DNA from: Gemmatimonadota bacterium
GTDB lineage: Bacteria; Gemmatimonadota; Gemmatimonadetes; Longimicrobiales; RSA9
Length of the DNA: 50,019 nucleotides
Direction: 5' to 3'
Assembly (NCBI GenBank): GCA_039715185.1
Contig: JBDLIA010000013.1
Location: 1 to 50,019 of the forward strand
Shown: positions 1-50,019 of the stretch, one piece after another
Layout of the letters: every line of letters begins with the position of its first letter
Position numbering within the stretch: the first letter of the stretch is position 1
Position numbers and translations under genes: made by a program
Notes under the pieces: model-generated
Seen by the model: the letters and a program-made list of their open reading frames with translations, nothing else
Told to the model about the DNA's origin: nothing
Database searches by the model: none

Positions 1-1102
1 CGCCTAGCGCGTCCACCTGCCAGCGGCGCACGTCCGGCACCCGCAGCAACTCCTCCCGGTCGAGCGGCGCGGCAGAGGCGATGCGCTCGATGAGCCATTT
101 GGGAAGCAGGAATCCGCGCTCGAGGTCCAAGCGCTCGGCGGCCTCGTCGCGTACGACGCGGATGCGCTCCGCGCGCGCGTCCTCCGAGGCGGTGGGCCGC
201 GCGCGTCGCTTTCCGCGAGGCGGCGGACTGGGCAGGTCGGACGTCGCCTGCCCGCGCCGGACGGCCTCCATCAGCGCGCGGCCCGCCGGAGAACCCGCCA
301 GGCGGGGCGATACGCCCTTTATCGCTCCGAGCGACGACCCATCGCGCGGACCGGCGCGCGCGATCTCCATGAGCGCTTCACGCGACATCACCCTGAACGT
401 GGCGCGGTCCCGCCGCCGGCCCTCTTCTTCGCGCCAGTCGTGCACCTCGCGGAGCACCGCGAGCTGGCGGGGCGTGAAATCCCGCGCCCCTTTCAGCCTG
501 AGGAACGCGGGTACCGCACCGTTCTCCTCGTGGCGCGTGCGCCGGACGAGCTCGAACTCCTCGAGCGCCCACTCGAGCCTGCCGGCCTCCTCGAGGCGCG
601 CGCACAGGCGTCGCCGCAGGTTGGGTAGGTGGCGCGTGTCCTCCGCCGCGTACTCCAGCATCTCCTGGGGCAGGGGGCGGCGCGCCCAGTCGGCGCGCTG
701 ATACTTCTTCTCCACGAGTACACCCAGTTGCTCGTCCAGCAGATTGGACAACCCGATCTGGCGGTCGCCCAGGAATTGCGCCGCCACCTTGGTGTCGAAG
801 AGGCGCGCCACGCGCAGCTTGTGGTCGCGATCCAGCAAGCGAAGGTCGTAGTCCGCGTCGTGGAATACGATCTCGGTTTCGGGGTCCGACAGAAGAGAGG
901 AGAGGGGCTGCAGGGAATCGACGGCGAGCGCGTCGATAATGGCGGTATCCTCGTCGGCCGTGAGCTGAACGAGGCACACGCGGTCGAGGTATCGGTGGTA
1001 GCCGGCCGCCTCCGTGTCCACGGCAATGACCGGCCGACCGAAGAACTCGTCCACGAGGGCACGAAGCTCCCGGTCGCTATCGATGTAGCGCATACCCTTC
1101 AT
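1..1102 (-). CDS. rnd: Ribonuclease D, 3' end cut by window edge
   Basis: This is a 3'-5' exoribonuclease of the DEDDy family that trims the 3' ends of tRNA precursors and other structured RNAs. Translating the minus strand from ATG at 1102 gives MKGMRYIDSDRELRALVDEF and an open frame to the window edge (367 codons). The exonuclease motifs are visible: VDTEA near residue 29 (Asp and Glu), FHDADYD in the second Asp motif, and YAAEDTRHL for the Tyr/Asp motif. An HRDC domain follows at about residues 208-285 (RQLAVLREVHDWREEEGRR), and a second HRDC-like segment begins near residue 320 (ERLDLERGFLLPKWLIERIA). The usual length is about 370-390 aa, so only the last few residues are missing. It is divergent from pyruvate kinase, with about 180 bp between them. 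Confidence 0.93.
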   Translation of the reverse strand, partial: MKGMRYIDSDRELRALVDEFFGRPVIAVDTEAAGYHRYLDRVCLVQLTADEDTAIIDALAVDSLQPLSSLLSDPETEIVFHDADYDLRLLDRDHKLRVARLFDTKVAAQFLGDRQIGLSNLLDEQLGVLVEKKYQRADWARRPLPQEMLEYAAEDTRHLPNLRRRLCARLEEAGRLEWALEEFELVRRTRHEENGAVPAFLRLKGARDFTPRQLAVLREVHDWREEEGRRRDRATFRVMSREALMEIARAGPRDGSSLGAIKGVSPRLAGSPAGRALMEAVRRGQATSDLPSPPPRGKRRARPTASEDARAERIRVVRDEAAERLDLERGFLLPKWLIERIASAAPLDREELLRVPDVRRWQVDALG

Positions 1103-1282
1103 CCTCCCCGGATCCCCCCAGCGCCAGGCGGCCCCGGCCGCCGTCGCCTAATTCTAAGGTCGAGACACCGCCGGGGGAATGGTGGGCTGCCTGCGCCAGC
1201 AAAGGGTTGGCGGCGATGGTAGATTGCGGCCTCCAACGGACGGCCATCGGGAACGCCGGTCGGTAGAAAGGGTGGAAGGCCT

Positions 1283-2695
1283 GTGCTTACCAAGGTTGTC
1301 GCGACTATCGGGCCTGCCAGCTCGGGCCCCGCGGGCGTGCTGGAGCTCGTCCGGGCCGGCGTCAACGTGGTTCGCATCAACTGCGCCCACGGCACGCGCG
1401 AGGACCACAGCGCGACCGTCGAAAACGCGCGCGCCGCGGCATCGGAGGAGGGGCGTCCGGTGGCCATCCTGGTCGATCTGGCCGGGCCCAAGATCCGCAC
1501 GGGCGAGTTGCCCGAGCCCAGGCAGCTCGACGCCGGTGAGGAGGTGGCGCTGGCTCCCCAGGCGGCGGCCGAGGGCGACGACATCCCCACCACCTACGCG
1601 GAGCTGGCCGGGGACGTCGGGCCCGGCGACCGGATCCTCGTCGACGACGGGGCGATGGAGTTGGAGGTCATCGAGAGCGCGCCTCCGAAGGTCGTCGCCC
1701 GCGTGGAGCGCGGCGGCCTGCTGCACTCCAACAAGGGCATCAACCTGCCCGGCATTCGGGTCGCCGCGCCGTCCCTGACCGAGAAGGATCTGGAGGACCT
1801 CGAGTGGGCGATCTCCGCCGGCGTGGAGTACATCGGGCTATCCTTCGTGCAGCGCCCGGATGACGTGCGCGACCTGAAGAAGCGCGTGCCGGTGGACGTG
1901 ATGGTGGTGGCCAAGATCGAGAAGGACATCGCGCTCGAGAACCTCGAGGCGATCCTGGAGGCGACGGACGCGGTGATGGTGGCCCGGGGCGACCTGGGCG
2001 TAGAGCTCCCCTTCGAGCAGGTACCGCTGGCGCAGAAGCGCATCGTCCAGTTCGCCAATCTGCACGGGTGCCCCGTGATCACCGCGACCCAGATGCTCGA
2101 GTCCATGATCTCGGCGGCCAGGCCTACCCGCGCGGAGGCCAGCGACGTCGCCAACGCGCTGTTCGACGGGACCGACGCCGTGATGCTTTCGGGCGAAACG
2201 GCCATCGGCCAGAACCCCCGGCTGGCCGTCGAGGCGATGGTCCGGATCGCCGGCGAGATCGAGCGCTCGCACGCGTTCGCCGAGGGGCCCAAATACGACA
2301 TCCCGGTGCTGGGGCATCTGCGTACCGGCGCCACCCCCACCGAGCACGCCATAGCCGCCGCGACCGTGGAAGCGGTTCGCCTCCTGGGGGCTCCGGCGGT
2401 GGTCACGCTCACGACCTCGGGGGCTACCGCCCGCCTGGTATCCAGCTACCGACCTCCGGTACCCATCCTGGCCGTGTGCGAAAGGGACGCGACGTACCGC
2501 CAGTTGGCGCTGGTCTGGGGTGTGGATCCCGTGTGGGTGCAGGACGATCATTCCTACGAAGGCATGATGCGAGTGGCGCGCGCCGAGCTGGTGGACAAGG
2601 AGATCGCGAGGCCGGGTGACAGGGTGATCGTCACGGCCGGGATCCCCTTCAACGTGCCGGGGACAACGAACATGATGCGCGTCGAGGTCGTTTGA
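1283..2695 (+). CDS. pyk: Pyruvate kinase
   Basis: This enzyme converts phosphoenolpyruvate and ADP to pyruvate and ATP in the last step of glycolysis. The 470-aa length is normal. The N-terminus opens directly on the conserved TKVVATIGPAS segment, followed by VNVVRINCAHG. The active-site lysine/glutamate stretch VVAKIEKD is at about residues 208-215. The metal-binding MVARGDLGVELPFEQVP and the TRAEASDVANALFDGTDAVM segment follow. The C-terminal allosteric domain is present from about residue 350. The GTG start at 1283 is chosen because the family begins here and AAAGGGTGGAAGG lies just upstream. The stop overlaps the TTG start of the next gene, which suggests coupling. Confidence 0.96.
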   Translation: MLTKVVATIGPASSGPAGVLELVRAGVNVVRINCAHGTREDHSATVENARAAASEEGRPVAILVDLAGPKIRTGELPEPRQLDAGEEVALAPQAAAEGDDIPTTYAELAGDVGPGDRILVDDGAMELEVIESAPPKVVARVERGGLLHSNKGINLPGIRVAAPSLTEKDLEDLEWAISAGVEYIGLSFVQRPDDVRDLKKRVPVDVMVVAKIEKDIALENLEAILEATDAVMVARGDLGVELPFEQVPLAQKRIVQFANLHGCPVITATQMLESMISAARPTRAEASDVANALFDGTDAVMLSGETAIGQNPRLAVEAMVRIAGEIERSHAFAEGPKYDIPVLGHLRTGATPTEHAIAAATVEAVRLLGAPAVVTLTTSGATARLVSSYRPPVPILAVCERDATYRQLALVWGVDPVWVQDDHSYEGMMRVARAELVDKEIARPGDRVIVTAGIPFNVPGTTNMMRVEVV

Positions 2696-3477
2696 GGCTG
2701 ACGTTTCTGGGAACCGGGACATCCTTCGGAATCCCGGTCGTGGGGTGCGACTGCGCTCGCTGCACTTCCGACGACCCGCGCGACCGGCGCACTCGTCACG
2801 GTGCGCTGCTGGAGGGCCCCGAGGGCAGCGTGCTGGTCGACACGCCGCCCGAGCTGCGGCTTCAGCTCCTGCGCGCCGGCGTTCACGGCGTCGACGCCGT
2901 GTGGTTCACGCACGGCCACGCCGACCACACCCACGGCATCGACGACCTGCGCGCCATGACCGCGCGCCGCGGCGCGCCGCTACCGGCGTTCGCCAACTCG
3001 GACGGGGCGGCGATGCTGCGCGAGCGCTTTGGCTACGTGTTCGGCGAGGGGCAGCCGCGCGGGCGCGCCAGGCCGTGGCTGGCCCTCGAATCCATCCCGG
3101 AGGGCGAGGACGTGCGCGTGGCGGGTCTGACCATCACCCCGCTCGCGCTTCCGCACGGAGAGATGGAAACCGCCGGCTTCCGGGTCGGTGCGCTGGGCTA
3201 CCTCCCCGACGCGCAGGACGTGCCGGAGTCCGTCATCGGCGCGCTGGACGGGGTCGAGATCCTGGTCCTGTGCGCGCTCTGGTACGGCCCCCCCCACCCG
3301 GCGCACCTCAACGTCGAGCGCGCGGTCGAGGTGGCCGAGCGCGTCGGCGCCCGCGTGACCTACCTCACGCACCTCACCCACCGCGTGGGGCACGCAGCGC
3401 TGTGCGAGAGCCTGCCCGACTCGGTGCGGCCGGCCCACGACGGCCTCGTCGTGCCGGTGCCGGACGCGGAGGGTTGA
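2692..3477 (+). CDS. PhnP-like metallo-beta-lactamase-fold phosphodiesterase
   Basis: This 261-aa MBL-fold hydrolase resembles PhnP-type cyclic phosphodiesterases. It begins with LTFLGTGTSFGIPVVGC, then a structural zinc cysteine cluster GCDCARC, then the two-metal signature THGHADHTHGIDDL at about residues 71-84. Further metal ligands are likely in LPHGEME and LTHLTHRVGH. The substrate is not evident; family members act on cyclic phosphates or other small phosphodiesters. The TTG start overlaps the pyk stop and has GAGG upstream. It is the second gene of the run and ends 3 bp before the next start. Tight packing with pyk does not by itself show a shared pathway. Confidence 0.85.
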   Translation: MRLTFLGTGTSFGIPVVGCDCARCTSDDPRDRRTRHGALLEGPEGSVLVDTPPELRLQLLRAGVHGVDAVWFTHGHADHTHGIDDLRAMTARRGAPLPAFANSDGAAMLRERFGYVFGEGQPRGRARPWLALESIPEGEDVRVAGLTITPLALPHGEMETAGFRVGALGYLPDAQDVPESVIGALDGVEILVLCALWYGPPHPAHLNVERAVEVAERVGARVTYLTHLTHRVGHAALCESLPDSVRPAHDGLVVPVPDAEG

Positions 3478-3480
3478 GCG

Positions 3481-4185
3481 GTGGGCCGGGCGGGGGACGG
3501 CGGCGCCGGAGGGAACGCCCACGATCAGGACGTCGCGCTGGCGGACTGGCAGAGGCTGGTCGCGCGCGTGGCCGGCGACATCGGACACGAGCTGAAGAAT
3601 CCGGTCCACGCCACGGTGATCAATCTGGAATTGGTGCGCCGCCGCATCGCCGACGGACTGGCCGACCAGGCCCTCGAGCGCCTCGACGTGGTCGCCGAAC
3701 AGGTCCGGCGCGTGCACGGCGTGGTGGAGGGCCTGCTGCAGCTGCTCGGCGACGGGGTGCGGTACGACGAGGCCATCGAGCTCGATCGGGTGGTGGAATC
3801 GGTGCTGCCGCTGCTGGCCGCCCAGGCCGGCGCGGCCGGCGTGGGTTTTCGCTGGACGCCGGCAGGGCCGGGCACGGTCGTGCAGGTCTCCGCCGACCCC
3901 CTGCGCCACGCCCTGGTCGGCCTCGTCGCCAGCGCGGTGGACTCCCTTGGCGGATCCAGCGGCGGCGGCATCCACGTGCGCGCCGTCGGCCCACCGATTG
4001 GGGTCGAAGTGTCGGCTACGGCCGCCGCGCGGTCGTCGCCCGGTACGGCGACGCCCGATGTGGCTCTGCACGAACTCGTGCGCCGGGTCGCCGCGCGCGG
4101 CGGCATGGAGATCGGGGCGGTGCCCGACCAGAGCCCCGTAAGTTGGTCATCCACAGTATTTTTGGCCGCCCACAGCGGCGCTTGA
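3481..4185 (+). CDS. Histidine-kinase-like protein with degenerate ATP-binding domain
   Basis: This 234-aa cytoplasmic protein has no membrane segment and no sensor domain. A HisKA-type dimerisation/phosphoacceptor segment is clear: DIGHELKNPVHATVINLEL, with the candidate phospho-histidine at about residue 36. The C-terminal half aligns by eye with HATPase_c, but the key residues are gone. The N-box region reads LVGLVASAVDSL with no Asn, the DxGxG box position reads SATAAA, and the GLGL box position reads DVALHELVRRVAARGGMEIG. The start is GTG with GGAGGG upstream. The gene is followed after 114 bp by an NtrC-type regulator, its likely partner. It may act as a phosphotransfer or dimerising partner without being an active kinase. 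A diverged but active kinase cannot be excluded. Confidence 0.75.
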   Translation: MGRAGDGGAGGNAHDQDVALADWQRLVARVAGDIGHELKNPVHATVINLELVRRRIADGLADQALERLDVVAEQVRRVHGVVEGLLQLLGDGVRYDEAIELDRVVESVLPLLAAQAGAAGVGFRWTPAGPGTVVQVSADPLRHALVGLVASAVDSLGGSSGGGIHVRAVGPPIGVEVSATAAARSSPGTATPDVALHELVRRVAARGGMEIGAVPDQSPVSWSSTVFLAAHSGA

Positions 4186-4299
4186 CCCCCGCTTTCGCGG
4201 CGGGCTACCTTTGGCCTCGCCGATATCGACAGCCTCGTCTCTCGGGCCGGCACGCGTGCACGACAGTCGGCGCGTAGGTCCACCCAACACGAATCCCGG

Positions 4300-5697
4300 A
4301 TGGCGCAACCAAAGCTTCTCATCGCCGACGACGAGCGCCCCGTCGCGGAGGGCTTGAAGATCCTCCTCGCCGAGGAGGGCTACGACACCGACATGGCCAC
4401 CAACGGCGAGGAGGCCTGGGAGAAGATCCGGTCGGGAGACTTCGGCCTGGTCCTGGCCGACCTGAACATGCCGAAGCTGAACGGCCTGGAGCTGTTCGCG
4501 CGCATGCGCGAGCAGGCGCTCTCCAGCGAGATCATCATCATCACCGGGAAAGGGACCGTGGCGTCGGCCGTCGAGGCCATGCGCGAGGGCGCCTACGACT
4601 ATCTCACCAAGCCGCTCGACCTGGAGCGTCTGAAGGCGCTCATCCCCAAGGCCTTGGAGACCTACGAGGTAAAGAACGCGAACCGCGCGCTGCGCAAGCA
4701 GCTCGAGGGGCTCAGTCGCTTCGGGGACATGATCGGCCAGTCGGAGGAGATGCTGGAGGTCTTTGCGACCATCGAGGCGGTCGCCCCGTCTCTGGCGAGC
4801 GTCCTGATCATGGGCGAAAGCGGCACCGGCAAGGAGCTCGTCGCGCGCGCGATCCACCAGAAATCGTCGCGCAAGAAGGCCGCCTTCGTCGCCTTGAACT
4901 GCGGAGCGTTCCCCCGCGAGATACTGGAGAACGAGCTGTTCGGGCACGAAAAGGGGGCCTTCACGGGAGCCGTGGGCGAAAAGGCGGGTGCGTTCGAGTT
5001 GGCCGATGGGGGCACGCTCTTCCTGGACGAGGTCGCCGAGATGGAGCCCGACGTCCAGGTCAAGTTCCTGCGCGCGCTGGAGCAGCAATGCTTCCGGCGC
5101 CTCGGTGGCAAGAAAGAGGTCACCGTGGACATCCGCGTCATCGCCGCGACCAACCGGGACGTCGAGGATGCGTTGGAGTCGGGGGAGTTGCGCGAAGACC
5201 TGTACCACCGGCTCGCCGTGATCCCTCTGTTTCTGCCTCCTCTGCGCGACCGCGGCAACGACGTCATGCTGTTGGCCGAGGAATTCCTGCGCGGCTTCGC
5301 CGAGGCCCACGGCAAGAACAGGGTCCGGGGCTTCGAGTCGAACGCCCTCGAGTACCTGTCGACGTACTCGTGGCCGGGCAACGTGCGTGAGCTCAGGAAC
5401 GCGGTGGAGCGCGCCGTCATCCTGGCGCGCGCAGAGATGATCTCGGCCGCCGACCTGCACCCGCATCATCGCGCCCTGAACGAGCGCGAGCTGCGCGTGG
5501 CGGTGGGGACGAGCGAGGACGAGGCGGTCCGCCTGCTGACGATCAAGACCTTCGCGCTGTGCTGCGGCGACGCGAAGAAGACAGCCACCATCCTCGGCAT
5601 CGATGAGTCCGAGGTAAGAGCCCGGCTCGCCGACTCCATCGGCGCCGAGGCCGGAGGACCCAAACGCAAAAAGAAGAAAGTCGGGGCCAAGACATGA
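4300..5697 (+). CDS. Sigma54-dependent response regulator, NtrC family
   Basis: This 465-aa transcriptional activator has three parts. The receiver domain (about 1-120) contains the acidic pair DDE at 10-12, phospho-acceptor Asp54 in LADLNMP, the ITGKG switch Thr and the LTKP Lys. The AAA+ domain (about 135-370) has the Walker A GESGTGKE, the sigma54-contact loop GAFTGA and the LFLDEVAEM Walker B. A C-terminal Fis-type helix-turn-helix follows (GDAKKTATILGIDESEVRAR). The tail is lysine-rich. The intact GAFTGA loop indicates that it activates sigma54 promoters. It sits downstream of the degenerate histidine kinase and overlaps the next gene by 4 bp. Its target genes are not identifiable here. 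Confidence 0.94.
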   Translation: MAQPKLLIADDERPVAEGLKILLAEEGYDTDMATNGEEAWEKIRSGDFGLVLADLNMPKLNGLELFARMREQALSSEIIIITGKGTVASAVEAMREGAYDYLTKPLDLERLKALIPKALETYEVKNANRALRKQLEGLSRFGDMIGQSEEMLEVFATIEAVAPSLASVLIMGESGTGKELVARAIHQKSSRKKAAFVALNCGAFPREILENELFGHEKGAFTGAVGEKAGAFELADGGTLFLDEVAEMEPDVQVKFLRALEQQCFRRLGGKKEVTVDIRVIAATNRDVEDALESGELREDLYHRLAVIPLFLPPLRDRGNDVMLLAEEFLRGFAEAHGKNRVRGFESNALEYLSTYSWPGNVRELRNAVERAVILARAEMISAADLHPHHRALNERELRVAVGTSEDEAVRLLTIKTFALCCGDAKKTATILGIDESEVRARLADSIGAEAGGPKRKKKKVGAKT

Positions 5698-5933
5698 CGT
5701 CTTTCTTGAAGGGCCTGGTGGCCGGCGCCACGGTAGCGCTGCTGTACGCCCCTTACCGCGGGGAAGAGGCGCGTGGCAGGCTACGCGCCGAGGTCGAGGC
5801 GCTGCTGGAGCGGCTGAGCGCACGCGCGCGGGAGGCGCAGGAAGCGCTCATGGATCAGTTCGAGGAGGCTCGCGAGCGGGTCGCGGGCGCGCCGGCGTCG
5901 AGCAACGGCTCGGACGGTCGTCCAGGCGACTGA
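5694..5933 (+). CDS. YtxH-like small membrane-anchored protein
   Basis: This 79-aa protein has an N-terminal hydrophobic, glycine/alanine-rich segment (FLKGLVAGATVALLYAPYRG) followed by a charged helical region rich in Arg and Glu, which is the YtxH/general-stress-protein layout. The function of this family is unknown. Its ATG overlaps the stop of the sigma54 regulator in an ATGA arrangement, so it is probably translated from the same message. Confidence 0.65.
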   Translation: MTSFLKGLVAGATVALLYAPYRGEEARGRLRAEVEALLERLSARAREAQEALMDQFEEARERVAGAPASSNGSDGRPGD

Positions 5934-5979
5934 GGGGAGGCGGGGAAAGGCGCGACCGCCCGGGCAGGGGGAGGAGGGC

Positions 5980-6885
5980 ATGGGGCCGAGCGACAGGGGG
6001 CTGGCGGCGGCGTGGCGGGCGATCTGGGACTTCGCGCGCCGACTGTACCGCAAGGCCGGGGAAGACAACATCTTCTTCCTCGCCGGTGCCATCGCGTTCA
6101 ACCTTCTCGTGGCGTTCGTGCCGCTCGTGCTCGCGGTCCTCGGCATGGCGGGCACCGTGCTGCGCGCGCGCGGCGTGGACTCGGCCGCGCTCGTCCTCGA
6201 CTACGTCCGCCGCACGCTGCCCGCCCTCGGCGAGCAACTGGAGGCGCAGGGCCAGTTGCTCGACGTGCTCGGGGCGATAGTCGACAACAGCGCCGGATTC
6301 CTGGGGCTCGGCACCCTGGTGCTCGCGTGGGTCGCCACCAGGCTGGTCGGCACCCTGCGCACGGTGCTGCGCGAGATCTTCGATATCCACTACGACCGGG
6401 GCATCGTCCGCGGCAAGCTGTTCGACCTGAAGATGGTGCTCACCGCGGGCACGCTGTTCACCGTCAGCGTGCTCGGCTCCCTCGCCCTCCAGATCGTCGC
6501 GAAGAACGGCTTCCACGCGCTGGGGCTGGAGCCGGGGTTCCCGGCCGGAACGCAGGTCTTTCTGGGCCAGGCCGCGGCCTTTACGGTCCTGTGGACGGTC
6601 TTCCTGCTCACGTATCATTTCCTGCCCGCGCGCCGCCCCCAGTGGCGCACCTCGCTCATCGCGGCGACGTTCGCGGCGATCGCGTTCCAGGCGCTGCGCA
6701 GCGCGTTCGGGTGGTACGCGACCAACGTGGCGTCGTACGCCTCCGCGTACGGGTCGGTGGCCTTCCTGTTCGTGCTCATCCTGTGGATCTACTACAGCTC
6801 CGTGGTGTTCGTGCTCGGCGGAGAGGTGGCTCAGGTGGCGATGCAGCGGCGCACGCGGCGCCGGCAGAAGGAACGACTGGGATGA
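5980..6885 (+). CDS. YihY/BrkB-family integral membrane protein
   Basis: This 301-aa inner-membrane protein has about six hydrophobic helices. Family features include the N-terminal EDNIFFLAGAIAFNLLVAFV segment, a central KLFDLKMVLTAGTLFTV segment and the late FVLILWIYYSSVVFVLGGE stretch before a basic C-terminal tail. The family was once called RNase BN by error; its actual role is uncertain (envelope or serum resistance in some species). The start ATG follows GGGGGAGGAGGGC. The stop overlaps the start of smpB by 4 bp. Confidence 0.9.
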   Translation: MGPSDRGLAAAWRAIWDFARRLYRKAGEDNIFFLAGAIAFNLLVAFVPLVLAVLGMAGTVLRARGVDSAALVLDYVRRTLPALGEQLEAQGQLLDVLGAIVDNSAGFLGLGTLVLAWVATRLVGTLRTVLREIFDIHYDRGIVRGKLFDLKMVLTAGTLFTVSVLGSLALQIVAKNGFHALGLEPGFPAGTQVFLGQAAAFTVLWTVFLLTYHFLPARRPQWRTSLIAATFAAIAFQALRSAFGWYATNVASYASAYGSVAFLFVLILWIYYSSVVFVLGGEVAQVAMQRRTRRRQKERLG

Positions 6886-7355
6886 GCAAGTCCGGCGGGG
6901 CCGACGGAAAGAAGGTTGTCGCGCGAAACAAACGCGCGTTGCGCGACTATCACATCCTGGACCGGTTCGAGGCGGGTTTGGTCCTGACCGGTCCGGAGGT
7001 GAAATCCCTGCGCGCGGGCAAGGTGAGCATAGCGGAGTCGTTCGCGCGCGTGGATCGGGGCGAGGTCTGGCTACACGGGGCGCACGTGACCCCGTACGAT
7101 CCCGCCGGACCGTGGAACGCGGACCCTACACGTCCGCGCAAACTGCTTCTGCAGAAGCGAGAGATCCGGCGCCTGTTAGGCGCCACGCAGGAGAAAGGGT
7201 TGACCCTGGTACCGTTGGACCTGTACTTCCGCCGCGGGCTGGCCAAGCTGACGCTCGCGCTCGCGCGCGGGAAGAAGCTGCACGACCGGCGCGAGGATTT
7301 GAAGCAGCGGGCGGCGGATCGGGAGATGGAACGGGCAATGCGGAGGGGGCGATGA
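6882..7355 (+). CDS. smpB: SsrA-binding protein SmpB
   Basis: This 157-aa protein binds tmRNA and delivers it to stalled ribosomes for trans-translation. The family sequence is clear: VVARNKRALRDYHILDRFEA, TGPEVKSLRAGKVS, SFARVDRGEVWLHGAHVTPY, then RKLLLQKREI and the ARGKKLHDRRE tail that reaches the decoding centre. The ATG at 6882 is chosen because it overlaps the upstream stop (ATGA) and matches the family N-terminus. No ssrA gene was seen in the window. Confidence 0.97.
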   Translation: MSKSGGADGKKVVARNKRALRDYHILDRFEAGLVLTGPEVKSLRAGKVSIAESFARVDRGEVWLHGAHVTPYDPAGPWNADPTRPRKLLLQKREIRRLLGATQEKGLTLVPLDLYFRRGLAKLTLALARGKKLHDRREDLKQRAADREMERAMRRGR

Positions 7356-8497
7356 GGGGGAGGGGATGGGTGGTGGTGGGCGCTCTGGCGTTCGCCTCGA
7401 TGGGAGCGGTGTCACCGGCGAAGGCCCAGACCGGGGCGCTCGTCATGACCCGCGGGGCGCGGACCATCAGCGCCGCGCTGGCGCGACACCGCGGGTGGGC
7501 CGCGTACGACCTGCGTGTCCTGGAAGGAGTGGGCGGGAGCGTCACGCGCCAGGACGATGGGGCGACGCTGGTGCTGTTCGGCGACACGCTGAGGTTCCAG
7601 GACACATCCACGTACTTCGAGACGCCGCGCGGGGTGGTCCAGCTCGCCTATCCCGCGTACGCGCGGGACGAGGCTTTCTTCCTGCCGCGGTCGTTCTTCG
7701 TGGACTGGCTGCCGGCGCGCTACGGGCGCTGGCTGGGCGCCGGTCCCAACGGAAAACTGGTCGTGCGTTCGGTCGCCGCGGAGCCGTCGGGACGTCGCAT
7801 CGTGGTCCTGGACCCGGGACACGGCGGCGTCGACGCCGGCAAGGTGTCCGCGTCCGGGGTGCGGGAGAAGGACGTCGCGTTGGCGGTCGCGCGCCAGCTG
7901 CGCAGGGTGCTCCGGTCGCGCGGGTACACGGTGTACATGACCCGCGAGGCGGACACGCTCGTCGCGCTGGCGGACAGGCCGCGCCTGGCCAACGCCTGGA
8001 AGGGCGAAGAGCCGGCGGCGATGTTCGTTTCGATCCACGCCAATTCGCACCGGCAGTCCGCGGCTCGGGGCTTCGAGACGTTCTTTCTTTCGGAGGCCCG
8101 TACCGAGGACGAACGACGGGTCGCCGAGGTGGAGAACTCGGCCGCCCAGTTCGAGGCCGAGGGCTCGGCGGAGGTCGACCCGATCGCCCAGATCGCCGCC
8201 AGCCTGAGGAACGATTTCTATCAGCGCGCCAGCAACGATCTGGCGGCGGTGATCCAGCGGAACCTGGCGGGGGTGCACCCGGGGCCGAATCGCGGCGTCA
8301 AGCAGGCCAGCTTCCGCGTCCTGGTCGGCGCGCTGATGCCCGCCGTGCTGGTGGAGACGGCGTTCCTGTCCAACCCGCGGGAGGCGCGCCTCCTGGGCGA
8401 GGGCGGGTTTCGGACAGACGTGGCGGAGGCGGTGGCGGAGGCGATCGATGCCTACTTCAAGGGGCACGAACACCTGTGGGTCGCGCAATCGGAATGA
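7352..8497 (+). CDS. Secreted N-acetylmuramoyl-L-alanine amidase (Amidase_3)
   Basis: This 381-aa zinc amidase cleaves the bond between MurNAc and the stem peptide in peptidoglycan. The first about 25 residues form a signal peptide ending in an AKAQ-type site. Residues about 30-140 are an unrecognised N-terminal domain. The Amidase_3 domain begins at IVVLDPGHGG (zinc His), continues through VREKDVAL (zinc Glu) and FVSIHANS (zinc His), and ends with VLVETAFLSN, which carries the catalytic Glu. The ATG at 7352 overlaps the smpB stop in an ATGA arrangement, and the stop overlaps the following lipoprotein gene. Likely roles are cell separation or wall turnover. Confidence 0.92.
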   Translation: MRGRGWVVVGALAFASMGAVSPAKAQTGALVMTRGARTISAALARHRGWAAYDLRVLEGVGGSVTRQDDGATLVLFGDTLRFQDTSTYFETPRGVVQLAYPAYARDEAFFLPRSFFVDWLPARYGRWLGAGPNGKLVVRSVAAEPSGRRIVVLDPGHGGVDAGKVSASGVREKDVALAVARQLRRVLRSRGYTVYMTREADTLVALADRPRLANAWKGEEPAAMFVSIHANSHRQSAARGFETFFLSEARTEDERRVAEVENSAAQFEAEGSAEVDPIAQIAASLRNDFYQRASNDLAAVIQRNLAGVHPGPNRGVKQASFRVLVGALMPAVLVETAFLSNPREARLLGEGGFRTDVAEAVAEAIDAYFKGHEHLWVAQSE

Positions 8498-10215
8498 CCA
8501 CCGCGGTAGCGCTCCGCCGCTTGGTGCGGCGGGGTCGCGTGCTCGGTATGGCGGCGCTGCTGGGCGGCTGCGCGTACTTCAACGCGCTCTACAACGCCCG
8601 GCAGGAGTTCGACGATGCCGAGCGTTACCGCGCGCAGGGTGAGCACGCGCGCGCGGACCAGACATATCTGCGTAGCGCGGAGAAAGCCGCCAAGAGCTTC
8701 GAGCAGGATCCCGCCGGGCGCTGGGCCGACGACGCCCTGTACCTCCTCGCGCGCGCTCACTTCGAGCGGCGCGCCTACCCCGAGGCACGCGCCGCGCTGC
8801 GGCGACTCCTCACGGTGTCGGAGGACGGCGCCATGCGCGCGGGGGCGTCCATGTACCTCGGCGCCGCCGAGTTGCGGCTGGAGGACCTGGAGGCGGCCAG
8901 GGAACACCTGGACGCCGCGCTCGCGTCGGAGGACGCCAGCCGCGACACGCGCGCCTTCGCGCTCCTGTGGCGCGGCCGGGCGAAGGTAGCAGCGGGGAAC
9001 CTGGACGGCGGCTGGTCGGACGTGGCCGAGGCCGCTGGCGAGGGCGGTCGGGCCGAGCGAGACGCCCGGCTCGAGGCGGTCCGCATGGCGACCCTTTCCG
9101 GCGACGTCGCCCGCGCCGGCGAGGCGACCGGCGCGCTGGTCGAGCGCGGCTTCGCGGACGAGTCGGCGGACACGCTTTTCGCGCTCGCCGACTCCGCAGC
9201 GGCGCTGTGGGGCCCCGAGGTGGCGGCCGCCCTGCTCGAGCCGCTGGAGGCCAGCTCCTGGCCCGACGACCGCCGCTCAGCCCTGGCGCTGACCCGCGCC
9301 CGGCTGGCGGCCGGGGCGGGCGATACCGTGGCCGCCATCGAGCACGCCCGGCGGTCGGCCTCGCTGGGCGCCGGGACCGCCGCGAACCAGGCCCGGCTGA
9401 GCGCCGCGCGCTGGATGCTGGCGACCACGTCGCGCGTGGATGATCTGCGCGAGATCCGCGCGATCCTGCTGCCCGCGCTCGCGTTCAACTCAGCCCGCGT
9501 CCTCGTTCAGGAAGTCGAGATGCTCGGCGTGCTCATCGAAACGGGGCTGAACAACCGGCAGCCGCTGGCGCTGTTCACCGCCGGCGAGATCGCGCGGGAC
9601 GAGCTGGCAGCCCCCGGCGTGGCGCGCTCCATATTCCTCGCGCAGCTCGAGCGCCACCCGCGCGACCCGTGGTCCATGAAGGCCGCCCTCGCGGCGTCCC
9701 AGTTGGACCCGGCCGAGCCCGAGCGCGCGCGCATCGACGCCGCCCTGGACGGCGCCGCCGGCGACCCGTACGTGGCCGCCGCGCGCGGCCAGGAGTCGGA
9801 GCGATACGGGCAACTCGAGACCCAGCTCGGGCGCATGGTGACCGGATTCCGTCAGTGGGGCAGGGAGGAGGCGGAGCGCCGCGACGGGCTCGTGCTGCAG
9901 ACCGTGCTCATGATGGACAGCATCCGCGGCGCGGTGGAGCTCGACAGCCTCACCAGCGTGTGCGGCTTGCTGCTGGACAGCCTCAGCGTCGAGGCGGGCC
10001 TGCTCGCCGACAGCACGCTCGCGGCGTGCATCCGCCGCGACACGTTGCGCGTCGACTCCATCCTGCGCGGCGACGTGGACCTCACGCCCGACTCCGCCGA
10101 GGCCGATACGTCGTTCTTCCCGCCGCCGCCCGACAGCATCGACGAGGACACGGGCGGAAGCGGAACGGGACAGTCCGCCGCGCTGCGATTGGGAGGGTTC
10201 CGGCCCGCTCCATGA
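8494..10215 (+). CDS. TPR-repeat lipoprotein
   Basis: This 573-aa protein has a basic N-terminus, a short hydrophobic segment and a lipobox LLGGC with Cys26 as lipidation site. It is therefore probably anchored in the outer membrane or periplasm. CAYFNALYNARQEFDDAERY is an N-terminal motif I recognise from TPR lipoproteins in several related phyla. TPR-like helical pairs cover about residues 30-480. The last 70 residues are acidic and Pro/Ser-rich (DSIDEDTGGSG). The role is probably scaffolding in envelope assembly, but no specific function can be given. The start overlaps the amidase stop, and its stop overlaps the pyrD ATG. Confidence 0.8.
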   Translation: MTTAVALRRLVRRGRVLGMAALLGGCAYFNALYNARQEFDDAERYRAQGEHARADQTYLRSAEKAAKSFEQDPAGRWADDALYLLARAHFERRAYPEARAALRRLLTVSEDGAMRAGASMYLGAAELRLEDLEAAREHLDAALASEDASRDTRAFALLWRGRAKVAAGNLDGGWSDVAEAAGEGGRAERDARLEAVRMATLSGDVARAGEATGALVERGFADESADTLFALADSAAALWGPEVAAALLEPLEASSWPDDRRSALALTRARLAAGAGDTVAAIEHARRSASLGAGTAANQARLSAARWMLATTSRVDDLREIRAILLPALAFNSARVLVQEVEMLGVLIETGLNNRQPLALFTAGEIARDELAAPGVARSIFLAQLERHPRDPWSMKAALAASQLDPAEPERARIDAALDGAAGDPYVAAARGQESERYGQLETQLGRMVTGFRQWGREEAERRDGLVLQTVLMMDSIRGAVELDSLTSVCGLLLDSLSVEAGLLADSTLAACIRRDTLRVDSILRGDVDLTPDSAEADTSFFPPPPDSIDEDTGGSGTGQSAALRLGGFRPAP

Positions 10216-11129
10216 CGGCTCTGTCCCAGGAGCTCTTCGGCGCCACCTTCCAGAACCCCGTTCTGCTGGCGAGCGGTACGTGCGGCTACGGCCGCGAGGT
10301 GGCCGATCTGCTGGACCTGGACGCGCTCGGCGGGTTCGTGCTCAAGGGCACGACGCCGCACGCGCGAGAGGGGAATCCCGCGCCGCGCGTCGCCGAGTTC
10401 GCGGACGGAATGCTCAACTCGGTGGGGCTGGCCAACGTCGGAGCCGAGCGCTGCCGCGACGAGAAGCTGCCCTGGGTGGCCGCCAACGTCAGGCGCGCCC
10501 AGGTCTTCGTGAACGTCGCGGGCCTGGCCGTCGATGATTTCCCCCAGGTGGTGGAGACGCTCGATCCGGCCCCGGGCTTCCTGGGCTTCGAGCTGAACGT
10601 GTCGTGCCCCAACGTGCGCCACGGCGGTGGCCTGATCGGCGCCAACGCGCGCTCGCTGGCTGAGGTCGTGGGTTCCTGCCGCTCTCGTACCCGGCGACCG
10701 CTGATCGTGAAGATGCCGCCCAACGTTGCGGACCTGGGCGAGCTGGTCGCGGTGGCCGAGGCCGAGGGCGCGGACGGGCTCACCCTGGTCAACACGATGC
10801 CCGGTCTGCTGTACGACCTGGAGACCCGGAGACCGGTGCTGGGTGCGGGGAGTGGAGGGGTCAGCGGTGCGGCCATTCTTCCCGTCGGCGTGCACGCCGT
10901 CCGTACCGCGCGTTCCCGCGTGGACATCCCGCTGATCGGAGCGGGCGGCATCCGGACGGCCCGGGACGCGCTCCAGTACGTGCTGGCGGGGGCCTCCCTG
11001 GTGCAGCTCGGCACCGCCAGTTTCGCGGACCCCCGCTCTGCGGCTCGGGTATTGTCCGGCCTCGAAACGCACGTTCGGACGGCGGGCGTGACGTTCAGCG
11101 AATTGGTCGGCACGGGCTTGAACGGCTGA
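10212..11129 (+). CDS. pyrD: Dihydroorotate dehydrogenase, class 1B type
   Basis: This 305-aa FMN enzyme oxidises dihydroorotate to orotate in pyrimidine synthesis. It starts LFGATFQNPVLLASGTCGYG and has FVLKGTTPHAREGNPAPR, GMLNSVGLAN, and the active-site Cys in ELNVSCPNVRHGG. The flavin-phosphate segment is IGAGGIRTARDALQYVLAGA. A catalytic Cys rather than Ser places it in class 1. Class 1B enzymes normally pair with PyrK, and none is adjacent here. It overlaps the upstream lipoprotein stop and lies 8 bp before pyrF, a logical pathway neighbour. Confidence 0.94.
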   Translation: MTALSQELFGATFQNPVLLASGTCGYGREVADLLDLDALGGFVLKGTTPHAREGNPAPRVAEFADGMLNSVGLANVGAERCRDEKLPWVAANVRRAQVFVNVAGLAVDDFPQVVETLDPAPGFLGFELNVSCPNVRHGGGLIGANARSLAEVVGSCRSRTRRPLIVKMPPNVADLGELVAVAEAEGADGLTLVNTMPGLLYDLETRRPVLGAGSGGVSGAAILPVGVHAVRTARSRVDIPLIGAGGIRTARDALQYVLAGASLVQLGTASFADPRSAARVLSGLETHVRTAGVTFSELVGTGLNG

Positions 11130-11137
11130 GGCGCCGC

Positions 11138-11839
11138 ATGGCCAAAATCATCGTCGCTCTGGACCACGCGCGGGGACGCGCGGCGCTCGACCTGGTCGAC
11201 GCGCTCGGCGCCGCCGTGTCCTGGTACAAGGTGGGCGCGCGCCTGTTTACCGGCGAAGGCCCCCCGCTCGTGCGCGAGCTCGACGCGCGCGGCAAGAGCG
11301 TGTTCCTGGACCTCAAGTACCTGGACATTCCCAACACGGTGCAGGGCGCGGTGGGCGCCGCCGCGGACCTCGGAGTCGCCCTGACCACCGTCCACGCGAG
11401 CGGAGGGGTCGACATGATGCGCGCGGCCGCCAGCGCGGCCGACGGGTCGGCCACCGAGGTGGTGGCGGTGACCCTGCTCACCTCGCTGACCGGGAGCGCG
11501 GCCGCCGAGGCGTGGGGCCGCGAGGCGGCCGAGCCCGGCGACGAAGTGTCCAGGCTGGCCGGCCACGCCGCGGCCGCCGGGATGGCCGGCGTGGTGTGCG
11601 GGGCCTCCGAGGCGGCGCGCGTCCGCGCCGAGCGCGGCCCGGCGTTCAGGATCGTGACGCCGGGTATTCGCCCAGCCGGGGCGGCGGCGCAGGACCAGCG
11701 CCGCGTGGCGACGCCGGACGAGGCGGTCCGGGCGGGGGCCGACTACCTGGTGGTCGGGCGCGCCGTCACCGCCGCCGCGGACCCCGTGGCGGCGGCCCTC
11801 GCGATCGCAGATTCGCTGGCGGTAGGGGTCGCAACGTGA
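11138..11839 (+). CDS. pyrF: Orotidine 5'-phosphate decarboxylase
   Basis: This 233-aa TIM-barrel enzyme decarboxylates OMP to UMP, the last step of de novo UMP synthesis. The signature is complete: IIVALDH, YKVGARLF, the catalytic DLKYLDIPNTV with its Asp-Lys-Asp set, TVHASGG and the phosphate-binding VTPGIRP, followed by YLVVGRAVT. Length is normal for the bacterial short form. It follows pyrD by 8 bp and overlaps the next start. Confidence 0.96.
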   Translation: MAKIIVALDHARGRAALDLVDALGAAVSWYKVGARLFTGEGPPLVRELDARGKSVFLDLKYLDIPNTVQGAVGAAADLGVALTTVHASGGVDMMRAAASAADGSATEVVAVTLLTSLTGSAAAEAWGREAAEPGDEVSRLAGHAAAAGMAGVVCGASEAARVRAERGPAFRIVTPGIRPAGAAAQDQRRVATPDEAVRAGADYLVVGRAVTAAADPVAAALAIADSLAVGVAT

Positions 11840-12327
11840 TGCGACGCGCGGGTCTCGCGGCGATCGTCGCGCTGCTGGGCGTTGCGTCCGTCCCGTGGGC
11901 CGGAGCGCTGCCCGGCGGCGGCGCCGGTACGCTGGCGGCGCAGGCCGGCGGCGGCGCCGACGAGGCGTCTCTCCGGTCTGCCGTGGCTTCCATCGCGCGC
12001 AGTTGGCAGCGCGGGGACGCGGGCGGAGTGGTCGCCCAGGTGGCCGAGGAGGGCGTGCGCCTGCAACTGCCCGGGGGCGGCTCGTCGCCCCTGTCGCAGC
12101 GGCGCGCCGCCGCGGTGCTGCGGCGTCTCCTGGGAGACGGCGACGGGGCCAGCGCGTCGGCGGGCATGGTGGGCGTGGTGGAGGGCTCTCCGCCGCGGGG
12201 CTTCGGCGAGCTGGTGTGGGAGAGCCGCGCGGACGGCACCCCCGGACCGCAGCGCCGGGTCGTCTACCTCGGCTTCACGATGGAGGACGGTCGCTGGCGC
12301 CTGACCGAGATCAGACTGCTGGGGTGA
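11839..12327 (+). CDS. Small secreted protein, DUF4783-like
   Basis: This 162-aa protein has a signal peptide of about 40 residues with a long Ala/Gly-rich tail ending near LAAQA. The mature part reads as a SnoaL/DUF4783-like fold: a helix (VASIARSWQRGDAGGVVAQV), a strand with RLQLPGG, and final strands RRVVYLGFTMEDGRWRLTEI. The resemblance to DUF4783 is by pattern only. Its ATG shares bases with the pyrF stop (TGATG), so it is probably coupled to pyrF. No pyrimidine role is implied by the sequence. Confidence 0.65.
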   Translation: MRRAGLAAIVALLGVASVPWAGALPGGGAGTLAAQAGGGADEASLRSAVASIARSWQRGDAGGVVAQVAEEGVRLQLPGGGSSPLSQRRAAAVLRRLLGDGDGASASAGMVGVVEGSPPRGFGELVWESRADGTPGPQRRVVYLGFTMEDGRWRLTEIRLLG

Positions 12328-12342
12328 GGGGGGGGCGCTAGG

Positions 12343-13266
12343 GTGCTCGACGCCATTCGGTCCATCCAGTGGAGCGAGTTGGTCGACTGGAACGCGGCCG
12401 CAGCCGACGCGGTCCGCGTGGCGGTCATCCTGCTGGGCGCGTTCGTCTTCTTCCGGCTCATCAAGCTCGCCACGCGACGGCTCGAGCGCGATATCGATGA
12501 AGCCGACCCCGTACTCAAGCGGCGCATCGAGCAGCGCAAGCGCACCGTCGCGAGCCTCCTGAACAGCGTGTCCGCGGTGGTGATCGCCGCTCTGGCGTTG
12601 CTGATGGTGCTGGGAATCTTCATCGAGATCGGACCCCTGCTGGCGACCGCTGGCGTGGCCGGCCTGGCGTTCTCGTTCGGCGCGCAGTCGGTGGTGAAGG
12701 ACGTGATCACCGGGGTCTTCTTGATGATCGAGGAGCAGTTCGCCGTTGGAGACTACGTGCGCATCGGCGCTGCGACCGGGCTGGTCGAGAAGATCACGCT
12801 GCGCACGACCGTGCTGCGCGACATTGATGGCACGGTGCACGTGATTCCCAACGGGGAGATCACGCTGCTCTCCAACCTCACCAAGGGTTGGTCGATGGCC
12901 GTGCTGGACATCGGCGTCGCCTACAAGGAAGATGTCGACCTGGTCATCGAGGTACTCGAGGACGAGTGCACCGGTTTGTGGCGCGACGCTGAGTGGTCGG
13001 CGATCATCCTGGAAGAGCCGGAGGTGCTGGGAGTGCAGGACCTGGGCGACTCGGCGGTGGTCGTGCGGGTGTCGTTCAAGACGCTCCCGCTCAGGCAGTG
13101 GGACGTGGCGCGGGAGTTCAGGCGCCGTATCAAGCGCCGCTTCGACGACGAGGGCATAGAGATCCCGTTCCCGCACCGCACGATCTACATGGGCGCCGGG
13201 GTGGACGGGGCCGGCGGGGATGCCACGGCGGGCACAGCCTCCGTGGCGAGCAAGTCCGCCCCCTGA
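12343..13266 (+). CDS. Small-conductance mechanosensitive channel, MscS family
   Basis: This 307-aa membrane channel releases solutes on hypo-osmotic shock. There are three hydrophobic segments: about 24-44, 74-96 and the pore-lining TM3 at about 98-120 with the Gly/Ala pattern ATAGVAGLAFSFGAQSVVKD. The beta domain follows (FAVGDYVRIGAATGLVEKI, VIPNGEI). The C-terminal alpha/beta cage ends with IEIPFPHRTIYMG, typical of the family. The start is GTG after a G-rich stretch, and the gene lies 15 bp after the upstream stop. Confidence 0.93.
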   Translation: MLDAIRSIQWSELVDWNAAAADAVRVAVILLGAFVFFRLIKLATRRLERDIDEADPVLKRRIEQRKRTVASLLNSVSAVVIAALALLMVLGIFIEIGPLLATAGVAGLAFSFGAQSVVKDVITGVFLMIEEQFAVGDYVRIGAATGLVEKITLRTTVLRDIDGTVHVIPNGEITLLSNLTKGWSMAVLDIGVAYKEDVDLVIEVLEDECTGLWRDAEWSAIILEEPEVLGVQDLGDSAVVVRVSFKTLPLRQWDVAREFRRRIKRRFDDEGIEIPFPHRTIYMGAGVDGAGGDATAGTASVASKSAP

Positions 13267-13287
13267 CCTACACCGACTGAGAGGCCG

Positions 13288-14796
13288 ATGGCGATCCGCT
13301 TCTACAACACGCTGCAGCGCGCGCAGGAGCCCTTCGAGCCGCTGCGGCCGGGTCGGGTGGGCATCTACGCGTGCGGCCCCACGGTTTATCAGCTCCCGCA
13401 CATCGGCAACTACCGCACCTTCCTCTTCAACGACCTGCTGCATCGGTGGCTCGAGTGGAAGGGGTTCGAGGTGCGCATGGTCATGAACGTCACCGACGTG
13501 GACGACCGCATCATCGATCTCGCGGCCGAGCGCGGCGTCAGCATCGGCGAGTACACCGCCCCCCACGCCGATGGGTTCTTCGCCGAGCTCGACACGCTGG
13601 GGGCGCGGGACGCCGACGCCTATCCGCGCGCGACCGACCACATCCCGGACATGGTCGCGCTGGTGGAGAAGCTCGTAGAGCGGGGGCACGCCTACGTAGC
13701 GGACGGGTCCGTCTACTACGACATCGGTTCGTTCGAGGGCTACGGCAAGCTCTCGCGCATTCCGCTGGACGACGTGCGGGTCGGAGAGCGGGTGGCGTCA
13801 GATAGCTACGAAAAGCAGGACGCGCGTGACTTCGCGCTGTGGAAGGCGGCCAAGGACTCAGACCGCGCGGTGGGCGCCGCGTGGCCCTCACCGTGGGGCG
13901 AGGGGCGGCCCGGATGGCACCTGGAGTGCTCCGCGATGAGCATGGCCGAGCTGGGCACTACGCTGGACATCCACACCGGCGGCGAGGACTTGGTCTTCCC
14001 GCACCACGAAGACGAGATAGCGCAGTCGGAAGGCGCCACCGGCCAGCCCTTCGTGCGCACCTGGATGCACGCCAAGCACCTCCTGCTGGACACCGAGAAG
14101 ATGTCCAAGTCGGTGGGCAACGTGGTGGGGCTGGCCGACGTTCTGGAAGCGGGCTTCCACCCCGCCGCCATCCGCTATCTTCTGCTGAGCGCGCACTACA
14201 GGAACGAGCTGAGCTTCAGCTACGACGGGCTCAGCGACGCGTCGGCCGCGCTGCGCCGGGCGCTGGACTTCCGCGACCGGCTGCGGGGCTTAGCCGGGGA
14301 CGCGTCTGGCGACGAGATCGCGGCTCCGCTGGCGCCGACGACGGACGAGGAGCGGACCGGTTTCCTTAGCCTGGGCGACGCCGACGCGGAGGACTTGGCG
14401 GGCGCGGCGGCCGCGTTCATCCGCGACTTCGAGGCGGCGCTCGAGGACGACCTGAACACGCCCGCGGCGCTGGGCGCGCTGTTCACTTTCGTGCGCCGGG
14501 CGAACGCCGAGCTCGACAGGGGTCGCCAAGAGGGAGCCGCCGCCGGCCTGGCGGCGCTGGCCGCGTTCGACCAGGTGTTCGGCGTGTTCGAGCTCGCCGA
14601 CCGCGGGGCGGGCGTGGACCCCGACGTCGCGGCCTGGGCCGACGAGCGCCTGGAGGCGCGCCAACGCGCCCGCGCCCAGCGCGACTGGGCCGCCGCCGAC
14701 GCCATCCGTGAGGAACTGGCGGCGGCCGGTCTGGTGGTCGAGGACACGCCGCAGGGCCCGCGCTGGAAGCCGACCGGCGCGGTGCCGGCGGGGTAG
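13288..14796 (+). CDS. cysS: Cysteinyl-tRNA synthetase
   Basis: This 502-aa class I synthetase charges tRNA-Cys. Visible motifs are the zinc Cys and amino-acid site in ACGPTVYQLPHIGN with the HIGN signature, a second zinc ligand in WHLECSAMS, HHEDEIAQSE, and TEKMSKSVGN (KMSKS loop). The C-terminal DALR-like domain ends with GPRWKPTG. Length is normal. It precedes tRNA-Thr by 11 bp. Confidence 0.97.
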   Translation: MAIRFYNTLQRAQEPFEPLRPGRVGIYACGPTVYQLPHIGNYRTFLFNDLLHRWLEWKGFEVRMVMNVTDVDDRIIDLAAERGVSIGEYTAPHADGFFAELDTLGARDADAYPRATDHIPDMVALVEKLVERGHAYVADGSVYYDIGSFEGYGKLSRIPLDDVRVGERVASDSYEKQDARDFALWKAAKDSDRAVGAAWPSPWGEGRPGWHLECSAMSMAELGTTLDIHTGGEDLVFPHHEDEIAQSEGATGQPFVRTWMHAKHLLLDTEKMSKSVGNVVGLADVLEAGFHPAAIRYLLLSAHYRNELSFSYDGLSDASAALRRALDFRDRLRGLAGDASGDEIAAPLAPTTDEERTGFLSLGDADAEDLAGAAAAFIRDFEAALEDDLNTPAALGALFTFVRRANAELDRGRQEGAAAGLAALAAFDQVFGVFELADRGAGVDPDVAAWADERLEARQRARAQRDWAAADAIREELAAAGLVVEDTPQGPRWKPTGAVPAG

Positions 14797-14807
14797 CAGA
14801 AGAACGC

Positions 14808-14880
14808 GCTGACGTAGCTCAGTTGGTAGAGCAGCCGCCTTGTAAGCGGCAGGTCGCCGGTTCGAGTCCGGCCGTCAGCT
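14808..14880 (+). tRNA. tRNA-Thr (anticodon UGU), intact copy at left island junction
   Basis: This is a 73-nt cloverleaf. The acceptor stem GCTGACG pairs fully with CGTCAGC, the D-arm is AGCTCAGTTGGTAGAGC, and the anticodon stem GCCGC/GCGGC encloses loop CTTGTAA with anticodon TGT. The T-arm carries GGTTCGAGTCC and the discriminator base is T. No CCA is encoded. Its 3' half (from 14837) is repeated exactly at 26120-26165, so this gene is the integration site of the downstream element. Confidence 0.95.
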
Positions 14881-14882
14881 TG
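14837..14882 (+). repeat. attL: 46-bp direct repeat covering the tRNA-Thr 3' part
   Basis: The 46 bases starting in the anticodon stem and ending 2 bases past the tRNA are identical to 26120-26165 in the same orientation. Similarity continues imperfectly for about 35 more bases on both sides' downstream flank. Together with an adjacent integrase this marks the left attachment site of an integrated element about 11.3 kb long. Confidence 0.9.
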
Positions 14883-14895
14883 GGGGCAAGAAGAG

Positions 14896-14929
14896 GCCCC
14901 GCAACGCTTTAGGCGATTGCGGGGCTTTT
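14896..14929 (+). terminator. Rho-independent terminator after tRNA-Thr
   Basis: The inverted repeat GCCCCGCAA / TTGCGGGGC (14896-14904 and 14917-14925) has an inner CGC/GCG pairing and is followed by TTTT. It probably ends the cysS/tRNA transcript. It may also act in reverse for the membrane-protein gene that ends at 14934. Confidence 0.8.
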
Positions 14930-14933
14930 GCTG

Positions 14934-15557
14934 TCAGCGCAGCAGAGTCGAAGCGGTGTCAAAAACGGTGACAAACAGGCCCGGGAAAGTGACGAGTAGC
15001 AGCCCAACAAGGACCCACCAGAAGCCGACCCATTCGACGTTGAGGTCGCCGACTGCGAGCCGAGAGATCTTCGCTTGAACCTCCGCCACCTCGGCCTTTC
15101 GGGCGTTCTCTTCGTAGGCGATCCTCCGGCCCGTGGCCTCCAGTTCCTTTTGGTGCCGCTCCAGGTTGGCAAAGGCCCCGGTGACGTTCTTGCTTATCGC
15201 CGCGACCTGTTCCTCGATGGGCGCCTGCGGGTCCATCGGGTGGATGATGGACACCGTGGCTCGCTGCACGACTTCGGCGTGAGAGGTTGCGGCATTGCTG
15301 ACCCGTGTCTTCTTCCCGAAGCGGTAACGGACGCGAAGGACCAGGCTGAGAGCCCATTTTCTTAGACGTCGCCAGACGGAGGTCTCCGGGGCGATGGCCT
15401 CGCGCTTGCCGCGGAGTCCCAAACCGACCAGGCCGACGCCCAGGATCTCAAGGACCCCGCCAACCATCTGCGCCTTTAGGATCAGATCGGCGCCCAAAAC
15501 AAGGCCAATAACCAGAGCGAACCCGAATCCCCCCAAGAACGCGAGCCCGGGCTTCAC
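14934..15557 (-). CDS. Membrane protein of unknown function, integrase-linked
   Basis: This 207-aa protein starts with two hydrophobic segments (about 5-22 and 28-46), followed by a basic stretch (RGKREA, RRLRKWAL). A long predicted coiled region covers about 105-165 (EEQVAAISKNVTGAFANLER), and a third membrane segment near 172-195 (WVGFWWVLVGLLLVTFPGLF) precedes the C-terminus. I recognise no family. The GTG start at 15557 is chosen over upstream options because it overlaps the integrase stop in a GTGA arrangement. It is the last gene of the minus-strand integrase operon and lies directly inside the left end of the element. Confidence 0.65.
   Translation of the reverse strand: MKPGLAFLGGFGFALVIGLVLGADLILKAQMVGGVLEILGVGLVGLGLRGKREAIAPETSVWRRLRKWALSLVLRVRYRFGKKTRVSNAATSHAEVVQRATVSIIHPMDPQAPIEEQVAAISKNVTGAFANLERHQKELEATGRRIAYEENARKAEVAEVQAKISRLAVGDLNVEWVGFWWVLVGLLLVTFPGLFVTVFDTASTLLR
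14953..14975 (+). repeat. Left tandem arm-type repeat, CGGTGwCAAA units
   Basis: Two head-to-tail copies of a roughly 11-bp unit (CGGTGTCAAAA, CGGTGACAAA) lie 71 bp inside the left attachment repeat. A near-identical 23-bp copy, with 21 of 23 bases matching in the same orientation, lies at 26003-26025 inside the right end. The placement fits arm-type binding sites of a tyrosine recombinase. This is inferred from position and symmetry only. The repeat overlaps the 3' end of the membrane-protein gene. Confidence 0.55.
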
Positions 15558-16819
15558 GCGGCCACCAGCCGCAACGCCGACAGCCGCTTCCCCAGCTCTT
15601 CCTGCCACTGCTCGACGCGGTACTCCACGACCTCGGAGCGGTGCCGCATCTGGCCGAGGTGGCCGTAGACCTTGTCGACGAGCGCACGGCCGCCGTGGCC
15701 CATCTCGCGGGTGACGGTGAAGGGGGAGACCGGAGCGCCGCGGTCGAGCGTCTGGAGCCGGGCCGTACAGTAGGTGTGCCTAAGCATCTTCGAGCGGATC
15801 TCCCCGGGGGCCCAGCCGGCCCGACCCGCGATCGTGTCGAGTGCCTTCCGGAGCTCCTGGACCATTCCTCCCTTCCGGCCAGGGAAGAGCAGCGCGCCAG
15901 GCCCGACCTCTCTCGCCTCGACGTAGGGCAACAGGATCTCGCGGAGCTGTGGCCAGAGCGGGACCGGTCGGTGCGAGGTCTTGGTTTTTAGGCGGCGATG
16001 GTCGTTCGGTCGGAACGTCACGGTTCCGCGCTCGAAGCTCACGTCGCCGGCCGTGAGGCCAAGCACCTCCGACATCCGGCCGCCAGTGAGCAGGAAGGTG
16101 GCGATCAGCTCATGGTGGAAGCCGAAGGCCGAGGCATCCGGAGCGGGCTGGTAGGTGCGGGCGCTCTCCAGGAGAAGAGCGCCCTCGTGCACCTCGAGCC
16201 ATTGGGCTTCGGTCGTCGTGACGCCGCTCGGCTTCTCGACCATCGCGCCCACCGGGTTGTAGCCCGGCTGGACTTTCGTCGTCTCGTGCTCGGACGCCGC
16301 GCGGCGGAACAGGTTGCTCAGGCTGTTCAGGTACTTCCGCTGCGAAGTCGGCGACAGCGGCCTCCCCGAGCGCGTCTGCAGCTCTGCGAGCCGCTTAGCC
16401 CACGCCTGGACGTCCTTCACGCCGATCTCGGCCAGCGCCCGGTCGGCCCCGAAGAACTCGACCGCAGCGCGCAGGTGCCGCTCCGCGGACTCCAGCCACT
16501 TCGTCGTGAACTTCCCGGACTCCACCTTCTTCTGGAGATGGTAGGACGCGTACGAAGCGAGCAGGGCGCCCGGATGCTCGTCGGGTTCGGGGTCGGGCCG
16601 CAGACCGCGGTCCACCCGCTCCGCCTTCGCCTTGAGCTCCGCCAGGCGGGCAGCGGCGAGGATGGCCGCGTTGTCGGGGTCCGCGGTGGCCCGGGTCAGC
16701 CCGGGGGCCTTGAGAGCCTCCCGTCCGCCTCCCACGTGAGCGTAGTCGCGGAAGTCGGCGTAATAGCGCGTCTCGCCGCCGCGGTCGCGGGTGTAGACCC
16801 GCTCCTTCTTCCTGGCCAT
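15554..16819 (-). CDS. Tyrosine recombinase/integrase of the tRNA-Thr element
   Basis: This 421-aa phage-type integrase presumably catalysed insertion into tRNA-Thr. The N-terminal region contains an AP2-like DNA-binding segment (RDRGGETRYYADFRDY) and a core-binding SAM-like domain at about 85-190. The catalytic domain shows Arg in LTGGRMSEVLGL, Lys in KTKTSHRPVPL, LRHTYCT with the second Arg, EMGHGG and the nucleophile Tyr in VYGHLGQ. The usual His of the HxxR box is Lys here (KMLR), a tolerated substitution. Start ATG at 16819 gives MARKKERVYTRD; longer starts add a low-complexity leader that overlaps the upstream gene. It is convergent with the tRNA, as is usual for such islands. Confidence 0.93.
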   Translation of the reverse strand: MARKKERVYTRDRGGETRYYADFRDYAHVGGGREALKAPGLTRATADPDNAAILAAARLAELKAKAERVDRGLRPDPEPDEHPGALLASYASYHLQKKVESGKFTTKWLESAERHLRAAVEFFGADRALAEIGVKDVQAWAKRLAELQTRSGRPLSPTSQRKYLNSLSNLFRRAASEHETTKVQPGYNPVGAMVEKPSGVTTTEAQWLEVHEGALLLESARTYQPAPDASAFGFHHELIATFLLTGGRMSEVLGLTAGDVSFERGTVTFRPNDHRRLKTKTSHRPVPLWPQLREILLPYVEAREVGPGALLFPGRKGGMVQELRKALDTIAGRAGWAPGEIRSKMLRHTYCTARLQTLDRGAPVSPFTVTREMGHGGRALVDKVYGHLGQMRHRSEVVEYRVEQWQEELGKRLSALRLVAA

Positions 16820-16820
16820 G

Positions 16821-17570
16821 CTAGGACTCCTGCGGCATCCTGCCGCCCGATTCGAGGATGAGTTCGAAGATAGCATGCTGGTCGCTGCTGGCTTCGATCG
16901 GCTGCACCGGTGAGGCGTGGACGCCGCGCAGCACGTAGAGGCGGGTCTGCCACTGGCTCCGGCGTAGCCCCCACGACTGCCGGGTCCGGATGATTCTTAT
17001 CGCGCCCCCGCGGGCCGCGCCCCGCCAAAGCGCGTCAAGCGGCAGCCGTCCGTGAAAGTCCAGGCCGTCGTAGTGGGCGCGCAGGGCTTCGTAGTCCTCA
17101 AGCGTCAGCGGGAAGCAGGCTCCCGACACCCCCTCCGGCCTGTCGTCATAGTCTCGAACGGCCAGAAGGACATCGCCCGTCCGAACGTTGACCGTGCTCA
17201 GCTCGAGGGGCGCGGTGGCCACGTAGTAGGTTCGCTCGCCGGCCCTTTCAACCAGACGCATCGCTGCGCGCGCGATCGGGCAGGTGGCCCGCCGCACCGC
17301 CCGGAAGACCTTCTCGACAGTCTGCTGACTGACCCAGTCCTTCCGTTCAGGGTTGTCCGCGGAGAAGAAGCACCAACCGCCGCCACCGCGAACGAGACGG
17401 CCACGGAGGTCTTTCATGTCCACGTCCCACACGGTCATGCGTCCGCGACTGTCGGGGAGGTCTCTGCGGTGGGCCCCGCTCAACGGGCCCCCCTGCGTCT
17501 GTTCGAACAACGGCGCGGTCGCCGACAGGCTTAGGCGTCGGAACTCAGCCCCCCACGTTGCGCAGGACAC
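16821..17570 (-). CDS. Hypothetical protein upstream of the integrase
   Basis: This protein is up to 249 aa and I recognise no family. Segments that look like structured protein are MTVWDVDMKDLRGRLV, GGWCFFSADNPERKDWVSQQ, ERTYYVATAPLELSTVNVR and CFPLTLEDYEALRAHYDG. The GTG at 17570 gives the longest form; ATG at 17438 (MTVWDVD) is a reasonable alternative, since the first 44 residues look unstructured. Its stop lies 1 bp before the integrase ATG, so the two genes form one operon with the downstream membrane protein. A role in element maintenance or excision is possible but is only inferred from position. Confidence 0.6.
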   Translation of the reverse strand: MSCATWGAEFRRLSLSATAPLFEQTQGGPLSGAHRRDLPDSRGRMTVWDVDMKDLRGRLVRGGGGWCFFSADNPERKDWVSQQTVEKVFRAVRRATCPIARAAMRLVERAGERTYYVATAPLELSTVNVRTGDVLLAVRDYDDRPEGVSGACFPLTLEDYEALRAHYDGLDFHGRLPLDALWRGAARGGAIRIIRTRQSWGLRRSQWQTRLYVLRGVHASPVQPIEASSDQHAIFELILESGGRMPQES

Positions 17571-17594
17571 CTCGGTACCGCCCCCGGACCGGAA

Positions 17595-18692
17595 ATGCTC
17601 TTCTATGATGTCACCGCGTTTGAGTCCGAGAGGGGGGAAGGGAATCTCCGCGTCGACGGCGTGTTGCTCGACGCCCCATCTCCACCGGCGGGAATGGCGG
17701 CGGCCATCGTAAGCCGCCTGAGAATCATGGCGGAACTGGACATCGCGGAACGGAGGCTCCCGCAGGACGGACGGATTCGGCTAGCGGTGTCGGGTCGGCA
17801 ACTCGATGTGCGCGTCAGCACCCTGCCGTCTCTGCACGGCGAGAGCGTCGTTCTCCGGTTGCTCGGCTCCGCCACGGCGCGTCTGGGCATCGACGAGTTG
17901 GGCATGCCCGCTGACATCCGGGACCAGTTCCTGTCCGCGGCCTCCAGATCTCACGGGATCGTCCTTGTCACCGGCCCCACGGGCTCGGGAAAGACCACGA
18001 CCCTCTACGCCGCGCTCGATCACATCCGCTCGGGAACGGAGAAGATTCTTACGGTCGAGGACCCGGTGGAGTACGAGCTGCCCGGCGCCGTGCAGGTCTC
18101 CATAAAGCCGCGCATCGGCCTCACCTTCGCGTCCGCGCTGCGCGCCCTGCTACGCCAGGACCCCGACGTAATGCTGGTGGGAGAGATTCGGGACCTGGAG
18201 ACCGCCGAGATCGCCATCCATGCCGCGCTGACGGGCCACCTGGTGCTGTCCACGCTTCATACGAACGACGCGGCCGGCGCGCTCACTCGGCTGGTCGATC
18301 TCGGTGTGGAGCCGTACCTGGTCGCGAGCACCGTGCAAGCAGTGCTGGCGCAGCGCCTGGTCCGACTCACCTGCGCCGAGTGCGGACGCTGGACAGCTCC
18401 GAGCGAGTCAGAAGTGAGCTGGGCCGAGGCAAACGGGACGCGCCTAGAACGAGTCAAGCGCGGAGCCGGCTGCACCGAGTGCCGGGGCACGGGATACCGC
18501 GGTCGCACTGGCGCATACGCGCTGCTCTCAATGTCCGATCACGCGCGCACGCAGTTCGGTCACGGTGCGCCCGCAATGGCCATCCGTGATCAAGCCGTCA
18601 GAGCGGGGATGAGGCTGCTGAAGGACGCGGCGGTCGAGTTCGTCAGAAAGGGCCTCACCACCCCTCACGAAATCGCGCGCGTGACGGGATAA
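17595..18692 (+). CDS. GspE/PilB-like secretion ATPase lacking the N-terminal domain
   Basis: This 365-aa protein belongs to the type II/IV secretion ATPases. It begins just before the conserved LRVDGVL segment and continues through IMAELDIAERRLPQDGRIRL, Walker A GPTGSGKTTTLYAAL, the Asp box (VEDPVEYEL), Walker B-region PDVMLVGEIRDLETAEIAI, and the His box LVLSTLHTNDAAGALTRL. A CxxC/CxxC zinc motif (CAECG, CTECRGTGYRGR) is present. Full-length GspE is about 500-570 aa; the T2SSE_N domain and first N2 strands are missing. The codons upstream of the ATG are open but do not resemble GspE. No other secretion gene is nearby. The catalytic half is intact, so it is either a remnant or a reduced ATPase. 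Confidence 0.85.
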   Translation: MLFYDVTAFESERGEGNLRVDGVLLDAPSPPAGMAAAIVSRLRIMAELDIAERRLPQDGRIRLAVSGRQLDVRVSTLPSLHGESVVLRLLGSATARLGIDELGMPADIRDQFLSAASRSHGIVLVTGPTGSGKTTTLYAALDHIRSGTEKILTVEDPVEYELPGAVQVSIKPRIGLTFASALRALLRQDPDVMLVGEIRDLETAEIAIHAALTGHLVLSTLHTNDAAGALTRLVDLGVEPYLVASTVQAVLAQRLVRLTCAECGRWTAPSESEVSWAEANGTRLERVKRGAGCTECRGTGYRGRTGAYALLSMSDHARTQFGHGAPAMAIRDQAVRAGMRLLKDAAVEFVRKGLTTPHEIARVTG

Positions 18693-18734
18693 AACGCGCA
18701 GAATCCGCCCTTGCGGACGCTAGGTCGACCTTTC

Positions 18735-18766
18735 GGTACGATCGGCCCCGATTTTGGTACGATCGG
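18735..18766 (+). promoter_or_regulatory. Two direct copies of GGTACGATCGG upstream of the RHS gene
   Basis: GGTACGATCGG occurs at 18735-18745 and 18756-18766, a 21-bp period or about two helical turns on the same face. Each copy contains the palindrome CGATCG. The pair lies about 110 bp before the RHS start in the 182-bp gap after the GspE-like gene. It is a plausible operator for the RHS gene; this is inference from spacing. Confidence 0.45.
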
Positions 18767-18874
18767 TCCTCCCCCCGAGTGGTTCCTCCCCAATAGATAA
18801 GTAGGTGGAGCGAAGAAGGGCGTCGCCTGCCACGCGAGCGTCGTCCAGTCCACCTGCACTGAAGGAGCCGTCCC

Positions 18875-21800
18875 GTGGCTATGCGGTTCGCGCTGGTCCT
18901 GCTGGTCTCGTTGTTCTCCCTCGCACGCGCGACGCTGACAGAAGAGGCGCCCGCCTCGGAGTTGGCCGTGGTGGCCAATGAACCGGGCTTCGAAGGGTCG
19001 GTCGCCGAGCCAGCGGCGAACATTTCGGTGACGCCGGATCAGGAGCCAGTCACGGTGAACGGTGGCTCGACAGGTACGGTGACGTTCGAGATGTTCGTTG
19101 TCGCGCCCACGACAGCGGCCTTCTACGACGTGACCTGCACGCCTACGGGTCAGATCACCGCGTGCGTTCCCGACATCACGGAGATCGACGGCTTCCTGCT
19201 CCCTCAGCCAGAGGCGGTTGCAACCATTACGGTTACCTACACGGCTGGCGGCGCTGGTACGGGCGAGATCAAGCTGCTGATCAAGGAGCAAGGCTGTATC
19301 AAGTTCTGCGATCAAGACTGGGGCACCTACGACGTCACGGTCACGGGCGCTCCTGTGCCGCCACCCGAGGCACCGCTCTCAGCAGACATCGGGATGAATC
19401 CGGGGGACTTGCACGCGCGTAGCGCTTGCGTAACGTCAGACGCTGGGCCGGGCGCCGCGTTCCAGTGCGGTGAGCTGCTCGCGGTCCACGCGATGCCTGC
19501 GTACCGGACGCTCGGCAGGGACCGCACGCTCTCGCTTATCTACAACAGCGGAACGGCCACGCCCTATCCGATCGTGATGGCGAACGTGTGGCGGGATTCG
19601 GTCGCCCAGCCTGATAGCTTCAGGGTCGAACTCAGCGTAGGCCAGGCCACGCATACCCATTCCTATCCCGGAGACGAGTTGCCGGACTTGGGCACGGTCA
19701 AACGCGTAGCGGTTGGATTCAACGCGGAACAGGCCGGCCTCGCGACAGGTGTCTACGAGTACGATCTGACGGTGCGGGCATACTTCGGAGCGGTACCCAA
19801 ATCCACGCCGTTGCCGACGTCCGAGTTGATCGTCGTGAACCGGCGAGACAGCCCATATGGTGCGGGCTGGGCCGTGGCGGGGATCGCCGAGCTGCATCCC
19901 AACCAGCCGAACAACGGGCTGCTGCTCGTCGGGGCGGACGGGAGCGCGGCGTATTACAAGAACCCGGTCGGCCAGACGAACATCTGGATCGCGCCGCAGG
20001 GCGCCTACCGGGACACGATCGAGTTGGCGTCGGTTCCGAACCCGCAGCCGGGCGGGACCGGGACCGTGACGATGTACGAGCGGAGGCCGCTCGACGGGAC
20101 ACGGATCTACTTCGATGACGAGGGCAGGCAGCGGTGGGTGACCGACCGCGTTGGCAACGTTGTCGAGTACACGTACGTGGGCACAACAGGCTACAAGCTG
20201 AACCAGATCCGGGTCTCACCCTGGGAGTCGGACAAACGGTATGCTTTCAGCTATGACGCGGCGGGCAACCTCGACTATGTGAACGACCCGATCGTGCGGC
20301 AACTCAACGCGACCGTGAACGCGAGCGGCGACCTGGTCGACGTGCTGGACCCCGGGTTCATTGTCACGAAGAAGATCACCTTCGATTACGACAACCACCG
20401 CCTCGTCGGGCGGACGAGCCGGCGCGGCCACGAGACACGGTACGCCTACCACGGTCCCACGCCGCTATTATTCAAGGACACGCTGCCGGGTCTACCGCTC
20501 TCCGTTACGACTTTCAAACCGCTGGCGAGTAGGGGACTTGCGCTGGCGCCGAGCGGAAACACGGCGGCTACGGCGACGGACACCGTGCTCGAGATCGATG
20601 ATCCTCGGACGGACAGCGCGGATGTCGCCGAGTTCTACACGAACCGGCTCGGGGCGGTCACAAGAGTTGTCAATGCGTACGGGCACGCTACGACGGTGGC
20701 CTATCACGGCGCCGCGCCTCTCCTCCCGATTCGCGTCGCGACGCCCAACGGCGCGGTTCGCAAGAACAGCTACGACAGCCGGATGCGGCTCGTCGCGGGC
20801 ATCGACTCAACGCATAGTGCTGGTACCGACTCGATCATCTACAAATACGAGGATCCGAACGCGCCGGCAGCGCCGAGCGAAATCAGCTCACCCCTGACCG
20901 CCACCGACCGAGTCGTGCAACATTACGGCTACAATCTGGACGGCACGCTGAACGAGGTGCTAGTCGGAGACCCGGCGAGCCCGACTAGCAAGACGACCTT
21001 TACATACGGATCCTACACGTACGGGTCCTATGGCTTGGTCGAGACGATTACCGAACACGATGTGCCGACCTGGAACCCTACGACCCAGACGAGCAGTCCC
21101 ATCGATCAGGTCAGTACGTTCGGGTATGCGCCTGTTACGTTCAACCTTGAGAGCGTTTCGTTCGACGGCCGAACCACATCCTACGAGTACGACAACGCCG
21201 GCAACGCCGAGGTGTCTACGCGTCCGGGAGGCCGTGTCACGACCTTCGACTACGATGACATGAATTGGCAGCGTTCCGCGTCGGTCGTGATACCGAACAC
21301 GAACCTGCTCACGACGCACTTCCTCTACGACGACGATGGCAACCGGCGGTCGCTAACCGACCCGAACAATGTCGAGCGGACCTGGACGTACCATCCGCGG
21401 GGGATGCAGGAGACCATGACTGACGAGTTCGCCAAGGTCGAGCAGTACTTCTACGATGAGGCGAACAACCTTACGAAGACGATCGACCGTCAAGGCGATT
21501 CCGTCTGGACGGTGTACGATCGGCTGAACCGGCCGCGCACACAGCGGATCGGAGCCGTGACCATCGACGACGCCGACGAGCACGACACCGTTTACAAGGA
21601 CGATGTGTCCGACTTGCTCGCAGATCCAACCTCCGTAGGCCAGATCTTGATTCCCGTTGACACGCTCACGATCGACTACGACGTAATGGGCAACGCGATT
21701 CGGATCGAGAATCGGGCCGCGATCATCACTCGAACCTACAACAAACAGGGCGCGCTTGAGTTCGACTCCACCTACTTGAAGCTTGGCAATAACCCGGGGA

Positions 21801-23614
21801 AGGGCTTGCGCTACTCCTACAACCGGGCCGGCGCACGCGAAACGCTGCAGACCGAGTGGCGAACGTACACCTACAGCCACGATCCGGTCGACGGAAGCCT
21901 GTCTGAGATCAGTTATCCGTCCGCCACGATGCTGCCTACGATCAATTGGACGTGGGAGGCGGGTTCCGTGAGCTTCTCCTGGGACAACCTGGGTCGGCAG
22001 GACAGTGTACATCTGCCCAGCGGCTCTTGGGCCAAGTTCCGCTACGACTCCGGCGGAAGACTGGCCAAGCTATTGGCGCAGAGTCCCACCCGGACGATCG
22101 CAGACGACGACCGCACGTTCAGCTCCGCCGACGAGATGGAGTACATGGAGGAGCGCGAGACCGTCGCCGGATCGCAAACGTTTCTCCATGACTGGGAGTA
22201 CGATGGCGGTGGTCGTACAACGTTGTACCTCAAGCAACTTGAGTTTGCCGGGGACGTCGAGAAAAGTCAGTTTCGTTACGATTACAACGGCAATCGGGAG
22301 TGGGAGAAGAAATTCCCGGCGCAAATCAGTCATGATTCGACGTTGAACGTGCTCGTGCCCGGGTCGAATCGGCTCGATCGCCGTGATTTCTACCTAAACG
22401 GTCAAGCAGTTTGGCAGAAACTGTACCGCTATGACCACAACGGAAACCAGATACGCGAGCACTGGAGGTGGACCGACAAGTGGGTGGCGAATGATTTCTA
22501 CTACGATCCTGCTGGTCGCCTGATCATCCAGAAACCGACCAATGCAGACTGCTCCAGCGAGCCTTTCCCCGATGTCGCGGCCTGCGGCAGTCTTTCCCCG
22601 CTCAACGCGGCAAAGTTTACGACGGCCTATCACTATGACGGATTGGGTCGGCGAGTCGCCTGGAACAAGAACGGCGCGCTCGATTGGACCTTCTACGACG
22701 GCGACAACGTGATCGAGTTCGTGGGGGTCGAGTTCCTCCAAGGCCCCGGTACGGACGACCCGCTGGTTGTCTTCCTTCCGCTCAACATTACGTGTTCGGG
22801 CAACAGCACAGCCGCAGAGTATATCACACGGGGCGGACGACTCGTCAGCTACCAAAGCGCCGCGAACGGCGCCGACTGCAAGGCGAACGAGATCGGCGGC
22901 ACCTGGTCGAGGTTCGGCCAGCAGGCCGGCGCGATCGTCGCAAGCGAAGGCTTCGCGTTAAGTCGGTCGACTCAGTCCGACGCGCCCGAGATATCCTTCT
23001 TTCGGAACCGATACTATGATGCTTTCACGGGTCGGTTTCTCCAGGAGGATCCCATCGGGCACGCTGGTGGTATCAACCTCTATGCTTACTCGGGCAACGC
23101 GCCCGCTCAGTTCACGGATCCGTTCGGGCTGTGTGAGGAAGAGGACCAGGAGGCTCAGAGCGATTGTGAACTCTTTGCCAAGTTTGTTGAGAGCCTCGCG
23201 GCACGCGCTTCGTCTGATGCCGAGTTTGTGGGTTTGCTAGCGGAGGCACTTGCTGGAATTGAGCCAGGAGATTTCCTCCCCAGCAAGCGAGCGACCGTGC
23301 GGTTTGGCAATTCTGGTTTTCGAAGTGAGCTTGTAGACGACGAAACCCCTGCGCGTCACTACACGGCTTCTCTCAATCTCGCGTTTAGAGGGGTAGGGGG
23401 ACACCTAACCGGCTCTGCGGTTGCTATCGGCCGCGAGCTACCGGGCATTTGCCGAGCGGGCTGCAGTATCGAAGATGTCCGGCTAGGCTTCGTAGGATCG
23501 GCGCATGGCGCTGGCCTAGATGCTAACGTACAGTTCTCGAAGACGGGTTCGATACTGTCTATCAATTCCGATCTCCGATTCCAACTGGCGGATTGGATAC
23601 GGCGTGACCTCTAG
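18875..23614 (+). CDS. Secreted RHS-repeat protein with variable C-terminal tip
   Basis: This 1579-aa protein has a Sec signal peptide (first about 20 residues). An Ig/BACON-like beta domain (about 45-165, [20 protein letters not shown]) and a second beta region ending [14 protein letters not shown] follow. A long RHS/YD-repeat array covers about 400-1370 ([34 protein letters not shown]). The conserved RHS core is at about 1375-1419 ([33 protein letters not shown]). The 160 residues after DPFGLC form a distinct tip ending LADWIRRDL, the position of the toxin in polymorphic-toxin RHS proteins. I do not recognise the tip fold. GTG is chosen because AAGGAG lies 7 bases upstream. A 153-aa membrane protein follows after 12 bp. 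Confidence 0.9.
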
Positions 23615-23626
23615 CAACACCGAACT

Positions 23627-24088
23627 ATGAAGAGATCGATGGGCGTCGTGATCGCCGTGATTGTCATTGCCGCCGTTGTCACATTTCTTGACGGCTGGAG
23701 GAGGCAAGGGAATTACGACAGAGCGGTAAGAGATCAAGCCATTGCGGCCGGCATGGCTCCTGAGAGCCTTCGGTATCAGAAGCATTGGCCACTCGACCTC
23801 TATATGCAAAGGCTAGCTAATGTCGCGGACCCGGCTTCAGTCGAGAGGTTGGCGAGGGAAGCTAGCGGAATAGGGTACTATATCGTGCCAATCGCAGGAA
23901 CCGATACTGATTCGGCATTGGTTCAAGTGCTCGAGTTCGACGTAGGAGGAAGAACGTCCTCTGTACAGGTCGAATACCGCCGGGGGCGAAGACGCACGCT
24001 TGATGGCTCCGATGGACTTCCTCCCGCCCATGCCGAGGTCGCCCGTGGGGTAGCCATGAGCTGGTTCGACGGAAACGGCGCTCGCTGA
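23627..24088 (+). CDS. Small membrane protein behind the RHS gene; possible immunity protein
   Basis: This 153-aa protein has an N-terminal membrane segment (about 5-22, MGVVIAVIVIAAVVTF) and a soluble C-terminal domain (ERLAREASGIGYYIVPIAGT, VLEFDVGGRTSSVQVEYRRG). It matches no family I know. It starts 12 bp after the RHS stop with no clear ribosome site, so coupled translation is likely. The gene directly downstream of an RHS tip often encodes immunity to that tip. The assignment here rests on position alone; it could also be an accessory exported protein. Confidence 0.6.
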   Translation: MKRSMGVVIAVIVIAAVVTFLDGWRRQGNYDRAVRDQAIAAGMAPESLRYQKHWPLDLYMQRLANVADPASVERLAREASGIGYYIVPIAGTDTDSALVQVLEFDVGGRTSSVQVEYRRGRRRTLDGSDGLPPAHAEVARGVAMSWFDGNGAR

Positions 24089-24314
24089 TGCTGCTTTGGC
24101 GCCTAGGGGTCCTCCGAGCAGTGGGTAGTCTGCATGACCTCAAGGTTGAAGTGCAACGTCCGGGGTTTGGGTGAGCCACGCGCTGCTCGGGGCCGGTGTC
24201 TCGGGACCCCACTCGTGCCAGTCGTGTTGAGTGATCCATATGGGGCTTAGATTCGGTGCAACCAGTCCTGTGCTCAACAAGCCAATCGCGGCCCTACCGA
24301 AGAACCGTAACGGG
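24089..24314. other. Intergenic region in the island
   Basis: No convincing gene is seen in this stretch. A 64-codon minus-strand frame with a TTG start (24140-24334) overlaps the end of the lipoprotein gene and has no family resemblance. Base composition is visibly less GC-rich than in the flanking chromosome, as expected for acquired DNA. Confidence 0.4.
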
Positions 24315-24770
24315 TCACCAACCCACGTAATCAACCACCCACGGACTGCACGTCGCCCCGGCGAGGGCTCGGTCTATGCGCGCCATCAGCGTCGTGTCAG
24401 TCACCGCCGGTGACGTATCCCGCGCGTCGCACCTGTCGGTGGACACGAGGGACACCAAGTGCGAGTCGTAGCCGGACCGGAACCACCATGAAACACTTCT
24501 GCGGCCAGCGACGCTCTGCGAGTCTACGTCATTCGGTGCCCCGACGGTTGCCAGGACCTGGCAGGCAGTCCATTCGGGTTGTGGAACGAAGTAACGGTCC
24601 GACGATGAGGCGTTCTGCTTGGCGTTCTCCGTCATGGCCATCACTTCCTCGTAGTCGCAACCCCACCTCTCGGCGTCGGCCGGCGTCACAACGCGTCCTG
24701 GGCCAGCGGCGACGCCCAAGGTTGCGCAGGCGGCGAGGGCGACGAGTAGAGCAAGTGCAGGTCTGCTCAC
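24315..24770 (-). CDS. Small putative lipoprotein of the island
   Basis: This 151-aa protein is read on the minus strand from GTG at 24770, preceded by GGAAGGGAGGGAGG, a strong ribosome site. The N-terminus MSRPALALLVALAAC has a lipobox-like LAAC. The mature part includes DAERWGCDYEEVMAMTENAK, then WTACQVLATVGAPNDVDSQS and SVSWWFRSGYDSHLVSLV, with several Cys residues that may pair. The GAPND...WWF pattern recalls SmpA/OmlA-type lipoproteins, a weak similarity. It opposes the RHS pair. Function is unknown. Confidence 0.6.
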   Translation of the reverse strand: MSRPALALLVALAACATLGVAAGPGRVVTPADAERWGCDYEEVMAMTENAKQNASSSDRYFVPQPEWTACQVLATVGAPNDVDSQSVAGRRSVSWWFRSGYDSHLVSLVSTDRCDARDTSPAVTDTTLMARIDRALAGATCSPWVVDYVGW

Positions 24771-25073
24771 GTGGTTTCCCTCCCTCCCTTCCTTTCCAGA
24801 GGACTCGAATCGAGTCCTACCGAGATTCTCCATGTTGCAGGCGAGGCGGTCACGCATCAAGGACCGGACAGCTCAAGTGCCCACATCCGACAGCGCGTTC
24901 GTCACGAACGAGTTCCGGGAACGGCTGGCCGCTAAGGTGAAGCCTCCCCCGGCGGTGATACGGTATCGGCCGAGTCGAACTGAGGCTTGCCCTTGGCTGC
25001 CGCATGGCAGGAGATTGCGTTCGTCCTCCTCGCGTCCGAGGCGTAAGCGCGCTATTGCCCCCGAGACTGAACC
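24771..25073. promoter_or_regulatory. Divergent promoter region with a perfect 19-bp palindrome
   Basis: This gap separates the divergent lipoprotein (minus) and DUF4393 (plus) genes. A perfect palindrome with 9-bp arms, AGGACTCGA and TCGAGTCCT around one A, lies at 24800-24818, about 30 bp upstream of the lipoprotein start. It could be an operator or an mRNA leader hairpin. Nothing else is recognisable; a short plus-strand frame at 24832-25098 shows no protein-like character. Confidence 0.45.
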
Positions 25074-26009
25074 GTGTCAGGTGAGACCAAGAATCTAGGA
25101 CCGTTGGCAGAGGCTGTTCGCGAAACTGCGGTCCCGCAGGCTCTTGAGTTGGTCACCGATCTTGCCCGCAATCTGCTCGATCCCGTCACGAAGCAAACGG
25201 GTGAGCTCCTCGCCGATTACGTTCGCGACCTTCGCGAAAAGCGAAAGGCAAACGCGATGGCGGTGGTTCAGAGAGGCAGGGAAATTGTGGGAGAGTCCCC
25301 CGTCTCGGATCTGGCGTCGATACCGGCGCAGCGGCTCGTCCCACTGCTAGAGGCTGCCAGTCTCGCGGAAGACGAGACTCTCCGGGAAATGTGGGCGTCG
25401 CTTCTGGCGACATCTCTCACGGTTGAGGCACCGGAGACGATGTCGGCCTCCTACGTTGAGATTCTAAGACAGCTGTCGCCGTTTGACGCCAGGGTGTTGA
25501 ATGGCGTCTTTATTCGATTCGGGTGGCCACGAGGCGGGGCAGTATACGTAGGTGGCCAGCCAGAGCCCTTGGGCGATGTCAGCACGCGCGATTTTGGGCT
25601 ATCCCTCCACAACCTTAGGAGACTCGGCCTGGTTGAACTTGGGACAAGAGCGACAGAGCGATTTCGAGAGATTAGTGAGGCAGTCGAGGAGTTGGTCGAG
25701 CGTGAGCGGGCGCGTGACTCGCGCTACTACGGTCATCAATTTTGGAGTTTATCTTCGCGCGAAAAGCCGCCGAGCTCGGGCAGCGCAGTGCTGTCCCGGC
25801 TAGGGCACGACTTCCTCCTTTCGTGTATGCCACCCCGCCCTCGGCCAGTGCAGACTCCCGTGGACGAGGATTCCGCTGAACAGACACTGCGGGAGTGGAT
25901 CGAGTGCGCTCACGACCTGCGACTTTATTACATAGACGATGAGCCTGACCTTGCCCAGGAGTTCTTCGCCTTGGCCTCAACAGCGGGCGCCTGGCTCAAG
26001 GAGCGGTGA
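25074..26009 (+). CDS. Abi-alpha (DUF4393) domain protein
   Basis: This 311-aa protein matches the pattern of Abi_alpha/DUF4393 proteins, a family named for links with abortive phage infection. The N-terminal amphipathic region reads ELVTDLARNLLDPVTKQTGE followed by LLADYVRDLREKRKANAM. The central signature is LREMWASLLATSL and MSASYVEILRQLSPFDARVL. The C-terminal half (about 150-311) is charged and not recognised. The GTG start has no clear ribosome site. It is the last gene before the right end of the island, and its stop codon lies in the right arm-type repeat. A defence role is inferred from family and context. Confidence 0.75.
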   Translation: MSGETKNLGPLAEAVRETAVPQALELVTDLARNLLDPVTKQTGELLADYVRDLREKRKANAMAVVQRGREIVGESPVSDLASIPAQRLVPLLEAASLAEDETLREMWASLLATSLTVEAPETMSASYVEILRQLSPFDARVLNGVFIRFGWPRGGAVYVGGQPEPLGDVSTRDFGLSLHNLRRLGLVELGTRATERFREISEAVEELVERERARDSRYYGHQFWSLSSREKPPSSGSAVLSRLGHDFLLSCMPPRPRPVQTPVDEDSAEQTLREWIECAHDLRLYYIDDEPDLAQEFFALASTAGAWLKER

Positions 26010-26025
26010 CAGAAACGGTGACAAA
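26003..26025 (+). repeat. Right tandem arm-type repeat, CGGTGACAAA units
   Basis: Two head-to-tail units (CGGTGACAGAAA, CGGTGACAAAA) lie 95 bp inside the right attachment repeat. They match 14953-14975 at 21 of 23 bases in the same orientation. The pair brackets the element in direct orientation, as expected for integrase arm sites. The first unit includes the stop codon of the DUF4393 gene. Confidence 0.55.
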
Positions 26026-26119
26026 ACCGCACGGACGCGCACGGACGCTGGTGGGCGAAGCAAACCCGAAATACCGCATGGTTGAGCGCGATCCGGTGTC
26101 CGGCTGATGCGCGGATTCT

Positions 26120-26165
26120 GCCTTGTAAGCGGCAGGTCGCCGGTTCGAGTCCGGCCGTCAGCTTG
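26120..26165 (+). repeat. attR: duplicated 3' part of tRNA-Thr
   Basis: This is an exact 46-bp copy of 14837-14882 without the 5' half of the tRNA, so it is not a functional tRNA. After it, sequence resembling the left terminator continues (GCCCCGCAACGC at 26181-26192), but the second stem arm is missing. It marks the right boundary of the integrated element. Confidence 0.9.
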
Positions 26166-26236
26166 AGGGTAAGAGAAGAAGCCCCGCAACGCCCTTGACG
26201 ATTGGTAACACATTATGATGCCGCAGGAGGCAGCAA

Positions 26237-26551
26237 ATGACCCGACTGCCGAAGTACCGCCGCCCGACCCATCCGGGCGAGTTTCTGTACCTGGACTGGA
26301 TCGAGCCGATGGGGCTCAGCGTCAGCAAGGCCGCCGAGCGGCTAGGGATCTCGCGTCCGCGGTTGAGTGAGATCGTGAACGGTCGGCGCGGCATCTCGCC
26401 GGACACCGCAGCACGGCTGTCGAAGTTCCTCGGGACGTCGGCCGATGTCTGGATGGGCCTACAGAGCGACTATGATCTCTGGGGCGCTCTGTACGGCCCC
26501 GACGCTACCGACGTGACTGCGATCGAGCCAGCGGAGCGAAGCGCCGGCTGA
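26237..26551 (+). CDS. HigA/VapI-family antitoxin-like XRE regulator, without adjacent toxin
   Basis: This 104-aa protein has the typical HigA layout: the RPTHPGEFLYLDWIEP start, an HTH (LSVSKAAERLGISRPRLSEI), VNGRRGISPDTAARL, and the closing TSADVWMGLQSDYDLW. HigA binds and neutralises the RelE-like nuclease HigB and represses its own operon. higB normally lies directly upstream, but here only 71 bp separate the gene from attR and no HigB-like frame is visible. The start follows AGGAGG. It may be an orphan regulator, or the toxin may have been lost when the element inserted. Confidence 0.85.
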   Translation: MTRLPKYRRPTHPGEFLYLDWIEPMGLSVSKAAERLGISRPRLSEIVNGRRGISPDTAARLSKFLGTSADVWMGLQSDYDLWGALYGPDATDVTAIEPAERSAG

Positions 26552-26612
26552 CGTATTGCGTTGCAAAGAGGGATTTCGACGGATGTCGAGCTTGCAGCCG
26601 CTCCTGGCGCCT

Positions 26613-29216
26613 TCAGTCCGGAAAGCCGACCCGATCAAGCACCCGCTCGTACCGCGGATCGCCCGACAGGCTCCTGACCTCCTCCAGGCACTGCACGTTC
26701 AGCAGATGCCTCGGGTGATGTTCGTTCACGGCCCACTCCAGGTAATCGAGCGCGCGTTCGCGCTCTCCCAGCTCGATGGCGGCGGCGACAGTCCAGGTGG
26801 CCCTAGCAAAATGCGGCGGATAGCGTCGTTCGCCCTCTGCCAGCAGCGCCCTCGCGAGCTCGGTTCTCCCCGCGAGCGCGTAACCCAGTGCGATCCTGTT
26901 GTTCGACACGCCTCGGCGGGTTAGCCCGGCCAACTCGGCGAGCCCCTCCTCTCTTCGTCCAGCTTTCAGATACGCGTACGCCAACTGCCCTCGCACGTAG
27001 TCGCTGTCCAGGCTCGAGAGCACCCGTTTCAACTGGTCGATCGCCTCCTCGTACTCCCCCGCACATAGGAGCGCTTCGCCGAACCGCAGTTGGAGGTTGT
27101 ACGACCAGGGATCATAAGAGACGCTCTTCCGGAAGGCATCGATGCTCTCGGGGAACCGGCCCCATGACTGGAGCAGAAGAGCGTGCCCGAAGCGCAGCGG
27201 CGACCCGAGCACCTGCGCGCGTCGATAGGCTTCTTCGGAACCTTCGAAATCGCGCTCCCAGGCGTGAAGGACAAAGGCGAGCGCCGCCCACGCCGGGGCA
27301 TGGAGGCTGTCGAGTCGGAGTGCGGCGTCAACAGCGTCCCGCGACCTCGTGAAATCCAGTCTGGGCTCCAACCCCCAGGCCGCCCGATAATAATATATGC
27401 GACCCAGAGTTGCGTAGGGAGGTGCCCAGTCGGGTGCGAGAGAGATCGCTGCGCTCAGGCTCTCAATGGCTCGTTGGTGCACTGCCACGGGATCCCTCCC
27501 CTCGAGCGTGAGCGCACGCAGGTGGAAGAGACCGTCGAGATAGTGCTCGTACGCCTGCATGTTCTCCGGTGCCTGGACGCGGAGTTGAGCCTCTTCTGCC
27601 GGAAGCACTTCAGCCCCAAGCGATGTCGCGACTCGGACAGCAATGTCTCGCTGGATGTCGAGCGTATTGCCCACGGTGAGCTCGCGGTCGTACGAATTGC
27701 CCCAAATCCGCTCGTTCGTGCGCGCCTCGAAGAGCCCCACGTCGATCCTGATCCTGCCAGCGACCCGGTGGACTGCGCTTTCCACAATGTACCTGGCGCC
27801 GATTTCCTCGCCCAGGGTAGCCAGATCCACCGTTGCGTCCCGGTACCTGAGCACGGACCTACGCGACTTGATATCGAGCGAACGGATCTTTCCGAGTTGC
27901 GTCAACACCTCATCGTGAAAGCCCGCTGCGAAGCGGGCCTCTTCTTCGAGTCCGCTGGTATTCTCCACTGGAAGCACGGCGATGGACGGTCGGCTCGGGG
28001 CCACGCCGGTGACCGCCGCGGCGCCGTCAGCCGCGCTCCGGCCCGCGTCGGCGGCGGGTACGGGGCCCGGAGCGCGTGTTGCGACGTATCCTGCGGCGAC
28101 CGCCGCGACGACGAGAATCATGCCGATCGCGGTCGTCGCTACGCCCAGCCTGGGCGTCCGCTGCCCAGGCGCCTGCTCCCCGAGTCTCCGCAAGCCGCCG
28201 GAGCGCGCCGCGGGATCCTTGCTCAGCAGTTCGAGCACGAGCGCTTCGACGTCGTCGGGCAGACCGTCGCGAAGCCGGCCCGGGTGCTCTGCCTCGTCGT
28301 TCCGTATCGAATGGATCACCGTGCTGGAGAGCCCTCCGCGGAACGGCTGTCGGCCGGTCAGCATCTCGTAGAGCACCGCGCCCAGCGACCAGAGGTCGGT
28401 GCTCTCGTCCACCTCTTCACCACGGGTCTGCTCGGGCGACATGTAGGCCGGCGTGCCGACCTGCATGTCACCCATCGTCAAGGTGATCTGGTCCGTTTTC
28501 GCCAGCCCGAAGTCGAGGATCTTGAGCACCCCGCCGTCGGTGACGATCAGATTCGCGGGCTTGATGTCGCGGTGAATCAGCCCCGCGTCGTGAGCCGCGT
28601 TGAGCCCTCGTGCGGTCTGCCGCGTGAGGTCCAGCGCCTCCTCCACCTCGAGCGGGCCGCGCTCGATCTTCTCTCGGACGGTCTCGCCCTCGTAGAAGGC
28701 CATCGCGATGAACGGCCGACCTCTTTCCGCCTCGCCGACCTCGTAGATGGTGCAGATGTTCGGATGGTCCAAGGCGGCCGCGGCCCGCGCCTCGCGGAGG
28801 AACCGCTCTCTCACGGTGGGATGATGGGCCCAGTGGGCGGGTAGGAACTTGAGCGCGACCGTCCGGCCGAGATCCGGGTCTTCGGCAAGATAGACCACGC
28901 CCATCCCGCCCGCCCCGAGTCGCTTCAGCACTCTGTACCTGGAAACCGTCTGACCAATGAGATCCTCGACCTCCAAGAGGGTTACGTCGCCATCCTGCGG
29001 TGTGATTGCACCCAGGCCCGGGTGGCCAAAGAGCTCTTCGAACGGACCCAACAGGCGATCAGCCCTCTGATCGGCGACGACGAGCGCCTCGATCCCCGCG
29101 TAGAGCTCGGGGTCGCTGTTCGATACCGCTGCGAGGCGGACCGCCCGATCCTCGGGCTCGAGAGCCACGACCTCCTCGAACAGGGCCAGAGCCTCTTGCC
29201 AGCGGTCGGGCCTCAT
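26613..29216 (-). CDS. Ser/Thr protein kinase with FlgO-like and TPR domains
   Basis: This 867-aa membrane kinase has an N-terminal region of about 90 residues and a kinase domain at about 94-350 with GAGGMG glycine loop, VALKF Lys, LIHRDIKPANLIV catalytic loop, LDFGLAK and GTPAYMSPEQ. One membrane segment lies near 370-390 (MILVVAAVAAGYVAT). The extracytoplasmic part starts PSIAVLPVENTSG (a FlgO/adenylate-cyclase-associated type domain, with AGRIRIDVGLFEARTNERIW), then TPR repeats to the C-terminus. ATG at 29216 is chosen because it overlaps the sigma factor stop (ATGA); longer starts run into that gene. Linked to the ECF sigma factor as a coupled pair. Confidence 0.92.
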   Translation of the reverse strand: MRPDRWQEALALFEEVVALEPEDRAVRLAAVSNSDPELYAGIEALVVADQRADRLLGPFEELFGHPGLGAITPQDGDVTLLEVEDLIGQTVSRYRVLKRLGAGGMGVVYLAEDPDLGRTVALKFLPAHWAHHPTVRERFLREARAAAALDHPNICTIYEVGEAERGRPFIAMAFYEGETVREKIERGPLEVEEALDLTRQTARGLNAAHDAGLIHRDIKPANLIVTDGGVLKILDFGLAKTDQITLTMGDMQVGTPAYMSPEQTRGEEVDESTDLWSLGAVLYEMLTGRQPFRGGLSSTVIHSIRNDEAEHPGRLRDGLPDDVEALVLELLSKDPAARSGGLRRLGEQAPGQRTPRLGVATTAIGMILVVAAVAAGYVATRAPGPVPAADAGRSAADGAAAVTGVAPSRPSIAVLPVENTSGLEEEARFAAGFHDEVLTQLGKIRSLDIKSRRSVLRYRDATVDLATLGEEIGARYIVESAVHRVAGRIRIDVGLFEARTNERIWGNSYDRELTVGNTLDIQRDIAVRVATSLGAEVLPAEEAQLRVQAPENMQAYEHYLDGLFHLRALTLEGRDPVAVHQRAIESLSAAISLAPDWAPPYATLGRIYYYRAAWGLEPRLDFTRSRDAVDAALRLDSLHAPAWAALAFVLHAWERDFEGSEEAYRRAQVLGSPLRFGHALLLQSWGRFPESIDAFRKSVSYDPWSYNLQLRFGEALLCAGEYEEAIDQLKRVLSSLDSDYVRGQLAYAYLKAGRREEGLAELAGLTRRGVSNNRIALGYALAGRTELARALLAEGERRYPPHFARATWTVAAAIELGERERALDYLEWAVNEHHPRHLLNVQCLEEVRSLSGDPRYERVLDRVGFPD

Positions 29217-29809
29217 GGAGATGCCTCGCTGTCGGCCGCGCCGTTCACTTCCGGGAACAGGACCCGAGCGAGCCAGGCTCGAGCCGAGCGGAGCTCCCGT
29301 TTCACCGTTGCCAACGATACGTCGAGGGCCTCGGCGCACTCTTCCAGCTTCAAGCCGCCGAAATAGCGCTGCTCGAGAAGCTGGCTGCGCCGGGGGCTGA
29401 CCTCCTCCAGGAGCGTCAGCGCGCGGTCGAGCTCCTCGATGGCCACGGCGCTCGGTTCACTCAATACTCGCTCATCCTGAAGCTCGAGCTCGACCCAGCC
29501 GCCTCCACGCTTGGCGGCACCGCGGCGGCGGGCATAGTCCACGAGCACTCGCCGCATCATCCGCGAGGCCAGCGCCAGAAAGTGAGCCCGATCGCGGAAA
29601 TCCACGTCGCGAGCGTCCAGAAGCCGCAGATACGCCTCGTGGACCAAGGCGGTGGTATTGAGCGTGTGGTCGGGGCGCTCACCCGCCAGCCTGGCATGCG
29701 CGAGAACGCGGAGTTCCTCGTAGACGAGCGACACGACCTGATCGAAGGCGTCACGATCGCCACTCCTCGCTTCGCACCACAGCCCACTGATGTCGGGTTC
29801 GGAATGCAT
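29213..29809 (-). CDS. ECF-type RNA polymerase sigma factor, kinase-linked
   Basis: This 198-aa sigma factor contains region 2 (YEELRVLAHARLAGER; RAHFLALASRMMRRVLVDYA) and region 4 with its HTH (RYFGGLKLEECAEALDVSLA, TVKRELRSARAWL). No anti-sigma factor is adjacent. Instead the next gene, translationally coupled through ATGA, is a Ser/Thr kinase with TPRs, a pairing typical of ECF groups controlled by phosphorylation. ATG at 29809 (MHSEPDISG) is preferred over an upstream TTG at 29830. Target promoters are not evident. Confidence 0.88.
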   Translation of the reverse strand: MHSEPDISGLWCEARSGDRDAFDQVVSLVYEELRVLAHARLAGERPDHTLNTTALVHEAYLRLLDARDVDFRDRAHFLALASRMMRRVLVDYARRRGAAKRGGGWVELELQDERVLSEPSAVAIEELDRALTLLEEVSPRRSQLLEQRYFGGLKLEECAEALDVSLATVKRELRSARAWLARVLFPEVNGAADSEASP

Positions 29810-29941
29810 GAGGTTACACTGCGCACGCAAGCGGCTTGTCGTTCGAGAGTCGAAAGATAGACCGAAGAGTCCCTGTGGACTAATACGGCGGGCGCGAAGG
29901 CGGCTCTCCGCCGGCCGAGTTTGCCCTTGTAGAGTCGCGGC
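29810..29941. other. Upstream region of the ECF sigma gene
   Basis: This is non-coding sequence between the ECF start and the ArsR remnant and should contain the promoter for the sigma/kinase pair. No clear -35/-10 pair was identified by eye. Confidence 0.3.
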
Positions 29942-30112
29942 TTCCTCGCCCCGGGTGAGCCGTTTCAGCTGGTCGAGGCGCAGGCCTGGCTCATGGAAAC
30001 ACGCGAGTCTTGGGAGAGCCGACTGGATCGACTGGATCGCATGCTATGGGATCGTGGTCCAGCGACTTCGCAGGAAGGAAACCTCATGAAGGAGGAGCAA
30101 GGAGCTCAGTAA
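29942..30112 (+). pseudogene. Remnant of an ArsR-type regulator (C-terminus only)
   Basis: Reading the plus strand in this frame gives PGEPFQLVEAQAWLMETRES followed by WESRLDRLDRMLW and a TAA stop at 30110. This matches the C-terminal helix of ArsR-type regulators that pair with AHSA1-domain proteins (PFELVE...W...FWE.RLDRL). The helix-turn-helix part is absent upstream, so this is a 5'-deleted remnant. Confidence 0.55.
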
Positions 30113-30251
30113 CATCGCCGACTCACGGGTGGACGTGTTCGATGCCTGGCTTGACCCCGAGCTTCTAGCGCTCGGGTTCCGTGGAGGAGGGAGGCACGTG
30201 AGCCGGGTGGAAGTAGATCCACAGGTGGGCGGCAGCGCGGGCCCGGCATGA
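30111..30251 (+). pseudogene. Remnant of an AHSA1/SRPBCC-domain gene (N-terminal part)
   Basis: In the frame shifted by one base from the ArsR remnant the sequence reads RVDVFDAWLDPELLAL, then HVSRVEVDPQVGGSAGPA and a TGA at 30249. This is the start of an AHSA1/SRPBCC domain (VFDAW.DPELLA ... VEVDPRVGG). The normal start is lost to a frame change, and the rest of the domain (about 100 residues) is missing. Together with the ArsR remnant it is a decayed two-gene unit. Confidence 0.55.
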
Positions 30252-30316
30252 GAGCTGAGCCCGCGTTGCGAGGAATAGGTGCGATTCGAACCGGGGGTGT
30301 TCAGATCCCCACGCAG

Positions 30317-30979
30317 TCAGTTCGTGATAATGAACGCGAACTCGTCGAACCCGAACTCGGGCGGCTCAGGGGCGGGGAAGCCGGGCCATGGCACGGGACC
30401 CCACGCCAATCCATCGGCGTGAATGTTCCCGACCACGTGAAATTCGAACAGGAGAGCCGGATCCGTCAGGCAGGATGGGGCTTCGCCAAAGACGGATTCC
30501 GGACCGGCCGGATGGTATTTGGTGATCTGTCCCACGCCGCTGGTGGAAGCCCTGAACACATTCTTGTATCCGTCGTTTGGACCCGCAGGAGTCTGGTTGC
30601 CCAGAGCACCGAGGCCGATGATGGCGTCGAACCCGGCAACGGCGAAGCCCGGTGACTCGAGTTCTACGATCCAGATCGTATACAGGGCTTTGGGCTGCAG
30701 ACCGGTCATGTGAACGTTGATTTGCGTCCCGCCGTTGACACACTTGGCTACCGTGGTTCCCTGAATGTTGGGCTGAGGCCCAGCGATGGTGATGACATCG
30801 GAGCTGACTACCGCCCCGCTGTTCGGGGAAGCGGCGAAGGTCGCGCCCGTCACCTCGGAAGAGAGCGGCGACGTGGCCGTTTCCCCGCAGCCCGCAGCCA
30901 GCAGGGCGGCGAGCAGAATTGCGGTTGGCCCAACGGCGCCGAAAGCCGTTCGACCGTCCCTTCCCGTGTGGTGCAGCAT
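30317..30979 (-). CDS. Hypothetical lipoprotein
   Basis: This 220-aa protein begins with a basic stretch, a hydrophobic segment and a lipobox AAGC with Cys31, so it is probably an anchored envelope protein. The mature part has beta-rich segments (GTTVAKCVNGGTQINVHMTG, ALYTIWIVELESPGFAV, LLFEFHVVGNIHADGLAW), which recall extracytoplasmic superoxide- or CHRD-like beta proteins without a firm match. ATG at 30979 is chosen because AAGGAG precedes it by 6 bases. It stands alone, downstream of a 276-bp gap. Confidence 0.7.
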   Translation of the reverse strand: MLHHTGRDGRTAFGAVGPTAILLAALLAAGCGETATSPLSSEVTGATFAASPNSGAVVSSDVITIAGPQPNIQGTTVAKCVNGGTQINVHMTGLQPKALYTIWIVELESPGFAVAGFDAIIGLGALGNQTPAGPNDGYKNVFRASTSGVGQITKYHPAGPESVFGEAPSCLTDPALLFEFHVVGNIHADGLAWGPVPWPGFPAPEPPEFGFDEFAFIITN

Positions 30980-31255
30980 TTCGCTCTCCTTATTTGAAGT
31001 GCATTGCGGAGCCCCTCTGTCCTGCGGCGGCAACGGCGGCCGCTGGTCCGTTCACAGGAAGAAGCGGAAAAAGAGGGCGAAACGGCTCACCGGGACTCCC
31101 GGTGCGTGTCGTGCTTCAGTGAGTCTGGGGAGGCGGTCAACGGCTACCTGGTCAACGCTCGCCGCGATGGTGATCCGCGATCCGACAACGGCCGGGGGTC
31201 CGGTCCGCACGGCTTGGGGTTGGACGCGCGTCCAGCCCGGGTAGCGCGCGCAGCG

Positions 31256-31557
31256 TCAGAGCGCGAATCGCACCCCGACCTGGATGCCTCGCCGCGCGCC
31301 CACGGACAGACTCCAGCGCTGCCTCGGCACATCGGTCCAGCGCTCCGACTTCGACATGGCTCCGATGGCGACGCCGACGAGCGCGCCCGCGGCGGCTCCA
31401 CCCAAGCCGTAGATGGCGGCGTCGAGCACTTCATTGGAGCTGTCCGTCTCCGTTCCAAGGCTGAAGGCCGTGACCGCGGCCTCACTAGCCGACGAGGCGG
31501 CCAACCCCAATAGCGCTCCCGCTCCGAAGCCGGCCAGCGCCCCGATCCAGGCTCCTT
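31256..31557 (-). pseudogene. N-terminally truncated glycine-zipper envelope protein
   Basis: The minus-strand frame reads GKGAWIGALAGFGAGALLGL, then AAIYGLGGAAAGALVGVAIG and SKSERWTDVPRQRW to a stop at 31256. This is the C-terminal part of a protein type common in this phylum, in which a secreted N-terminal domain (VRV..., about 100 residues) precedes GKGAWIGAL. Here no start codon or signal peptide is found upstream: the frame runs straight into the TACGTAGG repeat pair at 31585. TTG at 31510 could only give an 84-residue fragment. The gene is probably broken. Confidence 0.5.
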
Positions 31558-31584
31558 TTCCGGCTCTGATGTGGGTCGGGAGAG

Positions 31585-31614
31585 TACGTAGGCGGCGGGG
31601 GAGGGCTACGTAGG
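31585..31614. repeat. Paired motif TACGTAGG-N14-TACGTAGG, copy A
   Basis: TACGTAGG occurs at 31585-31592 and 31607-31614, starts 22 bp apart. The same pair with the same spacing occurs at 33229 and 40050. It lies between the MBL hydrolase gene (3' side) and the truncated glycine-zipper gene. Unknown function. Confidence 0.75.
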
Positions 31615-31656
31615 CGCCGCCGGGGGCTGGGCATGACCCTCGCAGGTTGCCTCAGC

Positions 31657-32568
31657 TCATGGCTCTGTTCGGTCGCTGAACGCGACCCCGGCGGAGTAGT
31701 TCAGCAGCCCCGCCACTTTCCATGGATACGCCTGCCGCATCTTCTCGGCGAGCTCGGGCCCGTCGCTCGAGGCCGTCAGGTGCGCGTCGAAATCGGTCAG
31801 GTACTCGATCATGGTCTGAAGAACCTCCGGTCCATCGGGCGTGTCGAGCGTCGGTTTGTGCCCGGCTATGACCGTTGCAGGTCCGCGCTCGGCGAGATCC
31901 CGAAGGTCATCACGCCACGCCTCCCGCGTTTCCTCATTGGAGACGCCGAGCCACGCGTGAACGCCGTTGAAGACGAGGTCGCTGGCAATGAGGGTGCGCA
32001 GCGAGGGGATCCAGACCACGCTGTTCACCGGCTCCATCACGTCCCCCTGCAGGTCCGCAATGATCTCCACCGCTTCGCCATCGACCGTGAGCGTGGTCGA
32101 GCGGAGCAGCTCCGGGGTGACGACGCTGTCCGCCAACTGCTCACCCCGCCGGGACTTGTCGCCCTGGAAATCCGCCCGCCCCTTTTCGTCGAAGTGCTCG
32201 ATCGCGGCCGCGGTCATGTACACGGGCGTGCCGGGGAACCGCTCCACGATCGCCGCGGCGCCCGCGAAGTGGTCGTGGTCGGGGTGCGTGATGAAGACGG
32301 CCTTGAGCCGCTTGCCGGTCGCCTCGATCTGGTCTGCAACACGTCGGGCGTCCTCGACGAGATACTGCGCGTCGATGAGGACGGCCTCCGTGGGTCCCGC
32401 GATGACGACCGAGTTGACGTGAAAAGCCGTGCTGTCGGCGATGTATTGCAGGAGCTCCAACTCGACGGGCGATCCCGTGGCGGAAGGAGATCGATTTGCG
32501 TTCCAGGCCAGAGCCAGGGAAGCGGCGACGGCGGCGGCGACGAGAAGGAAAACGCGAGAACGGGTCAT
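31657..32568 (-). CDS. Exported MBL-fold metallo-hydrolase
   Basis: This 303-aa protein has an N-terminal signal/anchor (VFLLVAAAVAASLALAW). The metallo-beta-lactamase signature THPDHDHFAG lies at about residues 94-103, and later ligands lie in LIASDLVFNGVH and IAGHKPT. The overall layout resembles the SdsA/glyoxalase-II-like group of exported MBL hydrolases. The substrate is unknown. It is co-oriented with the MarR gene (57 bp gap), which may control it. Confidence 0.85.
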   Translation of the reverse strand: MTRSRVFLLVAAAVAASLALAWNANRSPSATGSPVELELLQYIADSTAFHVNSVVIAGPTEAVLIDAQYLVEDARRVADQIEATGKRLKAVFITHPDHDHFAGAAAIVERFPGTPVYMTAAAIEHFDEKGRADFQGDKSRRGEQLADSVVTPELLRSTTLTVDGEAVEIIADLQGDVMEPVNSVVWIPSLRTLIASDLVFNGVHAWLGVSNEETREAWRDDLRDLAERGPATVIAGHKPTLDTPDGPEVLQTMIEYLTDFDAHLTASSDGPELAEKMRQAYPWKVAGLLNYSAGVAFSDRTEP

Positions 32569-32625
32569 TGCACTTGGTCCGAGAGTCGGTGTGAACGGGA
32601 TAGGGGCTGCTCTACCGCCGGCTTT

Positions 32626-33108
32626 CTAGCGCTCCGCTACGCGGAGCTGCCCTTCTAAGAGCGGATTCTCCGCCATGCTCTCGCGGAGATCTTCGAGGCG
32701 GCTGGCGACCGTGGTCCACTCGACGTCGCCCACCGCGGCCAGAAACGACTCCTGGGCGCGACGCCAGTGCGGAAGGGTCTCGAGGATCTTTCGGCCCCCG
32801 GTTTCGGTCAGCTCTGCCTGCTTTACGCGCGCGTCCTCCGGGTCAACCCGCGACTCGACCAGGCCATCCCGCTCCAGCGTTGCCATCGCCCTGTAGAGCG
32901 ATGTGCGCTCCAGCTCCAGCGCGTCCGCGACGCGACGAAGCGGTGAAGCGCCCTCTCGCTGCAGATATCGCAGAATCGAGTACTGCGTTACGGTGACGCC
33001 CGCCGGCGCCAGGCACGCCTCGTAGTGGCGGGAGACCGCGCGGGTGGCCTGCCGCAGGGCGGAGCAGGCACAGGGCAGCGCCGGCGGGTGATACTTCGGA
33101 AATGCCAT
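32626..33108 (-). CDS. MarR-family transcriptional regulator
   Basis: This 160-aa winged-helix repressor has the N-terminal dimerisation helix (CSALRQATRAVSRHYEACLA), then VTVTQYSILRYLQREGASPL, the recognition region (RRVADALELERTSLYRAMAT), LERDGLVES and the wing DPEDARVKQAELTETG. ATG at 33108 (MAFPKYH) is chosen because a strong promoter predicts transcription starting about here; ATG at 33123 would lie within the promoter. It is followed by an exported MBL hydrolase that it may regulate. Confidence 0.88.
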   Translation of the reverse strand: MAFPKYHPPALPCACSALRQATRAVSRHYEACLAPAGVTVTQYSILRYLQREGASPLRRVADALELERTSLYRAMATLERDGLVESRVDPEDARVKQAELTETGGRKILETLPHWRRAQESFLAAVGDVEWTTVASRLEDLRESMAENPLLEGQLRVAER

Positions 33109-33143
33109 TTGATGAGTATACATCGATTATTGAGGACCAACAA
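33109..33143 (-). promoter_or_regulatory. Sigma70-type promoter of the MarR gene, with dyad operator
   Basis: On the minus strand, -35 TTGTTG (33143-33138) and -10 TATACT (33120-33115) are separated by exactly 17 bp. The predicted start of transcription falls at or within a base or two of the ATG at 33108, so the message would be leaderless; no ribosome site is visible. An imperfect dyad, GATGAGTATACATC (33111-33124), spans the -10 and could be a MarR autoregulatory operator. Confidence 0.55.
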
Positions 33144-33228
33144 GAGAGCAAGTCTCCCCCCGGAGTCGGCCGGCGCGCTGACATGCTCCACGTTGCGCTC
33201 GGCAGCGGCAGAGGAAAACCGAGCGGCC

Positions 33229-33258
33229 TACGTAGGAGGGCGCGCGCAAGTACGTAGG
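33229..33258. repeat. Paired motif TACGTAGG-N14-TACGTAGG, copy B
   Basis: TACGTAGG occurs at 33229-33236 and 33251-33258, 22 bp apart. It lies about 90 bp upstream of the MarR promoter and downstream of the TRAP gene and the coding remnant. The 14-base spacer differs from copies A and C. Confidence 0.75.
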
Positions 33259-33356
33259 CAGAGGATGGGGTTGGGAGAAGGGTGTCGAACCGGTGTTCGG
33301 GCGGAACTCCACTGGCCGCCCCTGGAGAAGTCGACGCATCCGGACGTGTCAGATTC

Positions 33357-33482
33357 TCACGTCCTTCGGCCCTCCATCACGAAGTAGGTCTTCCCCCGGG
33401 CGTCGCCCAGGATCGGCAAGCACTCCAGGTCCGCGAGCGCCGCGGCATAGCGGGCGCGCGTCGACACAACCAGCAGCCCCGG
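33357..33482 (-). pseudogene. Coding-like remnant directly after the TRAP binding-protein stop
   Basis: Immediately after the TAG of the TRAP gene, in the same frame, 39 codons read LLVVSTRARYAAALADLECL followed by PILGDARGKTYFVMEGRR and a TGA at 33359-33357. Third positions are almost all G or C, as in real genes here. No good start with ribosome site is present (a GTG lies four codons in). It is probably the 3' end of a deleted gene; I do not recognise the family. Confidence 0.4.
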
Positions 33483-34541
33483 CTAGCCCGGATTCCCGGT
33501 CAGGCGCAGCACCTCGTCGAACCACTCTTCCGGAACCAGGGGTCCCCTCAGGGCCGGATATCCTTCTTCGAAGAACCGCCGCCATTCCTGCAGCTGCTCG
33601 GGATCCGGGTGGATGACTTCTAGGCCTCGAGCTTCCATAGCCGCCACCGCATCGACCTCCATCCGCTGTATCTCGGCCTGCATCCGCTCACCTGCTTCAT
33701 GCGCGATCCGCAGCAGCTCGGGACGGAGCTCGGACGGGATGCGGGTCCACGTTTCCCGGTCGATCAGCGTTGCGCCGACCAGCGGTGCCCATGGCATCTC
33801 GACCATAAACGGGATGAGCGGATACCATCGGTTCGCCAGCATGAACAGGGGCGTCGTACCTATCGCGTCGATGCGCGACTCCTCGAGGCCCGGCAGCACA
33901 TCGGCCAGTTCCAGATAGACACTGCGGAATCCCGAGTCCTTCCAGAGGTCGACCGCGCTGTCGTCCGCCCAGGCCACGAACCTGTACTCCCGTACTGCGT
34001 CGAGGCTCGGATCGGGTTTGGGCAAGAAGAAGCGAACCCAACCGATGTCACCCCAGTTGAGGAGGACATACCCCTTCTCGGCAAAGACGGCTTCGAGGCG
34101 AGGCTGCATCACCTCGCGAACCCGAGCCAGGTCATCCCAGGATTTCATGGCCATGGGTATGGCCAACACATACACCTGGGGGGTGATCCGACTGAGCCCG
34201 GCCAACGACAGCGACCCCGCCTGCAGCTGCCCTTCGCCGATTCTGCGAAGGATGTCCTCTTCCTCCCCGGCGACTCCACCCGGGTAGATACGCAACGTCA
34301 CCAATCCTCCGCTCGCCTCACGCCAGCGCGCGGACATCTCCTTCAGGATCTCATGCCACGCCGACCCGTTGGGCGCCAGCGTTGCAAGTCTGATGACGAG
34401 CGTGTCTCCAAGCGGAGGTGGCGTATCCCGCCGTGCAGGTTCGAACCCGACGAGACCGGCGTACAAGGCAGCGATCAGCGGCATGGCCGCCCATAGCGCG
34501 AGCCGCCGCCAACTCCGGTAAGCATGCCGTTGGAGTGACAT
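33483..34541 (-). CDS. dctP: TRAP transporter substrate-binding protein (DctP family)
   Basis: This 352-aa periplasmic binding protein has an N-terminal signal/anchor (LALWAAMPLIAALYAGLV). The mature part opens VIRLATLAPNGSAWHEILKE and has LVTLRIYPGGVAGEEEDILR, LQAGSLSLAGLSRITPQVYV, and a late MEMPWAPLVGATLIDRETWT-like region (VEMPWAPLVGATLI). DctP proteins capture organic acids for the DctQM membrane complex. The gene lies 12 bp after a TatT gene, matching the Tp0956-Tp0957 arrangement of Treponema. No DctQ or DctM is in the window. Confidence 0.88.
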   Translation of the reverse strand: MSLQRHAYRSWRRLALWAAMPLIAALYAGLVGFEPARRDTPPPLGDTLVIRLATLAPNGSAWHEILKEMSARWREASGGLVTLRIYPGGVAGEEEDILRRIGEGQLQAGSLSLAGLSRITPQVYVLAIPMAMKSWDDLARVREVMQPRLEAVFAEKGYVLLNWGDIGWVRFFLPKPDPSLDAVREYRFVAWADDSAVDLWKDSGFRSVYLELADVLPGLEESRIDAIGTTPLFMLANRWYPLIPFMVEMPWAPLVGATLIDRETWTRIPSELRPELLRIAHEAGERMQAEIQRMEVDAVAAMEARGLEVIHPDPEQLQEWRRFFEEGYPALRGPLVPEEWFDEVLRLTGNPG

Positions 34542-34553
34542 GTGTGCTCCTTC

Positions 34554-35498
34554 TCAGCGGCTCGCCGCCACGGTCGAGAAGAACAGCTCTTCCTCCCGGG
34601 TGATGAGCCAAGCGGCGTGCTGCTGTGCCAGGGTGTTGGGGAGGCGGAGCTCTGGATACGCGGTTACATCGAATTCGATCGCCTGCTGCAGAAGGGTTCG
34701 GAACCGCCCGATGTTCTGCTGCTGGATGCAGACAGACTCGGCCATGGCAACCAGCGGTCCGATCGATCGCCCGCCGTTGAGCTCCATGGCGCGCCGGAAG
34801 TGGTATTCGGATCGTGCCTCGCCGTCCGTTCCGTCTGATCCCGGGGCTGACCGCAGCGCGATCAAGCGCTCGTGAATGGCACCGTCGTTCCAGGACTCGT
34901 CCAACTCGAGGGCACGCTCGATGAGACCGTGCACGATCGGGAGGTCGGCGACCAACGACATGTCGCTCTTATCGACGGAGATCGCGGACCCCAGCGAGAT
35001 CGCCAGCCAATACATGGCCGGGACGTCGTCGCGATCGAACTCGGCGAGGGTCGCCTCGAGGTCGTGGATCAGCCCTTGCGCTGCTCCGGGGTGGCGCACC
35101 TCCACTGCACGTTTGGCGTAACGGTTGGCCCGGAGAAACAGCTTCTTGGAGCGGGCCCGGCCCTCGCGGGCCGTGTCGTAGTCCTCAGCCTCGACAGCGA
35201 TGGCCGGACGTAGCACGAAGGCGTGCGTGTATTGGACGAAGCCGGACGCTGTCGCAATCAGAAGACCTTCGTGTTCGGGAGTACTCTGCAGCAACGACTC
35301 CATCATCTTGAGGCTGAACGGCAAAGCCTCCGCAACCAAGAGGGGGTCGTCGTCGCTCAGGTAGACGCTCGTGCCGTCCTCGGAAAGCGAGTTGGCCAGG
35401 GCGTTAACCGCCACTTCCTTCATCGAGCATCCGAAGAGGGAGAACAAAAGTGGTACGGCGAGCAGCGCCGGCAGGGGTTGGTGGCGTCCGAAACTCAT
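34554..35498 (-). CDS. tatT: TRAP transporter T-component lipoprotein (TatT family)
   Basis: This 314-aa lipoprotein has the lipobox LFGC with Cys24. The mature part matches the TatT pattern: VAVNALANSLSEDGTSVYLS, DDPLLVAEALPFSLKMMESL, HEGLLIATASGFVQYTHAFV. TPR-type helices continue to the C-terminus (PIVHGLIERALELDESWNDG, AIHERLIALRS). TatT trimers associate with the TRAP P component and may aid handling of hydrophobic ligands. It sits between the dehydratase-activase companion and dctP in one operon. Confidence 0.88.
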   Translation of the reverse strand: MSFGRHQPLPALLAVPLLFSLFGCSMKEVAVNALANSLSEDGTSVYLSDDDPLLVAEALPFSLKMMESLLQSTPEHEGLLIATASGFVQYTHAFVLRPAIAVEAEDYDTAREGRARSKKLFLRANRYAKRAVEVRHPGAAQGLIHDLEATLAEFDRDDVPAMYWLAISLGSAISVDKSDMSLVADLPIVHGLIERALELDESWNDGAIHERLIALRSAPGSDGTDGEARSEYHFRRAMELNGGRSIGPLVAMAESVCIQQQNIGRFRTLLQQAIEFDVTAYPELRLPNTLAQQHAAWLITREEELFFSTVAASR

Positions 35499-35540
35499 GT
35501 GTTCCTCCCTTCCTCGTGGGTGCGCTCGGCTCCGGCTCGC

Positions 35541-36767
35541 TCAGTCGCGGGTGAGCACCACCCGCCGATGGAATTGCAGTGCTTGGTGAATGAACGCTTC
35601 CAATCGCGTCATGACGTTGGTCTCTTCCTGTCCGTCGTAGGCGATATCCAGCCACGGGATCTGGTCCATCTGCTCGCGAATCCGCGGTGCCATGCTCGAA
35701 ACGACGGTGCCCGGCATGCATGAGAATGGAAGGACGTTGACGACCCCACTCAGCCCGTGCTGGGCCAGGTCCAGGCACCGGGCCATGGTGAGCACGGCTT
35801 CGGTACCGAGCACCGTCTCGTAGTGCGGGTCCAGGCGCGCCATGGCCTTCGGAATCGACTCCTCGCGAGGATGCCGGAGTACCTTGTGCAGGGGTTTGGT
35901 GAGCCGGTCCTCGGCCCGGGTCTGGTAGGTATCCGACAGGAAGCCCTTGAAAAACTCCAGATAGTTGCCGAAACGGCGCGATAGGTCCATGCGCCTCCAA
36001 TCGACGAAGTGGAGATAATCCATGAAGGTACCCAGGATCACCTCACCGCCGACGCTCTCGATGGCCCGTACTACTCGAGTGTTGGCCGGCTCGCTCAGCA
36101 TCAGGTAGATCTCGCCCATTACCGCGATCAGAGGGCGGGGCTCGGAACGATCGATGGGAAGCTCGGAGAAGCGGTCGGCCGTCCAGGCCATCGCCTCGAC
36201 GAGATGGTCTTCGCAGCCCGCCTCGGCCGCCGTCTCGATGCGGTCCAGGCAGGCCGCGTACGCCGCGTCCGCCGAGCCGGGCGCCAGCTCGTACGGGCGA
36301 TGCTCGTGGAGGACCTTGGCCAGAAGATCGGCCGCGACGATGGCTTGCCAGGCGCGTTTGCGCAGGGTAGTGGGATCGTCGCCGAACATCGAGTAGGAGT
36401 CGTCCGTTCCCGGGGAAACCAGACGAACCTCGGCGAGTCCTTCCTCGGCGAGGATCTGCCTCTGCAGCACGCTGACCTGGCCGAACCGGCACGGACCGGG
36501 CCCGGCGGGCATGAAGAACACCGCACGGTTCCGGTCGAATCCGGGCTCCCGGCATTTCCTCAACATGTCGCCCGTGCAGAGGAAGCAGGGGAGGCACTCA
36601 CGTCCGTGGCACAGACCCAGCCCAATGTTCATGGACTCCTGGTCCGGTGGCGGCAGAACCTGGGCGGCGATGCCCATACCCCGCATGGCCGCGGCCACGG
36701 GCCTGGCGTGATCGGACATGTAAGGAATGAAGACGATATCGGTGCCCGGCTCGACCCGCGTCTTCAC
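35541..36767 (-). CDS. 2-hydroxyacyl-CoA dehydratase/activase companion protein (COG3581-like)
   Basis: This 408-aa protein corresponds to the C-terminal part of the long acyl-CoA dehydratase activase-related proteins. The key segment is CHGRECLPCFLCTGDMLRKC, a probable Fe-S site, followed by MPAGPGPCRFGQVSVLQ. Later segments are AVMGEIYLMLSEPANTRVVR, VNVLPFSCMPGTVVSSMAP and WLDIAYDGQEETNVMTRLEA, the latter like the C-terminal domain of dehydratase subunits. Its ATG overlaps the stop of the activase gene by 4 bp. The substrate is unknown. Confidence 0.82.
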   Translation of the reverse strand: MKTRVEPGTDIVFIPYMSDHARPVAAAMRGMGIAAQVLPPPDQESMNIGLGLCHGRECLPCFLCTGDMLRKCREPGFDRNRAVFFMPAGPGPCRFGQVSVLQRQILAEEGLAEVRLVSPGTDDSYSMFGDDPTTLRKRAWQAIVAADLLAKVLHEHRPYELAPGSADAAYAACLDRIETAAEAGCEDHLVEAMAWTADRFSELPIDRSEPRPLIAVMGEIYLMLSEPANTRVVRAIESVGGEVILGTFMDYLHFVDWRRMDLSRRFGNYLEFFKGFLSDTYQTRAEDRLTKPLHKVLRHPREESIPKAMARLDPHYETVLGTEAVLTMARCLDLAQHGLSGVVNVLPFSCMPGTVVSSMAPRIREQMDQIPWLDIAYDGQEETNVMTRLEAFIHQALQFHRRVVLTRD

Positions 36768-39751
36768 GATCCCACCCCAGCCGAGATGTTGAGACTGTCG
36801 AGAAAAGCCTCACATCGGGTCACGATCCCGGCCTCGGCCGTATGGTCATCGACCTCGAGCTCGAGGAACGGCTTGGAGCCCATCATCCGCCGGAAGAAGC
36901 TGATGATGAACGAGTCGGGGCCGCAGTTGAAGCTCGTCAGGTAGATTGCCTGCAAACGTTCGTCGGCGGCGATGATCTTCGCCGCGGCCAGGATGTCCTG
37001 TCCGCTTCGCCAGAACATGTCATTGTGAACTTCGGTAACGTCCACGGACGCGAGCGGAAGGAAGTCCATCGGAATGGGCAACACCCCCAGCTTTCGCAGC
37101 TTGAGCGGAAGGTCCTGACAGACTCCCGGGTCACAACTGTTGTAGGGCCGGCCTACGATGACCACCGCCGGGGGCCCCGACCCCAACGAGCTCAACACCT
37201 CCGCGCCGCGGCTCCGAACCCTTGCGTAGAAATCCTCCTGGGCCCTGGCGCCTTCGTGCGCCGCTTTCATGACGCGCCGGATCGGAATCCCCAGCTGCTC
37301 GGCCAGCGGCCGCAACTCCCGCTTTCGCGAATGCGTCTGCATCATGTGCAGCGGGAATTTGATCGGACGAGGCCCGTGCTTCTCGATGTCCAGGTGGGCC
37401 ATCACCATCTCGGGCGCAGCCGGAATGTATGGGCAGTAGTGATTCCGGATCTGCCCGGGCGCCGTGTTCTCGCGATCGATGATGCTCGGCAGGAAGACGA
37501 AGTCCAGGTCCCGCCCCAGCAGATCCATGACGTGCCCGAACATGAGCTTTACCGGAAAGCACGTCTCCGCTGCGGCGCTCTGCTGCGTGTACCTGATGAT
37601 GTCCGGATTGGTGACCTCGGACAGGATCAGGTCCATGTCCAGGTCCTGAAAGAAGCGCCACCAGTAGGGGAAGAGATCGTGGAAGATGAGGGCTCGGGGG
37701 AGTCCGACCCGTGGCCTGCCGAGCGTCCGAGGCCTGGAGTCATCGTAGCCGGCGAAGAGCATGTCCGAGCGCTCGCCGAACAGGTCGGGGATCGCATGGT
37801 GCAGACCCACCTTCGCGCGGCCGGCCTCTTCGAACTTGTCGCAACGCGCGCCATAGAAGATCGGCGGATCGTCGCCGATCACCACCTTCTTCACCTCGCA
37901 GAGGTTGGGGCAGGCCTTACATACGAACACTTCCGAGTCGTAGGCGTAGTTGGCCAGGTCGAAACCACGGAACGTGGTTCCTGCGCCCGGACCGCGACTC
38001 TCCATTTCCTCTCGTGCCAGGATGGCCGCGCCGATCGCGCCCGTGACGTCGTTGTGGGCCGGGACGGTGATGGAGCGGCCCGTCACCGACTCGAAGGCCG
38101 CCGCGACACTCGCGTTCGAAGCCACGCCGCCCTGGAAAAAGATCCGGTTGCCTATCGGCCGCGTGTTGACGACGCGATTCAGGTAGTTGTTGACGATGGA
38201 GTAGGCGAGACCCGCCGTGAGATTCTCGACCGATGCGCCACGTTGCTGGTGGTGCACCAGGTCGGACTCCATGAACACGGTGCAGCGCTCACCGAGGCAG
38301 GCGGGCGCCGGGGCATGGCCGGCCAGTTGTTCGAAGTCATCTCTTATGGAAATCTGGAGGCGGTCGGCCTGCTCCTCCAGGAAGGAGCCGGTACCTGCCG
38401 CACAGGCGTTGTTCATCGCGAAATCCACGACAGCACCGTGGTGCATGCGGATGTACTTGCTGTCCTGACCACCGATCTCGAAGATGGTGTCCACTTCGGG
38501 ATCCGTGGCCGCGGCGGCTCGCGCCTGCGAGGTGATCTCGTTCCGGATCACGTCGGCACCGACATAGTGGCCGGTCAGATACCGGCCGGAGCCGGTCGCC
38601 CCCACCGCCAGGACGCGCACGTGCTCGCCGACCTCCTCGTCGACCTCGGCGAGTCCTCGTTGGACCGCTTCCAATGGCCTTCCGGCCGTTGGCAGATAAC
38701 GCCGCGCAAGCACTCGATCGTCGTCGTCTATCAACACGATGTTCGTGCTCAATGAGCCGACGTCCACGCCCATATAGGTGGGAATGGCCGGTTGCTGTCC
38801 GTTGAGTATCGACCTCCAACCCTGCCCGCCGGCGTTGTAGACGGGAAGAGACAACGGCGCCAGGCTGCGCTCCTCCGTCTTCCCTGATCGCAGGAACTCC
38901 TCGAGCGGCTCGAAGCCATGAAACGCTTGGACGCGGCCTTCACGGGTCTCGTCCCTGACCGTCAGGGCCGCTCCGATCGCCGCCATCTGATCCCGGTGCT
39001 CGGGAATGATCAGCCCGCCCGGCTCCAGACGCAGCACGCTTTCGAAGGCACGGGTGACCGCGTCGTTGAACGCGACCCCGCCCTGAAAGAGGATTGGCGG
39101 TACGAAGGATTTCCCCTTCCCGATGATCGTCTTGAAGTTGCGCGCCAAAGCCAGGCACAGCCCGGCCAGGATCTCGGATAGTGGGGTCCCTTCTTGCTGG
39201 AGGTGGATCATGTCCGACTTGGCGAACACGGTGCAGCGCCCCGCGATGCGGGCGGGCGTTTCGGCGGCCAACGCGATACGGGCGAATTCGCCGTCGATCT
39301 CGATGCCCAGCCTTTCGGCTTGCTGGTCGAGGAATGATCCCGTGCCCGCAGCGCAGAGGGCGTTCATGGCGAAGTCCACCAGCACCATCTGTCGGCTGTT
39401 CTCGTCCCACTGGAGGGAGAGGAACTTGCTGTCCTGGCCCCCGATCTCGATGACCGTGCGCGCCTCCGGGTGGTATTCGCCCACGGCCCGCGCTTGAGTC
39501 ACGAGCTCGTTGGCGTGAAAGCCTCCGATGAGCCGTTTGATGCGTTCCCCGCCCGAGCCGGTCAGGCCCACGCCGCGGACGGTCGCGTCGGGAAAGTCCC
39601 TGGGCAGGACCCGACTGGCGTCGAGGACTGTCTGACGAGGGTTTCCGTGAGAGCGGCGGTACTGGTGCGAGAGCAGGGCGCCGTTCTCGTCGAGCACTAC
39701 CAGCTTGACGGTGGTCGAGCCGACATCGAGGCCCAGGTAGACATCGCCCAT
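36764..39751 (-). CDS. Fused double-domain acyl-CoA dehydratase activase (BcrAD/BadFG-type ATPase)
   Basis: This 995-aa protein has two ASKHA ATPase domains in tandem. The first (about 2-260) has YLGLDVGSTTVKLVVLDENG, IEIGGQDSKFLS, CAAGTGSFLDQQ and RCTVFAKSDMIHLQQ. The second (about 320-590) has YMGVDVGSLSTNIVLIDDDD, FEIGGQDSKYIR, CAAGTGSFLEEQ and RCTVFMESDLVHHQQ. A DUF2229 region follows (CKACPNLCEVKK, PRVGLPRALIFHDLFPYWW). In HgdC two identical subunits share one [4Fe-4S] cluster through the two conserved Cys; here both domains keep both Cys, so one chain may mimic the dimer. ATG at 39751 is preceded by GGAGGT at 5 bases, better than ATG at 39763. Such proteins drive ATP-dependent one-electron transfer to a dehydratase, which is not encoded nearby. 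Confidence 0.9.
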   Translation of the reverse strand: MGDVYLGLDVGSTTVKLVVLDENGALLSHQYRRSHGNPRQTVLDASRVLPRDFPDATVRGVGLTGSGGERIKRLIGGFHANELVTQARAVGEYHPEARTVIEIGGQDSKFLSLQWDENSRQMVLVDFAMNALCAAGTGSFLDQQAERLGIEIDGEFARIALAAETPARIAGRCTVFAKSDMIHLQQEGTPLSEILAGLCLALARNFKTIIGKGKSFVPPILFQGGVAFNDAVTRAFESVLRLEPGGLIIPEHRDQMAAIGAALTVRDETREGRVQAFHGFEPLEEFLRSGKTEERSLAPLSLPVYNAGGQGWRSILNGQQPAIPTYMGVDVGSLSTNIVLIDDDDRVLARRYLPTAGRPLEAVQRGLAEVDEEVGEHVRVLAVGATGSGRYLTGHYVGADVIRNEITSQARAAAATDPEVDTIFEIGGQDSKYIRMHHGAVVDFAMNNACAAGTGSFLEEQADRLQISIRDDFEQLAGHAPAPACLGERCTVFMESDLVHHQQRGASVENLTAGLAYSIVNNYLNRVVNTRPIGNRIFFQGGVASNASVAAAFESVTGRSITVPAHNDVTGAIGAAILAREEMESRGPGAGTTFRGFDLANYAYDSEVFVCKACPNLCEVKKVVIGDDPPIFYGARCDKFEEAGRAKVGLHHAIPDLFGERSDMLFAGYDDSRPRTLGRPRVGLPRALIFHDLFPYWWRFFQDLDMDLILSEVTNPDIIRYTQQSAAAETCFPVKLMFGHVMDLLGRDLDFVFLPSIIDRENTAPGQIRNHYCPYIPAAPEMVMAHLDIEKHGPRPIKFPLHMMQTHSRKRELRPLAEQLGIPIRRVMKAAHEGARAQEDFYARVRSRGAEVLSSLGSGPPAVVIVGRPYNSCDPGVCQDLPLKLRKLGVLPIPMDFLPLASVDVTEVHNDMFWRSGQDILAAAKIIAADERLQAIYLTSFNCGPDSFIISFFRRMMGSKPFLELEVDDHTAEAGIVTRCEAFLDSLNISAGVGS

Positions 39752-39753
39752 GG

Positions 39754-39966
39754 CTACCTCCATTCTGGTGTCGACCAGTGACGAGTCCGACTGAGCGGGG
39801 CGCTGGGCGCAGGTTCGAGGGGGGCAAACTCCGGCGGGACCGAGTCCTTGCTGACTCCATGATACGACCCGACTCTCATCCGTCTGTGGGGTATCTCCCT
39901 CGTCAGGGTGGGGAGACCTCCCACGGTGGTCTTGCGCTCCATTGTTGTTTGGCGGTTCTCAGACAT
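39754..39966 (-). CDS. Possible small leader protein before the activase
   Basis: A 70-codon frame starts at ATG 39966 with GGAG 6 bases upstream and ends just inside the activase start region. The product (MSENRQTTMERKTTVGGLPT...) is basic and Pro-rich at the end, with no membrane segment and no recognised family. The good ribosome site and the overlap with the activase leader favour a real small gene. The weak third-position GC bias argues against it. Confidence 0.3.
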   Translation of the reverse strand: MSENRQTTMERKTTVGGLPTLTREIPHRRMRVGSYHGVSKDSVPPEFAPLEPAPSAPLSRTRHWSTPEWR

Positions 39967-40087
39967 CGAGTGCTCCGTCCCGGTCGGGTGGCGCTGCCGT
40001 CCTCACCTGCAAGCTGCGGCTGGCGGGGACTGAGGTGTGGCGGCGGGAGTACGTAGGAGGCGGCGTGTTTCTACGTAGGCGACTGTG
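39967..40087. other. Intergenic region carrying paired motif copy C
   Basis: This stretch separates the S8 peptidase stop from the activase operon. It holds the TACGTAGG pair at 40050-40079 and presumably the operon promoter. No clear -35/-10 pair or terminator was identified. Confidence 0.4.
40050..40079. repeat. Paired motif TACGTAGG-N14-TACGTAGG, copy C
   Basis: TACGTAGG occurs at 40050-40057 and 40072-40079, 22 bp apart, 8 bp past the stop of the S8 peptidase gene and about 85 bp before the possible small gene that precedes the activase operon. Same orientation and spacing as copies A and B. Confidence 0.75.
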
Positions 40088-41653
40088 CTACTGCCCCAGC
40101 GCCTCCCGCACCGCCGCGTAAGCGTCCAGCAGGCCCTCGCCGGTGTCGTTGTCGCGGCCGGCAGGAGCCACGTCCCGCGCCGTCTCCTGTAGGATGCGCC
40201 CCACCTCCCAAGCGGGCAGCTCCGGGTTCGCAGACATGACGAGCGCGGCTACGCCGGCCGCGTGCGGGCCGCTGAAGGAGTTGCCCCTCACGCTGGTGTT
40301 CGGATCCAGGTAGCCGCTGCCCGAGGGATCCAGTAGCGCGTATCCGGGGCCGGGGAAGCCCGCGACGTCGGGCTTCACCAGCGTCGCGTGATCCCCGTAG
40401 AGCGCGACGCCGGACCAGCTGACCGGGCCCATGCTGCTAAAGGGCGCGACCTGTAGGTCCTGGTCCACGCCGCCGGCGGCGACCACCGACGGAATGTCCT
40501 CGGGCACGCGCAGTTGCTCGGGCACGGTGGCCCTGGTGCGGAAGTTTCCGGCGCCCGACACCAGGAGGACGCCGGCCGCGGTGGCGTGATCGGCCGCCAG
40601 CCTCCACAGCCCGCGTACGTTCTCCAGCCCCGGCCGGCTGAAGCTCATGTTGATCACGTCGGCGCCGTGCACCACGGCGTACTGGATCGCCGCCAGGGTC
40701 GCGACGGTGCTGCCCGGGACCAGGCTCATCAGCCGCGCGCGAGGCGCAACGCCCGTCACGGTACCCCCCGTGCCGTCGCCCGCGACGATGCCCGACGTCC
40801 AGGTGCCGTGGGGCGTGCCGGTGGTCCACGTCTCGGCGGCCCCAGAGCCGAAGTCGAAGCCGTAGTAGTCGTCCGTGTAGCCGTTGCCGTCGTCGTCGAC
40901 GCCGTTGGAGGGAATCTCGCCCGGGTTGGTCCAGATGTTGTCGCGCAGGTCCTCGTGCGTGTAGTTGATGCCCCAATCGAGCATCGCCACCACGACCCCC
41001 TCGCCCGTTGCCCCGAAGTCCTCCCACACCCGGCGCGCGCCCACGTCCACGAGGTTCCAGTCCACCTTGCGGCCGCCCACCGAGAAGGCCGCCCGCGAGG
41101 CCGGCGGCGACAGCGTCGCGCGCAGTTGGCCCGGGCCGTCGCGGCGTATCGAGCCGTCGCCCAGGTAGATGTAACGGACCAGGTCTGACGCGGACGCGGC
41201 GAGGACCTCGTCCGGAAGCAGGTCGCCCACGACCGCGTTGACGATCCACAGCGTCTCCGTCTCCGCGCTCAGGTCGAGCAGTGCGCGGAGCTCGGCGTGT
41301 TCCGCGTAGGCCGCGGTTTTCAGGCGTTCGGACACGAGGGAGCGCAGGCTCGAGCGCGCGGCGCCGGCGTTCTCGCGGGCGAAGTCCCCCAGCCCGCCGG
41401 GGCCGGGCGCGACCTGGGTGCGCATCAGGATCACCACCGGAACGCGGGCTGACCCTTCCAGCAGGGCGAGCACGGGCCCGTCGATCCTGGTGAGATCGGG
41501 CGCGCGCGGAGCGGGCTCGCTGGGCGTCGGGGCGGGCTCCGCTTGGCCCCCACACGCGGCGAGCACGAGCGCCAGCGCGGAGGCGGACAGGGCGCGGACC
41601 GGTCCGCGGGCGCAAGCGCGCGTCGTAGGGCGCCTCGAAAAGCCGACTGACAT
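40088..41653 (-). CDS. Subtilisin-like (S8) serine peptidase lipoprotein
   Basis: This 521-aa secreted protease has the lipobox LAAC with Cys34 and a propeptide-like region (about 45-190). The catalytic domain carries the Asp in VVVAMLDWGINYTHEDL, the His in TPHGTWTSGIVAG and the Ser in RGNSFSGPHAAGVAALV. The oxyanion Asn region is SGAGNFRT. The Ser box reads NSFSGPHAAG rather than the usual GTSMAAPHVAG, but the nucleophile is present. Start ATG at 41653 is preceded by AGGAG. It is divergent from the large TPR gene, with 83 bp between the starts. Confidence 0.92.
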   Translation of the reverse strand: MSVGFSRRPTTRACARGPVRALSASALALVLAACGGQAEPAPTPSEPAPRAPDLTRIDGPVLALLEGSARVPVVILMRTQVAPGPGGLGDFARENAGAARSSLRSLVSERLKTAAYAEHAELRALLDLSAETETLWIVNAVVGDLLPDEVLAASASDLVRYIYLGDGSIRRDGPGQLRATLSPPASRAAFSVGGRKVDWNLVDVGARRVWEDFGATGEGVVVAMLDWGINYTHEDLRDNIWTNPGEIPSNGVDDDGNGYTDDYYGFDFGSGAAETWTTGTPHGTWTSGIVAGDGTGGTVTGVAPRARLMSLVPGSTVATLAAIQYAVVHGADVINMSFSRPGLENVRGLWRLAADHATAAGVLLVSGAGNFRTRATVPEQLRVPEDIPSVVAAGGVDQDLQVAPFSSMGPVSWSGVALYGDHATLVKPDVAGFPGPGYALLDPSGSGYLDPNTSVRGNSFSGPHAAGVAALVMSANPELPAWEVGRILQETARDVAPAGRDNDTGEGLLDAYAAVREALGQ

Positions 41654-41736
41654 GCCGAAACTCCTGGGATTATGCGGGGCGGGCGGCGCGGCACTGTCAC
41701 TTTCGACCCCGTTTGGTCGCATATAGGTTGGCTGCC

Positions 41737-44085
41737 ATGAAGCCAATCTGGGAACGTCTGCGACGCGGCCGACTCGTCCAGGTCATCGTAATGTACCTGG
41801 GCGCGAGTTGGGTAATCCTGCAACTGGCCGACGTGCTCGAGGACGCGCTGGCGCTGCCCCCGTGGGTCTCGCCCGTGACCGTCCTGCTGCTGCTCATCGG
41901 GCTCGTCATCATCCTCGCCACCGCGTGGGTGCAGTCCAATCCGCTGACCGACCAGCTCGAAGAGCGCGGAGATGTGCCCGGGTCCTGGGAGGTTTCCCTG
42001 GGCGACGTCAAGGAGAGCATCGCCCGGGGCAAGCTGCCTCACCTCACCTGGGGTCGCGCGCTCATGGGAGGATTCGCGGCGCTCGTCACGCTGTTGGCCG
42101 CGGTGGGGGTGTGGGCGCTGATGAGCGGCGCACGCCCGGACCTGGGTCCCGCGGAGGCGGTGGCCGGCGAAGCGCCCGCGGGTATCGCCGTCGTTCCCTT
42201 CACGGTCAGCGGTGAGGACGCCGATGTCTGGCGCGAGGGCATGATGGATCTCTTCGCCACCAGCCTCGACGGCGTGGGAGGCTTCCGCGCGATCGACAGC
42301 CGAACCGTGCTGTCGCGCTGGGAGCGGGTGGTGGGCGCCGAGGGGGCGGCGGATCTGGCGACCGCGTTGGCCGCCGCGCGCGCCACCGGGGCCCGCTACG
42401 CGCTCGTCGGAAATGCCGTTTCCGTGGCGGGAAGCGTACGAATCTCCGGCGACGTCTACGACCTGGGTAGCGGGTCGGTGGTGTCTCGCGGGCGAGCCGA
42501 GGGTAGCCCCGGTGAGGTGCTGGCCCTGGTCGATCGGCTGTCGGTCGACATCATGCGCGACCTGCTGGAAGAGAACCGCGGGCGGGGCGTGATCGCGCCG
42601 ACCCGCGTCGCCAGCATCACGACGTCGTCGCTGCCCGCCTTGCAGGAGTACCTGGAGGGCGAGAGCCTGCTGCGGCGCTCGGATTTTCGCGGGGCCGCTG
42701 TCCGCTTCAGCGCGGCGGCCGACGAAGACTCGACGTTCGCGCTGGCTCTGCTGCGCCAGTCGCACGCCGAGGCGTGGGCCAGCGGGCAGGACTACCTGAA
42801 CTTCCAGGGCGTCGAAGCGCGCGCGCAGGCGGCGCGACACGCCGACCGGCTCCCCAAGCGGGAGGCGGAGCTGCTCGCGGTGACCCAAGCGTTCCAGGGC
42901 GGCGCGGCGGACGCGCTGGAACGCGCGCGTGCCGCCGTGCGTCGCTACCCCGACGACCCCGATGCGTGGGCGCTCCTGGGCGAGGTGTACGTGCACAACC
43001 GGCGCGCGGTGTTCGCCGAGCCCTCGGAGGGCATCGACGCCTTCCAGCGCGCCGTGGCGCTCGATCCGTCCTTCGCGCCCTACTACATCCACCTCATCGA
43101 GATGGCGATCGCGGTCGACGACACCATCGAGGCTTTCGGGCTGCTCGCCGAATACGAGCGCATCGCGGGCGACCGCGTCCGGCGGTATCTGCCCATCGCC
43201 GTGCCGGCGTTCGTGGGCGACAGCGCGCAGCGCCAGGCGGCGCTGGCGAGCGCCCTCGCCGGGGATCCCCATGTCGTAGAGGAGCTTTTCAGCAACCTGG
43301 ACTGGCAGATGACCGCGCTGGACGCGCAGCACGCGCTCACCGACGCGTTCGACGCGACCGAGTGGCGAGGGGGCGGATTCCGGGCGATGAGCTTCGTGGC
43401 TCAGGGAAGGGTCGAGGAGGCGCTGCGCATGCTCCGGGAGGACCCGCTAGCCATAGGTGACAGGGCGCACACGGCGTACCTGATCGATCGAACCGTGCGC
43501 ACCCTGGATGAGGCCGAGTTGGAGCAATGGGTGTCTCTGCCGGGTTGCCGAAGCCACACCCGTAACGACCCGGGTCAATGCTTGCTGCCGGTCGCGATGC
43601 GCGCGGTAGACAGGGGTGACTGGGCGCTGCACAGTGAGATCCTCGACACCATCCGGGCCGGAATCGAGCAGCACCGAACGTCGGGCGACACGATCTCAGT
43701 GGGCGTCGGCGAGACCATCGAGGCCGTCATCTCCGGCTACGCTAGCCTGCGGCGCGGGCAGCTGGACGAGGCGCGCCGCGCGCTCGAGGCCGTGCAGGGG
43801 AGGAAGCGCGGGCCCGACCACTGGGTGCGCTGGCTGCTCGCCGAGACCCACGCGGAAGCCGGCCGCCCGCGCGAGGCGATCCGCTACTTCCGCACCACCT
43901 GGCTGAACAGCTTCAAGGCCTACGGCGCCTACCGGCTGGGGGCGCTGTACGCCGAGATCGGCGACCGCGACAAGGCGCGCGAACAGTACGAGGCGTTCCT
44001 GCGCATGTGGCGGGACGCCGATCCGGACCTGCCGCAACTCGATGAGGCGCGGCGCGCGCTCGAGGAATGGCGGCCTACGGGCTGA
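41737..44085 (+). CDS. Large TPR protein with membrane anchor and FlgO-like domain
   Basis: This 782-aa protein has an N-terminal domain with hydrophobic segments at about 15-35 (VIVMYLGASWVILQLADVLE) and 44-62 (VTVLLLLIGLVIILATAW), and a third near 108-130. It then has an extracytoplasmic PAGIAVVPFTVSGEDADVWR segment typical of FlgO/adenylate-cyclase-like TPR proteins. About 25 helical TPR units fill residues 290-780. The layout matches the sensor half of TPR kinases but without the kinase domain; the N-terminal segment is like that found in related TPR proteins. ATG at 41737 is preferred to the upstream GTG at 41713. Function unknown; protein-protein interaction is likely. Confidence 0.82.
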   Translation: MKPIWERLRRGRLVQVIVMYLGASWVILQLADVLEDALALPPWVSPVTVLLLLIGLVIILATAWVQSNPLTDQLEERGDVPGSWEVSLGDVKESIARGKLPHLTWGRALMGGFAALVTLLAAVGVWALMSGARPDLGPAEAVAGEAPAGIAVVPFTVSGEDADVWREGMMDLFATSLDGVGGFRAIDSRTVLSRWERVVGAEGAADLATALAAARATGARYALVGNAVSVAGSVRISGDVYDLGSGSVVSRGRAEGSPGEVLALVDRLSVDIMRDLLEENRGRGVIAPTRVASITTSSLPALQEYLEGESLLRRSDFRGAAVRFSAAADEDSTFALALLRQSHAEAWASGQDYLNFQGVEARAQAARHADRLPKREAELLAVTQAFQGGAADALERARAAVRRYPDDPDAWALLGEVYVHNRRAVFAEPSEGIDAFQRAVALDPSFAPYYIHLIEMAIAVDDTIEAFGLLAEYERIAGDRVRRYLPIAVPAFVGDSAQRQAALASALAGDPHVVEELFSNLDWQMTALDAQHALTDAFDATEWRGGGFRAMSFVAQGRVEEALRMLREDPLAIGDRAHTAYLIDRTVRTLDEAELEQWVSLPGCRSHTRNDPGQCLLPVAMRAVDRGDWALHSEILDTIRAGIEQHRTSGDTISVGVGETIEAVISGYASLRRGQLDEARRALEAVQGRKRGPDHWVRWLLAETHAEAGRPREAIRYFRTTWLNSFKAYGAYRLGALYAEIGDRDKAREQYEAFLRMWRDADPDLPQLDEARRALEEWRPTG

Positions 44086-44089
44086 CGGC

Positions 44090-44992
44090 CTACTCCGAGC
44101 GCGCACCCCGCGACATAACGATCTCCTCCCCGTCGTCACCGAAGCCACGCAACTCGAGGGCCAACTGATCGCCCTCGCCGGGCACGAAGAGCATGTGACC
44201 GTCTTCCGTGCCGACCAGCTCTCCATCCCGATAGTGGCCGAGCAGGAACGCGTGTAGGCCCAGCGGGACCAGCTGGAATCCCCACGCGTCTTCGTCCACC
44301 TCTCCTTCATCGGAGACCCCGGCCCAGGATCCTTCCAGGTACTCCTCACCAGCCCATACGCGGATGACCGACCTCTCGCCTCCGTCGTAGGACGCCATCT
44401 GGTAGGTGCCCTCGTACCGGGACCAGTCCTCGCGGTCCAGGTCATAGGGCTCCCAAGCGGGCACGTCGAGGCGGAATGGGATCGACATCGTGCCCCAACG
44501 CAGCCGCAGGGTGGCGTGGTCCGGCCTCACCACCGGGAAGTCGAACGTGAGCACCTCCGCGAAGTCTCCCTCCCCCGGCGAGACGGCGTACTCCGCCACG
44601 TAGGTGTCCGCCTGCGGATGAACCGTGTGGAATAGCCGCGGCTCGCTGCTCACGACCAAGGTCCAGCCGTCGGGCTGGGGGATCAGCCACAAGGAGTACT
44701 TGCCCGCCTCCAGAGGGTGGCCGTCCAGCTCCACCGCTTGGTCCACCTCGAGCGTAGTGGCCATGTTGGCGCCGGGCGTCCACACCTCGCCCCAGTGCAC
44801 CACCCCTCCGAACAGCGGATCGCGGCCGCGCGCCTGCGGGCGCGCGTAGTCCACCTCGATGCGCGTCCCGTTGACCACTTGTGTGATGGTCGATCGCTCG
44901 CTGGCTTTCACCTGGGCGGCCAGGTCGGCGCCGAGGCCGGCGGTTGCGATGGCCGCCAGCGCACCCCACTTCGCCACGCTGCCTCTGGGCAT
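44090..44992 (-). CDS. Secreted DUF2911 protein, copy 1
   Basis: This 300-aa secreted protein has a signal peptide ending near LAAQV. The DUF2911 core runs from VNGTRIEVDYARPQARGRDP to FGGVVHWGEVWTPGANMATT, AGKYSLWLIPQPDGWTLV and LRLRWGTMSIPFRLDV. A C-terminal domain (about 185-300) has strands such as SVIRVWAGEEYLEGSWAGVS. The function of the family is unknown. ATG at 44992 follows AGGAGG. It is a tandem paralogue of the next gene, 47 bp away on the same strand. Confidence 0.85.
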   Translation of the reverse strand: MPRGSVAKWGALAAIATAGLGADLAAQVKASERSTITQVVNGTRIEVDYARPQARGRDPLFGGVVHWGEVWTPGANMATTLEVDQAVELDGHPLEAGKYSLWLIPQPDGWTLVVSSEPRLFHTVHPQADTYVAEYAVSPGEGDFAEVLTFDFPVVRPDHATLRLRWGTMSIPFRLDVPAWEPYDLDREDWSRYEGTYQMASYDGGERSVIRVWAGEEYLEGSWAGVSDEGEVDEDAWGFQLVPLGLHAFLLGHYRDGELVGTEDGHMLFVPGEGDQLALELRGFGDDGEEIVMSRGARSE

Positions 44993-45039
44993 TCGACTCC
45001 TCCTGAGGTTGAGTTCTCGGCCGCCCACGGGTCGTCGTC

Positions 45040-45930
45040 CTACTCGATCCTCTCCAGCTCGAACCAGGGCTGGTTGCGGATGCCGATGATCACCGCGCTG
45101 GTTGCCGTGCCCTCTTCCATTGCGAAGATCATGGGCTCGTCCTCGACCTGGAACAGCTTGCCGTCGCGTAGCCAGGCCACCTTGAAGCGGTCGGGACGGG
45201 CGGTCGGGATGAGCGTGAACTGCGCGTTGCTCCACTGCGGGATCGTGGCCAGCAGCTGGCCCTCGTGGGCGGCGATGCTCAGCTTCATGTCGCGCGGTCC
45301 CGCGGCGGAGTTGGTGTGCCCCTCGTACGCACCGAGGAAGGGGGCCATTTCCTCTTCGGACATGGTGAACGCCAGCAAGCTGGGCTCCACGCCGACGGGC
45401 ACGTCGATCGCCGTGCTCCCCCAATGCATGCGGAGCACGCCGCCGTCGGGACTCACGGCCGGGAAGGAGAACGTCAGCACCTCCGCGTAGTGGTCCGCCT
45501 CCGTCGGCGCGATCGGCACGCTGATCTGGAACTCGTCGGTCTCCGGGTACTCCCCCGTGTGGAACAGGCGCGGATTCGGGTGCAGGTGGACGAGCCATTC
45601 CTCCGGCTGCGCCTGCATCCACATGGAGTACTTGCCGGCCGGAAGCAGCTTGCCGGCGAACTCGATCGGGCCCGACGCCTCGACGGTGGTCGCCCAGTTC
45701 GCCCCCGGCGTCCACAAGTATCCCCAATCGACGAGGCCGCCGAACAGGGGCGAGCGGCCGCGCGCCTGCGGTCGTGAGTACTCCACGGTCAGCACGGTGC
45801 CGTCGATGGTCTGGGTCACCGAACCGATCTCGCTGGCCTTTATCTGGGCGGCTCCCGGCCGGGGCGCCACAAAAGTGACCGCCAGTGCGACGGCCGCGGC
45901 GTACGTTCCAATGCGACAGAGCTGGGTCAT
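45040..45930 (-). CDS. Secreted DUF2911 protein, copy 2
   Basis: This 296-aa protein has a signal peptide (YAAAVALAVTFVAPRPGAAQ) and the same DUF2911 core: VEYSRPQARGRSPLFGGLVD, WGYLWTPGANWATTVEASGP, PAGKYSMWMQAQPEEWLV, VLRMHWGSTAIDVPVG. The C-terminal domain differs from copy 1 (ATIPQWSNAQFTLIPTARPD). ATG at 45930 follows AGGAGGAACGGA. It lies upstream of copy 1 in the same operon. Confidence 0.85.
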   Translation of the reverse strand: MTQLCRIGTYAAAVALAVTFVAPRPGAAQIKASEIGSVTQTIDGTVLTVEYSRPQARGRSPLFGGLVDWGYLWTPGANWATTVEASGPIEFAGKLLPAGKYSMWMQAQPEEWLVHLHPNPRLFHTGEYPETDEFQISVPIAPTEADHYAEVLTFSFPAVSPDGGVLRMHWGSTAIDVPVGVEPSLLAFTMSEEEMAPFLGAYEGHTNSAAGPRDMKLSIAAHEGQLLATIPQWSNAQFTLIPTARPDRFKVAWLRDGKLFQVEDEPMIFAMEEGTATSAVIIGIRNQPWFELERIE

Positions 45931-46012
45931 TCCGTTCCTCCTGTTGGGTAACTGCGCGCGCCTGGGGCGAGCGATCCGCCGAAGGCATTTGACGCGCGCC
46001 GGTGGGTCCCGG

Positions 46013-49000
46013 TCAAGTCCCGGGTTGGTCGATCGGGCCCTCGCCGCTCGCCAGGACCACGGGCGCGAGCGCCGCCAGCTCGTTCCTACCCGCAATGTCC
46101 AGCTTACGGTAGACGTTGGAAAGGTGGGTGGTCACCGTACGGGGGGAGATTCCGAGCTCCTTGGCGATCGCTTTGTTCGACGCTCCGCGCGCCACCAGCC
46201 GGACGATCAGGGTTTCCCGGCCGGTGAGGGCTCCGCCGCTGCGCCCGGCGGTCCGGGTGGGGGGACGGGCGCCCTGCTCGCGCAGCATCTCGCGGGTCTT
46301 GTCCAGCTCGAAGCGCGCTCCCAGCCGCGCGAACACGTCGTGCACCGCCCTGAGCTCGGCGATCGCCTCGTCCCTCTCGCCCAGGTCGATCAGGCGCGCC
46401 GCCAGTTGGCGCCGCACGCGCGCAGCGTCCCACACGAATGGCACCGACTCGAGCCGCTCGGCCGACGCCCGCAACATGTCGGCGGCCGCCCGCAGGTCCC
46501 CGCGCAGCCACTCCACCAACGCGTCGCCGGTCTCCGTCCAGGCCAAGCCCAGCGCGTGCCCGAGGGCTTCGGCGTCCGTGCGCAGTCGCAAGCGCTCCGG
46601 CTCGGCCCCCTCCGCGTCGTGCTTGTACAGGTGCGCCTCGATGATCGTCGGCAGGAGTCGATGGACAGCCCAGGCGGTGAAGCCCACCCGGTCCGCGATC
46701 GCGAGCCCGCGTCGGCCGACCGCGATCGCCTCGTCCCACTGCCAGAGCGTCCTGTGGTAGTTTGCCATGCCGGTGTGTACCGCGATCAGGCTGTGCACGT
46801 CGGGCGCCGAGGTGGGGTCGTCCGCGCCGGCGAGCAGCCAGGCCTCGTCCAGGTAGGCCTTCGCGCGCTCGGTGTCGTGCCGGCCCAGGTAGATCAGCGC
46901 GGTCCACACGAGCAGGCGGGGCAGCAGCCGGCGCTGGTTCAGGGTTCGGGCCAGCGCGATGGCGCGCTCCCCGAGCGCGACGCCGGTGTCCCAGTCGCCC
47001 GAGCTGAACGCCCACTCGATCGCCACCTCGTCCAGCGCCAGCCGCAGCAGGGGCGAGTTCATCTCGTCGGCCAGGCGCGTCCCGCGCGCGACGTGCTCGG
47101 CGCACACCCGGGCGTGGCCGGTGAGCCCCTCGAGCACTCCGAGCGCCCAGTGGCACTTGCAGATCGAGAGCGCGTCGGCGCGCGCCTCGGAGATTTCGAG
47201 GGCGCGCGTGCCGTGCTCGCGCGCGAGGTCGGGTGGGCCCGACATGGTGTGGAAGATCAGGAGGGCCCGCCTCACCCTCGCTTCGACATCCTCGGCGCCC
47301 GCCTCGAGCGCTGTATCGAGCGCCGCCTCCAGCTCCTGCCGCGCCTCGGCGACCCGCCCGAGCGCCTGAAGGCAACCGCCCACGGCCAGGCGCACGCTGG
47401 CGAGGACGGCGCCATCTCGCGCGGTCGTCGCGTGGGCGAGTGCCTTGCCGAACGCCGCGAGGGCGTCGTCCTGGCGGCCGGCCCAGAAGTGCGCGAGACC
47501 GATACGCCGCATGACGTTGGCGGCGCCCAGGTCGTCGCCGCCCGCGACGTGCTCCCCGTAAGCGCGCTCCCGCAGCGCGGCTGCGTCGGCGTAGTTGCCG
47601 CGGTGCTGACGCGCGCTCGCCAGACGCCTCAGCAGCCAGGCCAGCCCCGCGGCGCCCCCCAGCGTGCCCCGTTCGTCGGGGTGGAGGCGTTCGAACTGTT
47701 CGAGCGCGGCGGACAGGAACAGGTCGGCCTCGCGATCGGCGAACCGCGCGAGCGCCCGCTCGCCCGCGATGCTGAGGTAGCGCACGGCGTCGACCGAAGG
47801 GTCGCCCTGGCTCGCGCGCACCCAATGGTGCGCGAGCTCTTCCGCGTGCGCGCTGGCGTCTTCGCCGTATTGGGCCTCGAGGGCGCTCGCGACGGTCTCG
47901 TGCAGGAGCTGCCTCCGGGCGAGGCCGATGCGCTCTTCCAGGACTTGCCGGAGCATGGGATGACGGAAGTCGTACTCGGGCCTGTCCGGAGGGCCGTGCT
48001 CGCTGAGCACGCCCGCCATGCGGAGTTCCTCCACCGCGCGCACCAGAGCGGGCTCGGCGAGGTCACTCACGGCTCGCAGGGTGCGCAACTCCGCGCCCGT
48101 GCCGATCACCGCGACCACGTCGGCCACCGACCGCGCCGCGTCGGACAGCCGCTCCAGTTGGAGGTCGATCGCCTCGCGTATGGAGCGCGGCAGCTCCGGA
48201 GTTTCCACCTCCCAGCCGATCCAGCTTCCTCCCTCTTGGCGCAGGCGCCCGCTGTCCACGAGCTCGCTGAGGGTCTCCCGGAGGAAGAACGGATTGCCGC
48301 GCGTCCAGCCATAGAGCGTGGACGAGAAACGGCCCGTGACCGACTCATCGACGTTGAAAACGTGGTGTACCAGACTCGCCACGCCCTCGGCGCTGAGCGG
48401 GGCGAGCGGCTGCTCGTCGATGAGCGACAGCGACTCCAGCGAGCGCAGCACCGTACGCAGCGTGGGGTGCGCGCCGCGTTCGTCGTCGTTGATGGTGCCC
48501 AGGAACGCCACCGGTTCGTCGCTGAGCTGTCGACACAGGAAGTGGAAGAGCTCCAGCGAGGCGGCGTCCGCCCAGTGCAGGTCGTCGAGCAGAACTACGA
48601 CGGGCTGGCGCGCGCTCCAGGCGCGCAGGAACTCGCCAAACGTCCAGAAGAGTTGCGTCTTGTCCGCCGGGGTGGAGGCGGTCGCGCCGTTTTCCACCGC
48701 CGGGAACAGGTGCGAGAGCCGGCCCTGGTGCCCGCGCGCGAGGACACTGAGGGTGGGGGAATCCATGCCGTTGAGTAGCGGCACGAAGCCGTCCGCGAAG
48801 AGCGAGTAGGGCACCGACGAGCCGATGGGGTAGGCTCGACACTGAATGGCCTCGCCGCGCACCGATGCTTCTTCCCCGAGGGCCGCCAGGAGTCTGCTCT
48901 TGCCGACACCGGAGGGGCCGGTGATGAGCGTGCCCGCGAAGCCTCCGGCCAGCGCTCGCTCGTGTCCGGAACGCAATTCTGCCAGATCGGCGGTACGCCC

Positions 49001-49105
49001 GATCAGCGGCAGGCGTTCGAGAATCGATCTGATGGGCCCGATTCCAGCTCGAGTGGACGCGCGGCGGGGGTGGCCGGACCGTCCGGCCACCGATCGTACA
49101 CTCAT
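46013..49105 (-). CDS. LAL-type LuxR-family transcriptional regulator with ATPase domain
   Basis: This 1030-aa regulator resembles the MalT/LAL group. An AAA/STAND ATPase domain opens RLPLIGRTADLAELRSGHER, with Walker A TGPSGVGKSRLL and Walker B PVVVLLDDLHWADAASLEL. A long helical TPR-like region (about 380-930) follows. A C-terminal LuxR HTH (GRETLIVRLVARGASNKAIA, KELGISPRTVTTHLSNVYRK) ends the protein. Such proteins bind a ligand and ATP, oligomerise and activate transcription. The ligand is unknown. The DUF2911 genes start 82 bp downstream of its stop and are plausible targets. Confidence 0.9.
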   Translation of the reverse strand: MSVRSVAGRSGHPRRASTRAGIGPIRSILERLPLIGRTADLAELRSGHERALAGGFAGTLITGPSGVGKSRLLAALGEEASVRGEAIQCRAYPIGSSVPYSLFADGFVPLLNGMDSPTLSVLARGHQGRLSHLFPAVENGATASTPADKTQLFWTFGEFLRAWSARQPVVVLLDDLHWADAASLELFHFLCRQLSDEPVAFLGTINDDERGAHPTLRTVLRSLESLSLIDEQPLAPLSAEGVASLVHHVFNVDESVTGRFSSTLYGWTRGNPFFLRETLSELVDSGRLRQEGGSWIGWEVETPELPRSIREAIDLQLERLSDAARSVADVVAVIGTGAELRTLRAVSDLAEPALVRAVEELRMAGVLSEHGPPDRPEYDFRHPMLRQVLEERIGLARRQLLHETVASALEAQYGEDASAHAEELAHHWVRASQGDPSVDAVRYLSIAGERALARFADREADLFLSAALEQFERLHPDERGTLGGAAGLAWLLRRLASARQHRGNYADAAALRERAYGEHVAGGDDLGAANVMRRIGLAHFWAGRQDDALAAFGKALAHATTARDGAVLASVRLAVGGCLQALGRVAEARQELEAALDTALEAGAEDVEARVRRALLIFHTMSGPPDLAREHGTRALEISEARADALSICKCHWALGVLEGLTGHARVCAEHVARGTRLADEMNSPLLRLALDEVAIEWAFSSGDWDTGVALGERAIALARTLNQRRLLPRLLVWTALIYLGRHDTERAKAYLDEAWLLAGADDPTSAPDVHSLIAVHTGMANYHRTLWQWDEAIAVGRRGLAIADRVGFTAWAVHRLLPTIIEAHLYKHDAEGAEPERLRLRTDAEALGHALGLAWTETGDALVEWLRGDLRAAADMLRASAERLESVPFVWDAARVRRQLAARLIDLGERDEAIAELRAVHDVFARLGARFELDKTREMLREQGARPPTRTAGRSGGALTGRETLIVRLVARGASNKAIAKELGISPRTVTTHLSNVYRKLDIAGRNELAALAPVVLASGEGPIDQPGT

Positions 49106-49216
49106 CGTTCACCGTTCCGCACGGGGAGTCAATGCGCCCGCGCCGCGGGAACACTGGAGCCCGACGGCGAGGTCGGCTATCCTCTCCCCCCCCAAAGCGA
49201 CTCGGAAACGGAAACG

Positions 49217-50019
49217 ATGGATCCACTACTGCCTCTTCTCGGCGACCTGACGCTGCTCATCGGCGCCAGCGCCGCCGTCGCCTACGTCGCCCACAGGTAC
49301 CTGGGCATCGTGCCGCTGGTCGGGTTCCTGCTCACGGGCGCGCTGATCGGTCCCAACTCCCTGGGCCTCGTATCCGATCCGCACCTGGTCGAGCTGGCGG
49401 CCGAGATCGGCGTGATCCTGCTTCTCTTCACCATCGGCATCGAGTTCAGCCTGGAGCGCCTGGCGCGCATCCGGCGGCTGATTTTCGGTGGCGGAACTAT
49501 GCAGGTGCTGCTCACCGGTGCGGCGGTCTTTGGAATTCTGGTGGCCTTCGGCGTGTCGGCGCGCGACGCGCTGTACACCGGCATGCTCGCCACCCTCAGC
49601 AGCACGGTCATCGCGCTCAAGCTGCTGTCGGATCGAGGCGCTACCGGAACCCCGGAAGGCCAGGCCGCGCTGGGGATCCTGCTCTTCCAGGACCTGGCGG
49701 TGGTGCTGATGATGCTGCTGCTGCCCGCCCTCGCGGGCGACTCGGGCGGAGGCGGGGTACTGCTCGCTCTTGGCGAGGCGGCCGGCATCATCCTGTTCGT
49801 GCTGGTGCTGGCACGCCGGCTGATGCCGCCCTTCCTGGAACGCGTGGCGCGGGCGTGCTCGCCGGACATCTTCCTGCTGACGATCATCGCGATCTGCTTC
49901 GGCACCGCGTGGCTCGCGGCCGCGGCCGGCATCGGCGTATCCCTGGGCGCTTTCCTGGCGGGGCTCATCGTCAGCGAGAGCCGCTTCAGCGAGCACGCGC
50001 TCAGCGAGGTGTTGCCGCT
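49217..50019 (+). CDS. CPA2-family cation:proton antiporter (KefB-like), 5' part
   Basis: The window ends inside this gene. The visible 267 residues start MDPLLPLLGDLTLLIGASAA and continue AVAYVAHRYLGIVPLVGFLL, then TGALIGPNSLGLVSDPHLVE and EIGVILLLFTIGIEFSLERL. ALGILLFQDLAVVLMMLLL contains the QD pair typical of the transport core, and GVSLGAFLAGLIVSESRF follows. These features match the CPA2/KefB-type antiporters, which exchange K+ or Na+ for H+. Any C-terminal TrkA-N regulatory domain would lie beyond the window. It is divergent from the LuxR gene, separated by 111 bp. Confidence 0.9.
   Translation, partial: MDPLLPLLGDLTLLIGASAAVAYVAHRYLGIVPLVGFLLTGALIGPNSLGLVSDPHLVELAAEIGVILLLFTIGIEFSLERLARIRRLIFGGGTMQVLLTGAAVFGILVAFGVSARDALYTGMLATLSSTVIALKLLSDRGATGTPEGQAALGILLFQDLAVVLMMLLLPALAGDSGGGGVLLALGEAAGIILFVLVLARRLMPPFLERVARACSPDIFLLTIIAICFGTAWLAAAAGIGVSLGAFLAGLIVSESRFSEHALSEVLP

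Follow-up and report, generated by a model that had tools for sequence, protein, structure and literature searches.

Tandem sites 22 bp apart in Gemmatimonadota as predicted operators of a MalT-like LAL regulator

The closest described counterparts of the sites reported here are those of MalT and of other LAL regulators. MalT of Escherichia coli and Klebsiella combines an N-terminal ATPase, a TPR sensor (domain III) and a C-terminal LuxR HTH, and its sites are described as direct repeats upstream of promoters, close to the −35 (Vidal-Ingigliardi et al. 1991, as cited in PMC7567727 and PMC6099782); both the domain order and this placement of the sites recur in the system described below. In Actinoplanes sp. 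SE50/110, many MalT promoters share the palindrome TCATCC-N5-GGATGA near −35 (PMC7567727), whereas TpdR, a LAL activator of Rhodococcus jostii TMP1, acts at a promoter in which direct repeats are combined with 7-bp inverted repeats that have a 4-bp gap, from −45 to −28, and controls one operon in response to tetramethylpyrazine (PMC6099782), as opposed to the phylum-wide regulon predicted here. The Gemmatimonadota promoter-proximal site is also partly palindromic, as in Actinoplanes, and contains inverted half-sites separated by N4, as in the case of TpdR, but the Actinoplanes promoters carry a single palindrome, with another motif and other targets in another phylum, rather than two sites 22 bp apart.

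The window analysed here is a stretch of 50,019 nt of DNA from a Gemmatimonadota bacterium. Gemmatimonadota are soil and water bacteria, common in soil and mostly known from metagenomes, and to our knowledge, little is known about regulation in this phylum. Searches of the open-access literature revealed neither a defined regulator-operator pair for Gemmatimonadota nor this motif or such a regulon in the phylum. Thus, what is new is this predicted regulon, the kind of control, namely LAL/MalT-like activation from tandem sites, being already known.

An earlier note on this DNA had claimed exact 22-bp pairs at 31585, 33229 and 40050, flanked on both sides by co-oriented minus-strand genes. Both claims hold, with TACGTAGG-N14-TACGTAGG found without mismatches at all three positions. 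The three pairs are real rather than products of chance. The single 8-mer TACGTAGG occurs 9 times in the window (0.21 expected; none of the shuffles reached 9), and the pair at ≤3 mismatches yields 7 matches (0.05 expected). The genome-wide search that the note had proposed was performed on the own genome of the window (3.66 Mb, 252 contigs), where enrichment was judged from pattern counts with reversed-pattern controls, and returned 6 exact pairs compared to 0 for the reversed pattern. Since TACGTA is its own reverse complement, the orientation must come from the flanks. On the minus strand, which is the coding one, the motif reads CTACGTM-N15-CTACGTM, a 22-bp direct repeat, and CTACGTA-N15-CTACGTA, with 10 exact copies in the own genome, is a better description of it than TACGTAGG-N14-TACGTAGG. 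The half-site CTACGTM differs from GGGGA(T/G)GAGG, the site of E. coli and Klebsiella MalT.

Alignment of loci picked by the pair alone brought out a further box, CANNTTG, at one offset: it starts exactly 40 bases past the start of the second half-site, that is, 33 bp past its end, and is usually followed 30–70 bp further on by a start codon. The composite CTACGTA-N15-CTACGTA-N33-CANNTTG matches 10 sites in the own genome at ≤3 mismatches and none in the reversed control; the period and offset counts obtained later are biased, because most of the loci were fetched by the pattern, and a variable-gap search of TACGT pairs was too unspecific to resolve a preference for 22 bp. The box retains A2 and T6 of the −10 hexamer and reads GATACT in genomes of the genus g70; no clear −35 is visible in the composite sites. 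In relatives, the second half-site extends to the partial palindrome TACGTC-ATTC-GACGTA. An early impression from the own-genome copies, that a longer element is conserved, was abandoned: the additional conservation is the promoter −10 region, and relatives keep the half-sites, the spacing and the −10 only. If the box serves as the −10, the 2 sites would be centred near −43 (proximal) and −65 (distal), and the layout appears to be one of tandem sites facing the same side of the helix at a promoter that depends on an activator. The 22-bp repeats and their fixed distance to the −10-like box would place it among MalT-type promoters, with two direct-repeat regulator sites upstream.

We consider it very probable, from sequence comparison, that the pairs are operators at which a MalT-like LAL regulator (STAND class, with a LuxR-type HTH) activates promoters. 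Once activated, the LAL would bind both tandem sites, which lie on the same helix face at a distance of 22 bp; the promoter-proximal one, TACGTM-N4-xACGxA, is partly palindromic and would be located near −43, its distal counterpart near −65. With both sites bound, RNA polymerase would be recruited to a promoter that is weak, its −10 (CANNTT) being poor and a clear −35 lacking. We infer that the LAL binds the sites, presumably as a dimer on each, and activates rather than represses. Activation does not follow from site position alone, and the pair could conceivably be the operator of a repressor or a site of mixed function. This is very unlikely, however, considering that the sites end 22–33 bp ahead of the −10 without covering it, that the −10 is poor and the −35 not visible, and that the LAL relatives described in PMC7567727 and PMC6099782 exert activation at sites that overlap the −35 or precede it.

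In the window, the predicted promoters and the genes behind them are arranged as follows:

40050..40078, minus strand: predicted tandem operator, half-sites CTACGTA at 40078-40072 and 40056-40050, 0 mismatches to the composite, matrix score 44.0
40010..40016, minus strand: −10-like box CAGCTTG, exactly 33 bp past the second half-site of the 40050 operator
39754..39966, minus strand: small ORF of 70 aa (MSENRQTTMERKTTV...), the first to follow the 40050 promoter, ahead of the activase gene
33483..39763, minus strand: co-oriented genes downstream of 40050, for a BcrAD/DUF2229 activase, a 408-aa protein, a TAtT TRAP T-component and DctP
33229..33257, minus strand: predicted tandem operator, half-sites at 33257-33251 and 33235-33229, matrix score 36.5
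33189..33195, minus strand: −10-like box CAACGTG of the 33229 operator, at the same fixed offset with 1 mismatch
31657..33123, minus strand: predicted targets of 33229, a MarR-family regulator (32626-33123) and a metallo-beta-lactamase-fold protein (31657-32568)
31585..31613, minus strand: predicted tandem operator without −10 box (promoter remnant), half-sites at 31613-31607 and 31591-31585, matrix score 17.5
31256..31560, minus strand: gene fragment without 5′ end, for a Gly-zipper protein, a reading frame without start directly after the 31585 operator

The copies at 40050 and 33229 are thus predicted to be intact promoters and that at 31585 a decayed copy before a decayed target gene. Transcription from the 40050 promoter would be expected to start near 40004. 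The small ORF may encode a leader peptide or a small protein, the 408-aa protein is without Pfam match, and the spacing of the genes between 33483 and 39763 suggests that they form one operon. The matrix score of 31585 is only 17.5 because its −10 region is missing, and contig C158 carries an intact target that the C-terminus of the adjacent fragment matches (45% over 42 aa, E 3e-7); the simplest reading is that a deletion joined the operator to what had been the 3′ portion of a target gene. The earlier note had placed this copy upstream of a truncated gene, and the fragment indeed lies there, but its status as a remnant had been missed. Elsewhere in the window, a gene for a Ser/Thr protein kinase with TPR repeats (26613-29830, minus strand) overlaps a PF07638-family ECF sigma factor gene.

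Multiple intergenic copies, with three in one window and one of them (31585) ahead of a gene remnant, might be expected of a short mobile or interspersed repeat (REP-, MITE- or attC-like), and the note had indeed named a short mobile or structural element as an option. This origin is hardly credible: only the two half-sites, their spacing and the −10 are conserved among the copies, the spacers and flanks being unrelated, and the copies point to start codons and are retained at orthologs from different genera. By contrast, the note's other proposal, a binding site for a regulator acting on two same-face sites, is supported by the enrichment and by the fixed distances to the −10-like box and the start codon, and also fits the orthologous upstream positions in different genera and the co-occurrence with one LuxR-type family. 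What the note had overlooked is the likely regulator gene, which lies in the same window:

46013..49105, minus strand: predicted reader of the sites, a LAL/STAND regulator of 1030 aa with AAA_16 ATPase, winged helix, TPR superhelix and C-terminal LuxR/GerE HTH (residues 958-1020)

The ATPase of this protein (AAA_16, E 2.5e-23) carries the Walker A motif GPSGVGKS, the glycines and lysine of which are invariant in 21 homologs, and the Walker B motif VVVLLDDLHWAD. Its HTH matches PF00196 at residues 960-1014 (E 4.7e-17), and the solved domains of NarL, VraR, GerE and ComA match residues 958-1012. A structural model built from 21 homologs (mean pLDDT 87.8) displays the order ATPase, winged helix, TPR superhelix and HTH, with the winged-helix-like segment at 307-392, after the ATPase, and the TPR superhelix at 395-943. 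MalT domain III (1hz4) aligns to the model over 358 residues with a Z of 30.9 and an rmsd of 3.8, and the VIA-align list for the model is dominated by the TPR part, so that it does not fully probe the ATPase and HTH. The best PDB match found by Foldseek (E 4.5e-11) is the TPR-containing STAND protein 6mfv, and Apaf-1 and CED-4 are also among the matches. Consistent with STAND membership, the model contains a NOD module of ATPase and winged helix joined to a sensor. The regulator nevertheless differs from MalT of E. coli and Klebsiella: across its 1030 aa, the NCBIfam MalT equivalog (NF003420) is matched in the HTH only, with 37.3 bits against a cut-off of 537. The window protein thus belongs to the LAL/STAND regulators without being MalT itself. 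The strong conservation of its HTH among homologs fits the conserved half-site.

To assess the distribution of the sites, the composite was searched for in 298 genomes of the phylum, 13 of which carry it at ≤2 mismatches. A relaxed pattern built on the half-sites, a third half-site and the −10 (TACGT-N17-TACGT-N7-CGNA-N24-ANNNT, ≤1 mismatch) gave 84 matches in the same 298 genomes versus 10 in the reversed control. A stricter exact pattern retrieved 23 stretches from 84,980 bacterial and archaeal genomes, 22 in Gemmatimonadota and 1 in a Flavobacteriales bin; a single stretch outside the phylum is roughly what chance would produce. A different, longer palindrome, TACGTA-N17-TACGTA, with a 23-bp period, is present in about 8 copies in the genome G255 (C4:9400, C21:91, C26:61902, C53:10332, C73:739, C144:1786, C144:20718 and C144:28838) and is probably the site of another regulator.

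The LAL family was detected in 65 of the 298 genomes, including all 13 bearing the composite at ≤2 mismatches. Among genomes with exact sites of the relaxed pattern, 27 of 29 encode a LAL (Fisher 2.5e-18 against 65/298 overall, shared ancestry not being fully corrected for), and the association persists within families, with a LAL in 16/16 site genomes of family f5 (p 4.6e-8) and 7/8 of family f2 (p 2.8e-5), likewise with ancestry not fully corrected for. The 2 exceptions are G201, with a single match, and G277, a genome of the same genus as G255, in the 85% complete assembly of which clear sites were identified but a LAL was not. In the window's family, the 4 of 12 genomes with the pair are exactly the 4 with a full-length LAL ortholog, the other 8 containing partial LAL paralogs of ≤120 bits or nothing. 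Conversely, of the 57 genomes in which the LAL match is strong, 30 lack an exact composite, implying that the motif drifts or that LAL homologs differ in specificity. One motif variant is TACGTG, in G206.

Physical linkage of the sites to LAL genes points the same way as co-occurrence. At 15 sites, a LAL gene is present within 12 kb (approximately 0.3 expected), and sites stand directly upstream of LAL genes in G136, G154, G206 and G185, the last of which encodes a 1007-aa protein with AAA_16, TPR and GerE; in G011, the site is 1.4 kb from a similar LAL gene. The single LAL ortholog of the own genome is the one encoded in the window, 6 kb from the 40050 site, and no site was found upstream of this gene itself (46013-49105). 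Taken together, the sequence data indicate that the window LAL is the likely reader of the sites.

LytTR regulators of the AgrA/ComE type bind direct repeats approximately 21–22 bp apart upstream of a weak promoter. This geometry, of direct repeats about two helical turns apart, is shared by the sites described here and gave rise to our first hypothesis, of LytTR control; moreover, LytTR genes are present in 9 of the 12 genomes of the window's family. Unlike in LytTR-regulated promoters, however, no cognate LytTR family tracks the sites in the window's family: G002, G004, G006, G009 and G010 encode LytTR proteins without containing a single exact pair, and no TACGTA pair adjoins LytTR genes. 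The LAL, by contrast, tracks the sites exactly and is physically linked to them, and the LytTR hypothesis was dropped for this reason. Operators for a different regulator, be it a LytTR-family response regulator or an unlinked LuxR/NarL-type one, are hence unlikely, and activation by the LAL is the reading followed below.

Orthologous genes from different genera retain the site. It is conserved at genes for TonB receptors in G255 and G288, for GDSL-lipase-like proteins in G174, G075 and G270 (adjoining the LAL in G174 and G075) and for Omp85-like proteins in G255 and G163, which belong to different families and share 48% identity. The TAtT-DctP TRAP pair is the site target in both the window and G213, with identities of 50% and 47%. 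An N-terminal hydrophobic, export-signal-like segment was found by a crude test in 32 of 56 predicted first targets compared to 123 of 390 neighbouring genes. Whereas MalT of E. coli and Klebsiella controls maltose genes, the targets here would be exported proteins, TRAP uptake and clusters led by a KASIII-like enzyme, copies of which are located as follows:

L171, 702-9827: KASIII-like operon
L193, 4294-13586: KASIII-like operon
L194, 3121-12409: KASIII-like operon
L096 and L098: further copies

This operon encodes a KASIII-like enzyme, a thioester reductase, an ACP-sized protein, an amino acid-[ACP] ligase-like protein, further enzymes and an MmpL3-like exporter, and, judged from its gene content, looks like an undescribed aminoacyl-lipid biosynthetic cluster. 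The site is conserved at the KASIII-led operon in G082, G095, G260 and G288, with KASIII being the second gene in G256. In several genera, the LAL adjoins the operon of KASIII, thioester reductase, ACP, amino acid-[ACP] ligase and MmpL-like exporter, with a LAL site in front, and in three genomes, the LAL gene stands at its end. One doubtful but conceivable reading of these associations is a phylum-wide regulon in which the LAL would sense an envelope- or lipid-related signal, possibly a self-made aminoacyl-lipid; if so, the LAL circuit could be one of cell-to-cell signalling.

The predicted regulon is a first glimpse of how a network of genes is controlled in Gemmatimonadota. A composite of 15 to 19 bases predicts promoters, regulator and targets from sequence alone, making the regulon directly testable and providing a usable promoter architecture, and an orphan LAL regulator family becomes linked to a DNA code, as well as to an operon for lipid or aminoacyl biosynthesis that seems not to have been described. 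Among further predicted targets, a conserved 186-aa protein with no clear Pfam match (L148, L149 and L150, at about 915-1472, minus strand) is a site target encoded convergently with the LAL gene in g70.
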